Virus record (IMG/VR): IMGVR_UViG_3300023176_006361
Coordinates: 1 to 64,000 of that record
DNA from: a virus
Direction: 5' to 3' (one strand)
Length of the DNA stretch: 64,000 bases
Part shown: positions 1 through 64,000 of the stretch, piece by piece
How the letters are laid out: each line of letters opens with the position of its first letter
How positions within the stretch are numbered: the first letter of the stretch is position 1
Translations under genes and position numbers: made by a program
The notes under the pieces: model-generated
Told to the model about the DNA's origin: nothing
The model's input: only the letters and a program-made list of their open reading frames with translations
Database searches by the model: none

Positions 1-593
1 CGGTTCCAAAGTGGTTCCAAAAGAATGTTGCTGAAACGAGTAGCAAGTATGTTATTGACAGTATCTTTACCAAGATAATGGTCAATGCGATAGACTTGTT
101 TCTCGCGTAGATGTCTAGCAACCACAGTTGATAGATTATCAGCAGATTTATAATCGTGCCCAAAGGGTTTCTCAATAACAACACGCGAGAGTTCTGGGTT
201 GTTGAGGAGTCCTGCTTCTTTGAGATTGATGATAGCATTCTCATATCGTTCTGGGGGTACGGATAAGAAGTAAGTTGAATCATCTGCATCTGGTAGATTT
301 TTCAATGAGTTTGGATTATCCAAATCAGTGCTAATCCAATCCAGACGATGGAGAAAATCTTCAGGATACTCTCCCAAAGATTCTACCCATGTTTGTTTCG
401 CAATCTCACGACGAGATGTCCCTACAATCACAAGATTACTTGGAAGTAAATCTTTCTGATGTAGTTTATACAGAGCAGGGATTAGTTTTTTCTTTGCCAG
501 ATCTCCAGTAGCACCGAAGATTACTATCTGGTAAGTAAGTATTTCAGTGTGCGGTTCCGTTTCCATCATAGTCGTCCGAGTTATAGTAGTCAT
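1..593 (-). CDS. zwf: Glucose-6-phosphate dehydrogenase, N-terminal part (runs off the left edge)
   Basis: Oxidises glucose 6-phosphate to 6-phosphogluconolactone with NADP+, the entry step of the oxidative pentose phosphate pathway, in the host cytoplasm. About 197 codons are visible. The Rossmann nucleotide-binding motif FGATGDLAKKKLIPALY lies near residues 26-42. EKPFG is near residue 140, and the substrate-binding signature RIDHYLGKD, followed by NNILATRF and LLEPLWN, is near residues 165-195. The chosen ATG at 593 has AAGGTGAAA just upstream; in-frame ATGs at 569 and 566 are alternatives, and the residues before the Rossmann core are not conserved enough to decide. The 5' end overlaps a 43-aa membrane ORF by 50 bases in another frame. 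The gene sits directly downstream of gnd, so the two oxidative pentose phosphate enzymes are probably made together. Family identity is clear; the C-terminal half is outside the window. Confidence 0.96.
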   Translation of the reverse strand, partial: MTTITRTTMMETEPHTEILTYQIVIFGATGDLAKKKLIPALYKLHQKDLLPSNLVIVGTSRREIAKQTWVESLGEYPEDFLHRLDWISTDLDNPNSLKNLPDADDSTYFLSVPPERYENAIINLKEAGLLNNPELSRVVIEKPFGHDYKSADNLSTVVARHLREKQVYRIDHYLGKDTVNNILATRFSNILLEPLWN

Positions 594-675
594 TTTCACC
601 TTTTCGTAGCCCGAAATATATCGTGGCCAATACAAATGGTATTGCCACCCACTTGAGTGCTTCACCTAACATCAT
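544..675 (-). CDS. 43-aa single-pass membrane microprotein between gnd and zwf
   Basis: I do not recognise this protein. It starts at tandem ATGs (675 and 672) inside the last codons of gnd and ends at TGA at 544-546, inside zwf. The product begins MMLGEALKWVAIPFVLAT, has one predicted membrane span at about residues 7-23, a short basic turn (RKGE) and an acidic Tyr/Asp/Asn-rich tail (YYNSDDYDGNGT). It overlaps gnd by 14 bases and zwf by 50 bases out of frame, which suggests translational coupling across the three genes. The overlapping layout and the clean hydrophobic-then-acidic composition, like the other small membrane proteins of this cassette, argue that it is real. A role near a membrane complex is only an inference. 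Confidence 0.7.
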   Translation of the reverse strand: MMLGEALKWVAIPFVLATIYFGLRKGENDYYNSDDYDGNGTAH

Positions 676-1681
676 GACCACCAAACATTGCTCGCATACC
701 ATTCAAGACTTTGTTCGCAAATCGTCCAAGTCTTCTGGACTCAAATCTTGAGTAGAGAGCAGTAGTAATAACAGGGGCTGGAACACCGAGATCCACAGCA
801 CTGTGAACAGTCCAACGACCCTCACCACTGTCTGATACTCCCCCATCGAACTTGCTAAGCTCTCGATCGCTGCGTAGTACAGTAGCGGTAAGATCAAGTA
901 ACCAACTACCAACAACGCTACCACGACGCCATAACTCAGCCACTTCAGCAACATCAATATCATACATATAATCTTGAGGACAATCCATTGGAGCGACCTC
1001 AGCATCTCCTTCCTTGACATACTGTGCTCCTGCATTTGCCTCATGTAAAATGTTGAATCCCTCAGCATATGCTTGCATGATTCCATACTCAACACCATTG
1101 TGAACCATCTTCACAAAGTGACCAGCACCTGCAGGTCCACAATGCAACCAACCATGCTCAGCAGAAGTCTCATAACTTAGAGGATCAGTGCGAGAGGCAG
1201 ACCCGATACCTGGGGCGAGTGCCCTGAAGATAGGAGCGCAGACGGATACTGCAGTATTTGCACCACCAACCATAAGACAGTATCCACGCTCCAAACCGTA
1301 AACACCACCACTAGTACCACAGTCAAGATATTGGATGCCCAGTTTAGACAACCTTTCTGCCCTGCGTCTAGAGTCTTTAAAATTGGAATTGCCATGATCA
1401 ATAATAATATCGCCTTCCACACAAAATTGTAGTAGCTCATTGAGTGTGTCCTCTACTGTTTCTGCTGGTACAACCATCATGTAAACGCCAGGACCTTTGC
1501 CACTGACTACTTGAACAAGGCTTTGAATAGAAGTGGTATATCCACTGATATAACCCGCTTCATATTGTGCCTCAGCTTTTTGAACATTGTTTCTATACCC
1601 ATGCACTTCATGTCCTGCTTTGATAAGACGACGAGACATGCCCTCGCCCATTCGTCCTAATCCAATAATTCCTACTTTCAT
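662..1681 (-). CDS. gnd: 6-phosphogluconate dehydrogenase (decarboxylating), short type
   Basis: Converts 6-phosphogluconate to ribulose 5-phosphate and CO2, giving NADPH (or NADH) in the host cytoplasm. The 339-aa protein opens with the Rossmann motif GxGxxG (G7, G9, G12). It carries DCGTSGGVYG at residues 120-129 and the substrate/catalytic block GPAGAGHFVKMVHNGVEYG, with K191, H194, N195 and E198 corresponding to catalytic and binding residues of the family. It is shorter than the ~470-aa enterobacterial enzyme and matches the shorter class seen in some bacteria and in cyanophages. The start ATG overlaps the stop of the upstream 59-aa ORF (ATGA). With zwf downstream it would feed NADPH and pentose phosphate toward phage nucleotide synthesis. 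No key residue appears to be missing. Confidence 0.97.
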   Translation of the reverse strand: MKVGIIGLGRMGEGMSRRLIKAGHEVHGYRNNVQKAEAQYEAGYISGYTTSIQSLVQVVSGKGPGVYMMVVPAETVEDTLNELLQFCVEGDIIIDHGNSNFKDSRRRAERLSKLGIQYLDCGTSGGVYGLERGYCLMVGGANTAVSVCAPIFRALAPGIGSASRTDPLSYETSAEHGWLHCGPAGAGHFVKMVHNGVEYGIMQAYAEGFNILHEANAGAQYVKEGDAEVAPMDCPQDYMYDIDVAEVAELWRRGSVVGSWLLDLTATVLRSDRELSKFDGGVSDSGEGRWTVHSAVDLGVPAPVITTALYSRFESRRLGRFANKVLNGMRAMFGGHDVR

Positions 1682-1857
1682 TTTTTAAATAAATCCTCTA
1701 CTTGTTTTCTGGCATCTGCCATCTTTTGTTTTTCGCGTTCAGAATGTTTGTATCCATTCTTCCCATGTATGATAAAATGTCCCTGACAAAACATAGTTAT
1801 GCCAAATCCAAATAAGAGTATAACTCCTATCCATTCTATAATGTGATCTTGAGCCAT
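1678..1857 (-). CDS. 59-aa single-pass membrane protein upstream of gnd
   Basis: Unrecognised small protein. It starts MAQDHIIEWIGVILLFGFG, has a hydrophobic span at about residues 9-30 and then a highly charged C-terminal half rich in Lys, Glu and Arg (SEREKQKMADARKQVEDL) likely to be an amphipathic helix. The ATG at 1857 lies 22 bases inside the end of the upstream 72-aa gene, and its TGA at 1678-1680 overlaps the ATG of gnd (ATGA), a classic coupling arrangement. The position between PTOX and gnd, and the resemblance in layout to three other small membrane ORFs here, support a real gene. The function is unknown; a membrane tether or regulator is only a guess. Confidence 0.75.
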   Translation of the reverse strand: MAQDHIIEWIGVILLFGFGITMFCQGHFIIHGKNGYKHSEREKQKMADARKQVEDLFKK

Positions 1858-2054
1858 GGTAATAATGGTGGTATTACTCCAATCAATCTTAGTAGTCCTT
1901 CAGCAAATAAAGCAAGAACCACCCAACCGACGCACATACTAATGATAGAAGCATTACGGTTGTGTCGTCGTATTGCTGCATCAATCATCTCCTGAACTTT
2001 TTCTTCAGTTAGTCTTTCGGGGGGTTCAATATCCTTACCCCAATTCTTGAACAT
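1836..2054 (-). CDS. 72-aa membrane protein downstream of PTOX
   Basis: Unrecognised. The N-terminal half is polar and helical (LTEEKVQEMIDAAIRRHNR); residues 37-70 are hydrophobic with a Gly/Pro break, compatible with one long or two short membrane segments. The ATG overlaps the TAA of the PTOX gene (TAATG), so the two are probably translated together. Because PTOX is a membrane-surface enzyme using plastoquinol, a neighbouring membrane protein could be functionally linked, but nothing in the sequence proves this. The next gene (59 aa) begins within its last codons. Confidence 0.8.
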   Translation of the reverse strand: MFKNWGKDIEPPERLTEEKVQEMIDAAIRRHNRNASIISMCVGWVVLALFAEGLLRLIGVIPPLLPWLKITL

Positions 2055-2554
2055 TAGATTTTCTCCATAGCGAGGTTTAGTTCGTAGGCATGATGCAGTT
2101 CATCATTCAAGATCTCAAGGATCTTGTCATCGTGACCATTCAAAGCAAGATACTTAGTATATGTAGTAGCAGCATGAATCTCTACTTCATACGACAGATG
2201 GTATGCAGACTTAGGAGCCACCCAATAATAAACCACATTGATCCAATAATAGACAAGGACGAGGTGTTTGGCAACAAAGCGATCGATAAAATAAGCATTA
2301 CCGCCCCTGCTCTCCATATATTCCAGATGTTCTGTTTCATTGACTGACTGCTCGAAGTGTTGTTTCATCAATTGAAGGTGCTCAGGACCACGCAATCCCA
2401 TACTTTCACGAAAATGTAATACACTCAAGAAAGCAAAATAGGGTGCCCGAGCAATTTCCTCAAGCACCCAAAAACGTTGATAGTCTCGACCTCTATAAAG
2501 ATAATCAATAATTGAAATAGTAAGATTCAGAATAAACTCGTTGAAAGCTTTCAT
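2054..2554 (-). CDS. ptox: Plastoquinol terminal oxidase (PTOX), alternative-oxidase family
   Basis: A non-haem di-iron enzyme that oxidises plastoquinol and reduces oxygen to water at the thylakoid membrane; cyanophages are known to carry it. The 166-aa protein contains the four iron-binding blocks of the family: LEEIARAPYFAFL at 31-43, NETEHLEYM at 72-80 (E73, H76), EVEIHAATTYTKYL at 123-136 (E125) and DELHHAYE at 151-158 (E152, H155). Tyr/Trp-rich hydrophobic helices between blocks fit interfacial membrane binding. It starts at an ATGA overlap with the upstream 47-aa ORF and ends at a TAATG overlap with the 72-aa ORF. During infection it would relieve over-reduction of the plastoquinone pool while CO2 fixation is reduced. 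Length agrees with other phage copies as I know them; all metal ligands are present. Confidence 0.96.
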   Translation of the reverse strand: MKAFNEFILNLTISIIDYLYRGRDYQRFWVLEEIARAPYFAFLSVLHFRESMGLRGPEHLQLMKQHFEQSVNETEHLEYMESRGGNAYFIDRFVAKHLVLVYYWINVVYYWVAPKSAYHLSYEVEIHAATTYTKYLALNGHDDKILEILNDELHHAYELNLAMEKI

Positions 2555-2694
2555 GGATTGCGAGGATCAATGCCTAAACTAATTAGGTAATCTCTCCACC
2601 AATCTGGATCTTTGTGTTTCCATTTCGGAACAGAAGTACCCTTATCTGAATAATATTGAAACAAAACTTCATCTATAATCTGTGCGACTTCCAT
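2551..2694 (-). CDS. 47-aa hypothetical protein upstream of PTOX
   Basis: Unrecognised soluble protein (MEVAQIIDEVLFQYYSDKG..., with a Trp-rich patch KWKHKDPDWWRDYL). I chose the ATG at 2694 because GAGGAAGAAGAAT precedes it as a strong ribosome-binding site with about 8 bases spacing, and it leaves only a 26-base overlap with the upstream gene. A longer 79-aa reading from 2790 exists but would overlap the acidic coding end of that gene by 122 bases and lacks a clear ribosome-binding site. The stop overlaps the PTOX start (ATGA). Function unknown. Confidence 0.7.
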   Translation of the reverse strand: MEVAQIIDEVLFQYYSDKGTSVPKWKHKDPDWWRDYLISLGIDPRNP

Positions 2695-2878
2695 ATTCTT
2701 CTTCCTCTTCATCAACGTCCTCATATGCATTGACCACATATGGTCCATGGGGTTTTCTAGATTCGGATCTGACATATCGTTGCTCATCATTTACAGCAGA
2801 AATCCAAACAGATAATTTCATGATAATCCAAATCAGTGCTAAAGGGGTAAAACATGCGATCAGGATTACAGATTTCAT
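2669..2878 (-). CDS. 69-aa membrane-anchored protein with acidic tail
   Basis: Unrecognised. Residues 4-28 are strongly hydrophobic (VILIACFTPLALIWIIMKL...), either a signal anchor or a single membrane helix, followed by a charged region and a run of Asp/Glu (DVDEEEEE) near the C-terminus. It is the first gene of the PTOX/gnd/zwf cassette and starts two bases after the stop of the repeat protein gene. The purine-rich DNA coding the Glu run also serves as the ribosome-binding site of the next gene. It resembles the other small membrane proteins of the cassette in layout but not obviously in sequence. Confidence 0.75.
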   Translation of the reverse strand: MKSVILIACFTPLALIWIIMKLSVWISAVNDEQRYVRSESRKPHGPYVVNAYEDVDEEEEEYGSRTDYR

Positions 2879-2880
2879 AG

Positions 2881-3147
2881 TTATGCACTTATGGGATTGT
2901 TATCTTTATCGTGCCTCTGATACGTTCCAGGAGTCCTGGCAGTATTATCAGCATTTCTTGCTTGATATGTTCCAGGAGTTCTCACAGTGTTATCTGTATT
3001 ACGTGCTTGGTAGTCACCATTGTAATCTCTGTAAGTCACAGTGCTCCAACCCTCAGTACCAGAAAACTGATTGACAGTTGTAAATCCTGGTTGGGGATCA
3101 TCTGGATCGTTATTAATGTCTCGTCTGACGTAGTTAGTGTTTGCCAT
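2881..3147 (-). CDS. 88-aa protein with 15-residue tandem repeats
   Basis: Function unknown. The C-terminal half holds two near-identical 15-residue repeats, YQARNTDNTVRTPGT (46-60) and YQARNADNTARTPGT (61-75), followed by a degenerate third (YQRHDKDNN, 76-84). The N-terminal half is polar (VTYRDYNGDYQ). There is no signal peptide or membrane segment. Such Tyr/Asn/Thr repeats suggest a small structural or filament-associated protein, perhaps a virion decoration. Its start lies one base after the stop of the upstream probable virion gene, so translation is probably coupled. Confidence 0.75.
   Translation of the reverse strand: MANTNYVRRDINNDPDDPQPGFTTVNQFSGTEGWSTVTYRDYNGDYQARNTDNTVRTPGTYQARNADNTARTPGTYQRHDKDNNPISA
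2923..3012 (-). repeat. Two direct 45-bp coding repeats
   Basis: The DNA encoding residues 46-75 of the 88-aa protein consists of two adjacent 45-base units that differ at only a few positions, with a shorter decayed unit following. The repeats keep the frame, so copy number could change by recombination without breaking the gene. Confidence 0.8.
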
Positions 3148-3148
3148 T

Positions 3149-3934
3149 TTAGTTATCTACGAGGATCATATCAAAAGTAGCACCGCCGCCCATGGTGTTC
3201 CCAGAGATTGCCTGAACTTCCAGGTCAGTCTTTTCAGTAAATTTCAGAGGAACTGGATAGTCATAATTCATAGGTGTAGCAAATGTTCCTAGTTGTGCTT
3301 TGGTGTTGAATGCTCCACCGAAAGGTCTTGCTACAAATCTAAAGATACAATCTTTCTGCTTATCAACAGAACATTGGAGCTTCATAAGGTAAGCAGTTTT
3401 GCCAGCAGGAACGGTATAAACTGACATTAGTGTTTGTCCTGCTCCTGCTAAAATAAATGCCCTAGCAGCACTATCAACTGTAACAGTAATCAATCCAACA
3501 TTAGTTGTCTCACCAGATGCTGGAGTTTTTACAAATGCTCTAAACACACGAATAAAATTGACAGCACCTGCTGCTCCACCAACAGTAATGTCTTCCGAAG
3601 CAAGAGCATAGTTTTCGTCCAATCCAGATACTGTGATTACAGCACCAGCATCATCCGTACTTCCTGAAGTTGCTGTTGCTCCACCAGCAGTTCCAATATA
3701 TGGATATGCTGTAGTTCCGTCCCAGATTGCTTGATATGTAGAAGCAAATGATGTTCTATATCCAAACTTATTGACGTGTGAATATCCATCTAACAGTCCA
3801 GCAGCAATAGGAATGTTAGCAGCAGCACCATAACTGTTGAGTGGATTGCCGTTTTCATCGGCAATCATCACTACCTCAAAAATTGAAGTACCATTGTTTA
3901 AAAATTCTTGTGATTGTTTATTCCATTGTGCCAT
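3149..3934 (-). CDS. Probable virion protein (261 aa, beta-rich)
   Basis: No confident family assignment. The protein begins MAQWNKQSQEFLNNGTSIFE and is rich in Gly, Ala, Thr and hydrophobic beta strands (VGLITVTVDSAARAFI, TVPAGKTAYLMKLQCSVDK), ending with a compact VPLKFTEKTDLEVQAI segment. The style matches single-domain phage decoration or fibre-tip proteins that occur widely in marine viruses. A good ribosome-binding site (GAGGAATAAAAA) precedes the ATG. It lies downstream of the lysine-rich 393-aa gene and likely shares its late transcript. A non-structural role cannot be excluded. Confidence 0.75.
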   Translation of the reverse strand: MAQWNKQSQEFLNNGTSIFEVVMIADENGNPLNSYGAAANIPIAAGLLDGYSHVNKFGYRTSFASTYQAIWDGTTAYPYIGTAGGATATSGSTDDAGAVITVSGLDENYALASEDITVGGAAGAVNFIRVFRAFVKTPASGETTNVGLITVTVDSAARAFILAGAGQTLMSVYTVPAGKTAYLMKLQCSVDKQKDCIFRFVARPFGGAFNTKAQLGTFATPMNYDYPVPLKFTEKTDLEVQAISGNTMGGGATFDMILVDN

Positions 3935-3944
3935 TTTTTATTCC

Positions 3945-5126
3945 TCAGCAGTTCCAAGCTCTAAGTGACTTATTGATTCTGCTATCGGGATCGTTAGCAG
4001 TTTTGGAAGAAGTAAGTTTCTTCTTCATACCAGACATTCTGGCGCAGAAAGATTTACGACGAGGATTGCCAACTTCCTTTGAAGGTGCTTTTAGATCAGA
4101 ACCAGGATTTTCTCTTTCGTAGGACTTACGTCCCTTCTCATTGAGACCACCCTCTTTATTCTTTCCTGATTTCTTTGTCCATGCTGCACCTTCTGTAAAG
4201 TCCTTGAAAGATTTCTTTTCCTCTGGTACACAATTTGGGACTTGTTTACCACCCTTATTTTTCATTCCAACTTGCTTGTATCCTTTCCAACAAGGACCTT
4301 TCTTTTCTGCTAGAACTTGCTCACTAAATGATTCGTTTGTTGGGTGAACAGATGCGATTGTGAACTTGTCCCACATTTCAGGACCATATCCACACTCCAT
4401 TCTACTTTCTTGTTTGCCGCATAACTGGCAAAATTTACGCTCCCCGCCACCATATGATTCGCTGGTAGAAGACTTCCATCCACCACCTGCTTTTTTGTAT
4501 TCCTTTGCTGCCCATCCATTCGCATACGCTGAAGGATAGACATCAAACTTTGCTTTTGCTCTGGACTTCATCTTAGACCAGAGTGCTGGATTGGTTGGTA
4601 CATTCTTTTCTTCGATGTACTCCTCCCCAATATTATTGGATACCATTTTGGGTTTTCCTCCCTTACCTTTACGATCTGCAACTGGATCTGCTTTACGCTT
4701 TCTCTTTACAGCATTACCGATCTCAGACTTTGACATCTTTGCTGCTTTCTCTTTGGATAAGCATTTTGGTTTTGGTTCGCCAGGTTCTCTAGCACACTTG
4801 CCAACACGCTCGCCTTTGGTGTTATAGCGATCCCAACCGCCGCCACCAGCACCACCTTTCTTACCTTTGCCAAACCAATCGCGAAGATCTTCTTTCATAA
4901 CAATCAGAGGTAAAGCGGGATTCTGCTCTGACCTAGAGAATGACAAAAGAATAGCACCAGGATATACTTTCTCCAAATCATCTTGGATATCTTGTCTTTT
5001 GACAACATTTCCTTGACGATAGAAAAACTGGGAATACTTTCTTCTACCTCTATAGGAAAACTCTACAATGTAGATGTATCCCATAGACTGTATTCTTTTC
5101 TCTATTAGTTTGTCTACTTTTTTCAT
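3945..5126 (-). CDS. Lysine-rich multidomain protein of unknown function
   Basis: At 393 aa and strongly basic, this looks like a chain of short modules. Residues 1-75 form a compact N-terminal domain (YIYIVEFSYRGRRKYSQFFY). Around 77-150 is a Gly/Lys segment with GGGGWDRYNTKGERVGKC and CLSKEKAAKMSKSE, resembling DUF5872-type modules. Around 175-215 lies NPALWSKMKSRAKAKFDVYP followed by SAYANGWAAKEYKK. A Cys-bearing stretch (CQLCGKQESRMECGYG) is near 230-245. The C-terminus from about 310 (AAWTKKSGKNKEGGLNEKGR ... INKSLRAWNC) is a conserved module I know from cyanophage proteins, probably DUF6321. The composition suits nucleic-acid contact, but this is inference. A late-type promoter lies immediately upstream, inside the end of gp16. 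Confidence 0.85.
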   Translation of the reverse strand: MKKVDKLIEKRIQSMGYIYIVEFSYRGRRKYSQFFYRQGNVVKRQDIQDDLEKVYPGAILLSFSRSEQNPALPLIVMKEDLRDWFGKGKKGGAGGGGWDRYNTKGERVGKCAREPGEPKPKCLSKEKAAKMSKSEIGNAVKRKRKADPVADRKGKGGKPKMVSNNIGEEYIEEKNVPTNPALWSKMKSRAKAKFDVYPSAYANGWAAKEYKKAGGGWKSSTSESYGGGERKFCQLCGKQESRMECGYGPEMWDKFTIASVHPTNESFSEQVLAEKKGPCWKGYKQVGMKNKGGKQVPNCVPEEKKSFKDFTEGAAWTKKSGKNKEGGLNEKGRKSYERENPGSDLKAPSKEVGNPRRKSFCARMSGMKKKLTSSKTANDPDSRINKSLRAWNC

Positions 5127-5146
5127 CTAGAGACAGTCAGTTTCTA

Positions 5147-5155
5147 CTATTTATC
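5147..5155 (-). promoter_or_regulatory. T4-like late promoter candidate (GATAAATA)
   Basis: On the minus strand the bases read GATAAATAG, one mismatch from the T4 late -10 element TATAAATA. It overlaps the stop codon of the small terminase gene and sits about 20 bases before the ATG of the lysine-rich protein. It could start a separate late transcript covering the downstream genes, possibly as far as the metabolic cassette. Confidence 0.55.
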
Positions 5156-5545
5156 CTTTTGTGATTGCTTTAGTATCTTCTGCAATTCTGCTGTACTACC
5201 CACAAAGACAGCATTATTTGTTACATGAGTTGGAGATTTATCCTCTCCAAGATCCTTCATCTTCTTCTGAAGATCAATCAACTTATCTGTGGCGTCAGCA
5301 ACGTTCTTGATAAGTTGACCAGCGACTTCATATGCTCTGGGAGAATCTGACTCCTGTGCCAATTCAAGAATACCATTGACTGCCTCTTGACCCTTTTCAA
5401 TGAGAGAATATAAATTACCTCTCGTATAATCATAGTCTTGATCTGGATCAGACTCAACTTTCTTTATCTCAGATTTTATTGGTGCTTCTACAATTTCTGT
5501 AGATTTCACATCAAATGCGTTGTCAATGGTATCAAAATCTTTCAT
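5147..5545 (-). CDS. 16: Terminase small subunit (gp16-like)
   Basis: Recognises or positions DNA for packaging with the large terminase. The 132-aa protein has an acidic N-terminus and a helical core at about 38-100 (NLYSLIEKGQEAVNGILELA, SPRAYEVAGQLIKNVADATD, KLIDLQKKMKDLG), the pattern of T4-type gp16 from cyanophages, and a conserved C-terminal motif VFVGSTAELQKILKQ. It follows gp15 as in T4. In T4 the large terminase gp17 comes next; here it does not, and a set of accessory genes follows instead. Confidence rests on both motif and order. Confidence 0.88.
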   Translation of the reverse strand: MKDFDTIDNAFDVKSTEIVEAPIKSEIKKVESDPDQDYDYTRGNLYSLIEKGQEAVNGILELAQESDSPRAYEVAGQLIKNVADATDKLIDLQKKMKDLGEDKSPTHVTNNAVFVGSTAELQKILKQSQKDK

Positions 5546-5550
5546 GGTTC

Positions 5551-6369
5551 TTAGAATGAATTGAATGTAATAGAGGTGCTGAATCCAAAGTCTTCATCAT
5601 CAAGTGAAGTCAATAATGAAGTATCGTCTGCATCTACATCAGTATCACTATCTTGGTCAGTTGTTGCCTTAGGTGTGACAGTATAAGTAACTTCTCTCCT
5701 TGCAGTAGTTGTATTTGTATCTGAATACATATTTGTAATAGCAGACTTGATAACTCCAGAATCTGCAACTGGACCAAACAGATAAGTTTTAGCAGTGAAT
5801 TGAAGAGTCCAGATAATTACTTGTCTCTTGTCAAAGTTACCTTCATACTCATCTCTATAGTCAATACTGTTCAATACGATAGGAATATCTCTTTTCTCAT
5901 CAGTTTCCTTGATCATCTTTACAGTGATACTAAAAGATGGTTGAAAGAACGGGAGAATTTGTTCTACGATTTGAAGACCATCATCCTGGTTCTTTACATA
6001 TATTGCCAATTCAAAATTGACATTATATGGAACAGGCATAAATTGTTTAGTAATCTTATTAGCATCACCGTCTTTGGGAGTAATGATAGTCTTGAGAGGT
6101 GCTAACTTTCTTGTAGGATCATATTGCATACCAAGAATTTCAAATGACATTCTAGGCAGCACAATCTGAACATCCTTGCCTTGAAGATCAGGTTGCTGTT
6201 GAATCCTTGCTAAAAACTTTTGAGTTGGTCCATATGATAATGGAACTTTGGAAACTTCTACAACATTTCCTGAAGCATCAAATCTATTGATTTCAAGATT
6301 GTTGAAAAGCGTACCAAAACCAACTACAGTTTTCCTAAGTACTTCGTTGTAAAAATAGTCTCCAAACAT
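5551..6369 (-). CDS. 15: Tail completion / sheath stabiliser (gp15-like)
   Basis: Caps the contractile tail and joins it to the neck. The 272-aa length equals that of T4 gp15 as I remember it. The start MFGDYFYNEVLRK and the central block QIVEQILPFFQPSFSITVKM at about 150-175 closely match the T4 protein (MFGYFYN..., QIVEQILPYFQP). An acidic Asp-rich stretch is near the C-terminus (DQDSDTDVDADDTS). The ATG overlaps the stop of gp14 (TAATG), and small terminase gp16 follows after five bases, the T4 order. Confidence 0.95.
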   Translation of the reverse strand: MFGDYFYNEVLRKTVVGFGTLFNNLEINRFDASGNVVEVSKVPLSYGPTQKFLARIQQQPDLQGKDVQIVLPRMSFEILGMQYDPTRKLAPLKTIITPKDGDANKITKQFMPVPYNVNFELAIYVKNQDDGLQIVEQILPFFQPSFSITVKMIKETDEKRDIPIVLNSIDYRDEYEGNFDKRQVIIWTLQFTAKTYLFGPVADSGVIKSAITNMYSDTNTTTARREVTYTVTPKATTDQDSDTDVDADDTSLLTSLDDEDFGFSTSITFNSF

Positions 6370-7277
6370 TAGAATTCACCAAATGGATTTTTCTCAGTAA
6401 AGTCAAGTATGCTATCAGCATAAGATTCAATACTCCTATTATATGTATTATCTTCCGTACTATCAGTTATATACTGAGTCTCAATTTGCTGAGAACCTGA
6501 GATAGTAGATTGCTTCATTGTCCAAGTAGCATTAGAAGTTTGTCCAGTAATGACTTCTCCTTCCAAGAAATTCTTACTCTTATCAAATACTACAAGAATA
6601 TAGTTTGTACCATCCCAAGATACTGTTGTTGCTGTAGCACCACTTGTAGCGCCTACAACCTGCTCTTCAGCCTGGAATGTACCACTATGGGCAGCAGTGT
6701 CATCAAAGACAATACTTGTCTTGACAGATCTTTCAAGTTCAATATCGTCGATCTCATCAACTCCAGTATTGAGATCTTCACCAGAGTATTCAAAGAGTTC
6801 ACATCTAAGATCATATGTATAGAACTGACCAAGTTGATAGAAGTCTGCTTGGTGCTCTACATATTTGATTTCAAATAATCCTTTAGTAAGTGGGAAGAAA
6901 ATAAGATCTCCTTCTGCAGGACGATCATCTGCTAACTTACCCGCAAAGTTTCCATCAAACTCTTGTTGCCACCTACGCTTTGATACTGCAAATGTAAGAG
7001 CATCGTTATTCTTCAGTCCGAAGCGAGTCAGGGTATCGTCCTGAACACCATCGAACTTATCATAACTCTTTAGATACATTTCGATTTCTACAGACGCATC
7101 GAAGGATGAGATAGTGTCTTCATGAAAAAGACTATCTATCTTGTTCAATGTTCTTGGCAGATAATAAACAGTGCTACCATGGATCTTGATCTGTTCGTCG
7201 ATCAAGTCCTGAGCGAGAGTTTGTTCTGCTGTTGTCCCACCATAGGCAGGAAAATATGAACTCTTTTGACTTGCCAT
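6369..7277 (-). CDS. 14: Neck protein (gp14-like)
   Basis: Forms part of the neck between head portal and tail. The 302-aa protein has the gp14 N-terminal signature LAQDLIDEQIKIHGSTVYYL followed by PRTLNKIDSLFHED, and a second conserved block around RFGLKNNDALTFAVSKRRW. Residues 190-260 add a Thr/Gly-rich insertion (GTFQAEEQVVGATSGATATT) that looks like a small beta-sandwich; such variable inserts are common in cyanophage versions. It sits between gp13 and gp15, as in T4. Confidence 0.93.
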   Translation of the reverse strand: MASQKSSYFPAYGGTTAEQTLAQDLIDEQIKIHGSTVYYLPRTLNKIDSLFHEDTISSFDASVEIEMYLKSYDKFDGVQDDTLTRFGLKNNDALTFAVSKRRWQQEFDGNFAGKLADDRPAEGDLIFFPLTKGLFEIKYVEHQADFYQLGQFYTYDLRCELFEYSGEDLNTGVDEIDDIELERSVKTSIVFDDTAAHSGTFQAEEQVVGATSGATATTVSWDGTNYILVVFDKSKNFLEGEVITGQTSNATWTMKQSTISGSQQIETQYITDSTEDNTYNRSIESYADSILDFTEKNPFGEF

Positions 7278-7278
7278 A

Positions 7279-8091
7279 TCAACCGATCATGTCTAGTGGT
7301 GGAAGTTCATATGTTGAAAGCATCTTATCTTCCAGATCTTTCAACTCGCCAATAGCATCATCATAGATTTGTCTGCCATCAAGTTCTACTCCTCCTGGGA
7401 ACTTGACACCTTTGAACTTGATTAGATTCTGACCCCACTGTCTTTTGATCAGTGAAGTGAGATATTTTTTCAGGAAAGAATCATTGTATACCTGAGTCAT
7501 GGTAGTAGGATCGAGTGCTCTATGGCAATCGATTACAATGAACTGTCCTTCTTTTACATCATTAGGGTCTACATCAATATACAATCTATCAACTCTTTTG
7601 TTGAATCTAAACTGCACCATTGCACCACTATTCAAGACAAAATCGAGATCCTCAAGATATGATTTTGTCATGTAGTAGTTGAGAATATCTACAGCACCAA
7701 ATTGATAAAGATCATTGAGAAAGATTTGATACTCAATGCCAAACATGTTTCCACGAATGGCAGAAGATGACATACCAAAAATTTTATTGATGCCGATAAC
7801 ATGATCTGGCACTTCAATATAATTATTTCTCTCTTCCCAAGCATCTCCACTTGGTGAAGTATTTGTTACGTTACCTGATTTGAAACGAGTTACATCTGCA
7901 GCAGTGAACTCATGCTTCAGGAACATTCTTTCGACACCTTCAAAGTGTCTTTCATTATAATATTGTACTGCCTCTTCAACAAGATCTTCAACTTGTGAGT
8001 CGTCAACATTGATATCAATAACTGGCTTACCCAGTCGTCTCAAACAATATTCTTTCAACTCAGCTTTGGTAGCAGGTTTAGTTGCTGACAT
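7279..8091 (-). CDS. 13: Neck protein (gp13-like)
   Basis: A head-completion/neck protein that seals packaged heads before tail joining. At 270 aa it begins with the helical motif ATKAELKEYCLRRLGKPVID followed by DDSQVEDLVEEAVQYYNERH, typical of T4-type gp13. It ends in an acidic helix (DDAIGELKDLEDKM). It is the first gene after the terminator at 8.14 kb and has its own late-type promoter, so it leads the neck/terminase transcript. Order gp13-14-15-16 supports the call. Confidence 0.94.
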   Translation of the reverse strand: MSATKPATKAELKEYCLRRLGKPVIDINVDDSQVEDLVEEAVQYYNERHFEGVERMFLKHEFTAADVTRFKSGNVTNTSPSGDAWEERNNYIEVPDHVIGINKIFGMSSSAIRGNMFGIEYQIFLNDLYQFGAVDILNYYMTKSYLEDLDFVLNSGAMVQFRFNKRVDRLYIDVDPNDVKEGQFIVIDCHRALDPTTMTQVYNDSFLKKYLTSLIKRQWGQNLIKFKGVKFPGGVELDGRQIYDDAIGELKDLEDKMLSTYELPPLDMIG

Positions 8092-8118
8092 TTACGTACC
8101 CACGGGAACCCTTTTATG

Positions 8119-8126
8119 TATTTATG
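8119..8126 (-). promoter_or_regulatory. T4-like late promoter (CATAAATA) for gp13-gp16
   Basis: The minus strand reads CATAAATA about 28 bases upstream of the gp13 ATG, one mismatch from TATAAATA. It lies directly beyond the U-tract of the terminator of the preceding operon, so one short gap ends one transcript and begins the next. Confidence 0.7.
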
Positions 8127-8151
8127 AAAAAACCCTCCCGAAGGAGGGTTT
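8127..8151 (-). terminator. Intrinsic terminator with UUCG loop
   Basis: On the minus strand, 8151-8143 (AAACCCTCC) pairs perfectly with 8138-8130 (GGAGGGTTT) around a TTCG tetraloop, followed by six T residues (8132-8127). It begins nine bases after the stop of the 2090-aa gene and closes the tail-fibre region before the neck genes. Confidence 0.93.
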
Positions 8152-8159
8152 GATCTGTA

Positions 8160-11100
8160 TCATGCCTGAGATTCAGACCAGGAGACTCTAGCAGAAGCAA
8201 TAGTGTATCTTCTAGAAGTACTCTCGTAAGTATCGTCAGGGATAACGACAACAGTCAGAGTGTCAGGTCCGTTGGGGAAGGTATAATCTCCACCAAGGAT
8301 TGAGTTACCCAGAGTTGCAATTTCACCCAGTTCTTGAACTGTAGTATCGTTTGCATTTGCTCTGAACTCAAACAATGTAATTCCGTTAGAAACACGGTCA
8401 ATTAGTTTCGCGAATTCAGCATCTGTTGCGTGTGAGTGGAAGACTACCTGGGACAGTGCAGGAGAACCAACACCAGACCAGTTAGGTTGTGAAAGGTCAC
8501 CATTCAGAACCAGTCTAATTGTACAAGATTTTCTAGGATCCTGAGATTGCTGGTTGACTGATGCACCAACTGAGGTTCCACCGTCAGAGACGGTAATTGA
8601 GACTTGCTTCAACTGAAGTTGCATTCTGTTGATCAGATCTCTAGTACCAAGGTTACCAGTTACACCAGCATCAACTGATGGTGCAAGTCTAATCGACAGC
8701 ATTGGATATTCTCTGTTTGCCTGATCCTCGTCACCGTCTGACTTTTGGTTCAGCAGATATGTAGTATCCGATGATGCGGAGAACAAGTATGCCTTGTCAT
8801 CCTCGAACTGACCATCCATAATAACAGATGCACCCCAGTGGAACAGTGATGGAGAGAATCTAGCACCAGCAACTCTGTCACCAAGATTCGCTACCTCATA
8901 ACGTGCTGGCAGGTTACCAGATCTGAAGTATGCTTCAGTAAACTTGTTACTGTGTACATACTGGTGAGCGTAGAAGACCTTACCAAACTGATCCTTGAAT
9001 CCGTAGCGGATCTTACCACCACCATACCAGGAGTAGTCAATGTAGCACATCTGAAGTTTCTTCAGATCCATTTCAAATCCTGTTTGACCAGTACCATCAC
9101 ATCTGTCAATATTGAATTGGGATTGTGGGGTCTTAGTATCAACAGTCTTAGTCATAATGACATTTGATGATGATACGCCTTCATATGCCTTGGTCAGATA
9201 CAGTCTTGAATCTGAAACAACGAATGCGATTCTGTAAGATTGACCACGGATAACAACATAATCATCAGGAGCAAGTTGCTTAGTGAAGATTGTGTTTTGA
9301 CCATTTACGATCTGAGAACCCTTGGTGACAGTTATTTCACCAGCAGTTTGTTGAGTAGAAGATCTTCTAACTGCATAGAGATTCTGACCATCATACTCAA
9401 AGAAGAATCCATTTTGGTCATCAAACATACCAGCGCGAACAACTGAATTGATCCAACCGTTCTTATTGAGTGTTGGGAAACCAGATGGTGTTACATCTGA
9501 TGGAGATCCTGCAAGACTGTAGGTGAACGTAAAATCAGTCAGAACTGTAGCAACAGTTCCATTTTCAGTGTTGAAATAGTTAGTTCCAGTCGAAACAGAT
9601 GTGTCTCTCATAGAGATAGAGTCACCAGCTTCAAGGAAGTGTGGTCTTCTAGTTCTTACAGTTGCAATTGGGTCACCATTTCCATCAGTACCAGCAACAA
9701 TTGAACTTACTTCAATTGGTGGATTGAAGTTGGTTGCAGTTGAATACTGCAGACCTTTACCTGACTGATAACGGAAGTATCTTCTGGTTTGTCTGACAAT
9801 TGAAGAATCAGCAGATGCACCTGGGTTGATCTCAACACCACCATCAAATGGTCTATGTAGAGCATATGAAGTTGGTTTTACATACAGTGCTGTAGGCAGC
9901 AGATATGGTTCATTATTATAGTTTTCGGTAGCAATTGTGATCGAGTGCTCACTACCCTGACCAGTGGATGTAATATTGACTGGATTTGTAGAGTAAGCAG
10001 CTTGGCGATAAGAGTATGAGTTAGTACCGTTACCAGCTAACTTGAAGTAACCATTGCCCAAATTGATCAAGAAGTAGTTGCCATCTTTAGACAAACCAGC
10101 AATCGTTGAGTTATCTTCAGCATGTGAATAGATAACGCGAGTACCAGTCAACATTTGATCTGAGATATCATTACCATCTTCATCAAGGATGCCCAAGAAA
10201 TTTCCATTGGAATCAGATTTTCCAAAGAAGAAAATATCAGTGGATGGATCACAAATAGTAAGTGGAGTAGTCTCCTGTGGATCAAAAGATATAACAATAG
10301 GAGTTTGTGGTTCAAGTACTGTCATCTCATCCTCATCTGAGATTGAGGTGATAGTCGTAGGAACAACTCTGGATTCAATTCTATAGAATCTATGCTTATT
10401 ATAATATGTTGCGTTACCAGTTGAGTTTGCAAGCGTAATTGGGTTGATACCCTGTCTTGCTTCTTCTGGTGAATTGTGAAGAGTAAATTGATAATAGTTC
10501 AGTGGATTGATATGGTACATATTACCATCAACAAGACCACCATAATCAGTACTATTTGTGGCTGGGTCTACACCAGCTTCCAGTGCTTGCCACTTACCTT
10601 CATTTCTGTAGTGAACTGCATCAGCAATTTCAAAACCATGGCGGCTGCTACCAGGAACAGTAACGGTTGTACCACTAACGTTATTATAGCTGTAATAACC
10701 ATAACCATAGTTATAACCAATATAACGTTCGTCATCAATCAGAATTTCTTCACCTGGAGTATATTGGTTGATCATGTTAGTCTCAAGACCACCACCAGTC
10801 GTTACTGACTCGGTGTAGTCATTCAGACGCTTCCACCATGAATCGCGAACACTATTAGGAGGTGTTCTGCCAATATTATTATCATTTGAATAGTTATATC
10901 TCAAGTCATCATAGTTACCCTGTGAGTCTTGAGTTGCAACATAGTAATAGTCGATATTACCATGTGTATGTTGTACAACGTCCCCAGCAAAATATTCAGA
11001 AGTAGAGTTCCACTTACCTCTATCAACCGTACCTTTCAGCAGGTTGGTTGCAATTCTAATAAGGTGAAGTGATCCTGTACCTGGACCAAATAATCTTACC

Positions 11101-14100
11101 TGATTTCTTCTTCTGAATGCATCACCTCTATCTCTGTGGAATGAGATAATAGTGTTGCTCCATCTATGAATATAGTATCTCTCGCCAAATTCAAGACCAA
11201 CAATTGGAGTTGAACCTGAGTAACCATTATATTCAACGAAGTCACCAGAGTTGAATTCGTGAGAACCGATAGTAACATAGTTACTATAAGTATTTACGTT
11301 TGAGTTGGAAGAACCATCCCAAATTTTATCTTTGGTGGTATATGTCAGGAGACCATTACCAGTTTGCTCACCAAATACACTATTTGCATACAGAGTATGC
11401 TGAATATTATCGGTGGTTGTATTACCATAGTTATAGTATTCATCAATGTATATTCCTGATTGTGCATCAGCAAGAGTCAATGAAAGACCAAACCAGTTCT
11501 TAGAAATTCTATGAACGTAATATGCTGTATTATTTGACAGATAAGTGTACTGTGGTTGAGTTACAGGATCAGGAAGTCCATCTTGACCAATCTCAGTACC
11601 ACCAGCTGGAACTGTATAGAGAACAGTTGTACCCGTCTTCAAACCATGATCAGGAATATAGAATCTTCCCAGTTTCAGGTCAACAGTTTCTTGTGGATAG
11701 AATGAAAGTGTCTTACCAAAAATTTGAGTTGGTGCTTGCATTCCATAAGAAAGACCATTCGCATCTCTAGATGTAATCTTGAATGAACCATCAATTGTAC
11801 CTCTAGAAGAAGTATCTTCAAAATAATGGTTTGGTGTAGATGTCGCAGAACCACCTGACATGTTCAATGTCAAACCATTATATGTTGTTGATAACTGGAA
11901 TCTATCTGTAGTAGCATTCTTTACATAGTAAGTAGATCCATTTTGAAGACCACCGATAACTGGGTTACCATTTGAGTTATATCTAATCGAAGATCCTTCA
12001 GTGAAACCATGACTAGGAATATATAATGTATCCTCATAAGGGTTATCAATGTTTTCTCCTCTGAACTTATGACGGAAGTTTGTTCCATCACCACTAAAGG
12101 TAGTAATATTAATAATATTTGAAGTAGCGTTTTGTTGATTGACTTGGTTAGTGCTGCCAGGTTGACTATTGGATGTTGAAGACGATGCCAGTGTTACTCT
12201 GAAGTGATTATTAGTAACAGGAATCATCCAATACCAATAGTTAGCAGTCATACCACCAACAGCGCCACCAGTGGAGTTCTGAGCATCGAAACGATACTTC
12301 AACCAGTAGTTTGGCTCACCATCTTCATTGAAATCAAAACCGTGTTGAGGCGAGAACCAAGTGTTTGAAGTTGAAAGTTCTTCAATTTTCAGGACGAAGC
12401 AGTTTTCAACGTTTGCCCATCCTGTGATATCAACCAGAGGACCATTTGGAGTTCTGGATACTGAGAATTCAAAGTTGTTTGTAGAAACACCAGTGTTGAT
12501 AGAAGGGAATCTGACATAGTAGATTCTATCCTTCATATTCTGATCCCAGTTGTTATTGGTCTCAGTAATACCACCAGGAACTCCACTCTGAGAGAAGAAT
12601 ACTACCTTGTCTCCTTCTACAAAGTTTACAGTTGAGTGCTCACAAATAATTCTGTTTCTAGTTGCATATGAAGTACTTGTTTGTGCTCCACCCGATGCAG
12701 TGTTGTTTACTCCTTGAGCAAGTTTGATTGCAGGCCACAGAGAATATGGAGTACCCCAAGTATAAAGGTTTCCTTGAGATGTAATGTTCAACTGACCACC
12801 AACACCAGGACCATAGTATGGACCAGTATGTCCAGGATCTCTAGATGAGAATGAAGTTGTCAGACGAATAGTATCAGCATCAACATACTTGACATAGTAG
12901 CAATAACCATTAGACATACCACCTGGAGTGCCATTAGGCGAAGGTCCAGAAACAAAGACTACTGGTTGACCATCTTTGAATTCGTGACGAGGAATCTTGA
13001 TGGTATCTGCTGAAACATCAATAGACTCTGGGAAGAAATATCTTTGCTTTCTACCATATCCAGCAACTAATGGATCGCCAACTTCAACAATATCATATTC
13101 ATATGGATTGAGAAGCGTTGAAGAATAACCTCTACCAAACAGCGTCATCTCCAACTGAGTAGCAGCTTGGTTTGCATCAGTCAGGGTAAATGAAACTGGA
13201 TTACTTCCTGCACAGTTTGATGCACTACTTGCAAGTTGATAATTTTCATCATCAATTCTAATTACATAGTAAATACCGTTACCTGGGTTTGTTGATCTAG
13301 CGTCAGTACCAGTTTGACCTGCTGCCGTAAATCCAGTAACGTTACCATTTCTATATCTCAAGAACATCATGTCGCCTGTTACCAGACCATGATTTGCTAC
13401 TGCACCATTTACATAGTGTGTGATGGTATTAGTACTTGAATTCATGTAGCCTGCATTTGCTACCAGGAACTGCTCAGTATCATTACCACCTGGCTCCCAC
13501 AGCGTCATTGCTGTAGTTTCATATTGGTTGATATCTTCTGACCAGTCAACTGCACCACCTGAAGTGAATGCTCTACCATCAAACTCCTTTCTTCTTACAG
13601 CAATAGAGTTTGTAATGTAGAATTCTGTACCAATTGCAAAGTTGGTTTCTACTGGAGTTGTGATTGTCAGGGTACTTTGTGCTGCCTGATCAGTCGTAAC
13701 AGCAGAGTAATTACCAAGATTTAGTTTTGATCCAACATAGAATCTACCAATAATAACGTTGGTGTAAACTGTAAAGAGATCTCCAGAAGATTGGATTGGT
13801 CTAGATGCTTCATAGATGAAAGTTTTATCATCTGGAATTGACTTGATGATAAATGTTCCTTCTGCTGAAATATCTTTCAGACCTCTGATGTCAAGGGGAA
13901 TGCCGTTGACAAGACCGTGAAGTGATTTGGTTGTAACAGTAACTTCTGTTGATCCTGCTGTCGCTGTTACTGATGAAATATCTTCCAGAGGGACATCTCC
14001 TGAGGAAGAATAGAAAGATGGAATTTGATGAATTCTCTCAAGAGTTTCCCACTTAGTTGACTGAAGACCATATTCAAAGTCAGTATCAATCAGAGTATTT

Positions 14101-14432
14101 GGGTTAGAAACTCTGAGCTTACTAACTGGATCGACAAAAGTCTCAGTAGGTTTGAACTCTGCTCCCTCTTCATCAATAAAGATCTGAAGTTTGTCAGTAT
14201 CTGCATGAGCTGCAGTTACCGTATCAAAGTTCAGAGTATAAGTAGTTTGATCTGAATCAATGCTATACGCCGTACTAGTAATCCTTAGGTCAGGATCACC
14301 TAATGCGTAGATTGTTGTGCCGCGTGTAGCATTATTGATAAACAGTAACTTCTTCAGATCAACATGACCATTGATAGTTACTGTTTGCGCCGAAGCGTCA
14401 AATACGTAATCGTAAAGTAATTTTTTTGCCAT
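8160..14432 (-). CDS. Giant repetitive tail/fibre structural protein (2090 aa)
   Basis: A large virion protein of a type common in T4-like cyanophages; the exact role is unknown. It opens with MAKKLLYDYVFDASAQTVTI. The body is built of many loosely repeated beta modules in which a segment about a 'get past the region' edge (HGF/HGL/EF...G) precedes G-x-x-YYV-x-x, for example GNGIYYVIRIDDENYQLASS, GYCYYVKYVDADTIRLTTSF and GSTYYVKNATTDRFQLSTTY. At least ten such units occur from about residue 150 to 1450. The C-terminal 500 residues are different and nonrepetitive (KSDGDEDQANREYPMLSIRL), possibly an attachment or oligomerisation domain. There is no enzyme motif. A strong terminator follows the stop. 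Confidence 0.9.
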   Translation of the reverse strand: MAKKLLYDYVFDASAQTVTINGHVDLKKLLFINNATRGTTIYALGDPDLRITSTAYSIDSDQTTYTLNFDTVTAAHADTDKLQIFIDEEGAEFKPTETFVDPVSKLRVSNPNTLIDTDFEYGLQSTKWETLERIHQIPSFYSSSGDVPLEDISSVTATAGSTEVTVTTKSLHGLVNGIPLDIRGLKDISAEGTFIIKSIPDDKTFIYEASRPIQSSGDLFTVYTNVIIGRFYVGSKLNLGNYSAVTTDQAAQSTLTITTPVETNFAIGTEFYITNSIAVRRKEFDGRAFTSGGAVDWSEDINQYETTAMTLWEPGGNDTEQFLVANAGYMNSSTNTITHYVNGAVANHGLVTGDMMFLRYRNGNVTGFTAAGQTGTDARSTNPGNGIYYVIRIDDENYQLASSASNCAGSNPVSFTLTDANQAATQLEMTLFGRGYSSTLLNPYEYDIVEVGDPLVAGYGRKQRYFFPESIDVSADTIKIPRHEFKDGQPVVFVSGPSPNGTPGGMSNGYCYYVKYVDADTIRLTTSFSSRDPGHTGPYYGPGVGGQLNITSQGNLYTWGTPYSLWPAIKLAQGVNNTASGGAQTSTSYATRNRIICEHSTVNFVEGDKVVFFSQSGVPGGITETNNNWDQNMKDRIYYVRFPSINTGVSTNNFEFSVSRTPNGPLVDITGWANVENCFVLKIEELSTSNTWFSPQHGFDFNEDGEPNYWLKYRFDAQNSTGGAVGGMTANYWYWMIPVTNNHFRVTLASSSTSNSQPGSTNQVNQQNATSNIINITTFSGDGTNFRHKFRGENIDNPYEDTLYIPSHGFTEGSSIRYNSNGNPVIGGLQNGSTYYVKNATTDRFQLSTTYNGLTLNMSGGSATSTPNHYFEDTSSRGTIDGSFKITSRDANGLSYGMQAPTQIFGKTLSFYPQETVDLKLGRFYIPDHGLKTGTTVLYTVPAGGTEIGQDGLPDPVTQPQYTYLSNNTAYYVHRISKNWFGLSLTLADAQSGIYIDEYYNYGNTTTDNIQHTLYANSVFGEQTGNGLLTYTTKDKIWDGSSNSNVNTYSNYVTIGSHEFNSGDFVEYNGYSGSTPIVGLEFGERYYIHRWSNTIISFHRDRGDAFRRRNQVRLFGPGTGSLHLIRIATNLLKGTVDRGKWNSTSEYFAGDVVQHTHGNIDYYYVATQDSQGNYDDLRYNYSNDNNIGRTPPNSVRDSWWKRLNDYTESVTTGGGLETNMINQYTPGEEILIDDERYIGYNYGYGYYSYNNVSGTTVTVPGSSRHGFEIADAVHYRNEGKWQALEAGVDPATNSTDYGGLVDGNMYHINPLNYYQFTLHNSPEEARQGINPITLANSTGNATYYNKHRFYRIESRVVPTTITSISDEDEMTVLEPQTPIVISFDPQETTPLTICDPSTDIFFFGKSDSNGNFLGILDEDGNDISDQMLTGTRVIYSHAEDNSTIAGLSKDGNYFLINLGNGYFKLAGNGTNSYSYRQAAYSTNPVNITSTGQGSEHSITIATENYNNEPYLLPTALYVKPTSYALHRPFDGGVEINPGASADSSIVRQTRRYFRYQSGKGLQYSTATNFNPPIEVSSIVAGTDGNGDPIATVRTRRPHFLEAGDSISMRDTSVSTGTNYFNTENGTVATVLTDFTFTYSLAGSPSDVTPSGFPTLNKNGWINSVVRAGMFDDQNGFFFEYDGQNLYAVRRSSTQQTAGEITVTKGSQIVNGQNTIFTKQLAPDDYVVIRGQSYRIAFVVSDSRLYLTKAYEGVSSSNVIMTKTVDTKTPQSQFNIDRCDGTGQTGFEMDLKKLQMCYIDYSWYGGGKIRYGFKDQFGKVFYAHQYVHSNKFTEAYFRSGNLPARYEVANLGDRVAGARFSPSLFHWGASVIMDGQFEDDKAYLFSASSDTTYLLNQKSDGDEDQANREYPMLSIRLAPSVDAGVTGNLGTRDLINRMQLQLKQVSITVSDGGTSVGASVNQQSQDPRKSCTIRLVLNGDLSQPNWSGVGSPALSQVVFHSHATDAEFAKLIDRVSNGITLFEFRANANDTTVQELGEIATLGNSILGGDYTFPNGPDTLTVVVIPDDTYESTSRRYTIASARVSWSESQA

Positions 14433-14456
14433 TTTTCTTTCCTAGGTCTTTATTGT

Positions 14457-14478
14457 CAGAGGGAGGGAGAGAGAGAAT
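14457..14478. other. Polypurine tract in the 52-bp gap before the 2090-aa gene
   Basis: The plus strand carries an almost pure run of A and G (agagggagggagagagag). It lies between the stop of the five-repeat protein and the ribosome-binding site (AGGAAAG) of the 2090-aa gene. No hairpin or T4-like promoter is visible, so its role is open. Confidence 0.5.
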
Positions 14479-14484
14479 TATTGA

Positions 14485-15378
14485 TTAGATACCAAAGGTA
14501 ATTGCATATCCAAGTGCTTTGACTGAAAGTGCTTGGAGTTGATCTTGAGTAACCAATGATGCTGAATTAGTACCTTCAGTGAAAAGTTCCCAATTAGACG
14601 AAGAAGTCAAGGGATCATTGTTGGTTGATTCTAAGATATTTATATAAGTACTAGGTGCGCGGAAAGCAACATCACCTGGATAATAGGTGGTTCCCGCACT
14701 CCAAACACCTTTCCAAGAGAATCCTTCAAGTACCAGATCCCAGGAAGTTTGACCTGGCTGGTTTGGTGCTACGCCAACAGTCGTTGTTTTTGCAGTGTAT
14801 GCATATCCACCAAACTGGACTACGTTACCAGGAGCGTATGTAACCAATGGATCATACGTTCCAATAACAGAGAAACCAGTTGTCAAAATGTCCCAAAAAT
14901 CATTGGGGGCATTCAAATACTGGTTTGGTTGTCTATTGTTATTTGCCTGCTTTGCAATGTAAGTATATCCACCAAAAGAAACAATGTCTCCTGGTTGATA
15001 TGCTGATAAGTTATTCCAACTATCTTCAAATTGGAAACCACCAACATACTCTGAGAAGTTTGCCGCAGCAAATGCGGAAGTAGAAGAGTGTGCAGTAGTT
15101 ACTAAGTAAAGAGTGTTTCCAAATTTTACTACGTCATTGAGACGATAGAAAGTATTCTGTGCCCATTCACCAACGTTGCGTACACCCTCAAGATGAAGCG
15201 CCCAATTAGATAAATCGTTGGAATACCAATCAGTAGCTGCTGCAGTTGACGTATGGTTTGTAGTACAAACGTAACTGTTTGCACCAAACTTGACGATATC
15301 GTCGATGACATATGCAGTGCCACCAACCCAATCACCTTTCCACTTGAATTTTAATCTGCCAAGTCTAAAATCTGCCAT
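14485..15378 (-). CDS. Five-repeat carbohydrate-binding-like fibre protein
   Basis: The 297-aa protein consists of five tandem units of about 50 residues. Each has a W-x-G-x-W/Y start, a G-x-x-Y-x-x-x-D-x-V-x-F-G core and an aromatic end, for example KWKGDWVGGTAYVIDDIVKF, GEWAQNTFYRLNDVVKFGN, DSWNNLSAYQPGDIVSFGG, GTYDPLVTYAPGNVVQFGG and KGVWSAGTTYYPGDVAFRA. This pattern resembles the chitin/cellulose-binding CBM5/12 fold (W-x-x-x-x-x-Y-x-x-G-D-x-V). A short C-terminal helix (QDQLQALSVKALGYAITFG) could trimerise it. Likely part of a fibre that contacts cell-surface glycans; the true ligand is unknown. Starts five bases after the preceding gene. Confidence 0.85.
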   Translation of the reverse strand: MADFRLGRLKFKWKGDWVGGTAYVIDDIVKFGANSYVCTTNHTSTAAATDWYSNDLSNWALHLEGVRNVGEWAQNTFYRLNDVVKFGNTLYLVTTAHSSTSAFAAANFSEYVGGFQFEDSWNNLSAYQPGDIVSFGGYTYIAKQANNNRQPNQYLNAPNDFWDILTTGFSVIGTYDPLVTYAPGNVVQFGGYAYTAKTTTVGVAPNQPGQTSWDLVLEGFSWKGVWSAGTTYYPGDVAFRAPSTYINILESTNNDPLTSSSNWELFTEGTNSASLVTQDQLQALSVKALGYAITFGI

Positions 15379-15383
15379 TGTTG

Positions 15384-15758
15384 TTACTTAGGTCCGTTTG
15401 TGTTGTAATCGTAAGTTTGTCCCATACGGGCAACTAAAAATCCATCGTCATCGATGAAATAGGAAAGATTTCTAGAATCGAAACGATACTGAAAGTATGG
15501 ATCGATATCTGGATCTTGTACTACTGGATTGCCATTCGCATCAACTGTATAGTCATCAAGAGTGCGGAAAATAGGTTCTCCATTAGAGTCAAGTTTTGGT
15601 TGACTAATAAGATCAATCACATCATTATCATCGCCTGTGACTTTGGTGTATGTGAGCATACCGTCAGCATCGCGATCCATGGCATGGAAGTCCCAAGAGA
15701 CATTTCCGCCTCCGCCTCCACCTCCTCTTGCTGTAATGTCTGCTAGATTGATTGCCAT
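15384..15758 (-). CDS. Acidic 124-aa fibre-associated protein
   Basis: Unrecognised. It has a seven-glycine run near residue 12, then a polar acidic body. DRDADGMLTY (27-36) and DANGNPVVQDPDID resemble calcium-binding DxDxDG loops, but the position-12 Glu of a true EF-hand is absent. It is framed by two fibre genes with gaps of 1 and 5 bases, so it is probably a small virion component or linker. Confidence 0.7.
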   Translation of the reverse strand: MAINLADITARGGGGGGGNVSWDFHAMDRDADGMLTYTKVTGDDNDVIDLISQPKLDSNGEPIFRTLDDYTVDANGNPVVQDPDIDPYFQYRFDSRNLSYFIDDDGFLVARMGQTYDYNTNGPK

Positions 15759-15759
15759 T

Positions 15760-16704
15760 TTATGTTACAATTTTCCAGTTGGTTCCATTATATACTAATA
15801 AAACTTCCCAACCATCTGAATCTAAAATTAGCTGTGAATCTTGAGTATTCAAATAGTCAAGGAAATCCGCGCCAGTGGCACTAGAGTCAATAGTAATATT
15901 ATTTATACTCCATTGATTTGTTACATCAACAAATCTAATAAAATCTCCTACGGAAGGTGTTGCTGTCATGTCAATTTGATAGACACCTGCCGTGCTGTCT
16001 AACATATAATTTGAATTATATGTATTTGTAGTTCCGTCAATAGTAAATGCTCCAGTCTTTACCGCGACACCATAGTTGACATAAGATAAGACTGTTTCTT
16101 TATTTAGAAGCGGAACCCACGTAACTACACTATTTACAAGTTTTGTCAGATAGTAATCACCGTTACCATCTGCAGCAAATTGACCAACTCTTTGAGCAGT
16201 TGGGAGACTTGCTGCACCCAGATTCAATTTATCTGGAGTGATCGCTCCGTCAACAATTTTATTTTCCGTGACGGCATCATCTAAAATTTTAGATGAGTTA
16301 ATTGAGTTGTTAGCTAGTTTATCTGCCGTCACAGATAGGTTAGCTAACTTAGATGTTGTGATATTTCCGTCTAAGATTTTCGCAGCGATGATACTACCAT
16401 CACTGACTGTTCCGATGTCTAGTCGATCACCGAAGATAACAGCAAAGAATGTATCGTTCGTTGCTGGAGCTGTGGTGAACTCAATCAGATCGTTATTGAT
16501 ATTATAGTCAGTCGCAGGTTCAAGAACAGCACCGTTCAGAACTGCCATCACCTGAAACGCACCTGGATATACAGGGTCACCTGAAACTCTCAAATAGAAA
16601 TCAGTAGAAGATCCGTTGAATCCAGACCCTCCACCAAATCTATCTAACGGAAAATCAATCTTTCTTTGATTACCAGTCTTTGGTATATTACCAATATATG
16701 CCAT
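15760..16704 (-). CDS. Tail fibre protein (314 aa)
   Basis: The N-terminal third (MAYIGNIPKTGNQRKIDFPL ... FLRVSGD, VLNGAVLEPATDYNINNDLI) matches phage fibre domains that attach to a baseplate or partner fibre. Residues 105-170 form a chain of short repeats of the type IxxAKILDGNITTSKLANLS, probably a trimeric rod. The C-terminal part (AVKTGAFTIDGTTNTYNSNY ... WEVLLVYNGTNWKIV) resembles a small beta domain common at cyanophage fibre tips. It has its own upstream late-type promoter. Confidence 0.85.
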   Translation of the reverse strand: MAYIGNIPKTGNQRKIDFPLDRFGGGSGFNGSSTDFYLRVSGDPVYPGAFQVMAVLNGAVLEPATDYNINNDLIEFTTAPATNDTFFAVIFGDRLDIGTVSDGSIIAAKILDGNITTSKLANLSVTADKLANNSINSSKILDDAVTENKIVDGAITPDKLNLGAASLPTAQRVGQFAADGNGDYYLTKLVNSVVTWVPLLNKETVLSYVNYGVAVKTGAFTIDGTTNTYNSNYMLDSTAGVYQIDMTATPSVGDFIRFVDVTNQWSINNITIDSSATGADFLDYLNTQDSQLILDSDGWEVLLVYNGTNWKIVT

Positions 16705-16717
16705 GGCTTTTTGTTTC

Positions 16718-16725
16718 TATTTATG
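16718..16725 (-). promoter_or_regulatory. T4-like late promoter (CATAAATA)
   Basis: In the 34-base gap between the 1403-aa and 314-aa fibre genes the minus strand reads CATAAATA about 14 bases before the ATG. The distance is short, so the leader would be very brief. Confidence 0.55.
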
Positions 16726-16738
16726 GTTAGAGTTCAAA

Positions 16739-19700
16739 TTATCTTGCTCTACTGTTAGAACCGAATGCTTCTTTAGACCAAGCAAAGTACACATAAGTTC
16801 TACCACTAAAGTCAGTTGCTCCACTAGATCCTTTCCTCAGTTTGAATCCATCAGCTAAGAAATCTACATACCTGTTATTAGCAGAGGTTGTTTCTACAGC
16901 ATTTGTATGACAATATATTGAATTTACTATAGTGTTGCGGGAGTCTCTAGAGTCATTCCACATAACCCATTCTTGAAAATCTGTATCATAAGACTTGACT
17001 ATGACGACAGCTGGACGGAAACCACACGATACATATGTACCGTTGTCATCTCCTGATCCAGGATATGTTCCAATACTAAAAAGTCCAGGAACACTGTGCC
17101 AATTATATGCAATCCAATCTTCAGAAGCATTTCCTAAATATCCTGATGAAACTGTAGTAGCATTTGCAGCAAATGATGATGTATTTGTTGCATCATCATT
17201 TAGTAACATATAACCATTGATAGTATTGGTATTGAATCTCCAATACCAATCACCAGCATCATCAAGTCTTTTTACGAGAGATACTTCTGGTGGTTTTGAA
17301 AGTCCATGAGCAATTACTTGGGAGGAACCGTTTACAGTATATTTGATAATAGAAAAACCATTTGTAGTTGATACTGAAGATCCTGTTATTGTAGAAGTTG
17401 AACCAGTCAATCCCGCAGCAGATGCAGTAGCATATCCAACACCGTCTTTATTGAAGGTATTAGCACTGCCACCAGCGGATAACCCCCAAGCAACGTATTT
17501 ATGATTATCAGCATTTACTGTATCATGTGTTCCTACAGTAACTTTTCCAACTCCATTACCAGTAACTCTTCCAGATCCCTCGGCCCAGTTTCCATTAGGG
17601 TAAGAATGTGACCAACTTCTTACACTATCAGCAATAATCTGATCGGTGCTATCAACATTAGTGCATTTGATCCACACAAAGTCTGGTTCTGTTTGCATAT
17701 CTAAATGCACTGACCTACCAGATACTCCATTACCATCATAATAAGCTGTTCCAACATAATCATTTGCATCAATGCCCACCTTATCATCAATATTTGCAGA
17801 ATTTAGAGACTTATATCCAGTTGGTGCAGGATAAAGAAATCTCTTAGACCCAAAATTGAAATGTCCACTCAAATCTCCACCACCATTTACTTGATGTATA
17901 CCTGGGGTATATCCATGAAACTCAGGGGCGGACCTCAAAGATGAAATGTCAATTGCTCCTTGAGATGTCCCGTTTTTATAGAAAACTACAGAATCATTAT
18001 CAGCATCTAAAGCAATACCAATTACGTCATATTTATTAAAAGTATCTCCATAAGCAGTACCAGCACCACTATTCAGAACCTTCTTATCACCGTCCATATG
18101 ATAACTTACACCCTTATCTCTCGCAGTATCTTTACTTGGGTTGATACCAATCATAGCTGCAGTAGCATAATCAGTATTGGCAGCTGAATCATGAATAACT
18201 TCCCAATAATATTTTCCAGAAAATACAGTAGTGTTTGCACACGAAACTGTATTAGGACTATTTGATATTGTAAATTTCAGACCACCTTGTGAAATTACAT
18301 AAACATCATCTGTACTCTTGATATTGTATTGGTCAAGAAGAACCGCATAATTTCCTGAAATTTCTCCACCAATTCCAGTATCTAATGTGGTGTCTCCTGA
18401 AGTTGGACTGTCTTTAGTAAAGTCATTATATTGAGCATCATATCCAATCAAAGTTTTTCTAGTGCCATCAGATAATGTAATACGAATGTCCACTACTGAT
18501 GCGCCACCACCATTATTGGATCTCCACCCCATTTTTGTAAATGTTACAGCAGATCCACTATAAATTTGGTTCCAAGTTGGAGAAGATCCTGAAATAGCGA
18601 CCCATCCAGTATCTCCTCCAGTGTAATATGCTTTTGCCTCCTGAAAGCCATCATAACCCATTCTTGTTTCAATTTTGGTTACATCACTAATTGCTGTTCC
18701 AAACTGATATGAAGATTCTGTGTTATCGCCAGGAGCTGCACACCAACCAGTGGTAGCACGACCAGAAAATAATCCCCATTCTGGATATCTGAAATCTGGA
18801 ATTCTCCAATTTCCAGATGTTACTCCACCACCATAATATCCATTGCCCACCTTATGCCCAGTGCTATGAACATGATTTTCTCTGCCAGAACTATCTTTTC
18901 CAATTTGGAATCCATCTGTTGCTAAAACCATATCGTTTCCAGTAACATCAGCACTGGCAAGTTTTAGATGATATGAATTATTATGTGCTTTCATATTGTA
19001 TACTCTAAAGTTAGAGTACTTATATGTTCCACCAAGACCACTATTGCCATTTGTGATACCGATGTATCTACCCGTTAAATTGTTTGATGCTACATCAAAA
19101 CTAATTTGACCAAAACCTTTACCAGAATCAAACTGCCCAACAAAGTTAGGCACTACAGTAGTACTACATCCACTATTACAAATACTGCTACCAGTATTAG
19201 TTCCTCCAGAATGGAAGGCGATAAAGTTTGCTGTTGGGTCGCCACTTTGACCATCCATTTCCACATCAACAATAATTCTAGTGAATGGTGCGCTTGCAAC
19301 ACCAGTATCTACCCACCAAATTTTGTCATAACCAACAGCAGCTGATGTAGAAGATGATGCTTCAGAATCATTCCATGACTGGTTTGAGTTTGCAGTATCT
19401 AACCTATAAGAAGAATTTTCATCTACATATGAAGTACCATCATGCAAAGTATATCCATTGACTTCCACTGCATGTAAATAAATTCCTCCCAATCCTAAAT
19501 TATCAGTAGTGTTATAAGTTGTTCCAGCAAACTGAATTTCATTGATACTAGAATGTACTCCACAGTCTATCCAATATGGATTGGCATCAGAATAAATATC
19601 ACTTACTTTAGTCCCATTGACATAAATTTTATATGCAGAACCACTAACTAACAATCTCAGTTTTCCACTGAGACCAAGCGTACTGGTGTCCCAAGTCACA

Positions 19701-20950
19701 ATTTGGCCACCAGCAGCATTATTCATATAATCAAGTGTATATGATGCATCAAATGCTTTATCTGGACCTTGGCCAGCGGCAGCACCGTTCCCACTAAATG
19801 TCCAATAAGAACTATCGCTCCATACTTTAGGAGTGTTATTTAGATTATCTGAGTAAATATCACTCGCAGGAGTTGGATCAGTTCTACTGTCTACAAGGTG
19901 AACTCCATCAACTTTGAATCCACCAAATCCAGTTGCAGAACCAGATCCATCAAGATATCCAACTTCGATTTGGGTAATAGTTCCTGTGAAAGGATAATCT
20001 GTCCACATATATCCAGAAGTATGTATTGGAATTACGTGAACATCTCCATTACTATCCGTAATTCTACAAGTAGAAGTGGATGCTCCACTATTAGCATAAA
20101 AACTGAAAGTTGCTTTTACTGGAATGCTTACTCCACTACATGCAATGACATATTGATCAGTAGAAGATTGATTTACATTGAATCGTTCATTATGTTCAAA
20201 TCCAGTAAACAAATCTGAAATACTTCCACTATTGATTTTGCTATGTGGGTCAGATCCAGTAGCACTATAGTTTGTTCCTGAGTTTACTGTAACTTGTTTT
20301 GCCTGTTTTGGTGACCAAATACCGTCAACATATTCTCCGAATACTGCTGGATATAATGCAGACCCAGAAACAAACTGAACATCTGCCATGAGTCCACCCA
20401 ATATAGATGTATCATGAGATCCTAATTGGTGTCTTGATTCAGTATTCCAATCAGTTTTATCACTCAAACTATAATGAGTAGCAGTAGAAAAATTGTTAGG
20501 TGGTATTCTTTCACCGTTTACATATATTCTAACTCTATCCCATTGTTCTGGAAAACTAGTATCTACAGAAACAACAAAATGATACCATCCAGCAGCATCA
20601 TTAAAAACTGCTGATGTGATGTATTGTGATACATACGCACCTTGATAATCTAGATATTCTAATTGTCCAGTAGGACCAATTTTCAATGCTGTTGTTGGAT
20701 GTGTTGGTCCATAGGTACTGAAGATACCATGGTCACCTCCTGAATTGAATTCAGATCTTTTTATCCAACCACTCCAAGTCCACTTTATTCTATCTCCTGG
20801 ACCTGGATCATAAACAAAGTGATTATCCTCCATTCTTATAGAATTTTCAATTAGATATGCATCAGCATCACCTCCAGATGCTGGAGAAAATCTAATACCC
20901 TTGATTGACAGGGGAGAAAACGACCCCGCGTTTGTTGCAAAAATTGACAT
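16739..20950 (-). CDS. Large adhesin with LamG-like and SPRY-like domains (1403 aa)
   Basis: Likely receptor-binding fibre. Residues about 30-210 form a LamG/concanavalin-like domain (WTWSGWIKRSEF, GWYHFVVSVDTS, RVRIYVNGERI). The middle holds several beta-sandwich segments of galactose-binding style. A SPRY-like module lies around 880-1040 (GKYYWEVIHD, VIGIALDADNDSVVFYKNG). The C-terminal region (VNGSSQVIAHGLSKPPEVSL, YVYFAWSKEAFG) is the end module of many marine phage fibres (DUF7483 type). Multiple lectin-like folds in one chain suggest binding to surface polysaccharide. An AAGGAGG ribosome-binding site precedes the ATG. Confidence 0.88.
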   Translation of the reverse strand: MSIFATNAGSFSPLSIKGIRFSPASGGDADAYLIENSIRMEDNHFVYDPGPGDRIKWTWSGWIKRSEFNSGGDHGIFSTYGPTHPTTALKIGPTGQLEYLDYQGAYVSQYITSAVFNDAAGWYHFVVSVDTSFPEQWDRVRIYVNGERIPPNNFSTATHYSLSDKTDWNTESRHQLGSHDTSILGGLMADVQFVSGSALYPAVFGEYVDGIWSPKQAKQVTVNSGTNYSATGSDPHSKINSGSISDLFTGFEHNERFNVNQSSTDQYVIACSGVSIPVKATFSFYANSGASTSTCRITDSNGDVHVIPIHTSGYMWTDYPFTGTITQIEVGYLDGSGSATGFGGFKVDGVHLVDSRTDPTPASDIYSDNLNNTPKVWSDSSYWTFSGNGAAAGQGPDKAFDASYTLDYMNNAAGGQIVTWDTSTLGLSGKLRLLVSGSAYKIYVNGTKVSDIYSDANPYWIDCGVHSSINEIQFAGTTYNTTDNLGLGGIYLHAVEVNGYTLHDGTSYVDENSSYRLDTANSNQSWNDSEASSSTSAAVGYDKIWWVDTGVASAPFTRIIVDVEMDGQSGDPTANFIAFHSGGTNTGSSICNSGCSTTVVPNFVGQFDSGKGFGQISFDVASNNLTGRYIGITNGNSGLGGTYKYSNFRVYNMKAHNNSYHLKLASADVTGNDMVLATDGFQIGKDSSGRENHVHSTGHKVGNGYYGGGVTSGNWRIPDFRYPEWGLFSGRATTGWCAAPGDNTESSYQFGTAISDVTKIETRMGYDGFQEAKAYYTGGDTGWVAISGSSPTWNQIYSGSAVTFTKMGWRSNNGGGASVVDIRITLSDGTRKTLIGYDAQYNDFTKDSPTSGDTTLDTGIGGEISGNYAVLLDQYNIKSTDDVYVISQGGLKFTISNSPNTVSCANTTVFSGKYYWEVIHDSAANTDYATAAMIGINPSKDTARDKGVSYHMDGDKKVLNSGAGTAYGDTFNKYDVIGIALDADNDSVVFYKNGTSQGAIDISSLRSAPEFHGYTPGIHQVNGGGDLSGHFNFGSKRFLYPAPTGYKSLNSANIDDKVGIDANDYVGTAYYDGNGVSGRSVHLDMQTEPDFVWIKCTNVDSTDQIIADSVRSWSHSYPNGNWAEGSGRVTGNGVGKVTVGTHDTVNADNHKYVAWGLSAGGSANTFNKDGVGYATASAAGLTGSTSTITGSSVSTTNGFSIIKYTVNGSSQVIAHGLSKPPEVSLVKRLDDAGDWYWRFNTNTINGYMLLNDDATNTSSFAANATTVSSGYLGNASEDWIAYNWHSVPGLFSIGTYPGSGDDNGTYVSCGFRPAVVIVKSYDTDFQEWVMWNDSRDSRNTIVNSIYCHTNAVETTSANNRYVDFLADGFKLRKGSSGATDFSGRTYVYFAWSKEAFGSNSRAR

Positions 20951-20965
20951 GATCTATCCTCCTTA

Positions 20966-21961
20966 TCAAGCGAAGTTCTTGGAAGCAGCGCCAAGCACTT
21001 CCCAAGCAGAACTTCTTCTAATCAGTGTAAATGAAAATACGTCTACAGCATTTGCTGTTCCTGTTGGTGCAGCACCACCAGACCATTTGATCGTTGCACC
21101 AACGCCTCCGATTTGCAGAGTGCTAACGATATATGGAGTTCCTCCTTGGGAAACAATGAACGAAACGTTTTGAATTTGACCGTCTACTGCAGGTAAGTTT
21201 GTAACGTTCAGAGTCATGTCTCCAGTTGCACCACTCAGATATCCAATCATTCCGCTGTTAGAATTCAGAGTTCCTGCATTTGTTGTGAGCGTGACATCTA
21301 CAACACTTTCAATTACTCTATTCAGATTGACTGAAGAAGAGAATGTATTTGCTCCACTGAAAGTATTTGTTCCTGCAAGAGCAGCGTATCCTGCAAGATC
21401 TCCAAGAGCAACTTCTGTATAGTTTGTTCCGTCGTTAGTTGCTTCCCACTTAGCAGTAGAGTTGTTGTAACGGAGAGTTCTTTCTGAGGTTACTGTACCA
21501 GCACCATCTGTTGTCTGTACTACCGAAATACCACCAACACCTGCTACCACGTTTTGACCAGTTCTCATCCTGATGATGGAGTCAGCAACATCAAGATCGG
21601 TCGTGTTGATCGCGGTGGTCGTACCCGAGACTGTAAGGTTACCAGAAACAGTCAGGTTGCCAGTGATTGTCTGACCACCAGTTAGATCAAGAAGTTCTTT
21701 CCATGCACCAGCATGTGCATAGTATGCTCTACCAGCATTACCTGCGCCAGGACCAATGCCATGAACATGTGCGAACATGCCATGATACGTTGATGGGTCT
21801 GGTAGGTCTGCAGAATCATCATAGTGAAAACGAATCTTGTTTCTTTGACTCGTTAGTTCTAGTTGATCTGTTGCTGCAACAGCACCTGTAATACCGTAAG
21901 TCGCTGTGGGTGCTCCTGTTCCAGCAAGGTCAGTAATAGTGTTGACTCTAATGGTAGACAT
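20966..21961 (-). CDS. Tail fibre protein (331 aa)
   Basis: Starts with STIRVNTITDLAGTGAPTAT, a fibre N-terminus common in marine phages, then FHYDDSADLPDPSTYHGMFA and a HVHGIGPGAGNAGRAYYAHA segment. The middle has beta-repeat text (ITGNLTVSGNLTVSGTTTAI) typical of trimeric fibre shafts, and the C-terminal domain ends FSFTLIRRSSAWEVLGA. An upstream ACTAAATA element may be a promoter. Exact position in the virion unknown. Confidence 0.87.
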   Translation of the reverse strand: MSTIRVNTITDLAGTGAPTATYGITGAVAATDQLELTSQRNKIRFHYDDSADLPDPSTYHGMFAHVHGIGPGAGNAGRAYYAHAGAWKELLDLTGGQTITGNLTVSGNLTVSGTTTAINTTDLDVADSIIRMRTGQNVVAGVGGISVVQTTDGAGTVTSERTLRYNNSTAKWEATNDGTNYTEVALGDLAGYAALAGTNTFSGANTFSSSVNLNRVIESVVDVTLTTNAGTLNSNSGMIGYLSGATGDMTLNVTNLPAVDGQIQNVSFIVSQGGTPYIVSTLQIGGVGATIKWSGGAAPTGTANAVDVFSFTLIRRSSAWEVLGAASKNFA

Positions 21962-21983
21962 TTTATACTAAGTACCTTTTTTC

Positions 21984-21991
21984 TATTTAGT
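21984..21991 (-). promoter_or_regulatory. Possible late promoter (ACTAAATA)
   Basis: The minus strand reads ACTAAATA, two mismatches from TATAAATA, over the stop codon of the 90-aa gene and about 23 bases before the 331-aa fibre gene. Weaker than the others. Confidence 0.4.
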
Positions 21992-22259
21992 TACCGTAGA
22001 CTGTTCGTGGGAAAATTTGACCGTATCTGGTGACTGTGCTCCTTCCACGGGCAAGTGATGATGCACCTTCACCAGATTGAATTCCAGAAGTATTAATGTT
22101 TTCTGGAACAAATGCAGATCTCAACTTTACAATTGAGCCGAGTTCTAGTGCAGTATCCCAGGTGACATCAACAATTTGAGTTCCAAAAGTTTGATTTGAA
22201 ATAGAAGCATCAGTTGCTGTCTGTAATGAAATATCTGATTTCAGTGAAATGTTTGCCAT
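21987..22259 (-). CDS. 90-aa small protein, paralogue of the next gene upstream
   Basis: Unrecognised. It shares the N-terminus LKSDxSLQTxxDAS with the adjoining 110-aa protein and also a similar C-terminal pattern of basic residues and Tyr around YGQIFPRTVYG, so the pair arose by duplication. The ATG overlaps the end of the upstream gene (TAATG). Probably a small tail or fibre connector. Confidence 0.75.
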   Translation of the reverse strand: MANISLKSDISLQTATDASISNQTFGTQIVDVTWDTALELGSIVKLRSAFVPENINTSGIQSGEGASSLARGRSTVTRYGQIFPRTVYGN

Positions 22260-22591
22260 TAGTAGATGCTCCTGTAGAAACTTCTTCTATAAGGAATATA
22301 TGTTCCTCTTGGATATAAAATACCAGTTGGTCTTCTGATGCCACGTCTAGAAACTTTTCTAGAAATTGAAGAGGTATCCTCAAAGTTTTCGTCTCTATTA
22401 TTCATCCTCTCTTGAATTACTTCCCAAGAGAAGTTTGTATTTGAATAACTATATGCAGCAGCTCGTTGTGTTGCTGTAGAATTTCCACTTGTCAGTGTTG
22501 GAATAGTAGAAACTCCCAGAGATGCGTTACCAGGGGTAGCATCTCCAGAAGTTTGAAGTGAGAGATCTGATTTGAGAGTAACAGCAGCCAT
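22259..22591 (-). CDS. 110-aa basic small protein, paralogue of its neighbour
   Basis: Begins AAVTLKSDLSLQTSGDATPG, nearly the same start as the 90-aa neighbour. The C-terminal half is very rich in Arg and Tyr (SRKVSRRGIRRPTGILYPRG, YIPYRRSFYRSIY), unlike most fibre proteins here. It starts within the stop region of the 613-aa gene. Function unknown; the aromatic-basic tail could insert into a larger virion assembly or bind DNA. Confidence 0.75.
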   Translation of the reverse strand: MAAVTLKSDLSLQTSGDATPGNASLGVSTIPTLTSGNSTATQRAAAYSYSNTNFSWEVIQERMNNRDENFEDTSSISRKVSRRGIRRPTGILYPRGTYIPYRRSFYRSIY

Positions 22592-24432
22592 CAGGTTGTT
22601 CTTGCAGCAAATACTACGTATCTTGATACCAAGTCAGTGTCTATTCCAAAGAATGGTTGGTTTGTTCTTCCAGCAGGAACAATTACTGTATAAACTTCAG
22701 ATCCACTAACTGTAATTGTATCTCCTGGATAGATTACAGTTTCTCCAGGTTCTGCGACCAACTGAATAACAACAAAATCATCTGGAAGATAATATGGACA
22801 TGGCATCATTGCAGAACAAACTGGCAAACCTTTCAGTGGTTTGTGAGAATCTGCAGCAGCACTAACAGTGAAAGTTCCACCAGCAGCACCTGAAATTGTC
22901 ATAGTATCATAGTTTGAATTTCTATAATACTGTTGAATTACGTTGTTCAAAATTCCAGCTTGATTTGCATATCCATCATTCCATTTGTGACCATCAATAT
23001 TGATTCTATATTGATCAACAATTCTATCTGAAGTGTGATAATGAGTTCTATCAATAGAATGCCTTTGATATCCAAACAGACATTCTCTTGCTCTACATGC
23101 AGAGTGAAGTTTACCTACAGATGGAGCATAAGTTTGATCTCCTACACCAAAATGTGGTTTGGATGCAGAATATGAATCATATGGTTCTTGGCAATCATTT
23201 GTTACCATCAAGAACCCTTCATTTACATTGTTCCAATAACCAAATTCTCTATCAGCTTGGGTTCCATATAACGTAACACTACCTTGGAACACATGGTCAA
23301 GATCCCAAATATTTTGCCCCCAAAGAGTCCCTTTGTTCAAAGAGAACGTTGCAAATCTTTCAATATTTCCATTAATGACTTGCTGGAATTGAAATACAGT
23401 ATAATTAGTATCTTGTGAAACAGGTGCTCTATATGTAACAATTTTTAGTGGGTAATCAGTTGGGTCAACTTCTCTAGCAAACCTGAGTTTTAGACCCATA
23501 CCATCAGAGTCTGAATCATTTCCTCCAACATAAGTTGGGAAAGATGCTGCTCTTTCAGCACTATAGTGCTGATAGACTGCCTGACCATTCGTGTCATATG
23601 TCAAATGGTTACCAAAGTTATCCATTCCTGGGTCACCAAAAAATCCACCTTGAAGACCATATCCATCCCAACCAATGTATGGAGAGTACAACTCATTGAG
23701 GTTGAAGTTTGGACCCGACTTCATTGTAATAAAAGATCCAGATGAGTGTGGGGCAGTTACTGCGAAAGAATAGTATGTAATTCCCCTTGCTTTATTTGCA
23801 TCATTTGTAACTCTACAAACTCCTGCGTATGGTTGCCCCCAGTTAACAAATGCTGAATTATGACTCAATGCAAGATCTTTGTCTGACCACCACCAGTTTG
23901 TTGCACCACCTTGAGTTGCATGAACTTTGATTGCTGGAACTGTTGCACTTCTAGTGCCAAAAGTGATGTCAGTAGCAGTTGAACCACCAATATCAGCAGC
24001 TGATAAGGTAATTGCAGCATCATTCGCATATCCTGATCCACCATTTCTGATATAGACAAGAATTACCTTTCCTTCAATACCAGAACTATGATCTGAACCA
24101 TAACGCCTTACGGTAACAGTAGCAGCAGTTCCACCACCAGGAGCAGTTAGTTGAACATCCCACTCCGCGTAATAAGTTCCATCCGAAACACCATCGGCAC
24201 TCAGATTTCTAGTTGGAGTATTTGCATTTGAGATTGGATAAATCTGTCCACCAACTTCACTCCAACCATCAGTGGGTGCGAGAAGTTTTCTCATTACTCC
24301 TGTAGTTGCAGTACCACTGTGATGACCAGCACCACCAGTACCCAAAGCAAGTTCTAGAGCATCAAGAACTTGCTCACTTGTCCATCCAGTATTGCCTGAA
24401 TTTACTAAAAATTCTGTTCTTGTTACTGCCAT
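22591..24432 (-). CDS. Putative fibre/adhesin protein (613 aa)
   Basis: No family recognised with confidence. The first 40 residues (TRTEFLVNSGNTGWTSEQVL) precede a Gly/Thr-rich linker (GTGGAGHHSGTATTGVM). A beta-rich body follows, with several Trp/Tyr-rich loops (ATNWWWSDKDLALSHNSAFV, PYIGWDGYGLQGGFFGDPG) and a region reading FGYWNNVNEGFLMVTNDCQ. The C-terminus (VIQLVAEPGETVIYPGDTIT) looks like a small beta domain. It lies inside the fibre region and is likely a structural protein that binds a ligand; no enzyme signature was found. Confidence 0.8.
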   Translation of the reverse strand: MAVTRTEFLVNSGNTGWTSEQVLDALELALGTGGAGHHSGTATTGVMRKLLAPTDGWSEVGGQIYPISNANTPTRNLSADGVSDGTYYAEWDVQLTAPGGGTAATVTVRRYGSDHSSGIEGKVILVYIRNGGSGYANDAAITLSAADIGGSTATDITFGTRSATVPAIKVHATQGGATNWWWSDKDLALSHNSAFVNWGQPYAGVCRVTNDANKARGITYYSFAVTAPHSSGSFITMKSGPNFNLNELYSPYIGWDGYGLQGGFFGDPGMDNFGNHLTYDTNGQAVYQHYSAERAASFPTYVGGNDSDSDGMGLKLRFAREVDPTDYPLKIVTYRAPVSQDTNYTVFQFQQVINGNIERFATFSLNKGTLWGQNIWDLDHVFQGSVTLYGTQADREFGYWNNVNEGFLMVTNDCQEPYDSYSASKPHFGVGDQTYAPSVGKLHSACRARECLFGYQRHSIDRTHYHTSDRIVDQYRINIDGHKWNDGYANQAGILNNVIQQYYRNSNYDTMTISGAAGGTFTVSAAADSHKPLKGLPVCSAMMPCPYYLPDDFVVIQLVAEPGETVIYPGDTITVSGSEVYTVIVPAGRTNQPFFGIDTDLVSRYVVFAARTT

Positions 24433-24433
24433 T

Positions 24434-26746
24434 TTATGCCTCTAATTGTACTACTTTGAGAGTTACGGTAATTTGTTGTTGGGAACCACTACGATTCGTT
24501 ACTGACGCATAAATGCTAGTATTGGGTGTGGCTTCATAGTTGAATCCAATAGTTCCAGGAGTAATTTGTTGAGTGCCATCGACTCTAACTTCTGCAATAA
24601 CACCAGATCCTGGTGATGGGTCAGTACCTTCCCCTCTATTTAGATCATTTGCTCTAGAAGCTGCAGTCGTATATAGTCTTACCCAAGCATCTGCTGATGT
24701 TGTAATTGCCAAAAGAACATAAGACTTGAAACCTGTAAGGTTTACATTGGAATCAGTGGTGTCAGTTGCGATATTCTGGGTCTGTGCTGCAACATCAGTT
24801 CTTGCTTGCAGAGAACCTGTTCCTCCACCACCACCACCAATAACCTCTGCTGGTGCCCATTGAGAACCATTCCACTGAAGATAATGTCCAGCAGTGATTG
24901 TTTGACCACCACCAGTTGTTCCTGCAGCAGATGAAACGTTAGCAAGATCACCAAGATTCTGAGGAACTGTTGGTTTGTTTAGAATCTGTGCAACACCAGA
25001 AGTCGCATCCCAATCACTATTGACTTGAGTTGCTGCAAGGTTGGGAAGGTTCTGGAGATTGTTGTAATCACCATACTCTGAAGGGATGGGGATATTATGG
25101 TAGGTCGTACCATCGTTGGTAAATTCCCACCTATCACTTGTCTCATTCCATCTGACTCTAGTGTCGTTAGAAGCAGAACGTTCAACAACAACTGAAGCAT
25201 TTGCAGTTGGTGCAACAGGAATCGTCAGTTCAATAGCAGTCTGTGAACCAGAACCACCAAAGTTTGTGTTGAGAGTAATCTGAGTACCACTATCAATACT
25301 TGCAACAGTTGCTGCTCCAAGTGTCAGTGTTCCTGCATTACCAGTAATCGTTACCGATGCACCTTGCGTTATTCCTGAAGTTGATGCAAGGTTAGTGACA
25401 ACTGCAGAGTTTGCAGAGGCATCACCAGTGAATACGCCAAGATTGTCATTCAGAACAACTTCATTGTTAGTGACATTCAGAGTCGCAACATTATTAGTTG
25501 TTGTGGTTCCAGTAACATTCAGGTTACCAGAAACTGTAACATCAGTGAACGTTGGTGATGAATTTGCAGTAACAAGATCAGTTGGTTTGTTTTTGATGTA
25601 TGCAACACTTGTTGTCGATGTTTGAGTCCAGTCTGCTTGAACTTGAGCAAATGGTTGACCACCAAGATCGTTATAGTTCAGTTGGGAGTTTACCCAATTA
25701 GATCCGTTATATCTAAGAACCTGTGCAGTAGCAGGAGTGTTTACAACAACATCAGACAGACCATCCAGATCGGATGCTCCACCAGTGCCACCACCAACAA
25801 TACCGCCAACAGCACCACCACTCAGGTTAGAGAAAACACCAACCTTGAGTTCTTTACCAGATGCAATGTTGAACGCTTGTCCAGATCCTACGTTGATGTT
25901 ATCGCAGAAGGTATAAGCATAATCTGTAGATGGATTTACAGTAACTGAAGAAGTTGTATTCAGATCAGGAGCAAATCTAATCTCTGGTGTATTTGCATCA
26001 AGAGGAATATCGCCAACATTGAGTGATGCACCACCAGTTGCAACAGAACTCCAACCAGAACCATTATGAGTTCTGAGTTCATTCAGAGCATCATCATAAT
26101 AGATATCTCCTTCACCAAGACCTGCTGCGTTTGCTGCAATCTCGTCAGCATATCTGACATATAATTTTTTTGAAGTTACCGAATCATCAGCAATCTTTGC
26201 TGTGGTAATATTTGCATCTTTGATGTGATCAGTGGTGATTGCTCTCAGAGCATCAGAAGTTGTGCTATTACCAATCTTAGATGAAACGACCGCACCATCT
26301 CTGATGTGATTGTTGGTAACTGCTCTAAGGCTATCTGATGTACCACTAGAAGATAATTTAGCACTTGTAACAGAACTGTTCTGAAGTGCTGCAGTATCTA
26401 CTTTATTGGCAAGATCTGCTGTCTCTAAGTTGATATTACCTGTTCTTCCTTCAAAAGTTTGAACGCCTGAAGGTGCAACTGATACAATATCAACACTTTT
26501 CTGAAGATAGCGAACAAGAATCGCATCTCCCTGAGCGGGTGTTGATGTAAAAGTAATTTCGTTTTTTAGTGTGCCACCAATTTCATATTCTTCAGTGTTC
26601 TTCAGAACACCATTGATGAACACAAGCAATTCCGTATCCTCGTTTACGGATTTTGAAAGTGTTTCTGTGGCGTTACCAGAAGCAGTGATCGACTGTTCAG
26701 CAAGATCAACTGTACTATTTTCTACTCCGTAACCGATATATGGCAT
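24434..26746 (-). CDS. Long tail fibre protein with heptad-like and NKP repeats (770 aa)
   Basis: The N-terminal 100 residues (YIGYGVENSTVDLAEQSITA, LLVFINGVLKN, VRYLQKSVDIVSVAPSGVQT) form a fibre attachment domain. Residues about 115-195 hold three related units of SAKLSSSGTSDSLRAVTNNH style, which look like a trimeric shaft. Further on come repeats ending in NKP (WTQTSTTSVAYIKNKP, WDATSGVAQILNKP), a phage-fibre motif, and a shaft repeat SGNLNVTGTTTTNNV. A glycine run (IGGGGGGTGSLQA) precedes the C-terminal beta domain. Probably a homotrimeric fibre. Confidence 0.87.
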   Translation of the reverse strand: MPYIGYGVENSTVDLAEQSITASGNATETLSKSVNEDTELLVFINGVLKNTEEYEIGGTLKNEITFTSTPAQGDAILVRYLQKSVDIVSVAPSGVQTFEGRTGNINLETADLANKVDTAALQNSSVTSAKLSSSGTSDSLRAVTNNHIRDGAVVSSKIGNSTTSDALRAITTDHIKDANITTAKIADDSVTSKKLYVRYADEIAANAAGLGEGDIYYDDALNELRTHNGSGWSSVATGGASLNVGDIPLDANTPEIRFAPDLNTTSSVTVNPSTDYAYTFCDNINVGSGQAFNIASGKELKVGVFSNLSGGAVGGIVGGGTGGASDLDGLSDVVVNTPATAQVLRYNGSNWVNSQLNYNDLGGQPFAQVQADWTQTSTTSVAYIKNKPTDLVTANSSPTFTDVTVSGNLNVTGTTTTNNVATLNVTNNEVVLNDNLGVFTGDASANSAVVTNLASTSGITQGASVTITGNAGTLTLGAATVASIDSGTQITLNTNFGGSGSQTAIELTIPVAPTANASVVVERSASNDTRVRWNETSDRWEFTNDGTTYHNIPIPSEYGDYNNLQNLPNLAATQVNSDWDATSGVAQILNKPTVPQNLGDLANVSSAAGTTGGGQTITAGHYLQWNGSQWAPAEVIGGGGGGTGSLQARTDVAAQTQNIATDTTDSNVNLTGFKSYVLLAITTSADAWVRLYTTAASRANDLNRGEGTDPSPGSGVIAEVRVDGTQQITPGTIGFNYEATPNTSIYASVTNRSGSQQQITVTLKVVQLEA

Positions 26747-26747
26747 T

Positions 26748-27143
26748 TTATGCGATCTCCATGTAACTTACAATGACATCCAGTGATGCTGCAGCACTTG
26801 ACTGTGCTTGTAATTTATCGCCTGCGCCACTAGCGACATTATATGCCATTACGATTTTATTACCAGCCATGATCTCAATAGAAGATCCTGCAGGAATTGG
26901 GATATTTCTACATAACCAAATATCTTCTGTCGCAACTGGATTTTGTCCTGCTACAGTCAAACTAACTGCAGGACGATCGATCTTGACGGAAGCATTGACG
27001 GCACTGGTTGTAACATTACACAAGGTAATACCAACAACAACAGTTTGCTTATCAGTCTGTCCAGTTCCTAATTCTTGGGTATAAACATCAGTAAGACCAA
27101 GACCTACTGCTGCTTTAGATGCTGATCTAAATTTACTTGCCAT
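26748..27143 (-). CDS. Small beta-sandwich virion protein (131 aa)
   Basis: A compact single-domain protein (VVVGITLCNVTTSAVNASVK, NIPIPAGSSIEIMAGNKIVM, ASLDVIVSYMEIA) of the kind found beside phage fibre genes, with the 'IPAGSSIE' turn typical of these jelly-roll-like proteins. There is no signal peptide. It starts one base after its downstream neighbour ends and is separated by seven bases from the upstream 82-aa gene. Likely a fibre-associated decoration; the exact role is unknown. Confidence 0.8.
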   Translation of the reverse strand: MASKFRSASKAAVGLGLTDVYTQELGTGQTDKQTVVVGITLCNVTTSAVNASVKIDRPAVSLTVAGQNPVATEDIWLCRNIPIPAGSSIEIMAGNKIVMAYNVASGAGDKLQAQSSAAASLDVIVSYMEIA

Positions 27144-27150
27144 TTTTTTA

Positions 27151-27399
27151 TTATCCTAATGCAATTGTGAGTGCGATTACTTCGTCTTCTGAAACACCAG
27201 CAGTAAAGGAATTCACAGCGTCGGTCAAATTAGTGAAGTTGCCTTGAAGTTGACCAATGTCGCCAACGTTCTCAGAGATCTGGTTGATCTTTCTTCTTTG
27301 ACCTTCAAAAGTATCAGTAGTAAGAACTACTGGTTTTGTAGAAGTATGTGGTGAAGTGGGAGTAGAAAATATTGCTACTCCCCAAGATGATTGTGCCAT
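27151..27399 (-). CDS. 82-aa hypothetical protein in the fibre operon
   Basis: Unrecognised. The N-terminus is polar with Ser/Thr/Pro (STPTSPHTSTKPVVL); residues 30-80 look helical (TFEGQRRKINQISENVGDIG, NFTNLTDAVNSF), perhaps a short coiled coil. It begins right after the 2634-aa giant gene, with only one base between. Confidence 0.7.
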   Translation of the reverse strand: MAQSSWGVAIFSTPTSPHTSTKPVVLTTDTFEGQRRKINQISENVGDIGQLQGNFTNLTDAVNSFTAGVSEDEVIALTIALG

Positions 27400-27400
27400 T

Positions 27401-30400
27401 TTAGGTTACGTTGATTCTTGCCCTTACATAATAATTGGTTGACGATTCCAGGACGACATTAGAAGGTACTTCCAGTTCCAATAAATTCTCGGTATCTGTA
27501 AGTGACTCATAAATGACATTGCTAAATGAAGCATCGTCAGCAATCTGCCAATCAGTTGAAGTATGTGAATAGTTAGCAGTGTCATAGCTAACATTATTTA
27601 GGTTGATGGTTGGTCTCAGACTTGTTTCAATTGGTAGATTGAATACTGGTTGATCAACAACGTTTGTTGTAAATGCTACTGGAGAACTCCATGCACTATC
27701 AAAACCAGCACTATCTCTATATCTAACTTCTACTGTATAAGTAGTGTTCCAATCAAGAACAGGAGCCAAGAATTCAATTTTTTGTCCACTATCTCCAGCA
27801 GGATCAAAGTCTACAGCAGTTGTATAAACAATCTGTCCATCACTCACTCTAGTAATTCTCCAGAATGAATATTCGTGACCATTACCAAGATAACTGATGA
27901 AGAGGCTAGATTGAATTCTAGGTTGTCTTACAAAAGTTTTGGTGGTTATGGCATCTACAAATCCTGCAGGGTTGATAGTAGGATTTGCAATAAACTGAAG
28001 TGTCAGGATTGCTGCGTTTGAATATGCAACTGCAGCACCTTCAGACTGAGCACTTAGACGATAATAATAACCATTGTTTGTAGAGTCTCCAGTAACTGAT
28101 AAATTATTTGAAATTGATGAAGGAATATCTGTCCAAGTAGCACCTTGATTAGAACTTACCTGCCAAAGATAGTTGATCGTTCTGTTGCTGGTAACAGATG
28201 CATTTGCAGTAAACGTAACTGGAACACCAGCAGTAGTAGAAACACTCTGGGGTTGTTGTGTAAAAGTAATGACTGGAGTCAATACTGTCAGAGTCGCAAC
28301 ATCAGATGTTATTGGTGAATTAGTTGCAGCAGGGTGACTAATGATGACTCTATATTGATCACCATTGTCATTCGCAGTTACTGTTGCTGGAGTTGTGTAT
28401 GAATTAGTTGTTTCTCCAACAAGTGGCGTCCATGTATTGCCATTATCATCTGACTTCTCCCACTGATATGTAACTACTGATGCATCAGATGCATTAGCAG
28501 TTACCGTGAAATTGGCCGCATCAGGTTGATATCTTGTTTGATCTTGTGGTTGAGAAACAATTGCAATGGTAGGTCTGACATTGACAGTCAGAGATGCTGC
28601 GTTAGATGTAATATCTCCTGCAGAACCTACAAGACTTACGACAACTCTATATTGATTTCCACTTGCTGAAGTAGCTACATTAGAAATAGTATACGAGTTA
28701 TTGACAGCACCAGTAATAGGTGTCCAAGTAGAACCAGAATCTGTAGATTCCTGCCATTGATAAGTTGCAGTTCCGCTTGATACTGTAGTCGCTACACTGA
28801 ATGTAACATTCTGAGTATCATAAACTGTTTGATCAGTTGGTTGAGTATCGATCGCAAGAGTTCTTTGAACAGTCAGAATAACTGCATTAGCAACAACTGA
28901 TCCAAGACCAGGAATGGATCCAGTTACGCGATAATAATCATCATTATCATCTGCGTATGTTGTACCTGAAACCGTCAGAGAGCTTGAAGTTTCCCCTGCA
29001 ACTGCCGTCCAAGTAGATCCTTGATCATCAGATCTTTCCCATAGATATGTGATTGATAGACCACTATTTGTGGACATGGCAACAGTAAATGTTGCATCTG
29101 TACCTTCGTTTACAGTCTGATTTGTGAGTTGAGTATCAACTGTAATCGAACCCTGAGTTACAGTCAGAATTGCAACATCAGATGTCAAAGGAGTATTGAC
29201 TGCTGAAGTCGATGAAACCTGTACTCTGTATTGATATCCAGTGTTTCCTGCTGGAGTTTGAATGCCACTCAATGAGAGAGTTGCATTTGTTTCTCCAATC
29301 ATTGTGGTCCATGTAGAACCATTGTCAGATGACTCTTCCCACTGATATTCCAGAGGAACATCATCAGTGCTTGCTGCCGTTACTGAGAATGTTGCAGTCT
29401 GACCTGAGATGATTGAAACATCTGCTGGTTGTGATGAAATAGTCAGGAAAGATCCAACATACTGCAAAGGCATTGCGTTGGAATATGTGGTTGCTGATCC
29501 AGAATCAGTAATCTCTAATCTAATCAGAAGATTATTAATTGCAGAAGTATCGTCTTTGATCGTCAAAGTTGTGTTGGTTTCACCAGAGAATCCAATTTCA
29601 GATGCAGCAATATTTGTCCAAGTTGCTCCATTATCAGAACTCTTCTGCCACTGGTATGTGTGTGGTGCAGTTCCTGGTGCTATATCATCAACAGTAATTT
29701 CTCTTGGGTTACTTCCACCACCTTTTGCAAGGACGGTCATACCATCTACCCAAATGTCATTTACATCAAAACCACCATTTGCTGGACCATTAGGGTTATT
29801 TCCACCTGGATCAGATGGTACAAATGCAGATCCTGGTTGATAATATGCTTGTCTCAGTGATGTACCAAAGATGTATGGATATACAGGAACATTACTTGAG
29901 TCAACAGTAATAAAGTATGCATATGTTCCATTTGGATAATCTGGGGTTACACCATAACGTCCGTTTGAACTATCAAGTGTTCCAGATCCTGGAGAATAAG
30001 TATAGTCTTGTAGGAATGAACCTGCACTCAAAGTTACTGACTGACCACTAACAGTAATAGTATCAGTATATTTGAAACCTACAGGTCTATGGGTATCAGT
30101 ATTGAGTTGACTAAATGATGAAGTCATTCTCGTAGGAGATGACGTATTATCATTGGCGTTTGTATAACCCCATGGACCATAAATTGGGTGACCATCAAAT
30201 GCCCAACCAATGATCTTAGAGTGACCATCAGGATGACGGAAATTATCTCCATTATAATTTGTTGTTTTATAATATGAATTTCCTTGTGCTACTGCACTCC
30301 AGTCGCCACTGAATAAGAATGTACCGCTGTGATAATGATATTCACCATTTTGTTCTGGATGTCCACCAGCACTGTCTACACCATAATACAATTCATTGTG

Positions 30401-33400
30401 AACAGCATTATACTCAAATCCTGGTGGTGGATTGTCTTGACTTCCTGGGAGAGCACCAGGACCAGCAGATGGGTTGAATAAAACAACACCATTAGATGCG
30501 ATACCAAGAGCACCAAGAGTCCATGGTGTCAATGATGGTGAATTTGTACCACCTCTATAAACAATTGTATGATTTAGAGTTTGTGCTGAAGTAGTATTTG
30601 GATTAGCGCCGTTTGGATGTGGACCATGAGTTGCTGGATCTGGAAGTTGATCAGAAACAATCGTCATCAAATACTCTGAAGCAGAGAAGTTGCTGCTTGT
30701 CAATGACAAACTATCATCAGCACTTACTCCATTTGGTCTAATGATATTGATTGCCGATCCAACCTGAGTTTGAAGTACCGTTAGAACTTGTGCAGTGGAT
30801 GTAACTGAACTGTAGAAAGAAGTTGAGTCAGCATCAGAAGTCCCTCCAGTTGTGGTAAAGTCGTAATAGATACGTGATCTAAATGAATAACCATTCAAAG
30901 ATAATGGTGGTAAAATTTCAAGTGTTCCTGTTCCAAGTCCAGATGTATACCAGGACTCAGTTCCATCAATATACGTATAACCATTTCCATCATCATATTC
31001 CCAGAGAATTACTCCATTTGGAACTGCGGGTGTTGAAAGATTTGTATAAGTTACTGTAAAAGTATATGGCGTGCTTTGATTGACACTACCTGTAGCAGGA
31101 ATATCTGTGCCGACACTATAGACTGGATCAACACTAACTACTCCACTTGTTCCTCCTTGAGTTTGTGAAACAAGCAGTTGTGGATGATCAATAAGAACAA
31201 CTAATTGAGCACCATCATCACTAGGATTGAATCCATCAATTGATGCTTCACCAACTCTTACACTGTAGAGTTGATGTCCATTAGATCCAGTTTGTCCTTG
31301 AAGTGCTTCGATTCCATATGGACTACCAGGAAGATACGAAGGATTTGCTGGCGTTGCCCCAGGATCATAACCAAGAGAAATTATTGGGGTAGATCCATCA
31401 CTGAAAGTCGCTTCAATTTCTACTCTACCTGTATTTGCTCCAGCAAAAATATTTGTCAGAGAAGCATTATCCCAATAAGTATTATGAGTAAGTGTTACTG
31501 TAGCAGTGAAGGTTCTTGCTAGAGTTCTAACATCCGCAGCATTTCCCGAATCTGCAGATACTACGCATGAGAAGAAGTAACCACTTATGTCAGTACTATC
31601 AGGAACAGTCAAAGTTGCTGTATTGACACCACTGACATTAGCAAGAACTGCTGCATCATTCCACTGTCCATTATTGACTGCTGCTTGAGTTGTAGCATAC
31701 TGCCAACCATAACTCAAAGATCCTGCATCAGAAGCAGATGCTGTAACAGCAAAAGTAGCAGTTCCACCATCTACTGGATATGATCCATCTCCAGTTGCAT
31801 TAGATGGTTGAACATCGATTGTAATTACTGCGTTATTAGTGCCTGAGAGTGTAAATGAACGATCAAGTACATTTCCAGAAACTTTTTCTCTAATACGGAA
31901 TGTGTAAGTTTCATCTGATGGACCTGAAGTTGCAGTTCCTGAAAATACACCAGTTGCAGAATTAAAGGTAAATCCAGAACCAGTAATTGTATAAACACCA
32001 TTACTCTCTGTAAATGCTGAGGTTGACCCAGTATCTACTAATTCAAATTCTGGTGTGATGTATTGGGAACTTACAGTTTCTCCAGCAAAAGTAGTGGTTG
32101 TTACTGATACTGTAGTTGTAAATGTAGATCCATCATTGAGAGTTATACCATCAATGTTATTTGGAGTTTCGCTCCAAGTAGTTGTCAGATCAACAAATGG
32201 GAAGAAGATGCCTTGACCGCCGTCATATGTAACTGACTGAGTTCCTGAAGAAACTGGATTATATCTTCTTTCTTCTTCTGGGTTTGCATTGAGATAAGCT
32301 GCTCCCCAACGACGACCAGCAAGACCGAGTTCAGAGAATCCACTACCAGTTGATTGTATAACTCTTGATTTTGGAACAGGGAATTGCTTTACAGCAATAC
32401 CACCACCATATTCCTCAGTTTCTAACTGAGCCCAAATATCACCAGCGACGAATGGATTACCGTCAGGTGCATTTCCAGACCTTACAACGCTTGAGTAATT
32501 AGTAATCCAATTATAAATTGCATCATTTGCAAAGAAAGTCCCTTCAATTTTGGTGAATCTCATTGGCCATCTTGGACGACCACCAATAATCGAGTCATCA
32601 TCTGCTTTATTGAACATGCTGCCGCCACCTTGTTCGGTGCCAGTTGCAGTTGTATCAGCAGTGAATGTAATAGTTTTATTTGTAGAGTCAATTGCCGTGA
32701 CTGTTCTCCACTTAGAGCAAAAATCTGGGAGAGAAATACCACCAATTGTTGCTTCAGTAACATTTGTTGCAGAAATAAGCTCTGCTCCCATTCCTGGATG
32801 ATTTTGGCAATAGTAGTAATAACTTGCTGATGTAGCAACAGTACTAGGAACGTCTGGGTGAGTATCTCCTCTTGGATCAATAAATTCAATATAACACTCT
32901 ACTCCGCCACCAACAGCAGCACTATAAGTTGCTTTATCTACTTCTCCTTGCCCAGCAACAAAATAACGAATACAATTGTTGGTGTTCAAGCTCAAACTAG
33001 TAAAATATGCATCAAAGGAATCTCCACCAGAATGAGTTCCATCTGATGTTGGAGAAATATCTAATGGATGAGTTGCATTAGATGCATCAGTTTGAAGGAA
33101 TCTATAAACTACACCTTGTTCAATGGAAAGATTTGGTTGAGATGCAGGAGATCCAGCAGCAACACCATTTTGAATTCTATCAAATGCAAATACTCCACCA
33201 GAAACAGTTACTTCATATTTTATGATTTCGCCAAGGTTGAAAGTATCTTTCTTTCTCTCATCGTGAAGTAGAGTTGTTGGATTTTGTGTTCCAGGATCAG
33301 TAACTCTGGGAAATTCAAATTCAAAAATATCACCTTGCTGAGGATTCAGTGCAGTATATACTGCATCATGAAGACTCAATGTAACATCAGTAGAACCGCT

Positions 33401-35305
33401 TGTAGTGCTAAGAGGATATCTCTTTGCTGTATCATTAGCAGCAGTTGTCATAAAATACGTTGTTGCTGCACCCTGACTGACATTGGTGAAATTTTGAAAA
33501 CCAACTGCAGATGGATCCTGGACTGTATGGTCAGTAAAACTTACAGGAGACTCTGCCGCCAGCGCAGCATTTGGTTGACCAAATTGTGCCTGTGCATCAT
33601 AAATGTCTCTCCAAACTGCAACCATGCCTGCAACAAGTGGAGATGAGAATGAAGTTCCACTGATTGTTACATGATTTGCTCCTGTATAATCAGATCCAGT
33701 AGTAGTGCTTGATGTCCAATCATAACTTGGGCAATAAATTCCTTGACCAGGAGCATAGCAAGTAACAGCTTCACCATAGTTGGTAAAAGTTGCGAATGTC
33801 TGACGATTACTTACAAGTCTCGTAGCACCAACAGTAAGTTTATCAAAACCACCACCTGACATTCCATAAGTATTTGATGAATAATTTGTCAGACTGATTT
33901 CTGGATCAAGTTCAGATTGTATACCAGAATCTCTTACACCATATCCAATTCTTGTATTTTTTGGACCATAATTTTGAGGATTGCTATCTGCGTCCGTCCA
34001 AGTCATGCCGTTACCAGCAGATCTAACGAGAGTAACTCTTGGTAATGAAGCAATTCTTGCCTCAGCATCTTCATATGCCTCATCAAAATTTGTTGTTGGT
34101 AAATTAGCTTCTCGAACAACAATTGTGCCAGTCATCGCTGAGTGAAACTGGCAAACATAAGTCAGAGTACCAGAATTATCTAAGAGCTGAGAAGTATCAA
34201 TCGTGACCTCACCAGTTTGATTATCTCCAGATGTTGTTGTAGCACCAGAAAATGCACCAAAATCATCATTGACCAAGAATGGGTGTCCAGATGCATTCAT
34301 GTTCATAACAAGAATGTCACCTTTGGTAACAGTCAGAGTCGGATCATTTGCATTAGTGTGTGTCGTAGTTCCATCAGTTCCAGAAAAAACATAATCACTA
34401 GAACCATTGTTACCTACATTGAAATTATATGTTTGTGGAGCATAGTTTTCATTTCTCCCCATGAAAGGAAATTCGGGAGTAGGAGAACTCAGACCAATAC
34501 TTACATTGACAACAGAAGATCTTGGTCTTGTATTTCCGTCAAGAGTATTTCCTTTGAATTCTGCATCGTCAGGATCATTGTGTCTATAAACAGCATCCCA
34601 TGCTTCCAGCATCTTAGTAGTAAAGATGTCACCATTATCATCAGATACTCTCAAAGCATAAATTTTTGCCTTATTTGCAACGCCAGCAAATCTACCTGCT
34701 GCCATGATTGCACAATAAGTTCCATGTCCATCTGAAACGTTGCTGCCAGTTGACTGAGGTTCATTTCCATCTGTAGTCCCTGGATCATATAGAGATGTTG
34801 GAAGTTCGTATACTCTGTAGTTACTTTGCTCAGTAGATCCATTCAGATTCGTAACATAATCTGGATGAAAAAATTCTGGGTGAAGTCCTGCACCAGATCC
34901 TGTTGGTCTGCTAGCACCTCGAATGCCTGAGTCAATAACATAGATATCTACATTTTCGCCATCATTTTTTGTGGAAAACGATCCAACGTTTGGATTTGAA
35001 TCATCATAATCCAACCTTGAAATCGCATCCAAATGCCAATACCTATTGCCAGAAGTTGCTCCTGGAACATAGGTACTTCTTGTTGCGTGAAGCTCAAAAT
35101 TACAATGATCTTTAGAAACCTTGCCCAACTCTAAGGCAGAAATTTCATTATAAAGTCTTTCTTGATCATCGCCGTCAAAGATGATTATGTCTAGACTTTT
35201 TAGAATCTTATATGAATCAATAGTTACGGAGGAAGAAACATCAGTCGCGATCTGCTCTAGAGATGCAGAAGGGGATGTTCTTTTGAGCAGGACTTTATTA
35301 GACAT
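27401..35305 (-). CDS. Giant virion protein: subtilisin-like protease + two cupredoxin-like domains + YHYH + Ig-like repeats (2634 aa)
   Basis: Residues about 28-75 resemble an inhibitor-I9 propeptide. Residues 90-570 form a proteinase-K-like serine protease with D125 (IYVIDSGI), H194 (SDGHGTYCA), oxyanion N432 (RSAGNGM) and S552 (ISGTSFSSPLVAG). Between the substrate-cleft strand (NVSIGLSS, ~267) and the following helix an inserted domain (~296-397) carries cupredoxin ligands H341, C385, H388 and M391 (CQFHSAM, amicyanin-like spacing). A second such set, H746, C833, H836 and M839 (CQNHPGM), follows at ~690-850. A YHYH domain lies around 1620-1800 (GEYHYHSG, GWAFDGHPIYGPWGY). Six tandem Ig-like domains (YQWxxSxDxGxTWT) occupy ~1870-2435, followed by an FN3-like end. 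A perfect late promoter lies upstream. Probably a tail protein cleaving a surface protein; copper binding and activity are inferred. Confidence 0.9.
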   Translation of the reverse strand: MSNKVLLKRTSPSASLEQIATDVSSSVTIDSYKILKSLDIIIFDGDDQERLYNEISALELGKVSKDHCNFELHATRSTYVPGATSGNRYWHLDAISRLDYDDSNPNVGSFSTKNDGENVDIYVIDSGIRGASRPTGSGAGLHPEFFHPDYVTNLNGSTEQSNYRVYELPTSLYDPGTTDGNEPQSTGSNVSDGHGTYCAIMAAGRFAGVANKAKIYALRVSDDNGDIFTTKMLEAWDAVYRHNDPDDAEFKGNTLDGNTRPRSSVVNVSIGLSSPTPEFPFMGRNENYAPQTYNFNVGNNGSSDYVFSGTDGTTTHTNANDPTLTVTKGDILVMNMNASGHPFLVNDDFGAFSGATTTSGDNQTGEVTIDTSQLLDNSGTLTYVCQFHSAMTGTIVVREANLPTTNFDEAYEDAEARIASLPRVTLVRSAGNGMTWTDADSNPQNYGPKNTRIGYGVRDSGIQSELDPEISLTNYSSNTYGMSGGGFDKLTVGATRLVSNRQTFATFTNYGEAVTCYAPGQGIYCPSYDWTSSTTTGSDYTGANHVTISGTSFSSPLVAGMVAVWRDIYDAQAQFGQPNAALAAESPVSFTDHTVQDPSAVGFQNFTNVSQGAATTYFMTTAANDTAKRYPLSTTSGSTDVTLSLHDAVYTALNPQQGDIFEFEFPRVTDPGTQNPTTLLHDERKKDTFNLGEIIKYEVTVSGGVFAFDRIQNGVAAGSPASQPNLSIEQGVVYRFLQTDASNATHPLDISPTSDGTHSGGDSFDAYFTSLSLNTNNCIRYFVAGQGEVDKATYSAAVGGGVECYIEFIDPRGDTHPDVPSTVATSASYYYYCQNHPGMGAELISATNVTEATIGGISLPDFCSKWRTVTAIDSTNKTITFTADTTATGTEQGGGSMFNKADDDSIIGGRPRWPMRFTKIEGTFFANDAIYNWITNYSSVVRSGNAPDGNPFVAGDIWAQLETEEYGGGIAVKQFPVPKSRVIQSTGSGFSELGLAGRRWGAAYLNANPEEERRYNPVSSGTQSVTYDGGQGIFFPFVDLTTTWSETPNNIDGITLNDGSTFTTTVSVTTTTFAGETVSSQYITPEFELVDTGSTSAFTESNGVYTITGSGFTFNSATGVFSGTATSGPSDETYTFRIREKVSGNVLDRSFTLSGTNNAVITIDVQPSNATGDGSYPVDGGTATFAVTASASDAGSLSYGWQYATTQAAVNNGQWNDAAVLANVSGVNTATLTVPDSTDISGYFFSCVVSADSGNAADVRTLARTFTATVTLTHNTYWDNASLTNIFAGANTGRVEIEATFSDGSTPIISLGYDPGATPANPSYLPGSPYGIEALQGQTGSNGHQLYSVRVGEASIDGFNPSDDGAQLVVLIDHPQLLVSQTQGGTSGVVSVDPVYSVGTDIPATGSVNQSTPYTFTVTYTNLSTPAVPNGVILWEYDDGNGYTYIDGTESWYTSGLGTGTLEILPPLSLNGYSFRSRIYYDFTTTGGTSDADSTSFYSSVTSTAQVLTVLQTQVGSAINIIRPNGVSADDSLSLTSSNFSASEYLMTIVSDQLPDPATHGPHPNGANPNTTSAQTLNHTIVYRGGTNSPSLTPWTLGALGIASNGVVLFNPSAGPGALPGSQDNPPPGFEYNAVHNELYYGVDSAGGHPEQNGEYHYHSGTFLFSGDWSAVAQGNSYYKTTNYNGDNFRHPDGHSKIIGWAFDGHPIYGPWGYTNANDNTSSPTRMTSSFSQLNTDTHRPVGFKYTDTITVSGQSVTLSAGSFLQDYTYSPGSGTLDSSNGRYGVTPDYPNGTYAYFITVDSSNVPVYPYIFGTSLRQAYYQPGSAFVPSDPGGNNPNGPANGGFDVNDIWVDGMTVLAKGGGSNPREITVDDIAPGTAPHTYQWQKSSDNGATWTNIAASEIGFSGETNTTLTIKDDTSAINNLLIRLEITDSGSATTYSNAMPLQYVGSFLTISSQPADVSIISGQTATFSVTAASTDDVPLEYQWEESSDNGSTWTTMIGETNATLSLSGIQTPAGNTGYQYRVQVSSTSAVNTPLTSDVAILTVTQGSITVDTQLTNQTVNEGTDATFTVAMSTNSGLSITYLWERSDDQGSTWTAVAGETSSSLTVSGTTYADDNDDYYRVTGSIPGLGSVVANAVILTVQRTLAIDTQPTDQTVYDTQNVTFSVATTVSSGTATYQWQESTDSGSTWTPITGAVNNSYTISNVATSASGNQYRVVVSLVGSAGDITSNAASLTVNVRPTIAIVSQPQDQTRYQPDAANFTVTANASDASVVTYQWEKSDDNGNTWTPLVGETTNSYTTPATVTANDNGDQYRVIISHPAATNSPITSDVATLTVLTPVITFTQQPQSVSTTAGVPVTFTANASVTSNRTINYLWQVSSNQGATWTDIPSSISNNLSVTGDSTNNGYYYRLSAQSEGAAVAYSNAAILTLQFIANPTINPAGFVDAITTKTFVRQPRIQSSLFISYLGNGHEYSFWRITRVSDGQIVYTTAVDFDPAGDSGQKIEFLAPVLDWNTTYTVEVRYRDSAGFDSAWSSPVAFTTNVVDQPVFNLPIETSLRPTINLNNVSYDTANYSHTSTDWQIADDASFSNVIYESLTDTENLLELEVPSNVVLESSTNYYVRARINVT

Positions 35306-35513
35306 TCTTCTTTAGCAATTCCTTGAGTAGGGTTTTTATTTCAGATATTTCTTGCTTGAGATTATTTATATCTTCAACCGTTGTGTTCAATTTATGATGC
35401 TGTTTTTTGGACTGCATATATCTTTCATATGCAGTCCTGTCGGTATTGACTACAGCCCCCGTTTCCATGTTCTTGCGTAGGTCAGAATGACCTTCAATAC
35501 GTGCTTCTTTCAT
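35298..35513 (-). CDS. 71-aa coiled-coil protein
   Basis: A small conserved cyanophage protein beginning KEARIEGHSDLRKNMETGAV. The first half is polar; residues 44-70 form a Leu/Ile heptad helix (DINNLKQEISEIKTLLKELL), a likely trimeric or dimeric coiled coil. It overlaps the start of the 2634-aa gene by eight bases and lies one base after the 2878-aa gene. Its place between two giant structural genes suggests an assembly or connector role; this is inference. The gene also contains the late promoter of the next gene. Confidence 0.85.
   Translation of the reverse strand: MKEARIEGHSDLRKNMETGAVVNTDRTAYERYMQSKKQHHKLNTTVEDINNLKQEISEIKTLLKELLKKNV
35363..35370 (-). promoter_or_regulatory. Perfect T4-like late promoter (TATAAATA) inside the 71-aa gene
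   Basis: The minus strand reads TATAAATA, identical to the T4 late consensus, about 58 bases upstream of the 2634-aa gene. Because it lies in a coding region, it would give the giant protease-fibre gene and the rest of the fibre operon an independent late start. Confidence 0.7.
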
Positions 35514-35514
35514 A

Positions 35515-38500
35515 TTATGCGCTAGCGATACATCTTAGATCTTCAATTTTTGGAACATATGCTGGTCCCTTCTCATCATTCAGTCTCATGATAATTTTGA
35601 CAGAGAACTCAGAAAACTCTGGAAGATCTTCAACTGTGAACTTATATTCCTTGAAGGAATCAGCAAATTCTTGTGATGGATCAAGGATGTCTGAATCATC
35701 AACTTCAATATCATCTGCATTATCTGCTAAACCACTTGTCTCCTCATCGAAGTCAACTGGGAAGATGAATGCCTCTGCAACAGCGAGTTCAGTTGGAGAT
35801 CCAGCGGCAGTAACATTAGCAACTGTTACTTGAACTCCCGATCCACCACCAGCACCATCAAAAGTAGGATCAAATGTTAGATATTCTCCATCTTTATACC
35901 CAACACCTGGAGAATTCAGAACTACTGAAGAAACAATACCATTTGCGTCTACAGTGATATCAAAGGTTGCCCCAGAACCAGCAGATGGAAGATTTGTAGG
36001 TGAGTTTGGATCATAGATAGCTGCTACATTAGAATAAGAACCCTGAACATAACCTGCACCACCGCTGGTCAATGTTTGGTTTCCAGTCAAAGCATTTCCT
36101 GTTCCACCTGTATTTGAATCAATTATAACTCTAGGAGCAGACAGGAATCCAGATCCTCTCTTAGTAACCAAAATGTTAGTGAGAGTATTTGTATTAGTAT
36201 CAATCACAGGAGTAACTTCAGCACCATTTGCTGGTTCAAGAGTTACTGCTGGTGCAGTTGTATATCCTGCTCCACCATTTGTAATTTCAATCGATCTAAT
36301 AGAAGATTTCTCAGTAAACTTAGGATTGAAGTATCTCCATGGTTGTGAACTGATAATCTTATCAGATGAAGTAGGTCTGATTCGATACATTACTTGAATG
36401 TCTTTGTTAGCAAATAGATTTGCTGTCAAACGAACATCAATATTAGTAGCAGGGTTTTCCAGATTTACTGTCTTAGTCTGATACTTAGCACTATGTGATC
36501 CCATTTCACCTTCTTCTTCAGTTCTATAGAGGAATCCTCCACGATCAATAGGATCTGTTTGGAGATAATAGTCTGTAGATGCTCCAACAACCTGGAATAC
36601 ATATGGGGTCAGAGATGCAGTTGTTTGTGGTGGAGCAAATCTCATTCCTTGCTGAAGAATGAGTTCACCAGAAGCACTATTTACACTAGTAGTAGGAATC
36701 TTCAGATATCTGATATCAATATATTTTTCCTCTTGGTTTATACCAACAACCTCTGCTTGAATTATACCTGTTGAAGCTGATTCAATAGATCCTGTCACAA
36801 AGTTTCTAACTCCATTTGGATCTACCTTATAAACGTTCTGGATTACAGAACCAATTCCAATACCACCAATTTCTGCAGTACCGCCAAGTGAAGGGGTATT
36901 ATCAAAAGGATATAAGCGATAAACCTTATATCCAAATCTTGCTTGATCTGGCATTGGTTTATCAATTCTATTAGAAACTGTAAAGAGACTTACACGATCA
37001 AGATCAAGCACAGGAGAAACCGCATCATTTGTGGTTGACATGGTTATGTTGTACTTCAGAGACTTTCTACCATCATTTCTATAGATTTCATTGATTTCAG
37101 AAAGAACTGCATAGTTATCAGTCAGATAAGTATTCCTACCAGGAACAACAGAAATTGTTTCAGTTGAGAATGCATTTGGATTGTCATAATCAACAGAGTC
37201 TGCTTTCAAGGCATCGATGGTGTGCGAAACATTACAACTTGGGAACTGAAGAAGAGAGACTTGAGGTTGTAAAGTCTGGAACTGCTGGTTTTCAGTTGCA
37301 TATGCAAATACTCCACCGCCCCTACCACTTTCAGTTGCCTGATCATTCTGAGAGTTAGGATCTTTTGAAATCAGAACATCATATGAATCTATACCAACAT
37401 TCAAAATTTGATGGATAGAGTTCATCTTAGAAATGGCGATTCCATTCATAAGAGCATCTCCTGTACCAACACCCTGAACTCCCTTGAGAATCACGTAATC
37501 GCCCTCTGACATTCCATGGTTCTTGTGAGATACTCTTACAACTCTTGGATTAGAACCAAAGAGGTTGTCAGCATAAGCAGAAGGTGCAGATGCACTGCTG
37601 TAAATACTTTCCCCGATCGAGTTGCCACCTCTATAAGAGAGTTTATTGGTTTCAAATGGCGCAGGACCCATTCTGATGAATGGCATCTTATCATTTACAA
37701 GTTCGACAGATGCTGTAGATGTTGTGGAGAACTTAGCACGATTCAGAGTAAACTTGACATCTTCAAACTGATCAGCAGTCCAAAGAGTAGAGTTCTGAGA
37801 CTTGAAGAGAGATCCAAGATATGGTTGAGTAGAAACTCTCTGTGTTGTCCCAATTTCATTCTCACCAAGGCGAGAGATATACATGTTGTAATCGATGCTA
37901 TTTGAAACAACAACGAATGCATATTCAGTATTATTTTCAAGATAAATTGGTGATGGGAACTTGAACTTGGTTCCAACACTTGCATCATCTGAAGTACCTA
38001 CTCCCATCTCAACTGCATGAGATTCTCCTCTAATTCTGGAAATCGCTGTTGCTCCAGCACCATCACCCTCGATTGAAACTGAAGGTTCTGAAGTGTAACC
38101 AGATCCTGGATTAGTAACTACAATCTCAACAATTCTTTGGAGTCTTGCATCAATTTTTGCATATGCAGTTGCTTGTACACCACCAACTTGTTGTGGAGAT
38201 CCAATTGTAACTGATGCTGTAGTATAAGTTTCTCCAGTGTTTACCATCTCAATAGATGCTACCTGGAAAGAATCTCTTGCAATATTGACAATAGAAGTTG
38301 GTTCTGGGAATCTTTGAATTGAAAGAACTTCTCCTGGTTGGAAGTCAATTCCATTATGATTACTCAACTCAAGAGTATATGTTGTATTGCTGAAGTTTAC
38401 TGTAGTAGTTGTTCCTGTAATCTCTAAATTAGTTTTGACAGTTCCATTTGCACCAGAGGTCAGTCCAATAACAGTTTCTCCAGCAACGAAGGAAACTGCA

Positions 38501-41500
38501 CTATCACTTACAATCTTCAACTTAGTTGTTGGATTGACAGTAACTTCAGAGAATGGAATTGTTTTCTTGCCTGGAGTTCCAAGAAGAGTTTCAGTCAGAT
38601 AGCATCTAGTTGGTACATTTTCACTCTTTGATTGGAAGAAGACTTCCAGACTTGAGAGGAACATACCATCTTGATATCCTTCAACCATGAAAGTCTGAGC
38701 AACAGGGTCAAAGTAGTTTGTATTTGCTTCTTGATTAGTTCTAACACCATCAACAAACTGAGTCTGGTCTTGCTCAGAAACAGATCTTTGAGTAATGGTA
38801 GGAACTCTCGTAGAAACGATAGTTTCCTGCACAGTCTCCATGAGACCCATTGCAAAGTATTCTGCTTCTGAGAAGGTATCTACATCAACTTCTCTTTCAC
38901 TGTTTACAGAACTGGAAGTAAGTCTGAACGTTCTTTCACCAACTCTGAATGTTCTTGTAGAACTAGAAGTGTCATAAATGATATCATCCAGATTTCCAGT
39001 AAACCTTTGGAAATTGTATGATGAATCGGAAGAACTTGTAGAAACTCTTCTACGATCCAATTCATTATCAGAAATTCCTCTAGTAGCGAGTTCATTAGTA
39101 ACATTAGTGGTAAATTCTCTAAGAGGAGCTGCGCCATTGGGAATGATAAAGACACCACTAACATTACCATTATCATCAGTAATGATTGGTTGACCAAATC
39201 CTTTAGGAGAGTTTAGTGCCTCTCCAGTGTAGTTGTTATCTGGGCAAACCCATGCACTAACATCAATACCCTCAAAGAATGCGTAGAGGCGAGTATTTGG
39301 TTTGAGTGCTGTAGAAGTAAATCTTACTACTCTTGCTCTCATATTTGGTTGGAATGCCATTCCAACTACTCTATCACCAAAACTTTGCTGAACTACATTA
39401 GATCCAGCAAGACGATTTTGTGTTCCCTGTCTAGTTCTGGTTCTTGTTCTGCCCAGTACACTAGTAGTAGTGTTGACAGTTACACCAGCAACTAGAAGGT
39501 CTCTAGTTCTACCAGAACCATTTGGATTTCTAATCCTCAGATTATCTGGAAGATTTCTTTGGAAATCTCTCATCCATGGCATCAAGTTGCCAGTTGAAGA
39601 TGTATCTCTAGCAAGTTCTTGCTGACCACTCCAAGAAGTCTGCCATTCATTCCAAACAGTACCAAGAACACCGTTCTCGTCTGCCATATTCTGAATGGTG
39701 TCAAAGAGATTGTTATCGTTGACAACCAAGTTGGGTCTTCTCTCAGTATCCTTCCACTCATCAAAAGGAGGATCAAGAGTAAGAGATCCTTTATACTGGA
39801 ACACCAAGAATGGGTTCAGGTTGATAGTTTCAGTAGCAAATGGATTCTTGATAAACTCTTGCTCAGTATAATCAAGAGTAATCAAACTTCCTGCCTTTTT
39901 GTAACCCTTAGCAGATCTTGATGCATCATCAGTTACCTGCTCTCTAAGAGATACTTGATTTGTAAAATGCTGTGGTCTCAGTTGCTGAGACTGCATGTCA
40001 ATAGCACACTTATATTCAGTAGAGAAAGTGTCTCCAACATTATGTCCAGAGAAATTATCTACAACAATACCACTCTTGAATCTATCAAGACCTGTTACTG
40101 CATCTTTGATTGAAGTATTGAGTGTGTCTTGCTCAAGAAGACTGAGAGTGGTGTAATACTCCATTCTCTCAATACGATCTTCAAGTTTGCGAATATCCTT
40201 CATGGTATATCGCTTGTAATTATATACCTTGATCGATACCTCTGATGGATCAAATGTATATGCAGGTACATCAAGATCAAAGAGTCTGATAGACTCTTCA
40301 AGTGCTTGTGGATATTCTGGGAGAATAGAAGGTACGCCTTGAACTACTTCAAATACACCTCTTCTTGTCAAATAGACACTATCCTTTCTTGGAAGATAGA
40401 AGTCATATGTGAGTTCAAATGAATCACCTGGAACAGGAACAAATGTATCTACCGTTGTAAATCTAAGTGCCCCAAGTTCTCCCTTATCTTCAGCACCAGC
40501 AACATATCCTGTAGTTGATGTTCCAGCACCTATATCAGCAGAGGGTCTGAAATCAATTGCATCTCTAAGTTGAATTGCACCACTCTTTTCTGAATAGAAT
40601 ACGGGAATATCATCATAAAGAAGAGTAATATTGTTTGCATTCAGATAAGAATCAACGGAGAAAAATTCTCCATCATTAGAACTGTGATCAAAATATGTGA
40701 AGTCAACCAGAAGTTGACCACTTGGTTCCTCTGAACCTTTTTTACGGATCAATCTTGCAATGTCGTAAACATTGTCTCTTTGACCATTATCAAAGATGAA
40801 ACGCTCTTTGATATCAATGTCGGTTACAAGAGCAGAAGCATCTGGATCAGCAGACATATAAACTGCATTTAGTTTGAATCCATCAACTTTACCAAGATTG
40901 ATAATTTCTTTCTTGTTGTAAGTAGAAACTGCTAACTGGGCATTTTTGAGAATCTTAGTTCTTGGTCTAGCGTTTCTGATAAAAATAGGAGCAGTCAGTT
41001 TGATAACGGCACCATTGAATGTCGAAGGGAGACCACTGAATACGATCTGACCGTTTGTTCCTCCTGTAGCAAGAGTTCTTTGATTTTCGTAGAGTGACAA
41101 ATCAATAATGTCACCAACTGATAATCCACTACTAGTTCCAGCATCAGCGACAACTGCAGTGTATCTATTTGAGAATCCATCAAAGTCTCTATTCTCACCA
41201 CTCAGAGTGAATGTAAGTGACCCACTACCGATAGTAGAAATAAATTGCTTGAGCGTCTTGAAGTTGAATCCAGTCTCAGTCTTATCTTTTGCAGTTGTTT
41301 TTACTACAGAATCTGGAGTTTTTAGAACCAAAGTATTTTTATCTGCTCCACCAACTCTTGCTTCAATCTTGAAGAGTTGTGCATTTGTTACATCATCAAC
41401 AATAGAACCATAAACATATACTCTAGAGGTATTTGTAAGTAATGTTCCTCTTCTCTGAACATACTTTACGCTATATCTTCTCTCAACTCCAGCGTCAGAT

Positions 41501-44151
41501 ACAACTTTGATCAGATCATTAGACCTCAGGTTTTTTCTAGGATCAGCAGTCAAACTGGTAATTTCAAAATAAGTATTTGATGCCTTTCCGTTTACCTGTG
41601 CAATTTCGATTGCATTATAGAAGTTTTCGTCATCAAGAATTGTATCTGCAGAGAACTTGCTGTTAGCAGCACCACCAGAGATAGACTTGATGTCCTTCAT
41701 GGTATAAGTTCTTACAGTGTCACCCCAAAGATCAACTTCGAGCAATGCTGCAGTACCTGTAGTCATTGTAATTGTCGCTACAGGAACACCACTGTAAACA
41801 GTTGCATTATCTGATTTGAAGTGCCATTTATTTGGGAAAATGTCCCCACTTGATTCTCCATCATCAAGTTCAACAGTCATCAGTCCACCAATTGAGTTGA
41901 CATCTAACTTATATGGAAATAATTGACCACCAACTGCTCTATCTAATCTTACAGACTCTAAGCTATTCAGATTAGGACCAATTTTCAATTCTGTTGTTGC
42001 AGTTGGATTGGCAATTTGAGAATAACCAGATCCGCCATCAAGAACTTTGATTGATTTGATAGTGCCGTTTTTGATGATTCTTGCCTGTGCTCTTCTGCCC
42101 TCATTACCATAATCTGGATCTGTGACGATCAATTCACCATCTTTGAAGGTTCCAATAACATTTGAAAGGATAATTTCATCCCAACCCTCTGCACTAAAAG
42201 ATGCTTCAACAATACCTGTTGCACCAGAAGATGAACCTGTAATCTTTGCACCATAAGTTTTTACACCACTGGCATAAGCACCAACAGTTACATTACTATG
42301 TACTTTCAAAGATGTGAATGTTGTAGTATCAAAAATGCCAAGTCTAAAGATTGAATCACGATTATCTTTACCAGAAATCAGACCATTACCATCTGTAGTA
42401 GTAGAAATCGATGTCAAATATTTTGGATGAGCACAACCGATAGGAACAGAAGAAAGTTCATCTACACGTCTTACAATTGCTCTATCAGTTCCACTAGAAA
42501 CATTTGATGTATTTACATCTTGTACAGTGGTGCCACTTTGAATAAAATCCCCTGGAGTCAGGGAAACTAGCATGGTATAAACATGACGAGCATTAGATCC
42601 TGATGTGATACCATTTTGTGCGGTTCCTGCAGCAGCATCTGCTCCTCTAAGAATAGATCCTTCAACAATATTTCCAGTTTTATCTGCAGGTTGTTGATTG
42701 CTGGTTGCCATACCACCAATCAAAGAATCTGTCCAATCAAAAGTTGCTTGTGCGTCTAAATTCTCAATTTCAATAAGATAATAACGCAGTGGAGCAGAAC
42801 CTCTACCACCTTGGGTCAAACCTAAGTAAGAGTCTGTAAATCTTCCATAAAATTTGAGTTGTGATAGTGCTTCTGTGCTAATAGATCCAGAAACAATGTT
42901 ATCAAGATCAGTTGAACCAAAAACGTTTTGAACATTCAAGAATGCACCTTGAGGTACAGAAATACTTGCTCTTTCTCTGGTCAGGGTCTCTCTTGCTCTA
43001 TCAAAAGTTTTGAATTTTGTACCAGTGCTTTCAATTTCATATCCACGAACATATGCCTTACCTGGAGAAATTGCTGCAACAATGGAATCTTTTGAATCAT
43101 CGAAAGAAAGACCATTATATGTGCCGTCATTACCTAGAGGATAAACTCCATTGTTTTCTCCATCATCATCATGGTTTTTGATTTCTAAACCATAATTTCT
43201 TACAATGTAGTCTCCAGACTCATCATAAGTTCTTCTTGCAAGAATCTCTTCAATATCAGACCAGGATTTCTTCTCTACCTTTCTCTCAATGATTCCATCT
43301 CTAATTCTGAGAAGTTCAATGAAGTTGTTCTCAACAGCAGCATCAATCAATCTAGATGCCAGAGTGAGTGTAATCTTGAGACGATGAGCACCAGGAGCAG
43401 CATAGTTGCTGAAACCAGCAGCGTTATCATTCAGAGAATTATCTTCATCTGGAGTAATAAGCTCTTCCTGTACGAGGAAACCAACTCTACAAGTTGGAGT
43501 AGTTGAATACTTATCAACAATAAGTGTTTGAGCAGCATTACGTACAAAATGCCCATTGACGTAATAAATACCTTCTTGAATAAAGACAGCAGAACCATTC
43601 CCCGTTGCGGTATTCTGTGTCAGTTCCAGAGTGGTGGCAGAACCAAATGGTTTATAAACAGTTGGTCTTGCAGAACCTGTAATTCCTACGACGGCAGTTG
43701 GAGAACCAACAATATCAGAAGAAAGAATTTCACCTTCTTGGAATCTTCTATTTGTTGTAGCAGTACCACTGCTTTCATATCTTACAAAAAATGTTGCAGA
43801 ATCTGCTGAGGTTTCCTCAGTAGCATTCAATACTTTCGCTACAACACCAGTAGTTTCGCCAGTCAGAGTAGCACCCAAAAATTGTGAGAGGGTGAAACCC
43901 TGAGAAAAACTAGAAATTTTTACATATGCATAGCTATTGTTGAAAGATACCTCTCCAGGGACCACCATGGATCCCTCTTTCATGAGGTATTTTCCAACAC
44001 TTTCAACTTGATTTTGAAGAACTGACTGTAATGTCGTCAGTTCTCTTGATTGAATTGAATATCCTGGTCTAAAAAGAACTCTGTAAAAATCCTTATTAGA
44101 ATCAAAATCGTCGTAGTAAGGAGTTACATTTAGATTCGTACTCTGTGGCAT
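35515..44151 (-). CDS. Giant baseplate/tail structural protein, DUF4815-type (2878 aa)
   Basis: The N-terminal 80 residues (TPYYDDFDSNKDFYRVLFRP, YSIQSRELTTLQSVLQNQVE, GKYLMKEGSMVVPGE) are the hallmark of a large virion protein family of T4-like cyanophages (DUF4815). The body is beta-rich. The segment near residue 1815 (NTNYFDPVAQTFMVEGYQDG) is highly conserved in the family. The last 1000 residues contain several short G-x-GYxxxPxVxI repeats (GSGYTSEPSVSIEGDGAGAT, GAGYTTAPAVTLEP). In T4 order it lies after gp8, where gp9/gp10 stand, so a role at the baseplate periphery holding fibres is plausible. GGAAG eight bases before the ATG is a good ribosome-binding site. Confidence 0.9.
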   Translation of the reverse strand: MPQSTNLNVTPYYDDFDSNKDFYRVLFRPGYSIQSRELTTLQSVLQNQVESVGKYLMKEGSMVVPGEVSFNNSYAYVKISSFSQGFTLSQFLGATLTGETTGVVAKVLNATEETSADSATFFVRYESSGTATTNRRFQEGEILSSDIVGSPTAVVGITGSARPTVYKPFGSATTLELTQNTATGNGSAVFIQEGIYYVNGHFVRNAAQTLIVDKYSTTPTCRVGFLVQEELITPDEDNSLNDNAAGFSNYAAPGAHRLKITLTLASRLIDAAVENNFIELLRIRDGIIERKVEKKSWSDIEEILARRTYDESGDYIVRNYGLEIKNHDDDGENNGVYPLGNDGTYNGLSFDDSKDSIVAAISPGKAYVRGYEIESTGTKFKTFDRARETLTRERASISVPQGAFLNVQNVFGSTDLDNIVSGSISTEALSQLKFYGRFTDSYLGLTQGGRGSAPLRYYLIEIENLDAQATFDWTDSLIGGMATSNQQPADKTGNIVEGSILRGADAAAGTAQNGITSGSNARHVYTMLVSLTPGDFIQSGTTVQDVNTSNVSSGTDRAIVRRVDELSSVPIGCAHPKYLTSISTTTDGNGLISGKDNRDSIFRLGIFDTTTFTSLKVHSNVTVGAYASGVKTYGAKITGSSSGATGIVEASFSAEGWDEIILSNVIGTFKDGELIVTDPDYGNEGRRAQARIIKNGTIKSIKVLDGGSGYSQIANPTATTELKIGPNLNSLESVRLDRAVGGQLFPYKLDVNSIGGLMTVELDDGESSGDIFPNKWHFKSDNATVYSGVPVATITMTTGTAALLEVDLWGDTVRTYTMKDIKSISGGAANSKFSADTILDDENFYNAIEIAQVNGKASNTYFEITSLTADPRKNLRSNDLIKVVSDAGVERRYSVKYVQRRGTLLTNTSRVYVYGSIVDDVTNAQLFKIEARVGGADKNTLVLKTPDSVVKTTAKDKTETGFNFKTLKQFISTIGSGSLTFTLSGENRDFDGFSNRYTAVVADAGTSSGLSVGDIIDLSLYENQRTLATGGTNGQIVFSGLPSTFNGAVIKLTAPIFIRNARPRTKILKNAQLAVSTYNKKEIINLGKVDGFKLNAVYMSADPDASALVTDIDIKERFIFDNGQRDNVYDIARLIRKKGSEEPSGQLLVDFTYFDHSSNDGEFFSVDSYLNANNITLLYDDIPVFYSEKSGAIQLRDAIDFRPSADIGAGTSTTGYVAGAEDKGELGALRFTTVDTFVPVPGDSFELTYDFYLPRKDSVYLTRRGVFEVVQGVPSILPEYPQALEESIRLFDLDVPAYTFDPSEVSIKVYNYKRYTMKDIRKLEDRIERMEYYTTLSLLEQDTLNTSIKDAVTGLDRFKSGIVVDNFSGHNVGDTFSTEYKCAIDMQSQQLRPQHFTNQVSLREQVTDDASRSAKGYKKAGSLITLDYTEQEFIKNPFATETINLNPFLVFQYKGSLTLDPPFDEWKDTERRPNLVVNDNNLFDTIQNMADENGVLGTVWNEWQTSWSGQQELARDTSSTGNLMPWMRDFQRNLPDNLRIRNPNGSGRTRDLLVAGVTVNTTTSVLGRTRTRTRQGTQNRLAGSNVVQQSFGDRVVGMAFQPNMRARVVRFTSTALKPNTRLYAFFEGIDVSAWVCPDNNYTGEALNSPKGFGQPIITDDNGNVSGVFIIPNGAAPLREFTTNVTNELATRGISDNELDRRRVSTSSSDSSYNFQRFTGNLDDIIYDTSSSTRTFRVGERTFRLTSSSVNSEREVDVDTFSEAEYFAMGLMETVQETIVSTRVPTITQRSVSEQDQTQFVDGVRTNQEANTNYFDPVAQTFMVEGYQDGMFLSSLEVFFQSKSENVPTRCYLTETLLGTPGKKTIPFSEVTVNPTTKLKIVSDSAVSFVAGETVIGLTSGANGTVKTNLEITGTTTTVNFSNTTYTLELSNHNGIDFQPGEVLSIQRFPEPTSIVNIARDSFQVASIEMVNTGETYTTASVTIGSPQQVGGVQATAYAKIDARLQRIVEIVVTNPGSGYTSEPSVSIEGDGAGATAISRIRGESHAVEMGVGTSDDASVGTKFKFPSPIYLENNTEYAFVVVSNSIDYNMYISRLGENEIGTTQRVSTQPYLGSLFKSQNSTLWTADQFEDVKFTLNRAKFSTTSTASVELVNDKMPFIRMGPAPFETNKLSYRGGNSIGESIYSSASAPSAYADNLFGSNPRVVRVSHKNHGMSEGDYVILKGVQGVGTGDALMNGIAISKMNSIHQILNVGIDSYDVLISKDPNSQNDQATESGRGGGVFAYATENQQFQTLQPQVSLLQFPSCNVSHTIDALKADSVDYDNPNAFSTETISVVPGRNTYLTDNYAVLSEINEIYRNDGRKSLKYNITMSTTNDAVSPVLDLDRVSLFTVSNRIDKPMPDQARFGYKVYRLYPFDNTPSLGGTAEIGGIGIGSVIQNVYKVDPNGVRNFVTGSIESASTGIIQAEVVGINQEEKYIDIRYLKIPTTSVNSASGELILQQGMRFAPPQTTASLTPYVFQVVGASTDYYLQTDPIDRGGFLYRTEEEGEMGSHSAKYQTKTVNLENPATNIDVRLTANLFANKDIQVMYRIRPTSSDKIISSQPWRYFNPKFTEKSSIRSIEITNGGAGYTTAPAVTLEPANGAEVTPVIDTNTNTLTNILVTKRGSGFLSAPRVIIDSNTGGTGNALTGNQTLTSGGAGYVQGSYSNVAAIYDPNSPTNLPSAGSGATFDITVDANGIVSSVVLNSPGVGYKDGEYLTFDPTFDGAGGGSGVQVTVANVTAAGSPTELAVAEAFIFPVDFDEETSGLADNADDIEVDDSDILDPSQEFADSFKEYKFTVEDLPEFSEFSVKIIMRLNDEKGPAYVPKIEDLRCIASA

Positions 44152-44188
44152 TGTCTATTCTTCCAGATAACGGGGGGGAATATAATAA

Positions 44189-45847
44189 TCAGAACTCGAT
44201 TACAAGTTTTACGTCTTCGATTTGGTCAGCTGCTCTGGTAATAACTCTTCTATTTTCAACGTAGATAACATCGCCAGAATACTTAGAAAATTCAGGTTCA
44301 CAAAGACCATTTACAAATGTACCTTGCTGTTGAATTGTTCCCTGACTAGATCTGTTGATTGGACGATCTGCACTAGAACCAGTTCCTGCAATATTATTTA
44401 CAGTACCACCGCCAGTTGCTGCAGTATAGAATGGATGAAGTGAACCATCAGCATCTCTCAGTTCAGGGTCATTTGGTGATTGAGTATATCTCAGAATTGC
44501 AAGGTTTCCTGAAGAATTGTACTCATAGTAATCAACAACTCTACCCTTCGCTACAACGTTGATCGTATCAGTTCCTCTAGTTACAGTATATGCCTGTGTG
44601 ATGACTTCATCTTTTGCAAAAATTCCTGTACCAGTTGAAGTATCAATAATTGCAGCAAATGTACCACTAGCAGTATCTGATGTCAGTGCAGCAGATCCAG
44701 TAGCATCTTGGGGATCTTTCAGAACACCGATTCTTCTAAAGTCTTGGTCAACGTAGAAGTCAGTTGTTTTGTCAGCAGCAGTTGATCTGTTACCATAGAT
44801 CAATCTGGTGTTGAGCATAACTCTCTTTGCACCCAGTTCTTTTGAGACATTTGAACCATGTCCATTTTGTGGGGGAATTACAATCTCAATGCTTGGTGCT
44901 GTGTAACCACTGCTTGGCAGTGTTGATGAAGGAGTACCTGCTCTCAGATTGGCAACAGAAGTGTAGTACGTAGCGCCTGGAGCAAGATCTACAGTTGCGA
45001 AAGTGTAGTTTCTACCTCTAGTTGTAATTTCAGATGCAGTTACCTCACCACTAGCGTTTGTGGTCAGTTTCAGTACAGCAAATCCGTTAGTTGCGTCATC
45101 ACCATCACCTTTGACTCTGAAGTAAAGGTCTGTAGAGGCAGGAAGACCTGAACCAGAACTCTTGAGAAGTGAAACATCAAGAGCACCGTCTACAACTGAA
45201 CTACCATAAGTAGTTTCTTTGACGGGAATAAAGTCTGTTGAGGTAAAGAACAGAACGTCGTTAGTTTCCAGTTTGTAAAGATACTGATATTGATACCCAT
45301 CAGACAGGGTTACAATTTGATCTGCGTTTGCCGCTGCAGCAGTAGGTGCTGTAGTACCTGTAACTGAACCAGTTGGGTTTGCAGGAGTTACGCCATTATT
45401 CAAAACCTTGAATACCTCATAGGTATCTGGGTTCATTACATAGAACTCAGAGTCCATAAGGTTTGACGTACCAGAAGCGGTTTGGTTCGACTGGTTATAG
45501 TTTGGACGATACATGGTAAACTTTTTACCTTGTACCCAGTTATATCTTCTGACAACCTTTCTAACGTTTGAAAACCCTACTTTCTTCAGCGATAGAATAT
45601 CGTCATGGATTTCATTATAGAAATCTGTATTATCATAAGGAGGTGGAACATTGCCTTCACTCAGAGTTGGTGAAGCACTGGTTCCATAGTTGCTGTTCGC
45701 ACCATACGCAGAATACCACGATTGATGCCTTCCAATGAAGAAGTAGATGTTGTTAGAGTTAGTGCCACTATTGGTTGTGTCAAACGCTTGTAAAAATTTC
45801 TCTGCGTTATGAATTCTAAACTGCTCAGTAATTAGACTGCTAGACAT
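44189..45847 (-). CDS. 8: Baseplate wedge protein (gp8-like)
   Basis: A wedge component that links gp7 and gp10 in T4. The 552-aa chain has the gp8 N-terminal pattern (FLQAFDTTNSGTN, NIYFFIGRHQSWYSA) and a C-terminal block (SKYSGDVIYVENRRVITRAA ... LVIEF) that lines up with the T4 gp8 end (SGEMIYMENRPPI ... ILFTF). It also carries DGYQYQYLYKLETNDVLFF, equivalent to T4 GDGYVWEYLYEI. It is about 220 residues longer than T4 gp8 through Thr/Gly-rich insertions in the middle. A consensus late promoter stands 30 bases upstream. Confidence 0.93.
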   Translation of the reverse strand: MSSSLITEQFRIHNAEKFLQAFDTTNSGTNSNNIYFFIGRHQSWYSAYGANSNYGTSASPTLSEGNVPPPYDNTDFYNEIHDDILSLKKVGFSNVRKVVRRYNWVQGKKFTMYRPNYNQSNQTASGTSNLMDSEFYVMNPDTYEVFKVLNNGVTPANPTGSVTGTTAPTAAAANADQIVTLSDGYQYQYLYKLETNDVLFFTSTDFIPVKETTYGSSVVDGALDVSLLKSSGSGLPASTDLYFRVKGDGDDATNGFAVLKLTTNASGEVTASEITTRGRNYTFATVDLAPGATYYTSVANLRAGTPSSTLPSSGYTAPSIEIVIPPQNGHGSNVSKELGAKRVMLNTRLIYGNRSTAADKTTDFYVDQDFRRIGVLKDPQDATGSAALTSDTASGTFAAIIDTSTGTGIFAKDEVITQAYTVTRGTDTINVVAKGRVVDYYEYNSSGNLAILRYTQSPNDPELRDADGSLHPFYTAATGGGTVNNIAGTGSSADRPINRSSQGTIQQQGTFVNGLCEPEFSKYSGDVIYVENRRVITRAADQIEDVKLVIEF

Positions 45848-45876
45848 CGCTAAAAATGTAGGGTTTTTGCTTAGAT

Positions 45877-45884
45877 TATTTATA
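45877..45884 (-). promoter_or_regulatory. Consensus T4-like late promoter (TATAAATA) upstream of gp8
   Basis: The minus strand reads TATAAATA exactly in the 52-base gap between the 3849-aa gene and gp8, about 30 bases before the ATG. A second partial copy (GAATAAATA) precedes it by four bases. Confidence 0.8.
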
Positions 45885-45899
45885 TTTATTCCTGGAGCA

Positions 45900-48800
45900 T
45901 TAGATGTCCAGGCGAGTTGGTCTGGTGGTTCTTAGATAATCTCCTTGTGCGTGTGCAAATGCACATGAACCAGAAAGAATGATTCTATTACCACTCCAAT
46001 CAATTTCTTCATAACCAATTGTTTCATTGCCAAATTCAACAAGACCATATACTTGAGATGCAATAGAAACCTTGACAGTGTTCGCTACATTACTTATAGG
46101 AGTTCCAGAAAGGAGATTTTGACCTGGATTCAATCTTAGAATAAATGTATCAGTGTCAATGATTCTATCAACGTATCCTTTTACAATTAGAGATCTCTCT
46201 TCATATATTTCCATATCTGGTCTCAACCAGAACGTATTACCTTCAACAATCATATAGTTGAAGCCATGAACTCCCTGAAGAGATAATGAAGTATCTCCAG
46301 GATTTGCTGCAGCAGCAAGAATGCCACCAAACTCCTTAGTAGTTGATACTGGAGTAATGTTGAATCGAATTGTTGATGATACATTATTTGGATTGTACTT
46401 AGAGTACAAGGATGAAAAGTATCTTTCTGCAACCTGTTCAATTCTCAAATCTGAGTATGCCTTGGTCAAATCAGCAATAGACATTGTTGATTCCACATTG
46501 AACTTATTTGTTTCAAGTGCTTGGAATGTTGGATATGCACGAATTCTTCCAACAGAGATAATATTTGGTTCAGCAAGAGCAGAATCTTTTGGATAAACTG
46601 GATTTGCCTGCAGATAATCATATTCGCGTGATACATCCTCATCAATACCATCTTGATGCTCATGCTCAGTCATGATAGTGACTTCTTGACCAGCTCTGGT
46701 TACAGTAGTTGTACCTTGGAGGAAACTGGAAACTGTGAACTGTTGTGCTTCAAGAACCATGACAGTCTCAAGGACTGTATCAACACTTGTCCAGAAATTA
46801 TATTGATTTCTAGTGGTTACAAGAGGATAGACACTATTGATTACCTTATACGCCCTTGTGACAACGATATCAGGAACCTGGAAATAATCACGACCCTCAT
46901 AATCAACAATACAGCGAGAAATTTGTTTGTTCTCGTCAATTTCAGCATGAGCAAGGGCAAATACACCAGTATCTGTCTCTGCTGGTTTGATTACAAGAAT
47001 TGGTGCAGTATCATAATCTAATCCAGTTGGGAATGATCCTGTGAGAGATTCAATAGAGTGGATTCTGCCATTTTCCTTAGAGGAAACAGTTACACTATTT
47101 GAACCGCCAAGATCTGTACTAACTGTTGCACCATTTGCAATTATTCTGTCTGGCAGAATTTGGAATTCAACTTGATTATTTCCAAGATCGGAAATAACAG
47201 TACCGACAGATTCTCCGCCAGAGAATACTAAAGTTCCAGCAGGATATGCTGTAGAATCAGAAAGAGTCATTGTAAACCTGACTCTCGCAGTAAATGATGC
47301 CTCACGACCTCTGGTAATTCCACTATAATCTGAGGTTTTGAATTGAGTTTGCTTGAGACCAACGATAGCTGTATCAATTCTAAACTTATGAATACCAGTA
47401 CTTGTTCCAAGAGTAATTGCTTGCTCTGGAGGAGCACTCAGAGAATCATAGTAATTAGTGTAAAGGAATACTCCTCTATCTCTAAATGAATACCCGAGAT
47501 AATATGTGTTACCACTTGTCAAACCTGGAATGTCTGCGTTACCTTCGTTAGTATAAACCAACTTTGTACCAGAAATAAATCCAGATGTCGATTGTGTCGA
47601 ATAATCTTCAAAGTAGATCTTATTTGCTTGATCAACATAGAAAAGGGAAGAACCTACATTTGAAGCATCAATAAAATAATCATTATATGTGTCAAGGTGC
47701 TCCCATTCAATAATATCCCTATTGGTAATGTCAACCAGTTCTCTTTCAGCATTCTCACCATCAACTAAAATGCTATCATCAGGTCTAAAGTATTCTCTAA
47801 TTGGATAATATGCCTTTGGAAGAGATCTGAGACGCTTATTAGTTTGTGTACCATCATCAAGTACATAGTAAACTTCATTTCCATTATCATCATACTGAAC
47901 ATAAGATGGATCGTATAGAGGAACATTATATCCCCTAAGAACTTTCTCAAGATCCTTACCATACCAATAGAATACGTGGAGTTCACTTCCCGCAAGAACT
48001 GGATTATAGAATTCCAAAAGGGACTCATTGATTACATATGATTGTCCAAATTCTTGAATAATACCATTCACAACAACAATAATTTGAGAAGAACGATTTG
48101 GAATAATCAGACTTCCATTAGCTCTCATAATAAAGGTTGTTGTTGGTGATGATGTGTCTGGAGTATCCAATACAGTATACTTACCATTTGAATACGCAAA
48201 GAACTGTTGAGATTGACCCTTTCTCTCAACATAAGACTTTCCAGGATTTCTTGATAAAGTAGAAAGATATGATGGATTACTGATAACAGATGTAATTATA
48301 CCAATTGAAGACCCAATTGCAGATTCTACATTTGCACAGGAACCAACATAACTTCCAGTAGCACCATCAATAGCAATTGTATTATCAAAATACTGCGTAA
48401 GACCATGTGAACCCTGCACAGTTACAGTTTGATTCTGCATTACTGCAATGGCAATGTCTCTTGCATGATTGAAAGTTTCAATTGATTCTGCCTCTTCACC
48501 AACAAGATGTTGGAGTGCTCCACCTGTTGCGTACAGATTTGCAGCATCCCAAGCTGGTGCATTTCCACCATAGCGAAGAACATCAACGACAGCACCGAGA
48601 ACATCAACAACATCATCAATACAATTCTGAGAACCTCCAGGAACATTGAATCCTGGATTATTTGCAAGCATTCTCTCTACCGCTTCGTTTGCGATAAAGT
48701 TCTTATTGATTTCAATCAAGTTTGAAGCATCAAGAAATCTATCAGATTGAGTAATAGTTCCAAGAAGTTTGATCGTTGATGTTGCTGAAGATGTTGTTCC

Positions 48801-51800
48801 AGTAATTGTTTCTCCAGATTGGAAATCTCTTTCCAAAACCTCTACTTTCAAAAGACCTTTGTTTTCATAACCAATAGGAGTTCTAGAAAGAATTTTGCCT
48901 CTAGCATTACTGGTTCCACCAGTAATAATTTCATTGTCAGAATAATTCAGAATATTTGAAACATCACTGATGTTGATAATCTTACCAATTCTCTTTGGAG
49001 GAGAAGTAAATATAATTTCATTCGTAGTATCATTTATTGTATATGAAGAACCAGGAATTTGAATTACGCCATCAAGAAATACTAAAGCAGTTTCATTTGG
49101 TTCTAATGGATCACTTGGAGCATAATTTGGTTGTTGTGCAGTATATTGTAAATTGAACGTTGTCTGATAGTTATCAAATTGATCAGAAATGTCAATATAC
49201 TTCTTCGCGTAATCTCTATTGTTGGCAACATCCGAGAATCCAAACATTCTACCAACAAACTTTGCAGTTTGGGTATGTCCATTGACTGGATCAACAAATT
49301 CTTTTGGTGGTTGTGCAAAAATAATTTTTTGCTGCAACTCCGTCTTAGAAAGTTGATTTTCTGGGTAGAATTTATGGTAAAGTTTTGTTCCAGTTACATA
49401 TGGATATGCAGCATTTTCTTCTGGTGTTCCAACACTATAATCGTAGGTAGATGACTTGATGGTTGCAAAATAGCAATATCTACCCTCTGGGAATTCTGGA
49501 GTTACACAGAATCTTCCATTATACTCATCAAGATCACCACTTCCAGCAGTATATTGGAAATCTGCAGTGAAATATCCAATCTTATAGATGATTGGTGTAG
49601 ATACAATTTGTGCCCAAGCAGTTGGAGTCTTTATCCACATGTTCTGGGAGAATGTCCCATTTACTGAAGAGAGGAGTAGTTTTCTATTGATTGGATCATA
49701 AGAATCTACAATTCCATTTACACCAGCAACAGTTGTATCATCAGTATCACTTGTAACCTGTGTACAGATTTGTGAGCTGGTAAAGATATCTGTTGAACCA
49801 GTGAATGAAACAAAATTCAGTACAATAAATTCAACAGAATCTACTGGAGGACCAACTTCATCAGATTGAAGAATTGTTCCATCGGGTAAGAAGTTTCTGG
49901 TGGCGATAGTTCTTTCAGCGTAACTTGACTCAATTTTCTTGATAGAAGACACTGAGGAATACGCATTAGAATAACCATATGGTCCATAAATTGGAGTTCC
50001 ATCAAATGCCCATCCAAGAATCTTAGAGTGTGCAGTTTGATTTTCAGTATATGCTCCAGTTGTAGAGATATTATCTCCACGCTGTCTTCTCAAACCAATT
50101 GGGTTAGCAGTGTGATAATAATTACCAGTCAAACTTGATTTGCCACCATATGAATCTGTTGCTGGTGAAGATCCCGTTTCATTGACAATCCATATATTCT
50201 TATCGTTATAACTTTCTTGTTGTTGATTATTATAAAGTAAAGTTCCGTTTGACCATAATCCAATTGCTCCAAGGGGAGTGTCTTCTTTGTCAATAGGTGC
50301 AAATGTCTCTTTTGGAATCCTTTTGATATAATCAGAGAAAACTGGATTGTTTCCAGTGTATGGTCCAAGAGTTGCTTGATATGATGGAATTCCTCTACCT
50401 TTGATGTAGATAAATTCCTCATCAATATACGTTTCTTGAACGTCTGCTTGTCCAGATACTGTGGTAGAACCATCATTGATATCTGTTGTTGTTCCAGAGA
50501 TATACCAAGAATCAAACTCTAACTGACCAGAGTTAGATGTTGCGATTTGGAGAGACTCGATCTTCTTATCATTGATAATGGTATATGCTTTCCCAGGTTC
50601 TTGAGCAACTCCATCAAGTGTAACTAAAAGGTTGTAATCACTATATGGTTGAATTGGTGACCCTTGCTCTCTAATATCATATGTCTTATTGACATTATCA
50701 AACAGAGGAGTGATGTCATCAATAATTGCTAAGTCAATGGCAACAGTTCCTTCAGCAGAAACAACAGAACCAGCTCCTGGTTTTTCAACCATTCTGAAGA
50801 ACTTATTGATGATAAGAGTTTTCAGGTTGCCATTTTCGGCAACATTTGCAGGAGTTTCTGAGTTGATGTCAATAAACTCTTTGTAGATCTCAATTGTGAT
50901 CTGTTTGTATGGGTTCTGAACATCACAGATAATCTCTGGGAAGTATGAAATGCTTGTAGGAAGCACTTTATATGCCAGTCTTTCTCTGTTATGTGCAGCA
51001 TCTGCAAATCTATCCCTAGGATGATATTCAGAGATTTGAATATACTTTCCATCAGGATCATCTTTTACTGCAATAATATGATAGATCTTGTCTTGAATAA
51101 GAACTCCAGTAATTGTCTCGTCATTAGCATTTATTGATTCCCACTGGATTTCAAAGTCACCTTCCGCATAATATCTAAATGAGTCACCTACTTCAATGTT
51201 TTGACCATTTCTAATGTAGATATATCCATCAGAATCAACTTCAGTTCTAGAATCAAAGTTGAATCTATGCTGCAGTGGAGGACATGTTGTTGAACCACCC
51301 AGAGGGACTGTAGAGACGCTAGCAGAAGAGTCTACAATAACCTCACCAAATACCAAGAATCCTGCGGGGTGAGTGGATTCTTTGATAATTTCTCTCCATT
51401 CAGATACAGGAATTTGTGATCTGATAACGTATGAGAAATCTTGATAGAAGTAAGAATCTTGGATCTTCTGAGAAGATGTGCTAAGTTTACCCAAATCATC
51501 AGAGAACAATCCACTGATCTGAGTAATTGAATTGACAATTGATGCGAGTGATGGAGTATTTACAGTTTTTGGTACAGACCTTGTGGCACTCAAATATCCA
51601 AACAAAGGTGCATCTACAACAAATTCACCAACAACAGGATTGACTCTAATTGTTTGATTGATTTCATTGTAATCGATAACAATTCCTCTAGCAGTTGGAG
51701 TGTTTACATCTCCCTGATATACTCTTTCGCCCCTTTCATATTTTGTACCAATAGTTGGTTGAAAATTTCCATTGGAATCTTTACCAACATTAATCAATTG

Positions 51801-54800
51801 CATAGAAACTGGAATGGTAGTTTCTGGGACTAATGTAGGATTATTGGAGAATCTTGATCCAGGATTTGTAATCTTGATTCCAAGAGCTTTACCAATAGTA
51901 GTGGATGATGGCAAAATCCTTACATTTTTTGGATCTTGTTCTACAAGAGTCAATGTTGTATTGTTTCCATACCCAGATCCACCACTAGTTACAGAAATAG
52001 CATTGATAGTTCCTGTATTAGAAACTTCTGGAGCCAATACAGCACCAGAACCTGTACCATTGACAATAATAGTTGGATTTACATATCTATTACCACCATA
52101 GTTGACGGTTACACTAGTGATAGCACCAAACGCATTTGTTGCAATTGTGTATCTCAGTTCGTCAGATTTTCTAAAATATACACCTTTGATTTCTGGAAGA
52201 GATTCATATCCAAATCCTTGGTTTGTAATATCAACTCTTGCAATTTCACCAAGAGCATTTGTAGAGACAACTCCAAATTTTTTAGTTCCTCTAGCATTAC
52301 CTTCAACTCTATTTCTAATAATATAATCAAATGATGTGGATTGGACATTGAAAATGCCTACACCACCAACATTATAAGGATCTTCGATAAATCTAATCTT
52401 TGGAGAACTATCAGTAATAAGACTATTAGTATTATTATAATAAAGATTTACGATTACTCTATCAATAACTTTCAAAGAAACCGTTGCTCCAGCATTACCA
52501 GGAGTTCCAGATCTTTCTACAGAAAGACTATTTGCATACCTATCATCTAAGAAAAATGAAAGAATCGTTCCAGTATTAGAAGCATCCGAAACATCAAAGA
52601 TATAATTATGACCATACACAAAACTTAGATTTGGATTTTGTTCTACACCATTAGTATGGACACTTGAGAACCCAAATCTATTGGTTCCAGGTATAAAGGT
52701 AACAGTGACATTGGTAGTCGTAGTATCTGACGCTGGATCTCCAAATACTTCTACAAAGTCTCCATTGATCAAACCATGTGCTCTATCTGTTGTTAGAGTT
52801 GCAATAAGTTCAGACAAGTTAGTAATCTGAGCATTTTCTGCATGTGTAGATGCAGTTGTATTGCCAAACGCTCTGGTGACTCCAAAAACATTACCAGTTA
52901 TTGAATCAATTCTAATTTGCTCATTACCAACCTTGAAGATGTTACCAACGTTGAAGAAATCAATATTATTTGGTTTGATATACAGAGAAGTAGAGTCACT
53001 TTCAATAGAAAGATTTTCTACAGTATCAACATCGACTGTTTGCTCTTTGCGATCTTTGAATGTACTGGTAGTAGTAAATTTCTGATGATTCTCAAGATCT
53101 ACCGAAACATAATAAACATCAGAATTAAAAGTTCCCTGACCATTCACAACAGCTACATTGATGCCAGTAGAATGAGTTGTTGCAACAGTTCCTCCCTGTG
53201 CTCTAGAAACCGTCAACTCAGTTCTGGTCTTAGATACGACACGCATCTGCTCCGAACCAACAACAATATATCTGTTGATTGGGAAAAACTCTGTACTAAC
53301 AACAGAGATTGTTGTATCTTCTACAGAGACATCTTCTGTAAGGGTTGTTTGATTACCACTACCAATTTCTTGAATGGTTTCTGAACTCCAAGTTCCAGAA
53401 TTTATATCAAAGTTACCAAATTTTGGAAGATCGCTAGCATCAGGACCTTCAGCAATTTCATTGACCCACAAATATCCAGTGGTTGATGTAAGTTCTTCAA
53501 TTCTTACAATTTTTGCAGAAGCATCAGAATTAGATCCTTTTATGTATGTGCCAACAGAAAATATGTCCATAGTTGCACTAGTGACATACAATCTTGCAAT
53601 ATACTCACTAATCTTTCCTGTTGCAATTTGACTAGAGATCTGTAAGTCAGATTTATGAGTGGTTGCAGTTGTCCCATCAAATGAACGAACAACAGGAACT
53701 TCTTTGACGTTTATTACTTGTGAAATATTCTGAGAATATCTGGGATCATTCTCAGGTGCGTTTGCAATTGAAGTGCCTACAGTTGGAATTGGATACCTGT
53801 TTGAAGATCCAGGTTGAGTTATCATTTCAACCTTCAGAGTATTTGTCTCATAATCAATACCAATCACATTTGCAATCTTGACTACACTACCAGCAACATC
53901 AGCATAAATTGAATCTGCTATAGTTTTACCCTCACGATACTTGTAAAAGAATCCTTGATCTGTCGCAGGACCAACAGGAGTTGTTGCAAAAATATTTGCA
54001 ATTCTGAAATAAGCATATCTAAGATTATTTGTCGCTGCACCATTTACATATACGACTTCATCTTCAATTTCAAGTGTGTCTCCTGTAGACAAGTTAGAAA
54101 TATTATAATCTTTAAGAAGAATACTAGTATCAGTATTAGAGGTCTCAATAGCAGTAATAAAGTTCTGTGTAGTCTTTGAACTATCAGAAATTACATCACC
54201 ATCGTTGATTCTATTATAAGTGAATGTGGAGGTTGGTACATCATAAGTTGGTGCAGGAATTGTCATTCTCTGCGATCTTGAATCAAGATTGCCATTGATA
54301 TCCCCTGCAGAGATTGATGAAGTTGCGATGATAGTACCAGAAGAATCTTTTGGTAAGATCGATGAAACTACACCTGAGAAACCAGCACCTTGGGTATTTG
54401 TGTCATCAACATATAATTTATCTCCAGCACCAAATTTTGGAGTAATAGTTACTCCAGAATTTACGTAGTTTGTACCACCATTTTCAATAATTACTGAATT
54501 GACAGAACCAGAAGATACATTTGTAACCTCTGCATTTACTGAAGTTCCAAACTGAGGAATATTATCATTATTGTCTCTAACTCTGATTACATTACTTGGA
54601 AGATTTCTGAGAGTAGAACCTGTACCAAAATTGATTGTTTCTGGAGCAAATTTATAAGTTGGACCAATTACATAAGGATATCTTGGTTTTACGACCTGAC
54701 CATCATTTTTACCAGGATCATCGCTTTGATGAATTGTCAAGAAGTAACAATATCTACCCTCAGGAAACTCTGGAGTTTTGCAGAATCTGCCATTATGTTC

Positions 54801-57449
54801 ATCAAGATCTTTATGTAAAGGATCGCCTTCTGGTTTATACTCATAGTCTTCAACAAATGCACCAAGAGCATATTGTCCAATTGCTGGACCAGTTCCTTGT
54901 GTACGACCAGACTTCAAATAATATGATGATCTAATTCTCTTTAGAGGTGATGTCGTATCAAATGGATTTGTATATCCAACAGGACCATAGATTGGTACTC
55001 CATCATATGACCATGCAACAATGGGTGAGTGAGATAAGTTGCCCTGAGACTCGATTTGACCATTGATATTATCAGAAAGTGTATTTCTGATACCTACTGG
55101 ATTGCCAACATAGTAGTAGGCATCATGATATTCTGGAATAGATCCAGGGAAAACATATCCATTTTGACTATCACTAAACTTAGAATATTCTTCATAATTA
55201 TCTCTACGCCATTGACGAACCTTAGCAATAGCAGATGCACCACTGGCACTTGGTACTACATATATTTTTGTTTTTGTTTTATCATAATCATATCCTCCAG
55301 CAATTTTTCTGACACTAATAATTCCATTATTTGAAGGATCAATAGTCTCTACAACAAATTTAGCACCTCTACCTCTCCCAGATTCGTCTACGATAACAAT
55401 ATCTGGTACTTGAGTATAATCTTTACCACCGCTAATCTTTGTCAGTGAATCAATTGCTCCTGTTTTATCATTTGCTGCAAAATTTGCAGTGAATAACGCA
55501 CCAGATCCAGCAGAAATAGTTACATTTGGTGTAACATTATATCCTGCACCAGAATTTTGAAGAGTAACCGAAACTACTTTTCCACCGATAATATTTGCTG
55601 TTCCATATGCACCGCCTGTGCCGTCGATAGAAACTACTGGTGCTGCTGTATATCCAGATCCCCCACTTGTTATTTCAATCTCTTGAATATCACCTTGCTC
55701 AACAAGTTGCCTATCTGTACTACTGGTCAAAGTTCCCGTTGGAGAAACAATAGGAACACCATCAACAGTAACAGCAATCGTTGAATTATCTGGAAGTCTA
55801 GTTTTAGATTCACCAAATTTAGGCGATTTAGGGATCTTCTTTAGATGTCTTTGGGAAGCTGGTTCTAAGTTTGTATTCGGTCCAGATGCATTGATATCAC
55901 CAATACTTCCAGAAACATCTGGGAATCCACTAGAAGAAACATAAACTGCTTCGTAATTTTCAAAAACTTGAGTGATGCCAGCAGCAACCCTATATCCAGA
56001 AGTCAAATAAGCATTACTCATTTGACCAGCAACATTTACCTCTCTGACCTGACCATCATTACCTGGGACATTTTGTCTCCAGTATGAGTTGAGGGGAATA
56101 TCTTGACTCTTTCCAGAAAGACCTAACTCAAGAACATCACCCTCTTTTACAAAAAGTCCAGGGGATTCAATCTCAACGTCTTCAATTAGACCAGATGGTC
56201 TAAAAGATGCAAAATATCTTTCCTGAAGTGGATTTGTATCTGTGCTAGAGACAACATATAAGATGTTTGAACCATAGATAAACTTATTCTTTGTTACACC
56301 AGTAAAAGCGGCCGATGTACGAATTCCATAGAATTCAGTAGCAGTCTTTTCTTTGTATGAGAATGAGATCGGATCTCCAACAGCATTATTGATACCTTCA
56401 ACATAGAACTCGCCATTGATTTCTGGGAATCCTACAGTTGAGTCAACAATAATTGATTGATTATTTGGACCAAACGTTGTTCTACTAATTGTTTGGTTTG
56501 TTGGTAAAAAGTTTCCAATAATTGACTCATTATTCAAGAAAATTCTATAAATGGTAACATTTCCAGATTTGATAGGAACAACCTTCTCAATGGAAGCAGT
56601 CGCTTCTTTGATACTCTCATCAAAACCATAAGTAATCTGTTTCAGAACCAAACCTGGCAGATCATCTATTGTTACGCCAGTATTGAATTTGATCAGAGAT
56701 CCTTGAATGATCGTATCTTCAGACCAAGTTGATACTGAAGATTTGAGGAGCTGTTCATTTGGATATCTGACAAGAACTTTCTCATCATTGAACGCACTTC
56801 TGAATAAGAATCCAATTGCTGGACTTGTGCCCTTTGAAGTGTAAAAATCCTTGATATACTTCAGAATTGTTGGTACTGAAATATCAGAGTTCAGTCTTTC
56901 AATGGGAATACCCGAGAAATACTGACTCTTTAGACTTTTGAAAAGATTTGCTAGGAAAAGATGCGAAATATTGGTAACTTTCGTTCCAGATGCGAATGAT
57001 GAGGTTTCTGTAGTGATAAATTCGCCATCATTCAAAAGATCACCAAGTTTTACTCTACCAGAAGATGCTCTTTTTGCTTGAGTTACTAATCCAGTCGCAC
57101 TAATGCTTTTATATTGTACTACTTCTCTATTAGTACCATCATCAATCAGAAGAAGACCCTCTTGAGGAAATCTCTTATAAATTGGTTGACCATTCGAGTC
57201 TGAATTTATGCCGAGTTGAATATCAGTATCATTAGACGCTAGATTTGCACCCAAAGTTGTCTCAAGAATCAGACCATCTCTGTAAAAGTCCGAATCTTGA
57301 TAACTTTGGATTTTTCTCAGAATATTAGAAGAAAAACCATCTACTTCTTGTGATTTGTAGTATTCTTTGAAGAAATCTACAAATACTGGATACTCCTGTC
57401 TAAAAAAGTCAGGTAACTGACTATCGACTAACTGAGAAATATTGATCAT
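45900..57449 (-). CDS. Giant wedge-position structural protein, two YHYH domains (3849 aa, gp7 position)
   Basis: One of the longest phage proteins I would expect to see. It lies between gp6 and gp8, exactly the place of T4 baseplate wedge gp7 (about 1030 aa). The first 250 residues (VDSQLPDFFRQEYPVFVDFF, IPIERLNSDISVPTILKYIK) look helical and wedge-like. The rest is modular: G-x-GYxxxPxVxI repeats, a YHYH domain near 760-900 (IVAWSYDGVPIYGPVGYTNP, GRFCKTPEFPEGRYCYFLTI), and a second near 2440-2650 (KILGWAFDGTPIYGPYGYSN, GRFCVTPEFPEGRYCYF). Runs of short repeats such as 'YxVGxEQMRVxSxxxxxLTVxRxxxGT' also occur. No enzyme motif. Probably a fusion of a gp7 function with long adhesive modules. 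Confidence 0.88.
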   Translation of the reverse strand: MINISQLVDSQLPDFFRQEYPVFVDFFKEYYKSQEVDGFSSNILRKIQSYQDSDFYRDGLILETTLGANLASNDTDIQLGINSDSNGQPIYKRFPQEGLLLIDDGTNREVVQYKSISATGLVTQAKRASSGRVKLGDLLNDGEFITTETSSFASGTKVTNISHLFLANLFKSLKSQYFSGIPIERLNSDISVPTILKYIKDFYTSKGTSPAIGFLFRSAFNDEKVLVRYPNEQLLKSSVSTWSEDTIIQGSLIKFNTGVTIDDLPGLVLKQITYGFDESIKEATASIEKVVPIKSGNVTIYRIFLNNESIIGNFLPTNQTISRTTFGPNNQSIIVDSTVGFPEINGEFYVEGINNAVGDPISFSYKEKTATEFYGIRTSAAFTGVTKNKFIYGSNILYVVSSTDTNPLQERYFASFRPSGLIEDVEIESPGLFVKEGDVLELGLSGKSQDIPLNSYWRQNVPGNDGQVREVNVAGQMSNAYLTSGYRVAAGITQVFENYEAVYVSSSGFPDVSGSIGDINASGPNTNLEPASQRHLKKIPKSPKFGESKTRLPDNSTIAVTVDGVPIVSPTGTLTSSTDRQLVEQGDIQEIEITSGGSGYTAAPVVSIDGTGGAYGTANIIGGKVVSVTLQNSGAGYNVTPNVTISAGSGALFTANFAANDKTGAIDSLTKISGGKDYTQVPDIVIVDESGRGRGAKFVVETIDPSNNGIISVRKIAGGYDYDKTKTKIYVVPSASGASAIAKVRQWRRDNYEEYSKFSDSQNGYVFPGSIPEYHDAYYYVGNPVGIRNTLSDNINGQIESQGNLSHSPIVAWSYDGVPIYGPVGYTNPFDTTSPLKRIRSSYYLKSGRTQGTGPAIGQYALGAFVEDYEYKPEGDPLHKDLDEHNGRFCKTPEFPEGRYCYFLTIHQSDDPGKNDGQVVKPRYPYVIGPTYKFAPETINFGTGSTLRNLPSNVIRVRDNNDNIPQFGTSVNAEVTNVSSGSVNSVIIENGGTNYVNSGVTITPKFGAGDKLYVDDTNTQGAGFSGVVSSILPKDSSGTIIATSSISAGDINGNLDSRSQRMTIPAPTYDVPTSTFTYNRINDGDVISDSSKTTQNFITAIETSNTDTSILLKDYNISNLSTGDTLEIEDEVVYVNGAATNNLRYAYFRIANIFATTPVGPATDQGFFYKYREGKTIADSIYADVAGSVVKIANVIGIDYETNTLKVEMITQPGSSNRYPIPTVGTSIANAPENDPRYSQNISQVINVKEVPVVRSFDGTTATTHKSDLQISSQIATGKISEYIARLYVTSATMDIFSVGTYIKGSNSDASAKIVRIEELTSTTGYLWVNEIAEGPDASDLPKFGNFDINSGTWSSETIQEIGSGNQTTLTEDVSVEDTTISVVSTEFFPINRYIVVGSEQMRVVSKTRTELTVSRAQGGTVATTHSTGINVAVVNGQGTFNSDVYYVSVDLENHQKFTTTSTFKDRKEQTVDVDTVENLSIESDSTSLYIKPNNIDFFNVGNIFKVGNEQIRIDSITGNVFGVTRAFGNTTASTHAENAQITNLSELIATLTTDRAHGLINGDFVEVFGDPASDTTTTNVTVTFIPGTNRFGFSSVHTNGVEQNPNLSFVYGHNYIFDVSDASNTGTILSFFLDDRYANSLSVERSGTPGNAGATVSLKVIDRVIVNLYYNNTNSLITDSSPKIRFIEDPYNVGGVGIFNVQSTSFDYIIRNRVEGNARGTKKFGVVSTNALGEIARVDITNQGFGYESLPEIKGVYFRKSDELRYTIATNAFGAITSVTVNYGGNRYVNPTIIVNGTGSGAVLAPEVSNTGTINAISVTSGGSGYGNNTTLTLVEQDPKNVRILPSSTTIGKALGIKITNPGSRFSNNPTLVPETTIPVSMQLINVGKDSNGNFQPTIGTKYERGERVYQGDVNTPTARGIVIDYNEINQTIRVNPVVGEFVVDAPLFGYLSATRSVPKTVNTPSLASIVNSITQISGLFSDDLGKLSTSSQKIQDSYFYQDFSYVIRSQIPVSEWREIIKESTHPAGFLVFGEVIVDSSASVSTVPLGGSTTCPPLQHRFNFDSRTEVDSDGYIYIRNGQNIEVGDSFRYYAEGDFEIQWESINANDETITGVLIQDKIYHIIAVKDDPDGKYIQISEYHPRDRFADAAHNRERLAYKVLPTSISYFPEIICDVQNPYKQITIEIYKEFIDINSETPANVAENGNLKTLIINKFFRMVEKPGAGSVVSAEGTVAIDLAIIDDITPLFDNVNKTYDIREQGSPIQPYSDYNLLVTLDGVAQEPGKAYTIINDKKIESLQIATSNSGQLEFDSWYISGTTTDINDGSTTVSGQADVQETYIDEEFIYIKGRGIPSYQATLGPYTGNNPVFSDYIKRIPKETFAPIDKEDTPLGAIGLWSNGTLLYNNQQQESYNDKNIWIVNETGSSPATDSYGGKSSLTGNYYHTANPIGLRRQRGDNISTTGAYTENQTAHSKILGWAFDGTPIYGPYGYSNAYSSVSSIKKIESSYAERTIATRNFLPDGTILQSDEVGPPVDSVEFIVLNFVSFTGSTDIFTSSQICTQVTSDTDDTTVAGVNGIVDSYDPINRKLLLSSVNGTFSQNMWIKTPTAWAQIVSTPIIYKIGYFTADFQYTAGSGDLDEYNGRFCVTPEFPEGRYCYFATIKSSTYDYSVGTPEENAAYPYVTGTKLYHKFYPENQLSKTELQQKIIFAQPPKEFVDPVNGHTQTAKFVGRMFGFSDVANNRDYAKKYIDISDQFDNYQTTFNLQYTAQQPNYAPSDPLEPNETALVFLDGVIQIPGSSYTINDTTNEIIFTSPPKRIGKIINISDVSNILNYSDNEIITGGTSNARGKILSRTPIGYENKGLLKVEVLERDFQSGETITGTTSSATSTIKLLGTITQSDRFLDASNLIEINKNFIANEAVERMLANNPGFNVPGGSQNCIDDVVDVLGAVVDVLRYGGNAPAWDAANLYATGGALQHLVGEEAESIETFNHARDIAIAVMQNQTVTVQGSHGLTQYFDNTIAIDGATGSYVGSCANVESAIGSSIGIITSVISNPSYLSTLSRNPGKSYVERKGQSQQFFAYSNGKYTVLDTPDTSSPTTTFIMRANGSLIIPNRSSQIIVVVNGIIQEFGQSYVINESLLEFYNPVLAGSELHVFYWYGKDLEKVLRGYNVPLYDPSYVQYDDNGNEVYYVLDDGTQTNKRLRSLPKAYYPIREYFRPDDSILVDGENAERELVDITNRDIIEWEHLDTYNDYFIDASNVGSSLFYVDQANKIYFEDYSTQSTSGFISGTKLVYTNEGNADIPGLTSGNTYYLGYSFRDRGVFLYTNYYDSLSAPPEQAITLGTSTGIHKFRIDTAIVGLKQTQFKTSDYSGITRGREASFTARVRFTMTLSDSTAYPAGTLVFSGGESVGTVISDLGNNQVEFQILPDRIIANGATVSTDLGGSNSVTVSSKENGRIHSIESLTGSFPTGLDYDTAPILVIKPAETDTGVFALAHAEIDENKQISRCIVDYEGRDYFQVPDIVVTRAYKVINSVYPLVTTRNQYNFWTSVDTVLETVMVLEAQQFTVSSFLQGTTTVTRAGQEVTIMTEHEHQDGIDEDVSREYDYLQANPVYPKDSALAEPNIISVGRIRAYPTFQALETNKFNVESTMSIADLTKAYSDLRIEQVAERYFSSLYSKYNPNNVSSTIRFNITPVSTTKEFGGILAAAANPGDTSLSLQGVHGFNYMIVEGNTFWLRPDMEIYEERSLIVKGYVDRIIDTDTFILRLNPGQNLLSGTPISNVANTVKVSIASQVYGLVEFGNETIGYEEIDWSGNRIILSGSCAFAHAQGDYLRTTRPTRLDI

Positions 57450-57453
57450 TCGT

Positions 57454-59331
57454 TTACGACTCCGCTAATACCTGAAGGTTACCTTTTTGTAGTGACAGAA
57501 AAACTTCTCTTTGAGCAAAAATATCTAATTGGGCAGGTCTTGCCGTTACTTTTACAATAGATCCAGCTTCACTGGTCTCTGTGATAATGATTGAATTCTT
57601 TTGACCTAAAAGAATCTCACCTTTAGAGTAATCTACAGTTCCAATTGGATCTCCAAGATATGTTTTGATTGAATTGTTCAAGTAATACGCCCTTACATTT
57701 TTGATTGTTCTGTTACTATTTACATAGTCACCAGAGAAGTCATCTTCAAGGAAAAATGTTTGGGTATAACCTTGAAGTTTGAATCCTGTAGAAGTTATGA
57801 CTGGTGCATCAGTATCTACAATAAACGGATTTACATAACAGAGTTCATACGATGCTTTTGTATTCAGAATCGCTTTCAAATCTTTTCTCATCGTAACGGA
57901 AGTTACGTTTCTACTGATTGAGGAATCAGCATCATCGATAACACCTACTAATTTACTATATTTTAGTTTTCCACCAAATTTATTCAATGCTGTTGAAGCT
58001 TCATACAAATCAATCGCACTTTCTACCAAACTTCTGATTTCAGAAGAGGTTTTTGTGGTTGTCTGGGCATTATAATAAATTGTACTGTTTACTACAGGAT
58101 ATAATACTGATGGATCTACAATATCTGTAGAAAGGGACGCTACTTTATATTGCCTTAGTTTTTGAGTAATGAAGGTTTTTGTGCTAGCAGAAAGAATTTC
58201 ACCTGATTTGGGTCGAATTACAATCTTTACTCTTCCATATTCTGGAGGACTTGCTTCTTCACCACCATAAGCGAAAATATCATCTACATTTGGATAAACA
58301 AATCGAACGATAGTGGCATAGTCTGCAACTGTTACTGCTCTATTTTGTGTTGCGTAGAATCTTGGTGCCTGAAACTTGATTGAGTCAATAGTTTCTGGTT
58401 GAGCACCACCTTCGGTTGTTGGTGCATTAGCAATGGTAACTGTTTGTGAAGTCGGAGTTACCAACAGATTATTTACAGCATTTCCAGAAAAGATGAAATT
58501 GCTATTACCCTGAATACCATTTGCATCTGCTCCACTAGAAACGATATAGGTAACTACGATTCTTGAACCGTTAGCAAGTTTTTCACCAATAACACCGTCA
58601 CCAAAAACAATCTCGTATTTTTCATCTTCAATTTCTTGAACAAAGTATACTTTACTTTCAGAGTTGATTTGAGTAATATTTACTCCTCTTGTATATACGG
58701 TTTGTTCTGTTGACTGAGAATTTGGTTGAACTTTCACAATCAATGTATCAAGATCAATTCCAGTATTTGGAACAATAAACCTTTGATCGAGATTTGAGTA
58801 ATCTACGTCAAAAGTTGTAGAAATATACGTACCCTCATATAATCTTACTGCAGTAAACGCTGCCGTTCCTCCCAATCCAGGACTTAGTGGGTCAATATAA
58901 GTGATTGGTGAAACGATATCAACAGGAGTTGATAAAGAGTAAGTTACTTTGTCTTTGACTGCATTGAAAACTGTTCCTGCCTTGATCGTAATTGAACCAG
59001 GAGAACTACCAATCAAACCACCAAATGTTGAAAATACATTGAAGTTGAAGAGAGCACTAGAAGACTTTGCAGATCTTGGAAGATAACCAAGATTTTTAGC
59101 ATGTAGGACAACATTGTCTCTCAGGATAGAAGAATCCAGAAAAGACTCATTCGCGACCATGTTGGCAACGAATGATTGGTAATGGGTGTTATATGCAAGA
59201 AGATCTACGATGTTTGAAAGGGCAGAACCTTCAAAATCGTAGTCGGTAAAGTCTGTATTATTTCTGAGATAATCTTTCAATAAAGATTTGATATTCTCAA
59301 AATCTAATTCGGTAAGTTTAGTGTTTGCCAT
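57454..59331 (-). CDS. 6: Baseplate wedge protein (gp6-like)
   Basis: A main wedge protein forming the inner baseplate ring. The 625-aa protein has the gp6 N-terminus (LTELDFENIKSLLKDYLRNN, DFEGSALSNIVDLLAYNTHY, VANESFLDSSILRDNVVLHA) and the baseplate-J-like middle (QNRAVTVADYATIVRFVYPN, YGRVKIVIRPKSGEI). Length is near T4 gp6 (660). It follows gp25 after two bases, the T4 order. Confidence 0.96.
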   Translation of the reverse strand: MANTKLTELDFENIKSLLKDYLRNNTDFTDYDFEGSALSNIVDLLAYNTHYQSFVANMVANESFLDSSILRDNVVLHAKNLGYLPRSAKSSSALFNFNVFSTFGGLIGSSPGSITIKAGTVFNAVKDKVTYSLSTPVDIVSPITYIDPLSPGLGGTAAFTAVRLYEGTYISTTFDVDYSNLDQRFIVPNTGIDLDTLIVKVQPNSQSTEQTVYTRGVNITQINSESKVYFVQEIEDEKYEIVFGDGVIGEKLANGSRIVVTYIVSSGADANGIQGNSNFIFSGNAVNNLLVTPTSQTVTIANAPTTEGGAQPETIDSIKFQAPRFYATQNRAVTVADYATIVRFVYPNVDDIFAYGGEEASPPEYGRVKIVIRPKSGEILSASTKTFITQKLRQYKVASLSTDIVDPSVLYPVVNSTIYYNAQTTTKTSSEIRSLVESAIDLYEASTALNKFGGKLKYSKLVGVIDDADSSISRNVTSVTMRKDLKAILNTKASYELCYVNPFIVDTDAPVITSTGFKLQGYTQTFFLEDDFSGDYVNSNRTIKNVRAYYLNNSIKTYLGDPIGTVDYSKGEILLGQKNSIIITETSEAGSIVKVTARPAQLDIFAQREVFLSLQKGNLQVLAES

Positions 59332-59333
59332 TA

Positions 59334-59735
59334 TTACCTAGTGCTCTCTAAGTAGAATTCGATTTCTTGAGGGTTCGGTTGACCAATGATTTCAAATTCG
59401 ATAGTAACATCGAATCTATTATTATCTGGGTCAGGGTTTACTCTAACCCTGTTCAAAATAACTCGCTTCTCATATTTTTTGATAGTTCTAGAAATCTCTT
59501 GAGAGATTCTAGCTGCTGTACCAAAATCTAGATTTTCAAAAAGCAGTTTTCTAATTCCTGTTCCAAGCTCTGGTTGAAATGGTCTTTCTCCAGGAGATGT
59601 AAGAATCAAGTGCTTTACAGCAGCTTTTATCGCTTGCTCATTTTTCTTGATGAGCAAATCACTAGTTTTAGGATGCTTTCCAAAACTAAATGCTAAGTCT
59701 TTGAATGATCTTGACAGTATGATAGGTTGCGCCAT
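59334..59735 (-). CDS. 25: Baseplate wedge protein (gp25-like)
   Basis: The 133-aa gene-25-type wedge protein needed to nucleate the inner baseplate and sheath. Motifs: SFKDLAFSFGKHPKTSDLL, LILTSPGERPFQPELGTGIR, LNRVRVNPDPDNNRFDVTIE. T4 gp25 has 132 residues, as I recall. It is led by a tandem late-type promoter and followed by gp6. Confidence 0.97.
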   Translation of the reverse strand: MAQPIILSRSFKDLAFSFGKHPKTSDLLIKKNEQAIKAAVKHLILTSPGERPFQPELGTGIRKLLFENLDFGTAARISQEISRTIKKYEKRVILNRVRVNPDPDNNRFDVTIEFEIIGQPNPQEIEFYLESTR

Positions 59736-59759
59736 GAGGCACTATACAAAGTCGGGTTA

Positions 59760-59767
59760 TATTTATT
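59760..59767 (-). promoter_or_regulatory. T4-like late promoter (AATAAATA) upstream of gp25
   Basis: The minus strand of the 39-base gap reads CTAAATAAATATAACC; AATAAATA matches the late element at seven of eight bases and lies about 25 bases before the gp25 ATG. It can drive gp25, gp6 and the 3849-aa gene. Confidence 0.65.
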
Positions 59768-59774
59768 TAGTTTA

Positions 59775-59993
59775 CTATTCAGACCATCTTTCTACAAAAT
59801 CATCGAATCCGCCCTGACCCCCACATGGTCTAGAAAGTCTATCCTCTGGTGGTCTAGCAGCTGCTCGCTTTTTGTTCTGTTCGTGGATTTTCAACCACTT
59901 TTCTGACTCAACTTCGGTAATTAGAGTCATTCCAGATTCCATAAACATGTCGCCTTTGTCTACAGAACCGTCTAAATGTTGTGGATGTGACAT
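59775..59993 (-). CDS. 72-aa hypothetical protein next to gp25
   Basis: Unrecognised. A polar N-terminus (SHPQHLDGSVDKGDMFMESG) is followed by a helix (VESEKWLKIHEQNKKRAA) and a Gly-rich end (RPCGGQGGFDDFVERWS). It starts two bases after the 229-aa gene ends. Perhaps a small tail factor. Confidence 0.75.
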   Translation of the reverse strand: MSHPQHLDGSVDKGDMFMESGMTLITEVESEKWLKIHEQNKKRAAARPPEDRLSRPCGGQGGFDDFVERWSE

Positions 59994-59995
59994 TT

Positions 59996-60685
59996 TTACT
60001 CCTGATTTAGTGAATCAGAACTTTTTTCGGGGTTGCTATCCCGTTCTTTTGCTGTTTTCCAAAAATATTCGTCTTCACGACCCATTCCAAGACGATCAAA
60101 ACCATTCTCAACTGAGTAATATTGGGTTGAAACCTTGAAATCGGGCATTTTGGGGGTTTCTGGAGTCAAACTATTGTCAAAAATGCGTAATCTGTTGTTT
60201 GGATACAGTGCATATTGACCATTTTCAAGTTCAATTAGGTTATGTGACTTGTGTTCAGCGGGATTTTCGCTTGTTGCATAGTCAACTACATCTGGATCTT
60301 GGTGATAATTGTCCAAAGTACATACATAAGTACCTTTTTGAATGCCATGATCGCGTGTGTAGCACTCAAAATCCATTGAACCAATGAATTGTTTGGTAAC
60401 AGAGACTACACCATAGTCCATACAGTTCCAAAATTGAAGATTTGGAAGATTCATGTCTGGATCTGGAGTCACAGGTTTGGACAAAAAGGCACTAATTGGT
60501 AATTTGTCATACATTGCAGCATATTCTGGTAAATATGTCTCAAAATAAAAAGCGCGTCCAGGCATCGACTTAGCCGACACCCAGACGCCTTTGACAAACT
60601 CACCATGACCAAACTGATGATCAGTAAGATATTCTTTGCGAACCCATACTTCTACTGATGGTAAGTTAGTAACTAGACAACTCAT
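59996..60685 (-). CDS. 229-aa hypothetical protein in the baseplate cluster
   Basis: I do not recognise the family, though the location is typical of conserved cyanophage proteins. It is a soluble, aromatic-rich protein (GRAFYFETYLPEYAAMYDKL, LPNLQFWNCMDYGVVSVTKQ) with a central YTRDHGIQKGTYVCTLDNYH segment; the last 30 residues are charged. No signal peptide or membrane span. Co-transcribed from the promoter at 60704 with the 72-aa gene and gp25. Could be a virion or a non-virion protein. Confidence 0.8.
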   Translation of the reverse strand: MSCLVTNLPSVEVWVRKEYLTDHQFGHGEFVKGVWVSAKSMPGRAFYFETYLPEYAAMYDKLPISAFLSKPVTPDPDMNLPNLQFWNCMDYGVVSVTKQFIGSMDFECYTRDHGIQKGTYVCTLDNYHQDPDVVDYATSENPAEHKSHNLIELENGQYALYPNNRLRIFDNSLTPETPKMPDFKVSTQYYSVENGFDRLGMGREDEYFWKTAKERDSNPEKSSDSLNQE

Positions 60686-60703
60686 CTCACAAGGGGTTTC
60701 TTT

Positions 60704-60711
60704 TATTTATC
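60704..60711 (-). promoter_or_regulatory. T4-like late promoter (GATAAATA) at the end of the 48-aa gene
   Basis: The minus strand reads GATAAATA, one mismatch from consensus, about 19 bases upstream of the 229-aa ORF. It contains the TAA stop codon of the 48-aa gene. CAAGGG and CCCTTG flank it as an inverted repeat with a 15-base loop. Confidence 0.65.
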
Positions 60712-60853
60712 CCTTGCCTTGACCTCGACTACGCTTACGAGCAGCATTACGACTTGTAGCAGCATATTTGGTATGCTTTCCCGATCCCTGACGAGTTTTC
60801 TTGGGAGGACCAGGCTGCCATTCAGACTTCAGAAAAGATTTGACTTTTGCCAT
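60707..60853 (-). CDS. 48-aa basic protein
   Basis: Begins MAKVKSFLKSEWQPGPPKKT and continues to an Arg/Lys-rich C-terminus (TSRNAARKRSRGQGKG). I recognise this as a small protein conserved in T4-like cyanophages, without known function. The high charge and the lack of hydrophobic core suggest a nucleic-acid- or protein-binding peptide. The ribosome-binding site is weak. The stop codon lies inside the next promoter. Confidence 0.8.
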   Translation of the reverse strand: MAKVKSFLKSEWQPGPPKKTRQGSGKHTKYAATSRNAARKRSRGQGKG

Positions 60854-60901
60854 TAGATCAAATTGATTACGGATTCATTATAAAGCATGGAGAGAGTCGT
60901 G

Positions 60902-63280
60902 TCAACCCTCTCTGCTGATATCGAAGGAGTTACAGAAGTCTCCATTTGGAGGAGACTGTGTTCCAGAAGAAGTGCCATTAGATGCCCAACCATAAGGAGA
61001 AGGTGATCTATATGTACCAGGGATGTACTTGAATGCTCCAATTGTTGCTGTACCATCACCTGCAATGACAGAACTGTTTCCATCATAAATGACATTACCT
61101 GCCCAAAGTATAACAAGTTGACGTACACCTGATGTTGGTGTGCTCTCTGGTCCACCAGATCTTGTATACCAACCATAATCGGGTCTATTGGACATAAGAA
61201 CTGGATATTCTGCAATACCTCCTTGTGCAGTATATGGTCCTTCGATTGCAGACTCAATAACAATTCTAGAGTTTGGATTACCACCAGATCCTTGGTTATC
61301 ATCCTGATTGTCAGATGAGACTCCAGTGACGCCAGAAACAATAGTGGAGTGAATATAACCTGATCCACCGCCACCACCAGATGCATTACGGGTGGAGTTA
61401 CCATTATCGTTACCGCCGCCGCCTCCGCCGCCGCCGTACCATCCACCACCACCGCCTCCGCCGCCTCCAGCGTTGGGGTATCCATTCTGCTGACCATCGC
61501 CGCCACGACCACCTTGTAGTCCACTACCAGCACTACCGCCAGCACCACCACCATTACCACCAGAGGACTGAGTACCAGCACCACCTCCAGTAGATCCGAT
61601 TTGGGTATCACTGGAAGATGTACCTCCACTGCCACTCTGACCGCCTCCAGTGCCGCCAGGAGACGACCCATGACCAAATCCAGTACCACCAGCACCACCA
61701 GCGATCATAAGGGCATTAGACTGCGATGCAGAGGTTCCTGTGAAAAGACCTGCATATCCACCACCCCTACTGTTACTGACCCATCCATATGATGTACCAG
61801 CATCACCACCACCAGTATCAACTTGTGCTAGGTAATTTTGGTTTTGTACAAAGTTATAAGATCCTGTTGAATAACCTGCTCTGATACCATTTCTACCTTC
61901 TCCCCACATCCAAATACGACGACTCTGATCCTGATAAGGAATCAAAGTAAAGTCTCTTGTACTGAAATTATGAGCATCAATGATCAATGGACCATGTACA
62001 GCAAAGATCCAGTTGTTGACAGTTTCGTTCGTAAGTCCTGATGTGATGGCAGGAGAAACATACATGTCATAATCATAAGTAATGATTGTTGCAATCTCAG
62101 AGAATACAGGAGCAGCAGCATTGACATTAGTAACCTTACAACGATAAGAGTCACCACTGTCTGTTGCTGAATTCAATGCTGCTGTTGTATATGTCGCAGA
62201 ATTAGCGCCAGAAACATCATTGAAGATCTGTTCATTCAATTCTCGCTTCTGCCACTGGTAAACTAACGTACCAGGAACATCCAACGTTGCTGTGACATTG
62301 AATGTTGCTATGGATCCATTGACACCTGTAACGTCATTAGGATTGACTGTAATCGTGATGTTTGCAGGTGTGACAGTCAGAGTTGCTGAATTTGATATTT
62401 TTTCTTGATTGTATATTGAACTAATCTTACAACGGAATACTCTACCGTCATCATCAACATAAGATGTGTTTGCAATCACCAGAGACGTTCCTGTCTCTCC
62501 TGGCATATCTACAAACGTGTTGAACTGGTTTCTTTCTTGCCACTGATAAGAAATTGCTGATCCATCACTAATTGTTGCTACTACATTGAATGTAGCAGTA
62601 TTTGTTGCCTGAACTGTAACATCATCAGGATTTGCCGTTGCAGGATTGAACTCCATGACTGCCCATGTGCCAATCTCAGTATCAAAACGTAGTTCTTTAC
62701 TCCAATCAGTAGATATACATTCTGTCAATGTAAATACAAACTTACCACTATGCTTTGGTGCTTTTGTAACTGTAAATGTTCTTGCATTCAAATCTACAGT
62801 TCTGACCAATACATCATTATCAAATGCTGCACCACCCACAAACCCTTTGAGAGTTCGTAGATAGTCAATTCTCATGCCTGGTTCAATATCAAAGATTAGT
62901 TCTCTGCCATATGTAAGAACATCACCCGTTACAGGATCTTGATAACCTAAGAGATTAACGGTTGTAGAACCACGATTGATAATTGCAACAATTTCAATTT
63001 TCCTCGCATTTGGTGCATCAACATTTGTGTGATACTTCGCATGGACCCAATATTCTTTGTTTTGCTCCAGAACATCCTCTACATTGAAAGAGAGCTTCTT
63101 GCGATGCTCCACACTTACGTCCTGATAATAAACAACATCAGGAGGATTATTATTCCTCCCAAACATAAAAGTCTTTGAGATCTCCCAAGAGGTCGCTATA
63201 TGATTCTTCTCAGTAACTCCCTCAAGTTCAGTGATCTGCAGATCGCTTGGGAGGTTGAACTTATATGGCGTCTTCGACAT
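60902..63280 (-). CDS. Adhesin-like protein with Ig-like domains and glycine-rich end (792 aa)
   Basis: I place the start at 63280 (MSKTPYKFNLPSDLQ) because it overlaps the stop of the PAAR gene as TAATG; a longer reading from 63346 would lie inside the PAAR gene. Residues 1-210 form an N-terminal domain (FGRNNNPPDVVYYQDVSVEH). Two Ig-like domains follow near 205-400 (ISYQWQERN, LVYQWQKRELN). From about 500 a Gly-rich segment (GGAGGTGFGHGSSPGGTGGG, many GG/GGG runs) ends in a compact C-terminal domain (VIYDGNSSVIAGDGTATI). Gly-rich loops recall the tips of T-even adhesins (gp38-like), though homology is not shown. Likely receptor recognition near the tail tip. Confidence 0.85.
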   Translation of the reverse strand: MSKTPYKFNLPSDLQITELEGVTEKNHIATSWEISKTFMFGRNNNPPDVVYYQDVSVEHRKKLSFNVEDVLEQNKEYWVHAKYHTNVDAPNARKIEIVAIINRGSTTVNLLGYQDPVTGDVLTYGRELIFDIEPGMRIDYLRTLKGFVGGAAFDNDVLVRTVDLNARTFTVTKAPKHSGKFVFTLTECISTDWSKELRFDTEIGTWAVMEFNPATANPDDVTVQATNTATFNVVATISDGSAISYQWQERNQFNTFVDMPGETGTSLVIANTSYVDDDGRVFRCKISSIYNQEKISNSATLTVTPANITITVNPNDVTGVNGSIATFNVTATLDVPGTLVYQWQKRELNEQIFNDVSGANSATYTTAALNSATDSGDSYRCKVTNVNAAAPVFSEIATIITYDYDMYVSPAITSGLTNETVNNWIFAVHGPLIIDAHNFSTRDFTLIPYQDQSRRIWMWGEGRNGIRAGYSTGSYNFVQNQNYLAQVDTGGGDAGTSYGWVSNSRGGGYAGLFTGTSASQSNALMIAGGAGGTGFGHGSSPGGTGGGQSGSGGTSSSDTQIGSTGGGAGTQSSGGNGGGAGGSAGSGLQGGRGGDGQQNGYPNAGGGGGGGGGWYGGGGGGGGNDNGNSTRNASGGGGGSGYIHSTIVSGVTGVSSDNQDDNQGSGGNPNSRIVIESAIEGPYTAQGGIAEYPVLMSNRPDYGWYTRSGGPESTPTSGVRQLVILWAGNVIYDGNSSVIAGDGTATIGAFKYIPGTYRSPSPYGWASNGTSSGTQSPPNGDFCNSFDISREG

Positions 63281-63621
63281 TATCCAATTTCTAATGCAGG
63301 TGCTGCAGGTGCTGAAGTAAATACTGGTGCTCCACCCGCAAAACAATTAGGGGATCCCTTGGCTACTGCGGTACATGTAGCATCACTCACACGCCCACCA
63401 CCAACACCATTGACAATGACTGTCCGTGATCCGATAGTAATCGGTGCAGCATGTGTCGGACAGGGACTGCCAGGAAGTAGGTGAGCAGTATTATTATCAC
63501 CCTGTCTACTCCATGGTATATTATTGATAAACACATCAGCTGATCCCTTTGCTCTGACCATGCCAGAACAATGAGGAACATCTGCGTCTCCAATTCTAGT
63601 AATTGGCATTGATGCTGCCAT
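63280..63621 (-). CDS. PAAR-domain tail tip (spike) protein
   Basis: The 113-aa PAAR protein that caps the central spike and pierces the outer membrane. It has the N-terminal block (PITRIGDADVPHCSGMVRAK), internal repeats (VFINNIPWSRQGD, HLLPGSPCPTHAAPITIGS, VIVNGVGGGRVSD), and Cys/His residues able to bind a metal near the tip (H17, C18, and the CPTH group). The ATG overlaps the preceding gene's stop (TAATG). Confidence 0.93.
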   Translation of the reverse strand: MAASMPITRIGDADVPHCSGMVRAKGSADVFINNIPWSRQGDNNTAHLLPGSPCPTHAAPITIGSRTVIVNGVGGGRVSDATCTAVAKGSPNCFAGGAPVFTSAPAAPALEIG

Positions 63622-64000
63622 TATCCCTCCTTGATTTCAAATGGGTCGTATCCTTCTCTACCACGCCCTCTATCATATTTAGTTTGCATCGCTACAGGAT
63701 CAGATTGCTTCTGTACTAATGTTTGACATAATGTAGGATTCCTTAGAGGATTATTCTCTACCTTATGTGTCAATGTATGGGTCTCTACAACAGGTACACC
63801 ATCTAATACTAAGTTTACAACAATCGTATATGTCAATGTCACAAACTGTGTGGGATCAGGACGATACTCTGTAAGATGATCATAATGTCCACCATCTGGT
63901 AACTTCGGTGGAAAATCAGGAGATAACAACATATCAGTCAAACCATCCTCGTTTGGTGATGTGTTTTGCTCTAATTTCTTCTGCTGATCTTCTCCATATG
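63621..64000 (-). CDS. C-terminal part of a baseplate protein (open at the right edge)
   Basis: The reading frame stays open to the right edge with no stop (visible start ...YGEDQQKKLEQNTSPNED), so the gene begins outside the window; a TTG at 63941 is not needed. The 125 visible residues (PPKLPDGGHYDHLTEYRPDP, FVTLTYTIVVNLVLDGVPVV, YDRGRGREGYDPFEIKEG) contain beta strands. The position just before PAAR fits a baseplate hub (gp5-like) C-terminus; no lysozyme motif is visible in this part. Confidence 0.6.
   Translation of the reverse strand, partial: YGEDQQKKLEQNTSPNEDGLTDMLLSPDFPPKLPDGGHYDHLTEYRPDPTQFVTLTYTIVVNLVLDGVPVVETHTLTHKVENNPLRNPTLCQTLVQKQSDPVAMQTKYDRGRGREGYDPFEIKEG

Follow-up and report, generated by a model that had tools for sequence, protein, structure and literature searches.

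A stand-alone array of five CBM5/12-like modules homologous to the N-terminus of T4-GC_296 long tail fibres

The array gene and its locus

The window analysed here is a stretch of 64,000 nucleotides (positions 1 to 64,000) of the IMG/VR virus record IMGVR_UViG_3300023176_006361, a linear record of 76,811 bases, most of which it covers. A minus-strand open reading frame spans positions 14485-15378 exactly and encodes a product of 297 aa; the plus strand across the same positions is rich in stops. The initial annotation had placed the gene at the right coordinates, to which the minus strand has to be added. The features of the gene and of its neighbours are the following.

14485..15378, minus strand: five-module CBM5/12-like tail-fibre protein (T4-GC_296 / phrog_9851, array only), 297 aa
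15346..15378, minus strand: leader MADFRLGRLKF, residues 1-11, strongly conserved family-wide in the alignment
15181..15345, minus strand: module 1, residues 12-66, ChiA1-like, with NHTS and an aromatic at residue 51
15034..15180, minus strand: module 2, residues 67-115, ChiA1-like with AHSS
14872..15033, minus strand: module 3, residues 116-169
14719..14871, minus strand: module 4, residues 170-220, region of the best structural match (Z 8.0)
14569..14718, minus strand: module 5, residues 221-270
14485..14568, minus strand: C-terminal tail, residues 271-297, and stop
15384..15758, minus strand: T4-GC_295 homologue, 124 aa, which usually adjoins the array gene, whether short or long
15760..16704, minus strand: 314-aa fibre in the T4-GC_294 slot, with a MAYIGN N-terminus unlike called long-form cassettes
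8160..14432, minus strand: 2090-aa virion structural protein, the next gene in the short-form cassette

The Pfam family CBM_5_12 (PF02839) matches the 297-aa protein in five stretches with 62.9 bits in total, for a cut-off of 26.2 (E 2.7e-17), and the five modules, of 49-55 aa each, cover residues 12-270. Single modules score more weakly, a six-frame Pfam search recovering three, one of them above the cut-off. When repeat pairs were compared with 500 shuffles each, seven of the ten pairs beat every shuffle, the other three being matched by 1, 4 and 18 of the 500. A family repeat profile finds five domains at 62-72 bits in the array protein, for a next-best window protein at E 0.017 and a best reversed protein at E 0.024; as this profile was built with the protein's own repeats included, Pfam CBM_5_12 is the independent test. 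The five repeats of about 50 residues proposed earlier are thus confirmed by Pfam, repeat profile and shuffles, but they do not make up the entire protein, since the 11-residue leader and the 27-residue tail lie outside. Between 13 chosen phages, modules at the same position share 40-61% identity on average, against 25-39% for different modules within one protein, which indicates that the repeats are old and that the five positions are historically separate and are not recent copies.

At the DNA level a single phage record comes close, that of Synechococcus phage S-BM3 (Kyanoviridae), with 82.7% identity over 67% of 16.5 kb, so that assignment of the virus to the phages of picocyanobacteria, as suggested before, is reasonable. 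Gene order in S-BM3 is that of the window, and its homologue SBM3_00191, labelled 'tail fiber-like protein' with the tag T4-GC_296, is likewise 297 aa long and 87.5% identical, essentially one protein with that of the window. The same open reading frame of 297-299 aa with its stop is encoded by the S-BM3 isolate and by several metagenome contigs, which rules out an assembly artefact. In both the window and S-BM3 the array gene is flanked by fibre genes at one end; at the other come the giant structural protein and, beyond it, the gp13/gp14 neck genes.

A possible single degenerate CBM5/12-like module (GKWNSTSEYFAGDVV) was spotted by eye at about residue 1138 of the 2090-aa neighbour, with a weak score of 6.4 bits in the window and 14.4 bits in the homologue from contig L118. 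Two auxiliary metabolic genes on the minus strand adjoin the structural block; 662-1681 encodes a dehydrogenase related to 6-phosphogluconate dehydrogenase, and 2054-2554 a plastoquinol terminal oxidase.

Long and short members of the fibre family

The array protein matches the tail-fibre family phrog_9851, a profile of 1092 positions, at profile positions 1-280 (E 3.4e-109). Profile and alignment place the conserved leader and the array at the N-terminus of phrog_9851 / T4-GC_296, while the C-terminal fibre body is absent, the reading frame stopping after the array. In P-SSM2, S-CAM1, S-CAM3, S-SSM7, Sf-FS3 and the pelagiphage Mosig the gene encodes 1090-1477 aa and lies beside fibre genes. 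PSSM2_301 of P-SSM2 and SXBG_00229 of S-CAM1 have the same leader, the same array and an adjoining GC_295-type gene, but such fibres continue into a large C-terminal body where the window protein has its array and a 27-residue tail.

Relatives were collected from phage records and two viral-contig scans. Among 95 family proteins distinct in their first 270 residues, 86 are long, seven besides that of the window are closed short forms and two were set aside; since the second scan was limited to the 80 relatives most similar to the query, out of at least 577, the ratio of short to long does not represent the population. Those long forms that are closed, 67 in number, measure 1088-1970 aa. The array occurs in phages of Synechococcus, Prochlorococcus and Pelagibacter, and it is more conserved than the remainder of the protein in 103 of 105 (non-independent) pairs drawn from 15 selected long forms. 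In HTVC031P, an Autographiviridae pelagiphage, a 294-aa protein consists of one module, a TTQGDILY...GTSGQVL linker resembling that of many long fibres, and a different end. Set beside the long fibres, HTVC031P reveals what reads in the sequences as a modular logic of anchor, linker and head.

The motif YYV..G.D.N.G, which we take to be a hallmark of beta-helices, is found in 67 of the 86 long forms, and one BFVD relative carries the name 'Pectinesterase, catalytic'; a beta-helix body in the long relatives is thereby suggested only. Pfam gave a beta-helix family in none of ten long forms scanned, and the fold search of the corresponding region of the long form L047 was filled by an inserted helical module. 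The strict motif has no match in the window proteins; a loose version has four matches in three of them, taken as chance.

This helical module of L047, of about 150 aa (residues 451-600), resembles phycobiliproteins. In a model of part of L047 past the array (pLDDT 75.5, pTM 0.66), 25 of the 26 Foldseek matches with E up to 1e-3 are phycoerythrin, phycocyanin, phycobilisome or cryptophyte light-harvesting entries, the remaining one being named 'Bacterial fluorescent protein' (best E 7.7e-5). Structure comparison with VIA, where helical folds under about Z 13 can arise by chance, gave Z 14.1-16.2 with rmsd 2.4-5.7 Å over 130-168 residues in the 50 rows listed. The bilin-attachment helix of phycobiliproteins suggested the pattern C-x-[RK]-D followed by a later aromatic-D. 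The L047 copy lacks C-x-R-D; other long relatives have copies that carry it, and 18 copies were chosen by requiring the pattern, so that the invariance of C-x-R-D-x6-A-x2-Y-D in their alignment is partly by construction. Against all PDB sequences, the profile of these copies matched phycobiliproteins or phycobilisome subunits in 43 of 43 cases with E up to 10 (best E 0.0012, 66 positions). In profile-profile comparison with cyanobacterial phycocyanin alpha, the C-x-R-D helix alone aligned (probability 89, 28 columns; 0.1 for an unrelated control profile). The Pfam phycobilisome family matched none of seven module copies tried, and phmmer found no PDB match for the L047 copy. Within the family the profile matches 26 of 95 proteins and no reversed sequence; L047 is matched at 451-600 with E 2e-4, and the inserts of L052, L103 and L007 are missed. 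Long relatives hold many copies (for instance L017:8673-9182 and L028:9696-10205), and the window holds one, in another protein.

48357-48740, minus strand: phycobiliprotein-like module, residues 2904-3031 of the 3849-aa protein encoded at 45900-57449

That protein has this single match (E 2e-14), with a motif reading C-I-D-D. In whole-record searches 6 of 10 records match, including S-BM3 and S-CAM1, with no match at E 1e-3 in P-SSM2, S-SSM7, Mosig and the L047 record. Sequence and model together make common descent of the module and phycobiliproteins likely, though short of proof, and any bilin binding is putative; literature listings gave no sign of a phycobiliprotein-like phage module. In relatives L017-L029 the N-terminal array is longer, with six modules by eye in the alignment, and is followed in the distinct members by 9-10 phycobiliprotein-like modules, both module types varying in number.

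The short form is known from eight distinct sequences: the window, S-BM3 and six others. A tree of 82 rows, which leaves out duplicates, L017-L029 (longer arrays) and the contig-end truncated L040 and L066, needs a single change for the short form (support 73/82), with L118 on a long branch. The surroundings of the gene change with its length. A YIG-type fibre stands upstream in 7 of 7 readable short loci (window included; L003 has no readable DNA) and in none of 27 callable long loci. These short-form fibres are of MAYIGN, MPYIGN or MPYLG type and measure 314-745 aa; in 23 of the 27 callable long loci the slot is taken by a protein of R[RK]GT type, about 150 aa long. The downstream giant structural gene (2087-2605 aa) is present in 4 of 4 callable short loci against 0 of 66 callable long ones; of the 86 long loci, the slot rules give no call for the upstream gene in 59 and for the downstream gene in 20. 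Neighbours of GC_295 size (100-170 aa) are found in 71 of the 86 long loci and in the seven readable short loci.

The fibre in the GC_294 slot is itself a mosaic, its N-terminus being common within short-form cassettes and its C-terminal 85 aa or so being common with long forms; its length varies from 314 to 745 aa, the 745-aa homologue lying upstream of L118:10001. The possibility that a tip domain moved from gene 296 to gene 294 was rejected, as the C-terminal domain of about 85 aa in the window protein is also present in all seven long-form 294 proteins compared.

The missing body was sought elsewhere in the window. Long-form parts past residue 280, compared by blastp with 24 window proteins, gave partial matches only and no whole fibre body: L007 matches the product of 20966-21961 (E 1.1e-10, 256 columns, 28.5% identity), the modules of longer-array relatives match the array protein, the helical module matches the 45900-57449 protein, and short matches fall on 15760-16704, 6369-7277 and 22591-24432. 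Probably this lineage once had a body and lost it. The tail after module 5 occupies the place of the linker (TTxGDLLY...RLPIGTxGQVL) of many long relatives and aligns poorly with it, which, together with the absent body, would also fit a decaying, functionless remnant of a fibre gene. Such decay is very improbable. Eight distinct sequences, which diverge to about 45% identity, keep the gene intact and all end alike in A[LI]xxxxTFG[ILVF]. The gene is also under purifying selection: of 21 pairs, the five with array dS below 1 have dN/dS of about 0.10-0.16, the other 16 being near or past saturation. Among the literature titles and abstracts listed, none names a stand-alone array of the 14485-15378 type.

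Module fold and ligand residues

The predicted model of the array protein is of modest confidence (mean pLDDT 66, pTM 0.31), and its whole-model TM-scores are low, the five modules being unplaced relative to one another. Within it the modules are predicted to adopt the CBM5/12 fold. Residues 172-219 superimpose on 1wvv_B with Z 8.0 and 1.1 Å over 46 residues, 2d49 and 1ed7 also match, and the best-scoring structural rows are chitinases; structural Z values up to 8 are middling for this tool and alone not decisive. The CBM5/12 resemblance seen by the initial annotation, and the fold comparison it proposed, hold up both in sequence (Pfam) and in predicted fold.

Both chitin-active proteins and phage fibres appear among the nearest solved proteins. 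The single 297-aa sequence reaches a best E of only 0.061 by phmmer against the PDB. A profile of the array finds chitin deacetylases best (E 3.3e-6), then residues 29-114 of the phage 7-7-1 long tail fibre (9rkv_M, E 9.7e-5) and, weakly, Milano gp124 (8fqc_P1, E 0.33). A single-module profile finds a dioxygenase with such a domain (4e-8), ChiA1 (2.4e-5), 7-7-1 (0.1) and Milano (0.33), and in the Foldseek list for the model a chitin deacetylase stands on top at E 2.3e-4, equal to 7-7-1. By structure, matches include Milano gp124 residues 75-118 (Z 6.8), CBA120 TSP1 (Z 3.8), an A-1(L) tail fibre chain at 134-184 (Z 7.6), contractile injection system chains (cap chain 7b5i, Z 6.3) and baseplate proteins. 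As judged from sequence and model, phage anchors are no closer to the modules than chitin-active proteins are, and may be less close. Since the fold is common to working binders, sequence nearness leaves function unsettled, and the argument for an anchor comes from the place of the module in virion proteins and from the missing ligand residues.

In CBM5-type binders the exposed aromatics follow the strand tyrosine. Of 410 modules examined in 82 proteins, none has W, F or Y at +2 to +5 after that tyrosine. The counts given here for 82 proteins leave out L017-L029, L039 and L040. In the loop of ChiA1 type a Trp is present in module 1 of 45 of the 82 proteins, in module 2 of five and in modules 3-5 of none, and any aromatic in 82, 82, 18, 8 and 5 of 82 for modules 1 to 5; where module 1 lacks the Trp, the aromatic that it keeps close to the ligand position of ChiA1 is F or Y. 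The window protein keeps a ChiA1-like aromatic in modules 1 and 2 only. In ChiA1 itself the surface Trp (W687) binds ligand (PMC3701571). Compared with the CBM5/12 domains of ChiA1, ChiC and ChiB, the array modules therefore have the fold and the core aromatics in common but are without the CBM5-type ligand aromatics; the ChiA1-type ligand Trp is retained only partly in modules 1-2 and is missing in modules 3-5.

These residues bear on the adhesion to chitin-like or surface polysaccharide that was first proposed for this protein, by which five modules would bind chitin-like or host glycans through avidity and provide reversible attachment. Such a role is consistent with the Pfam score well over the cut-off, with the chitin deacetylases, chitinases and chitin-binding domains among the nearest solved sequences and folds, and with the HTS/HSS loop and the aromatic near the W687 position kept in modules 1 and 2; moreover, some phage adhesion devices are described as binding host cells through CBMs, which belong to other families (PMC8540738). 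Against it, the CBM5-type aromatics are missing from all five modules and the loop Trp from modules 3-5 throughout the 82 proteins. Furthermore, phages of Synechococcus, Prochlorococcus and Pelagibacter, whose host surfaces should differ, share the array as the better conserved N-terminal part of their fibres, and it matches baseplate-anchoring domains. The account of the A-1(L) neck fibre in PMC10966104 adds that its distal carbohydrate-binding module failed to bind the host. We therefore regard a polysaccharide adhesin as unlikely. Judging by the residues kept, some weak binding may remain, as may one or two sites in modules 1-2.

The array as a fibre anchor

The phage proteins matched by the modules carry them where the fibre is attached. 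Residues 1-120 of the 7-7-1 long tail fibre, within which the match at 29-114 of 9rkv_M lies, anchor the fibre to the baseplate core (PMC12796354). The N-terminal module of Milano gp124 is tail-binding, with two domains like the N-termini of CBA120 TSP1 and TSP3 (PMC10811340), and the matched residues 75-118 lie inside it. A 2014 article recognised the ChiA1 chitin-binding fold in domain D2 of CBA120 TSP1 and remarked that there had never been a report of such head domains binding polysaccharide (PMC3966878). If chain a is gp33, the A-1(L) match at 134-184 would fall in the joint domain that binds the wedge (PMC10966104). In 7-7-1, Milano and CBA120 a small CBM5/12-like domain or domains stand, as here, at the fibre N-terminus, which in those phages attaches the fibre to the baseplate or to partner spikes; these proteins have one or two such domains fused to a spike body, whereas the window protein has five and no body.

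We therefore favour, with a probability of about 0.7, a virion-proximal anchor or stalk of tail fibres, in which the five CBM5/12-fold modules serve as building blocks and not as sugar sites, and which has been kept as a separate adaptor. The array would form a stalk on or near the baseplate, probably as a trimer. In the long forms it would carry its own large fibre body; in the short-form lineage, where the body is absent, it would be retained as an adaptor beside GC_295 and the separate fibre of 15760-16704. Fibres encoded by separate genes, which may dock on the array, would then take over receptor contact, and the 15760-16704 product could carry it.

The neighbourhood also allows for a different place in the virion. 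A part of another appendage, such as a neck whisker or a tail-surface fibre, would suit a gene that in the window and S-BM3 is followed on one side by the giant structural protein and the gp13/gp14 neck genes, and the fold does match the injection system cap chain 7b5i (Z 6.3). This assignment is improbable, given that the long relatives are syntenic with tail-fibre genes and that the profile match is to a baseplate-anchored fibre.

A more specific form of the baseplate anchor is that the detached array is a free-standing socket, the five modules together with GC_295 making a universal baseplate adaptor on which exchangeable fibres (314-745 aa, encoded two genes upstream) would dock. We consider this possible but tentative, at somewhat less than even odds. 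If it is true, host range would change by swapping a small neighbouring gene and not a giant fused fibre.

For annotation, the array advises caution: CBM_5_12 matches in phages should not be equated with sugar-binding adhesins, as in fibre N-termini the fold appears to be a structural anchor. To our knowledge, fibre attachment and exchange in T4-like cyanophages are poorly understood. If the array is indeed a detached anchor, S-BM3-like phages would offer a small, tractable adaptor with which fibre attachment and exchange could be tested.
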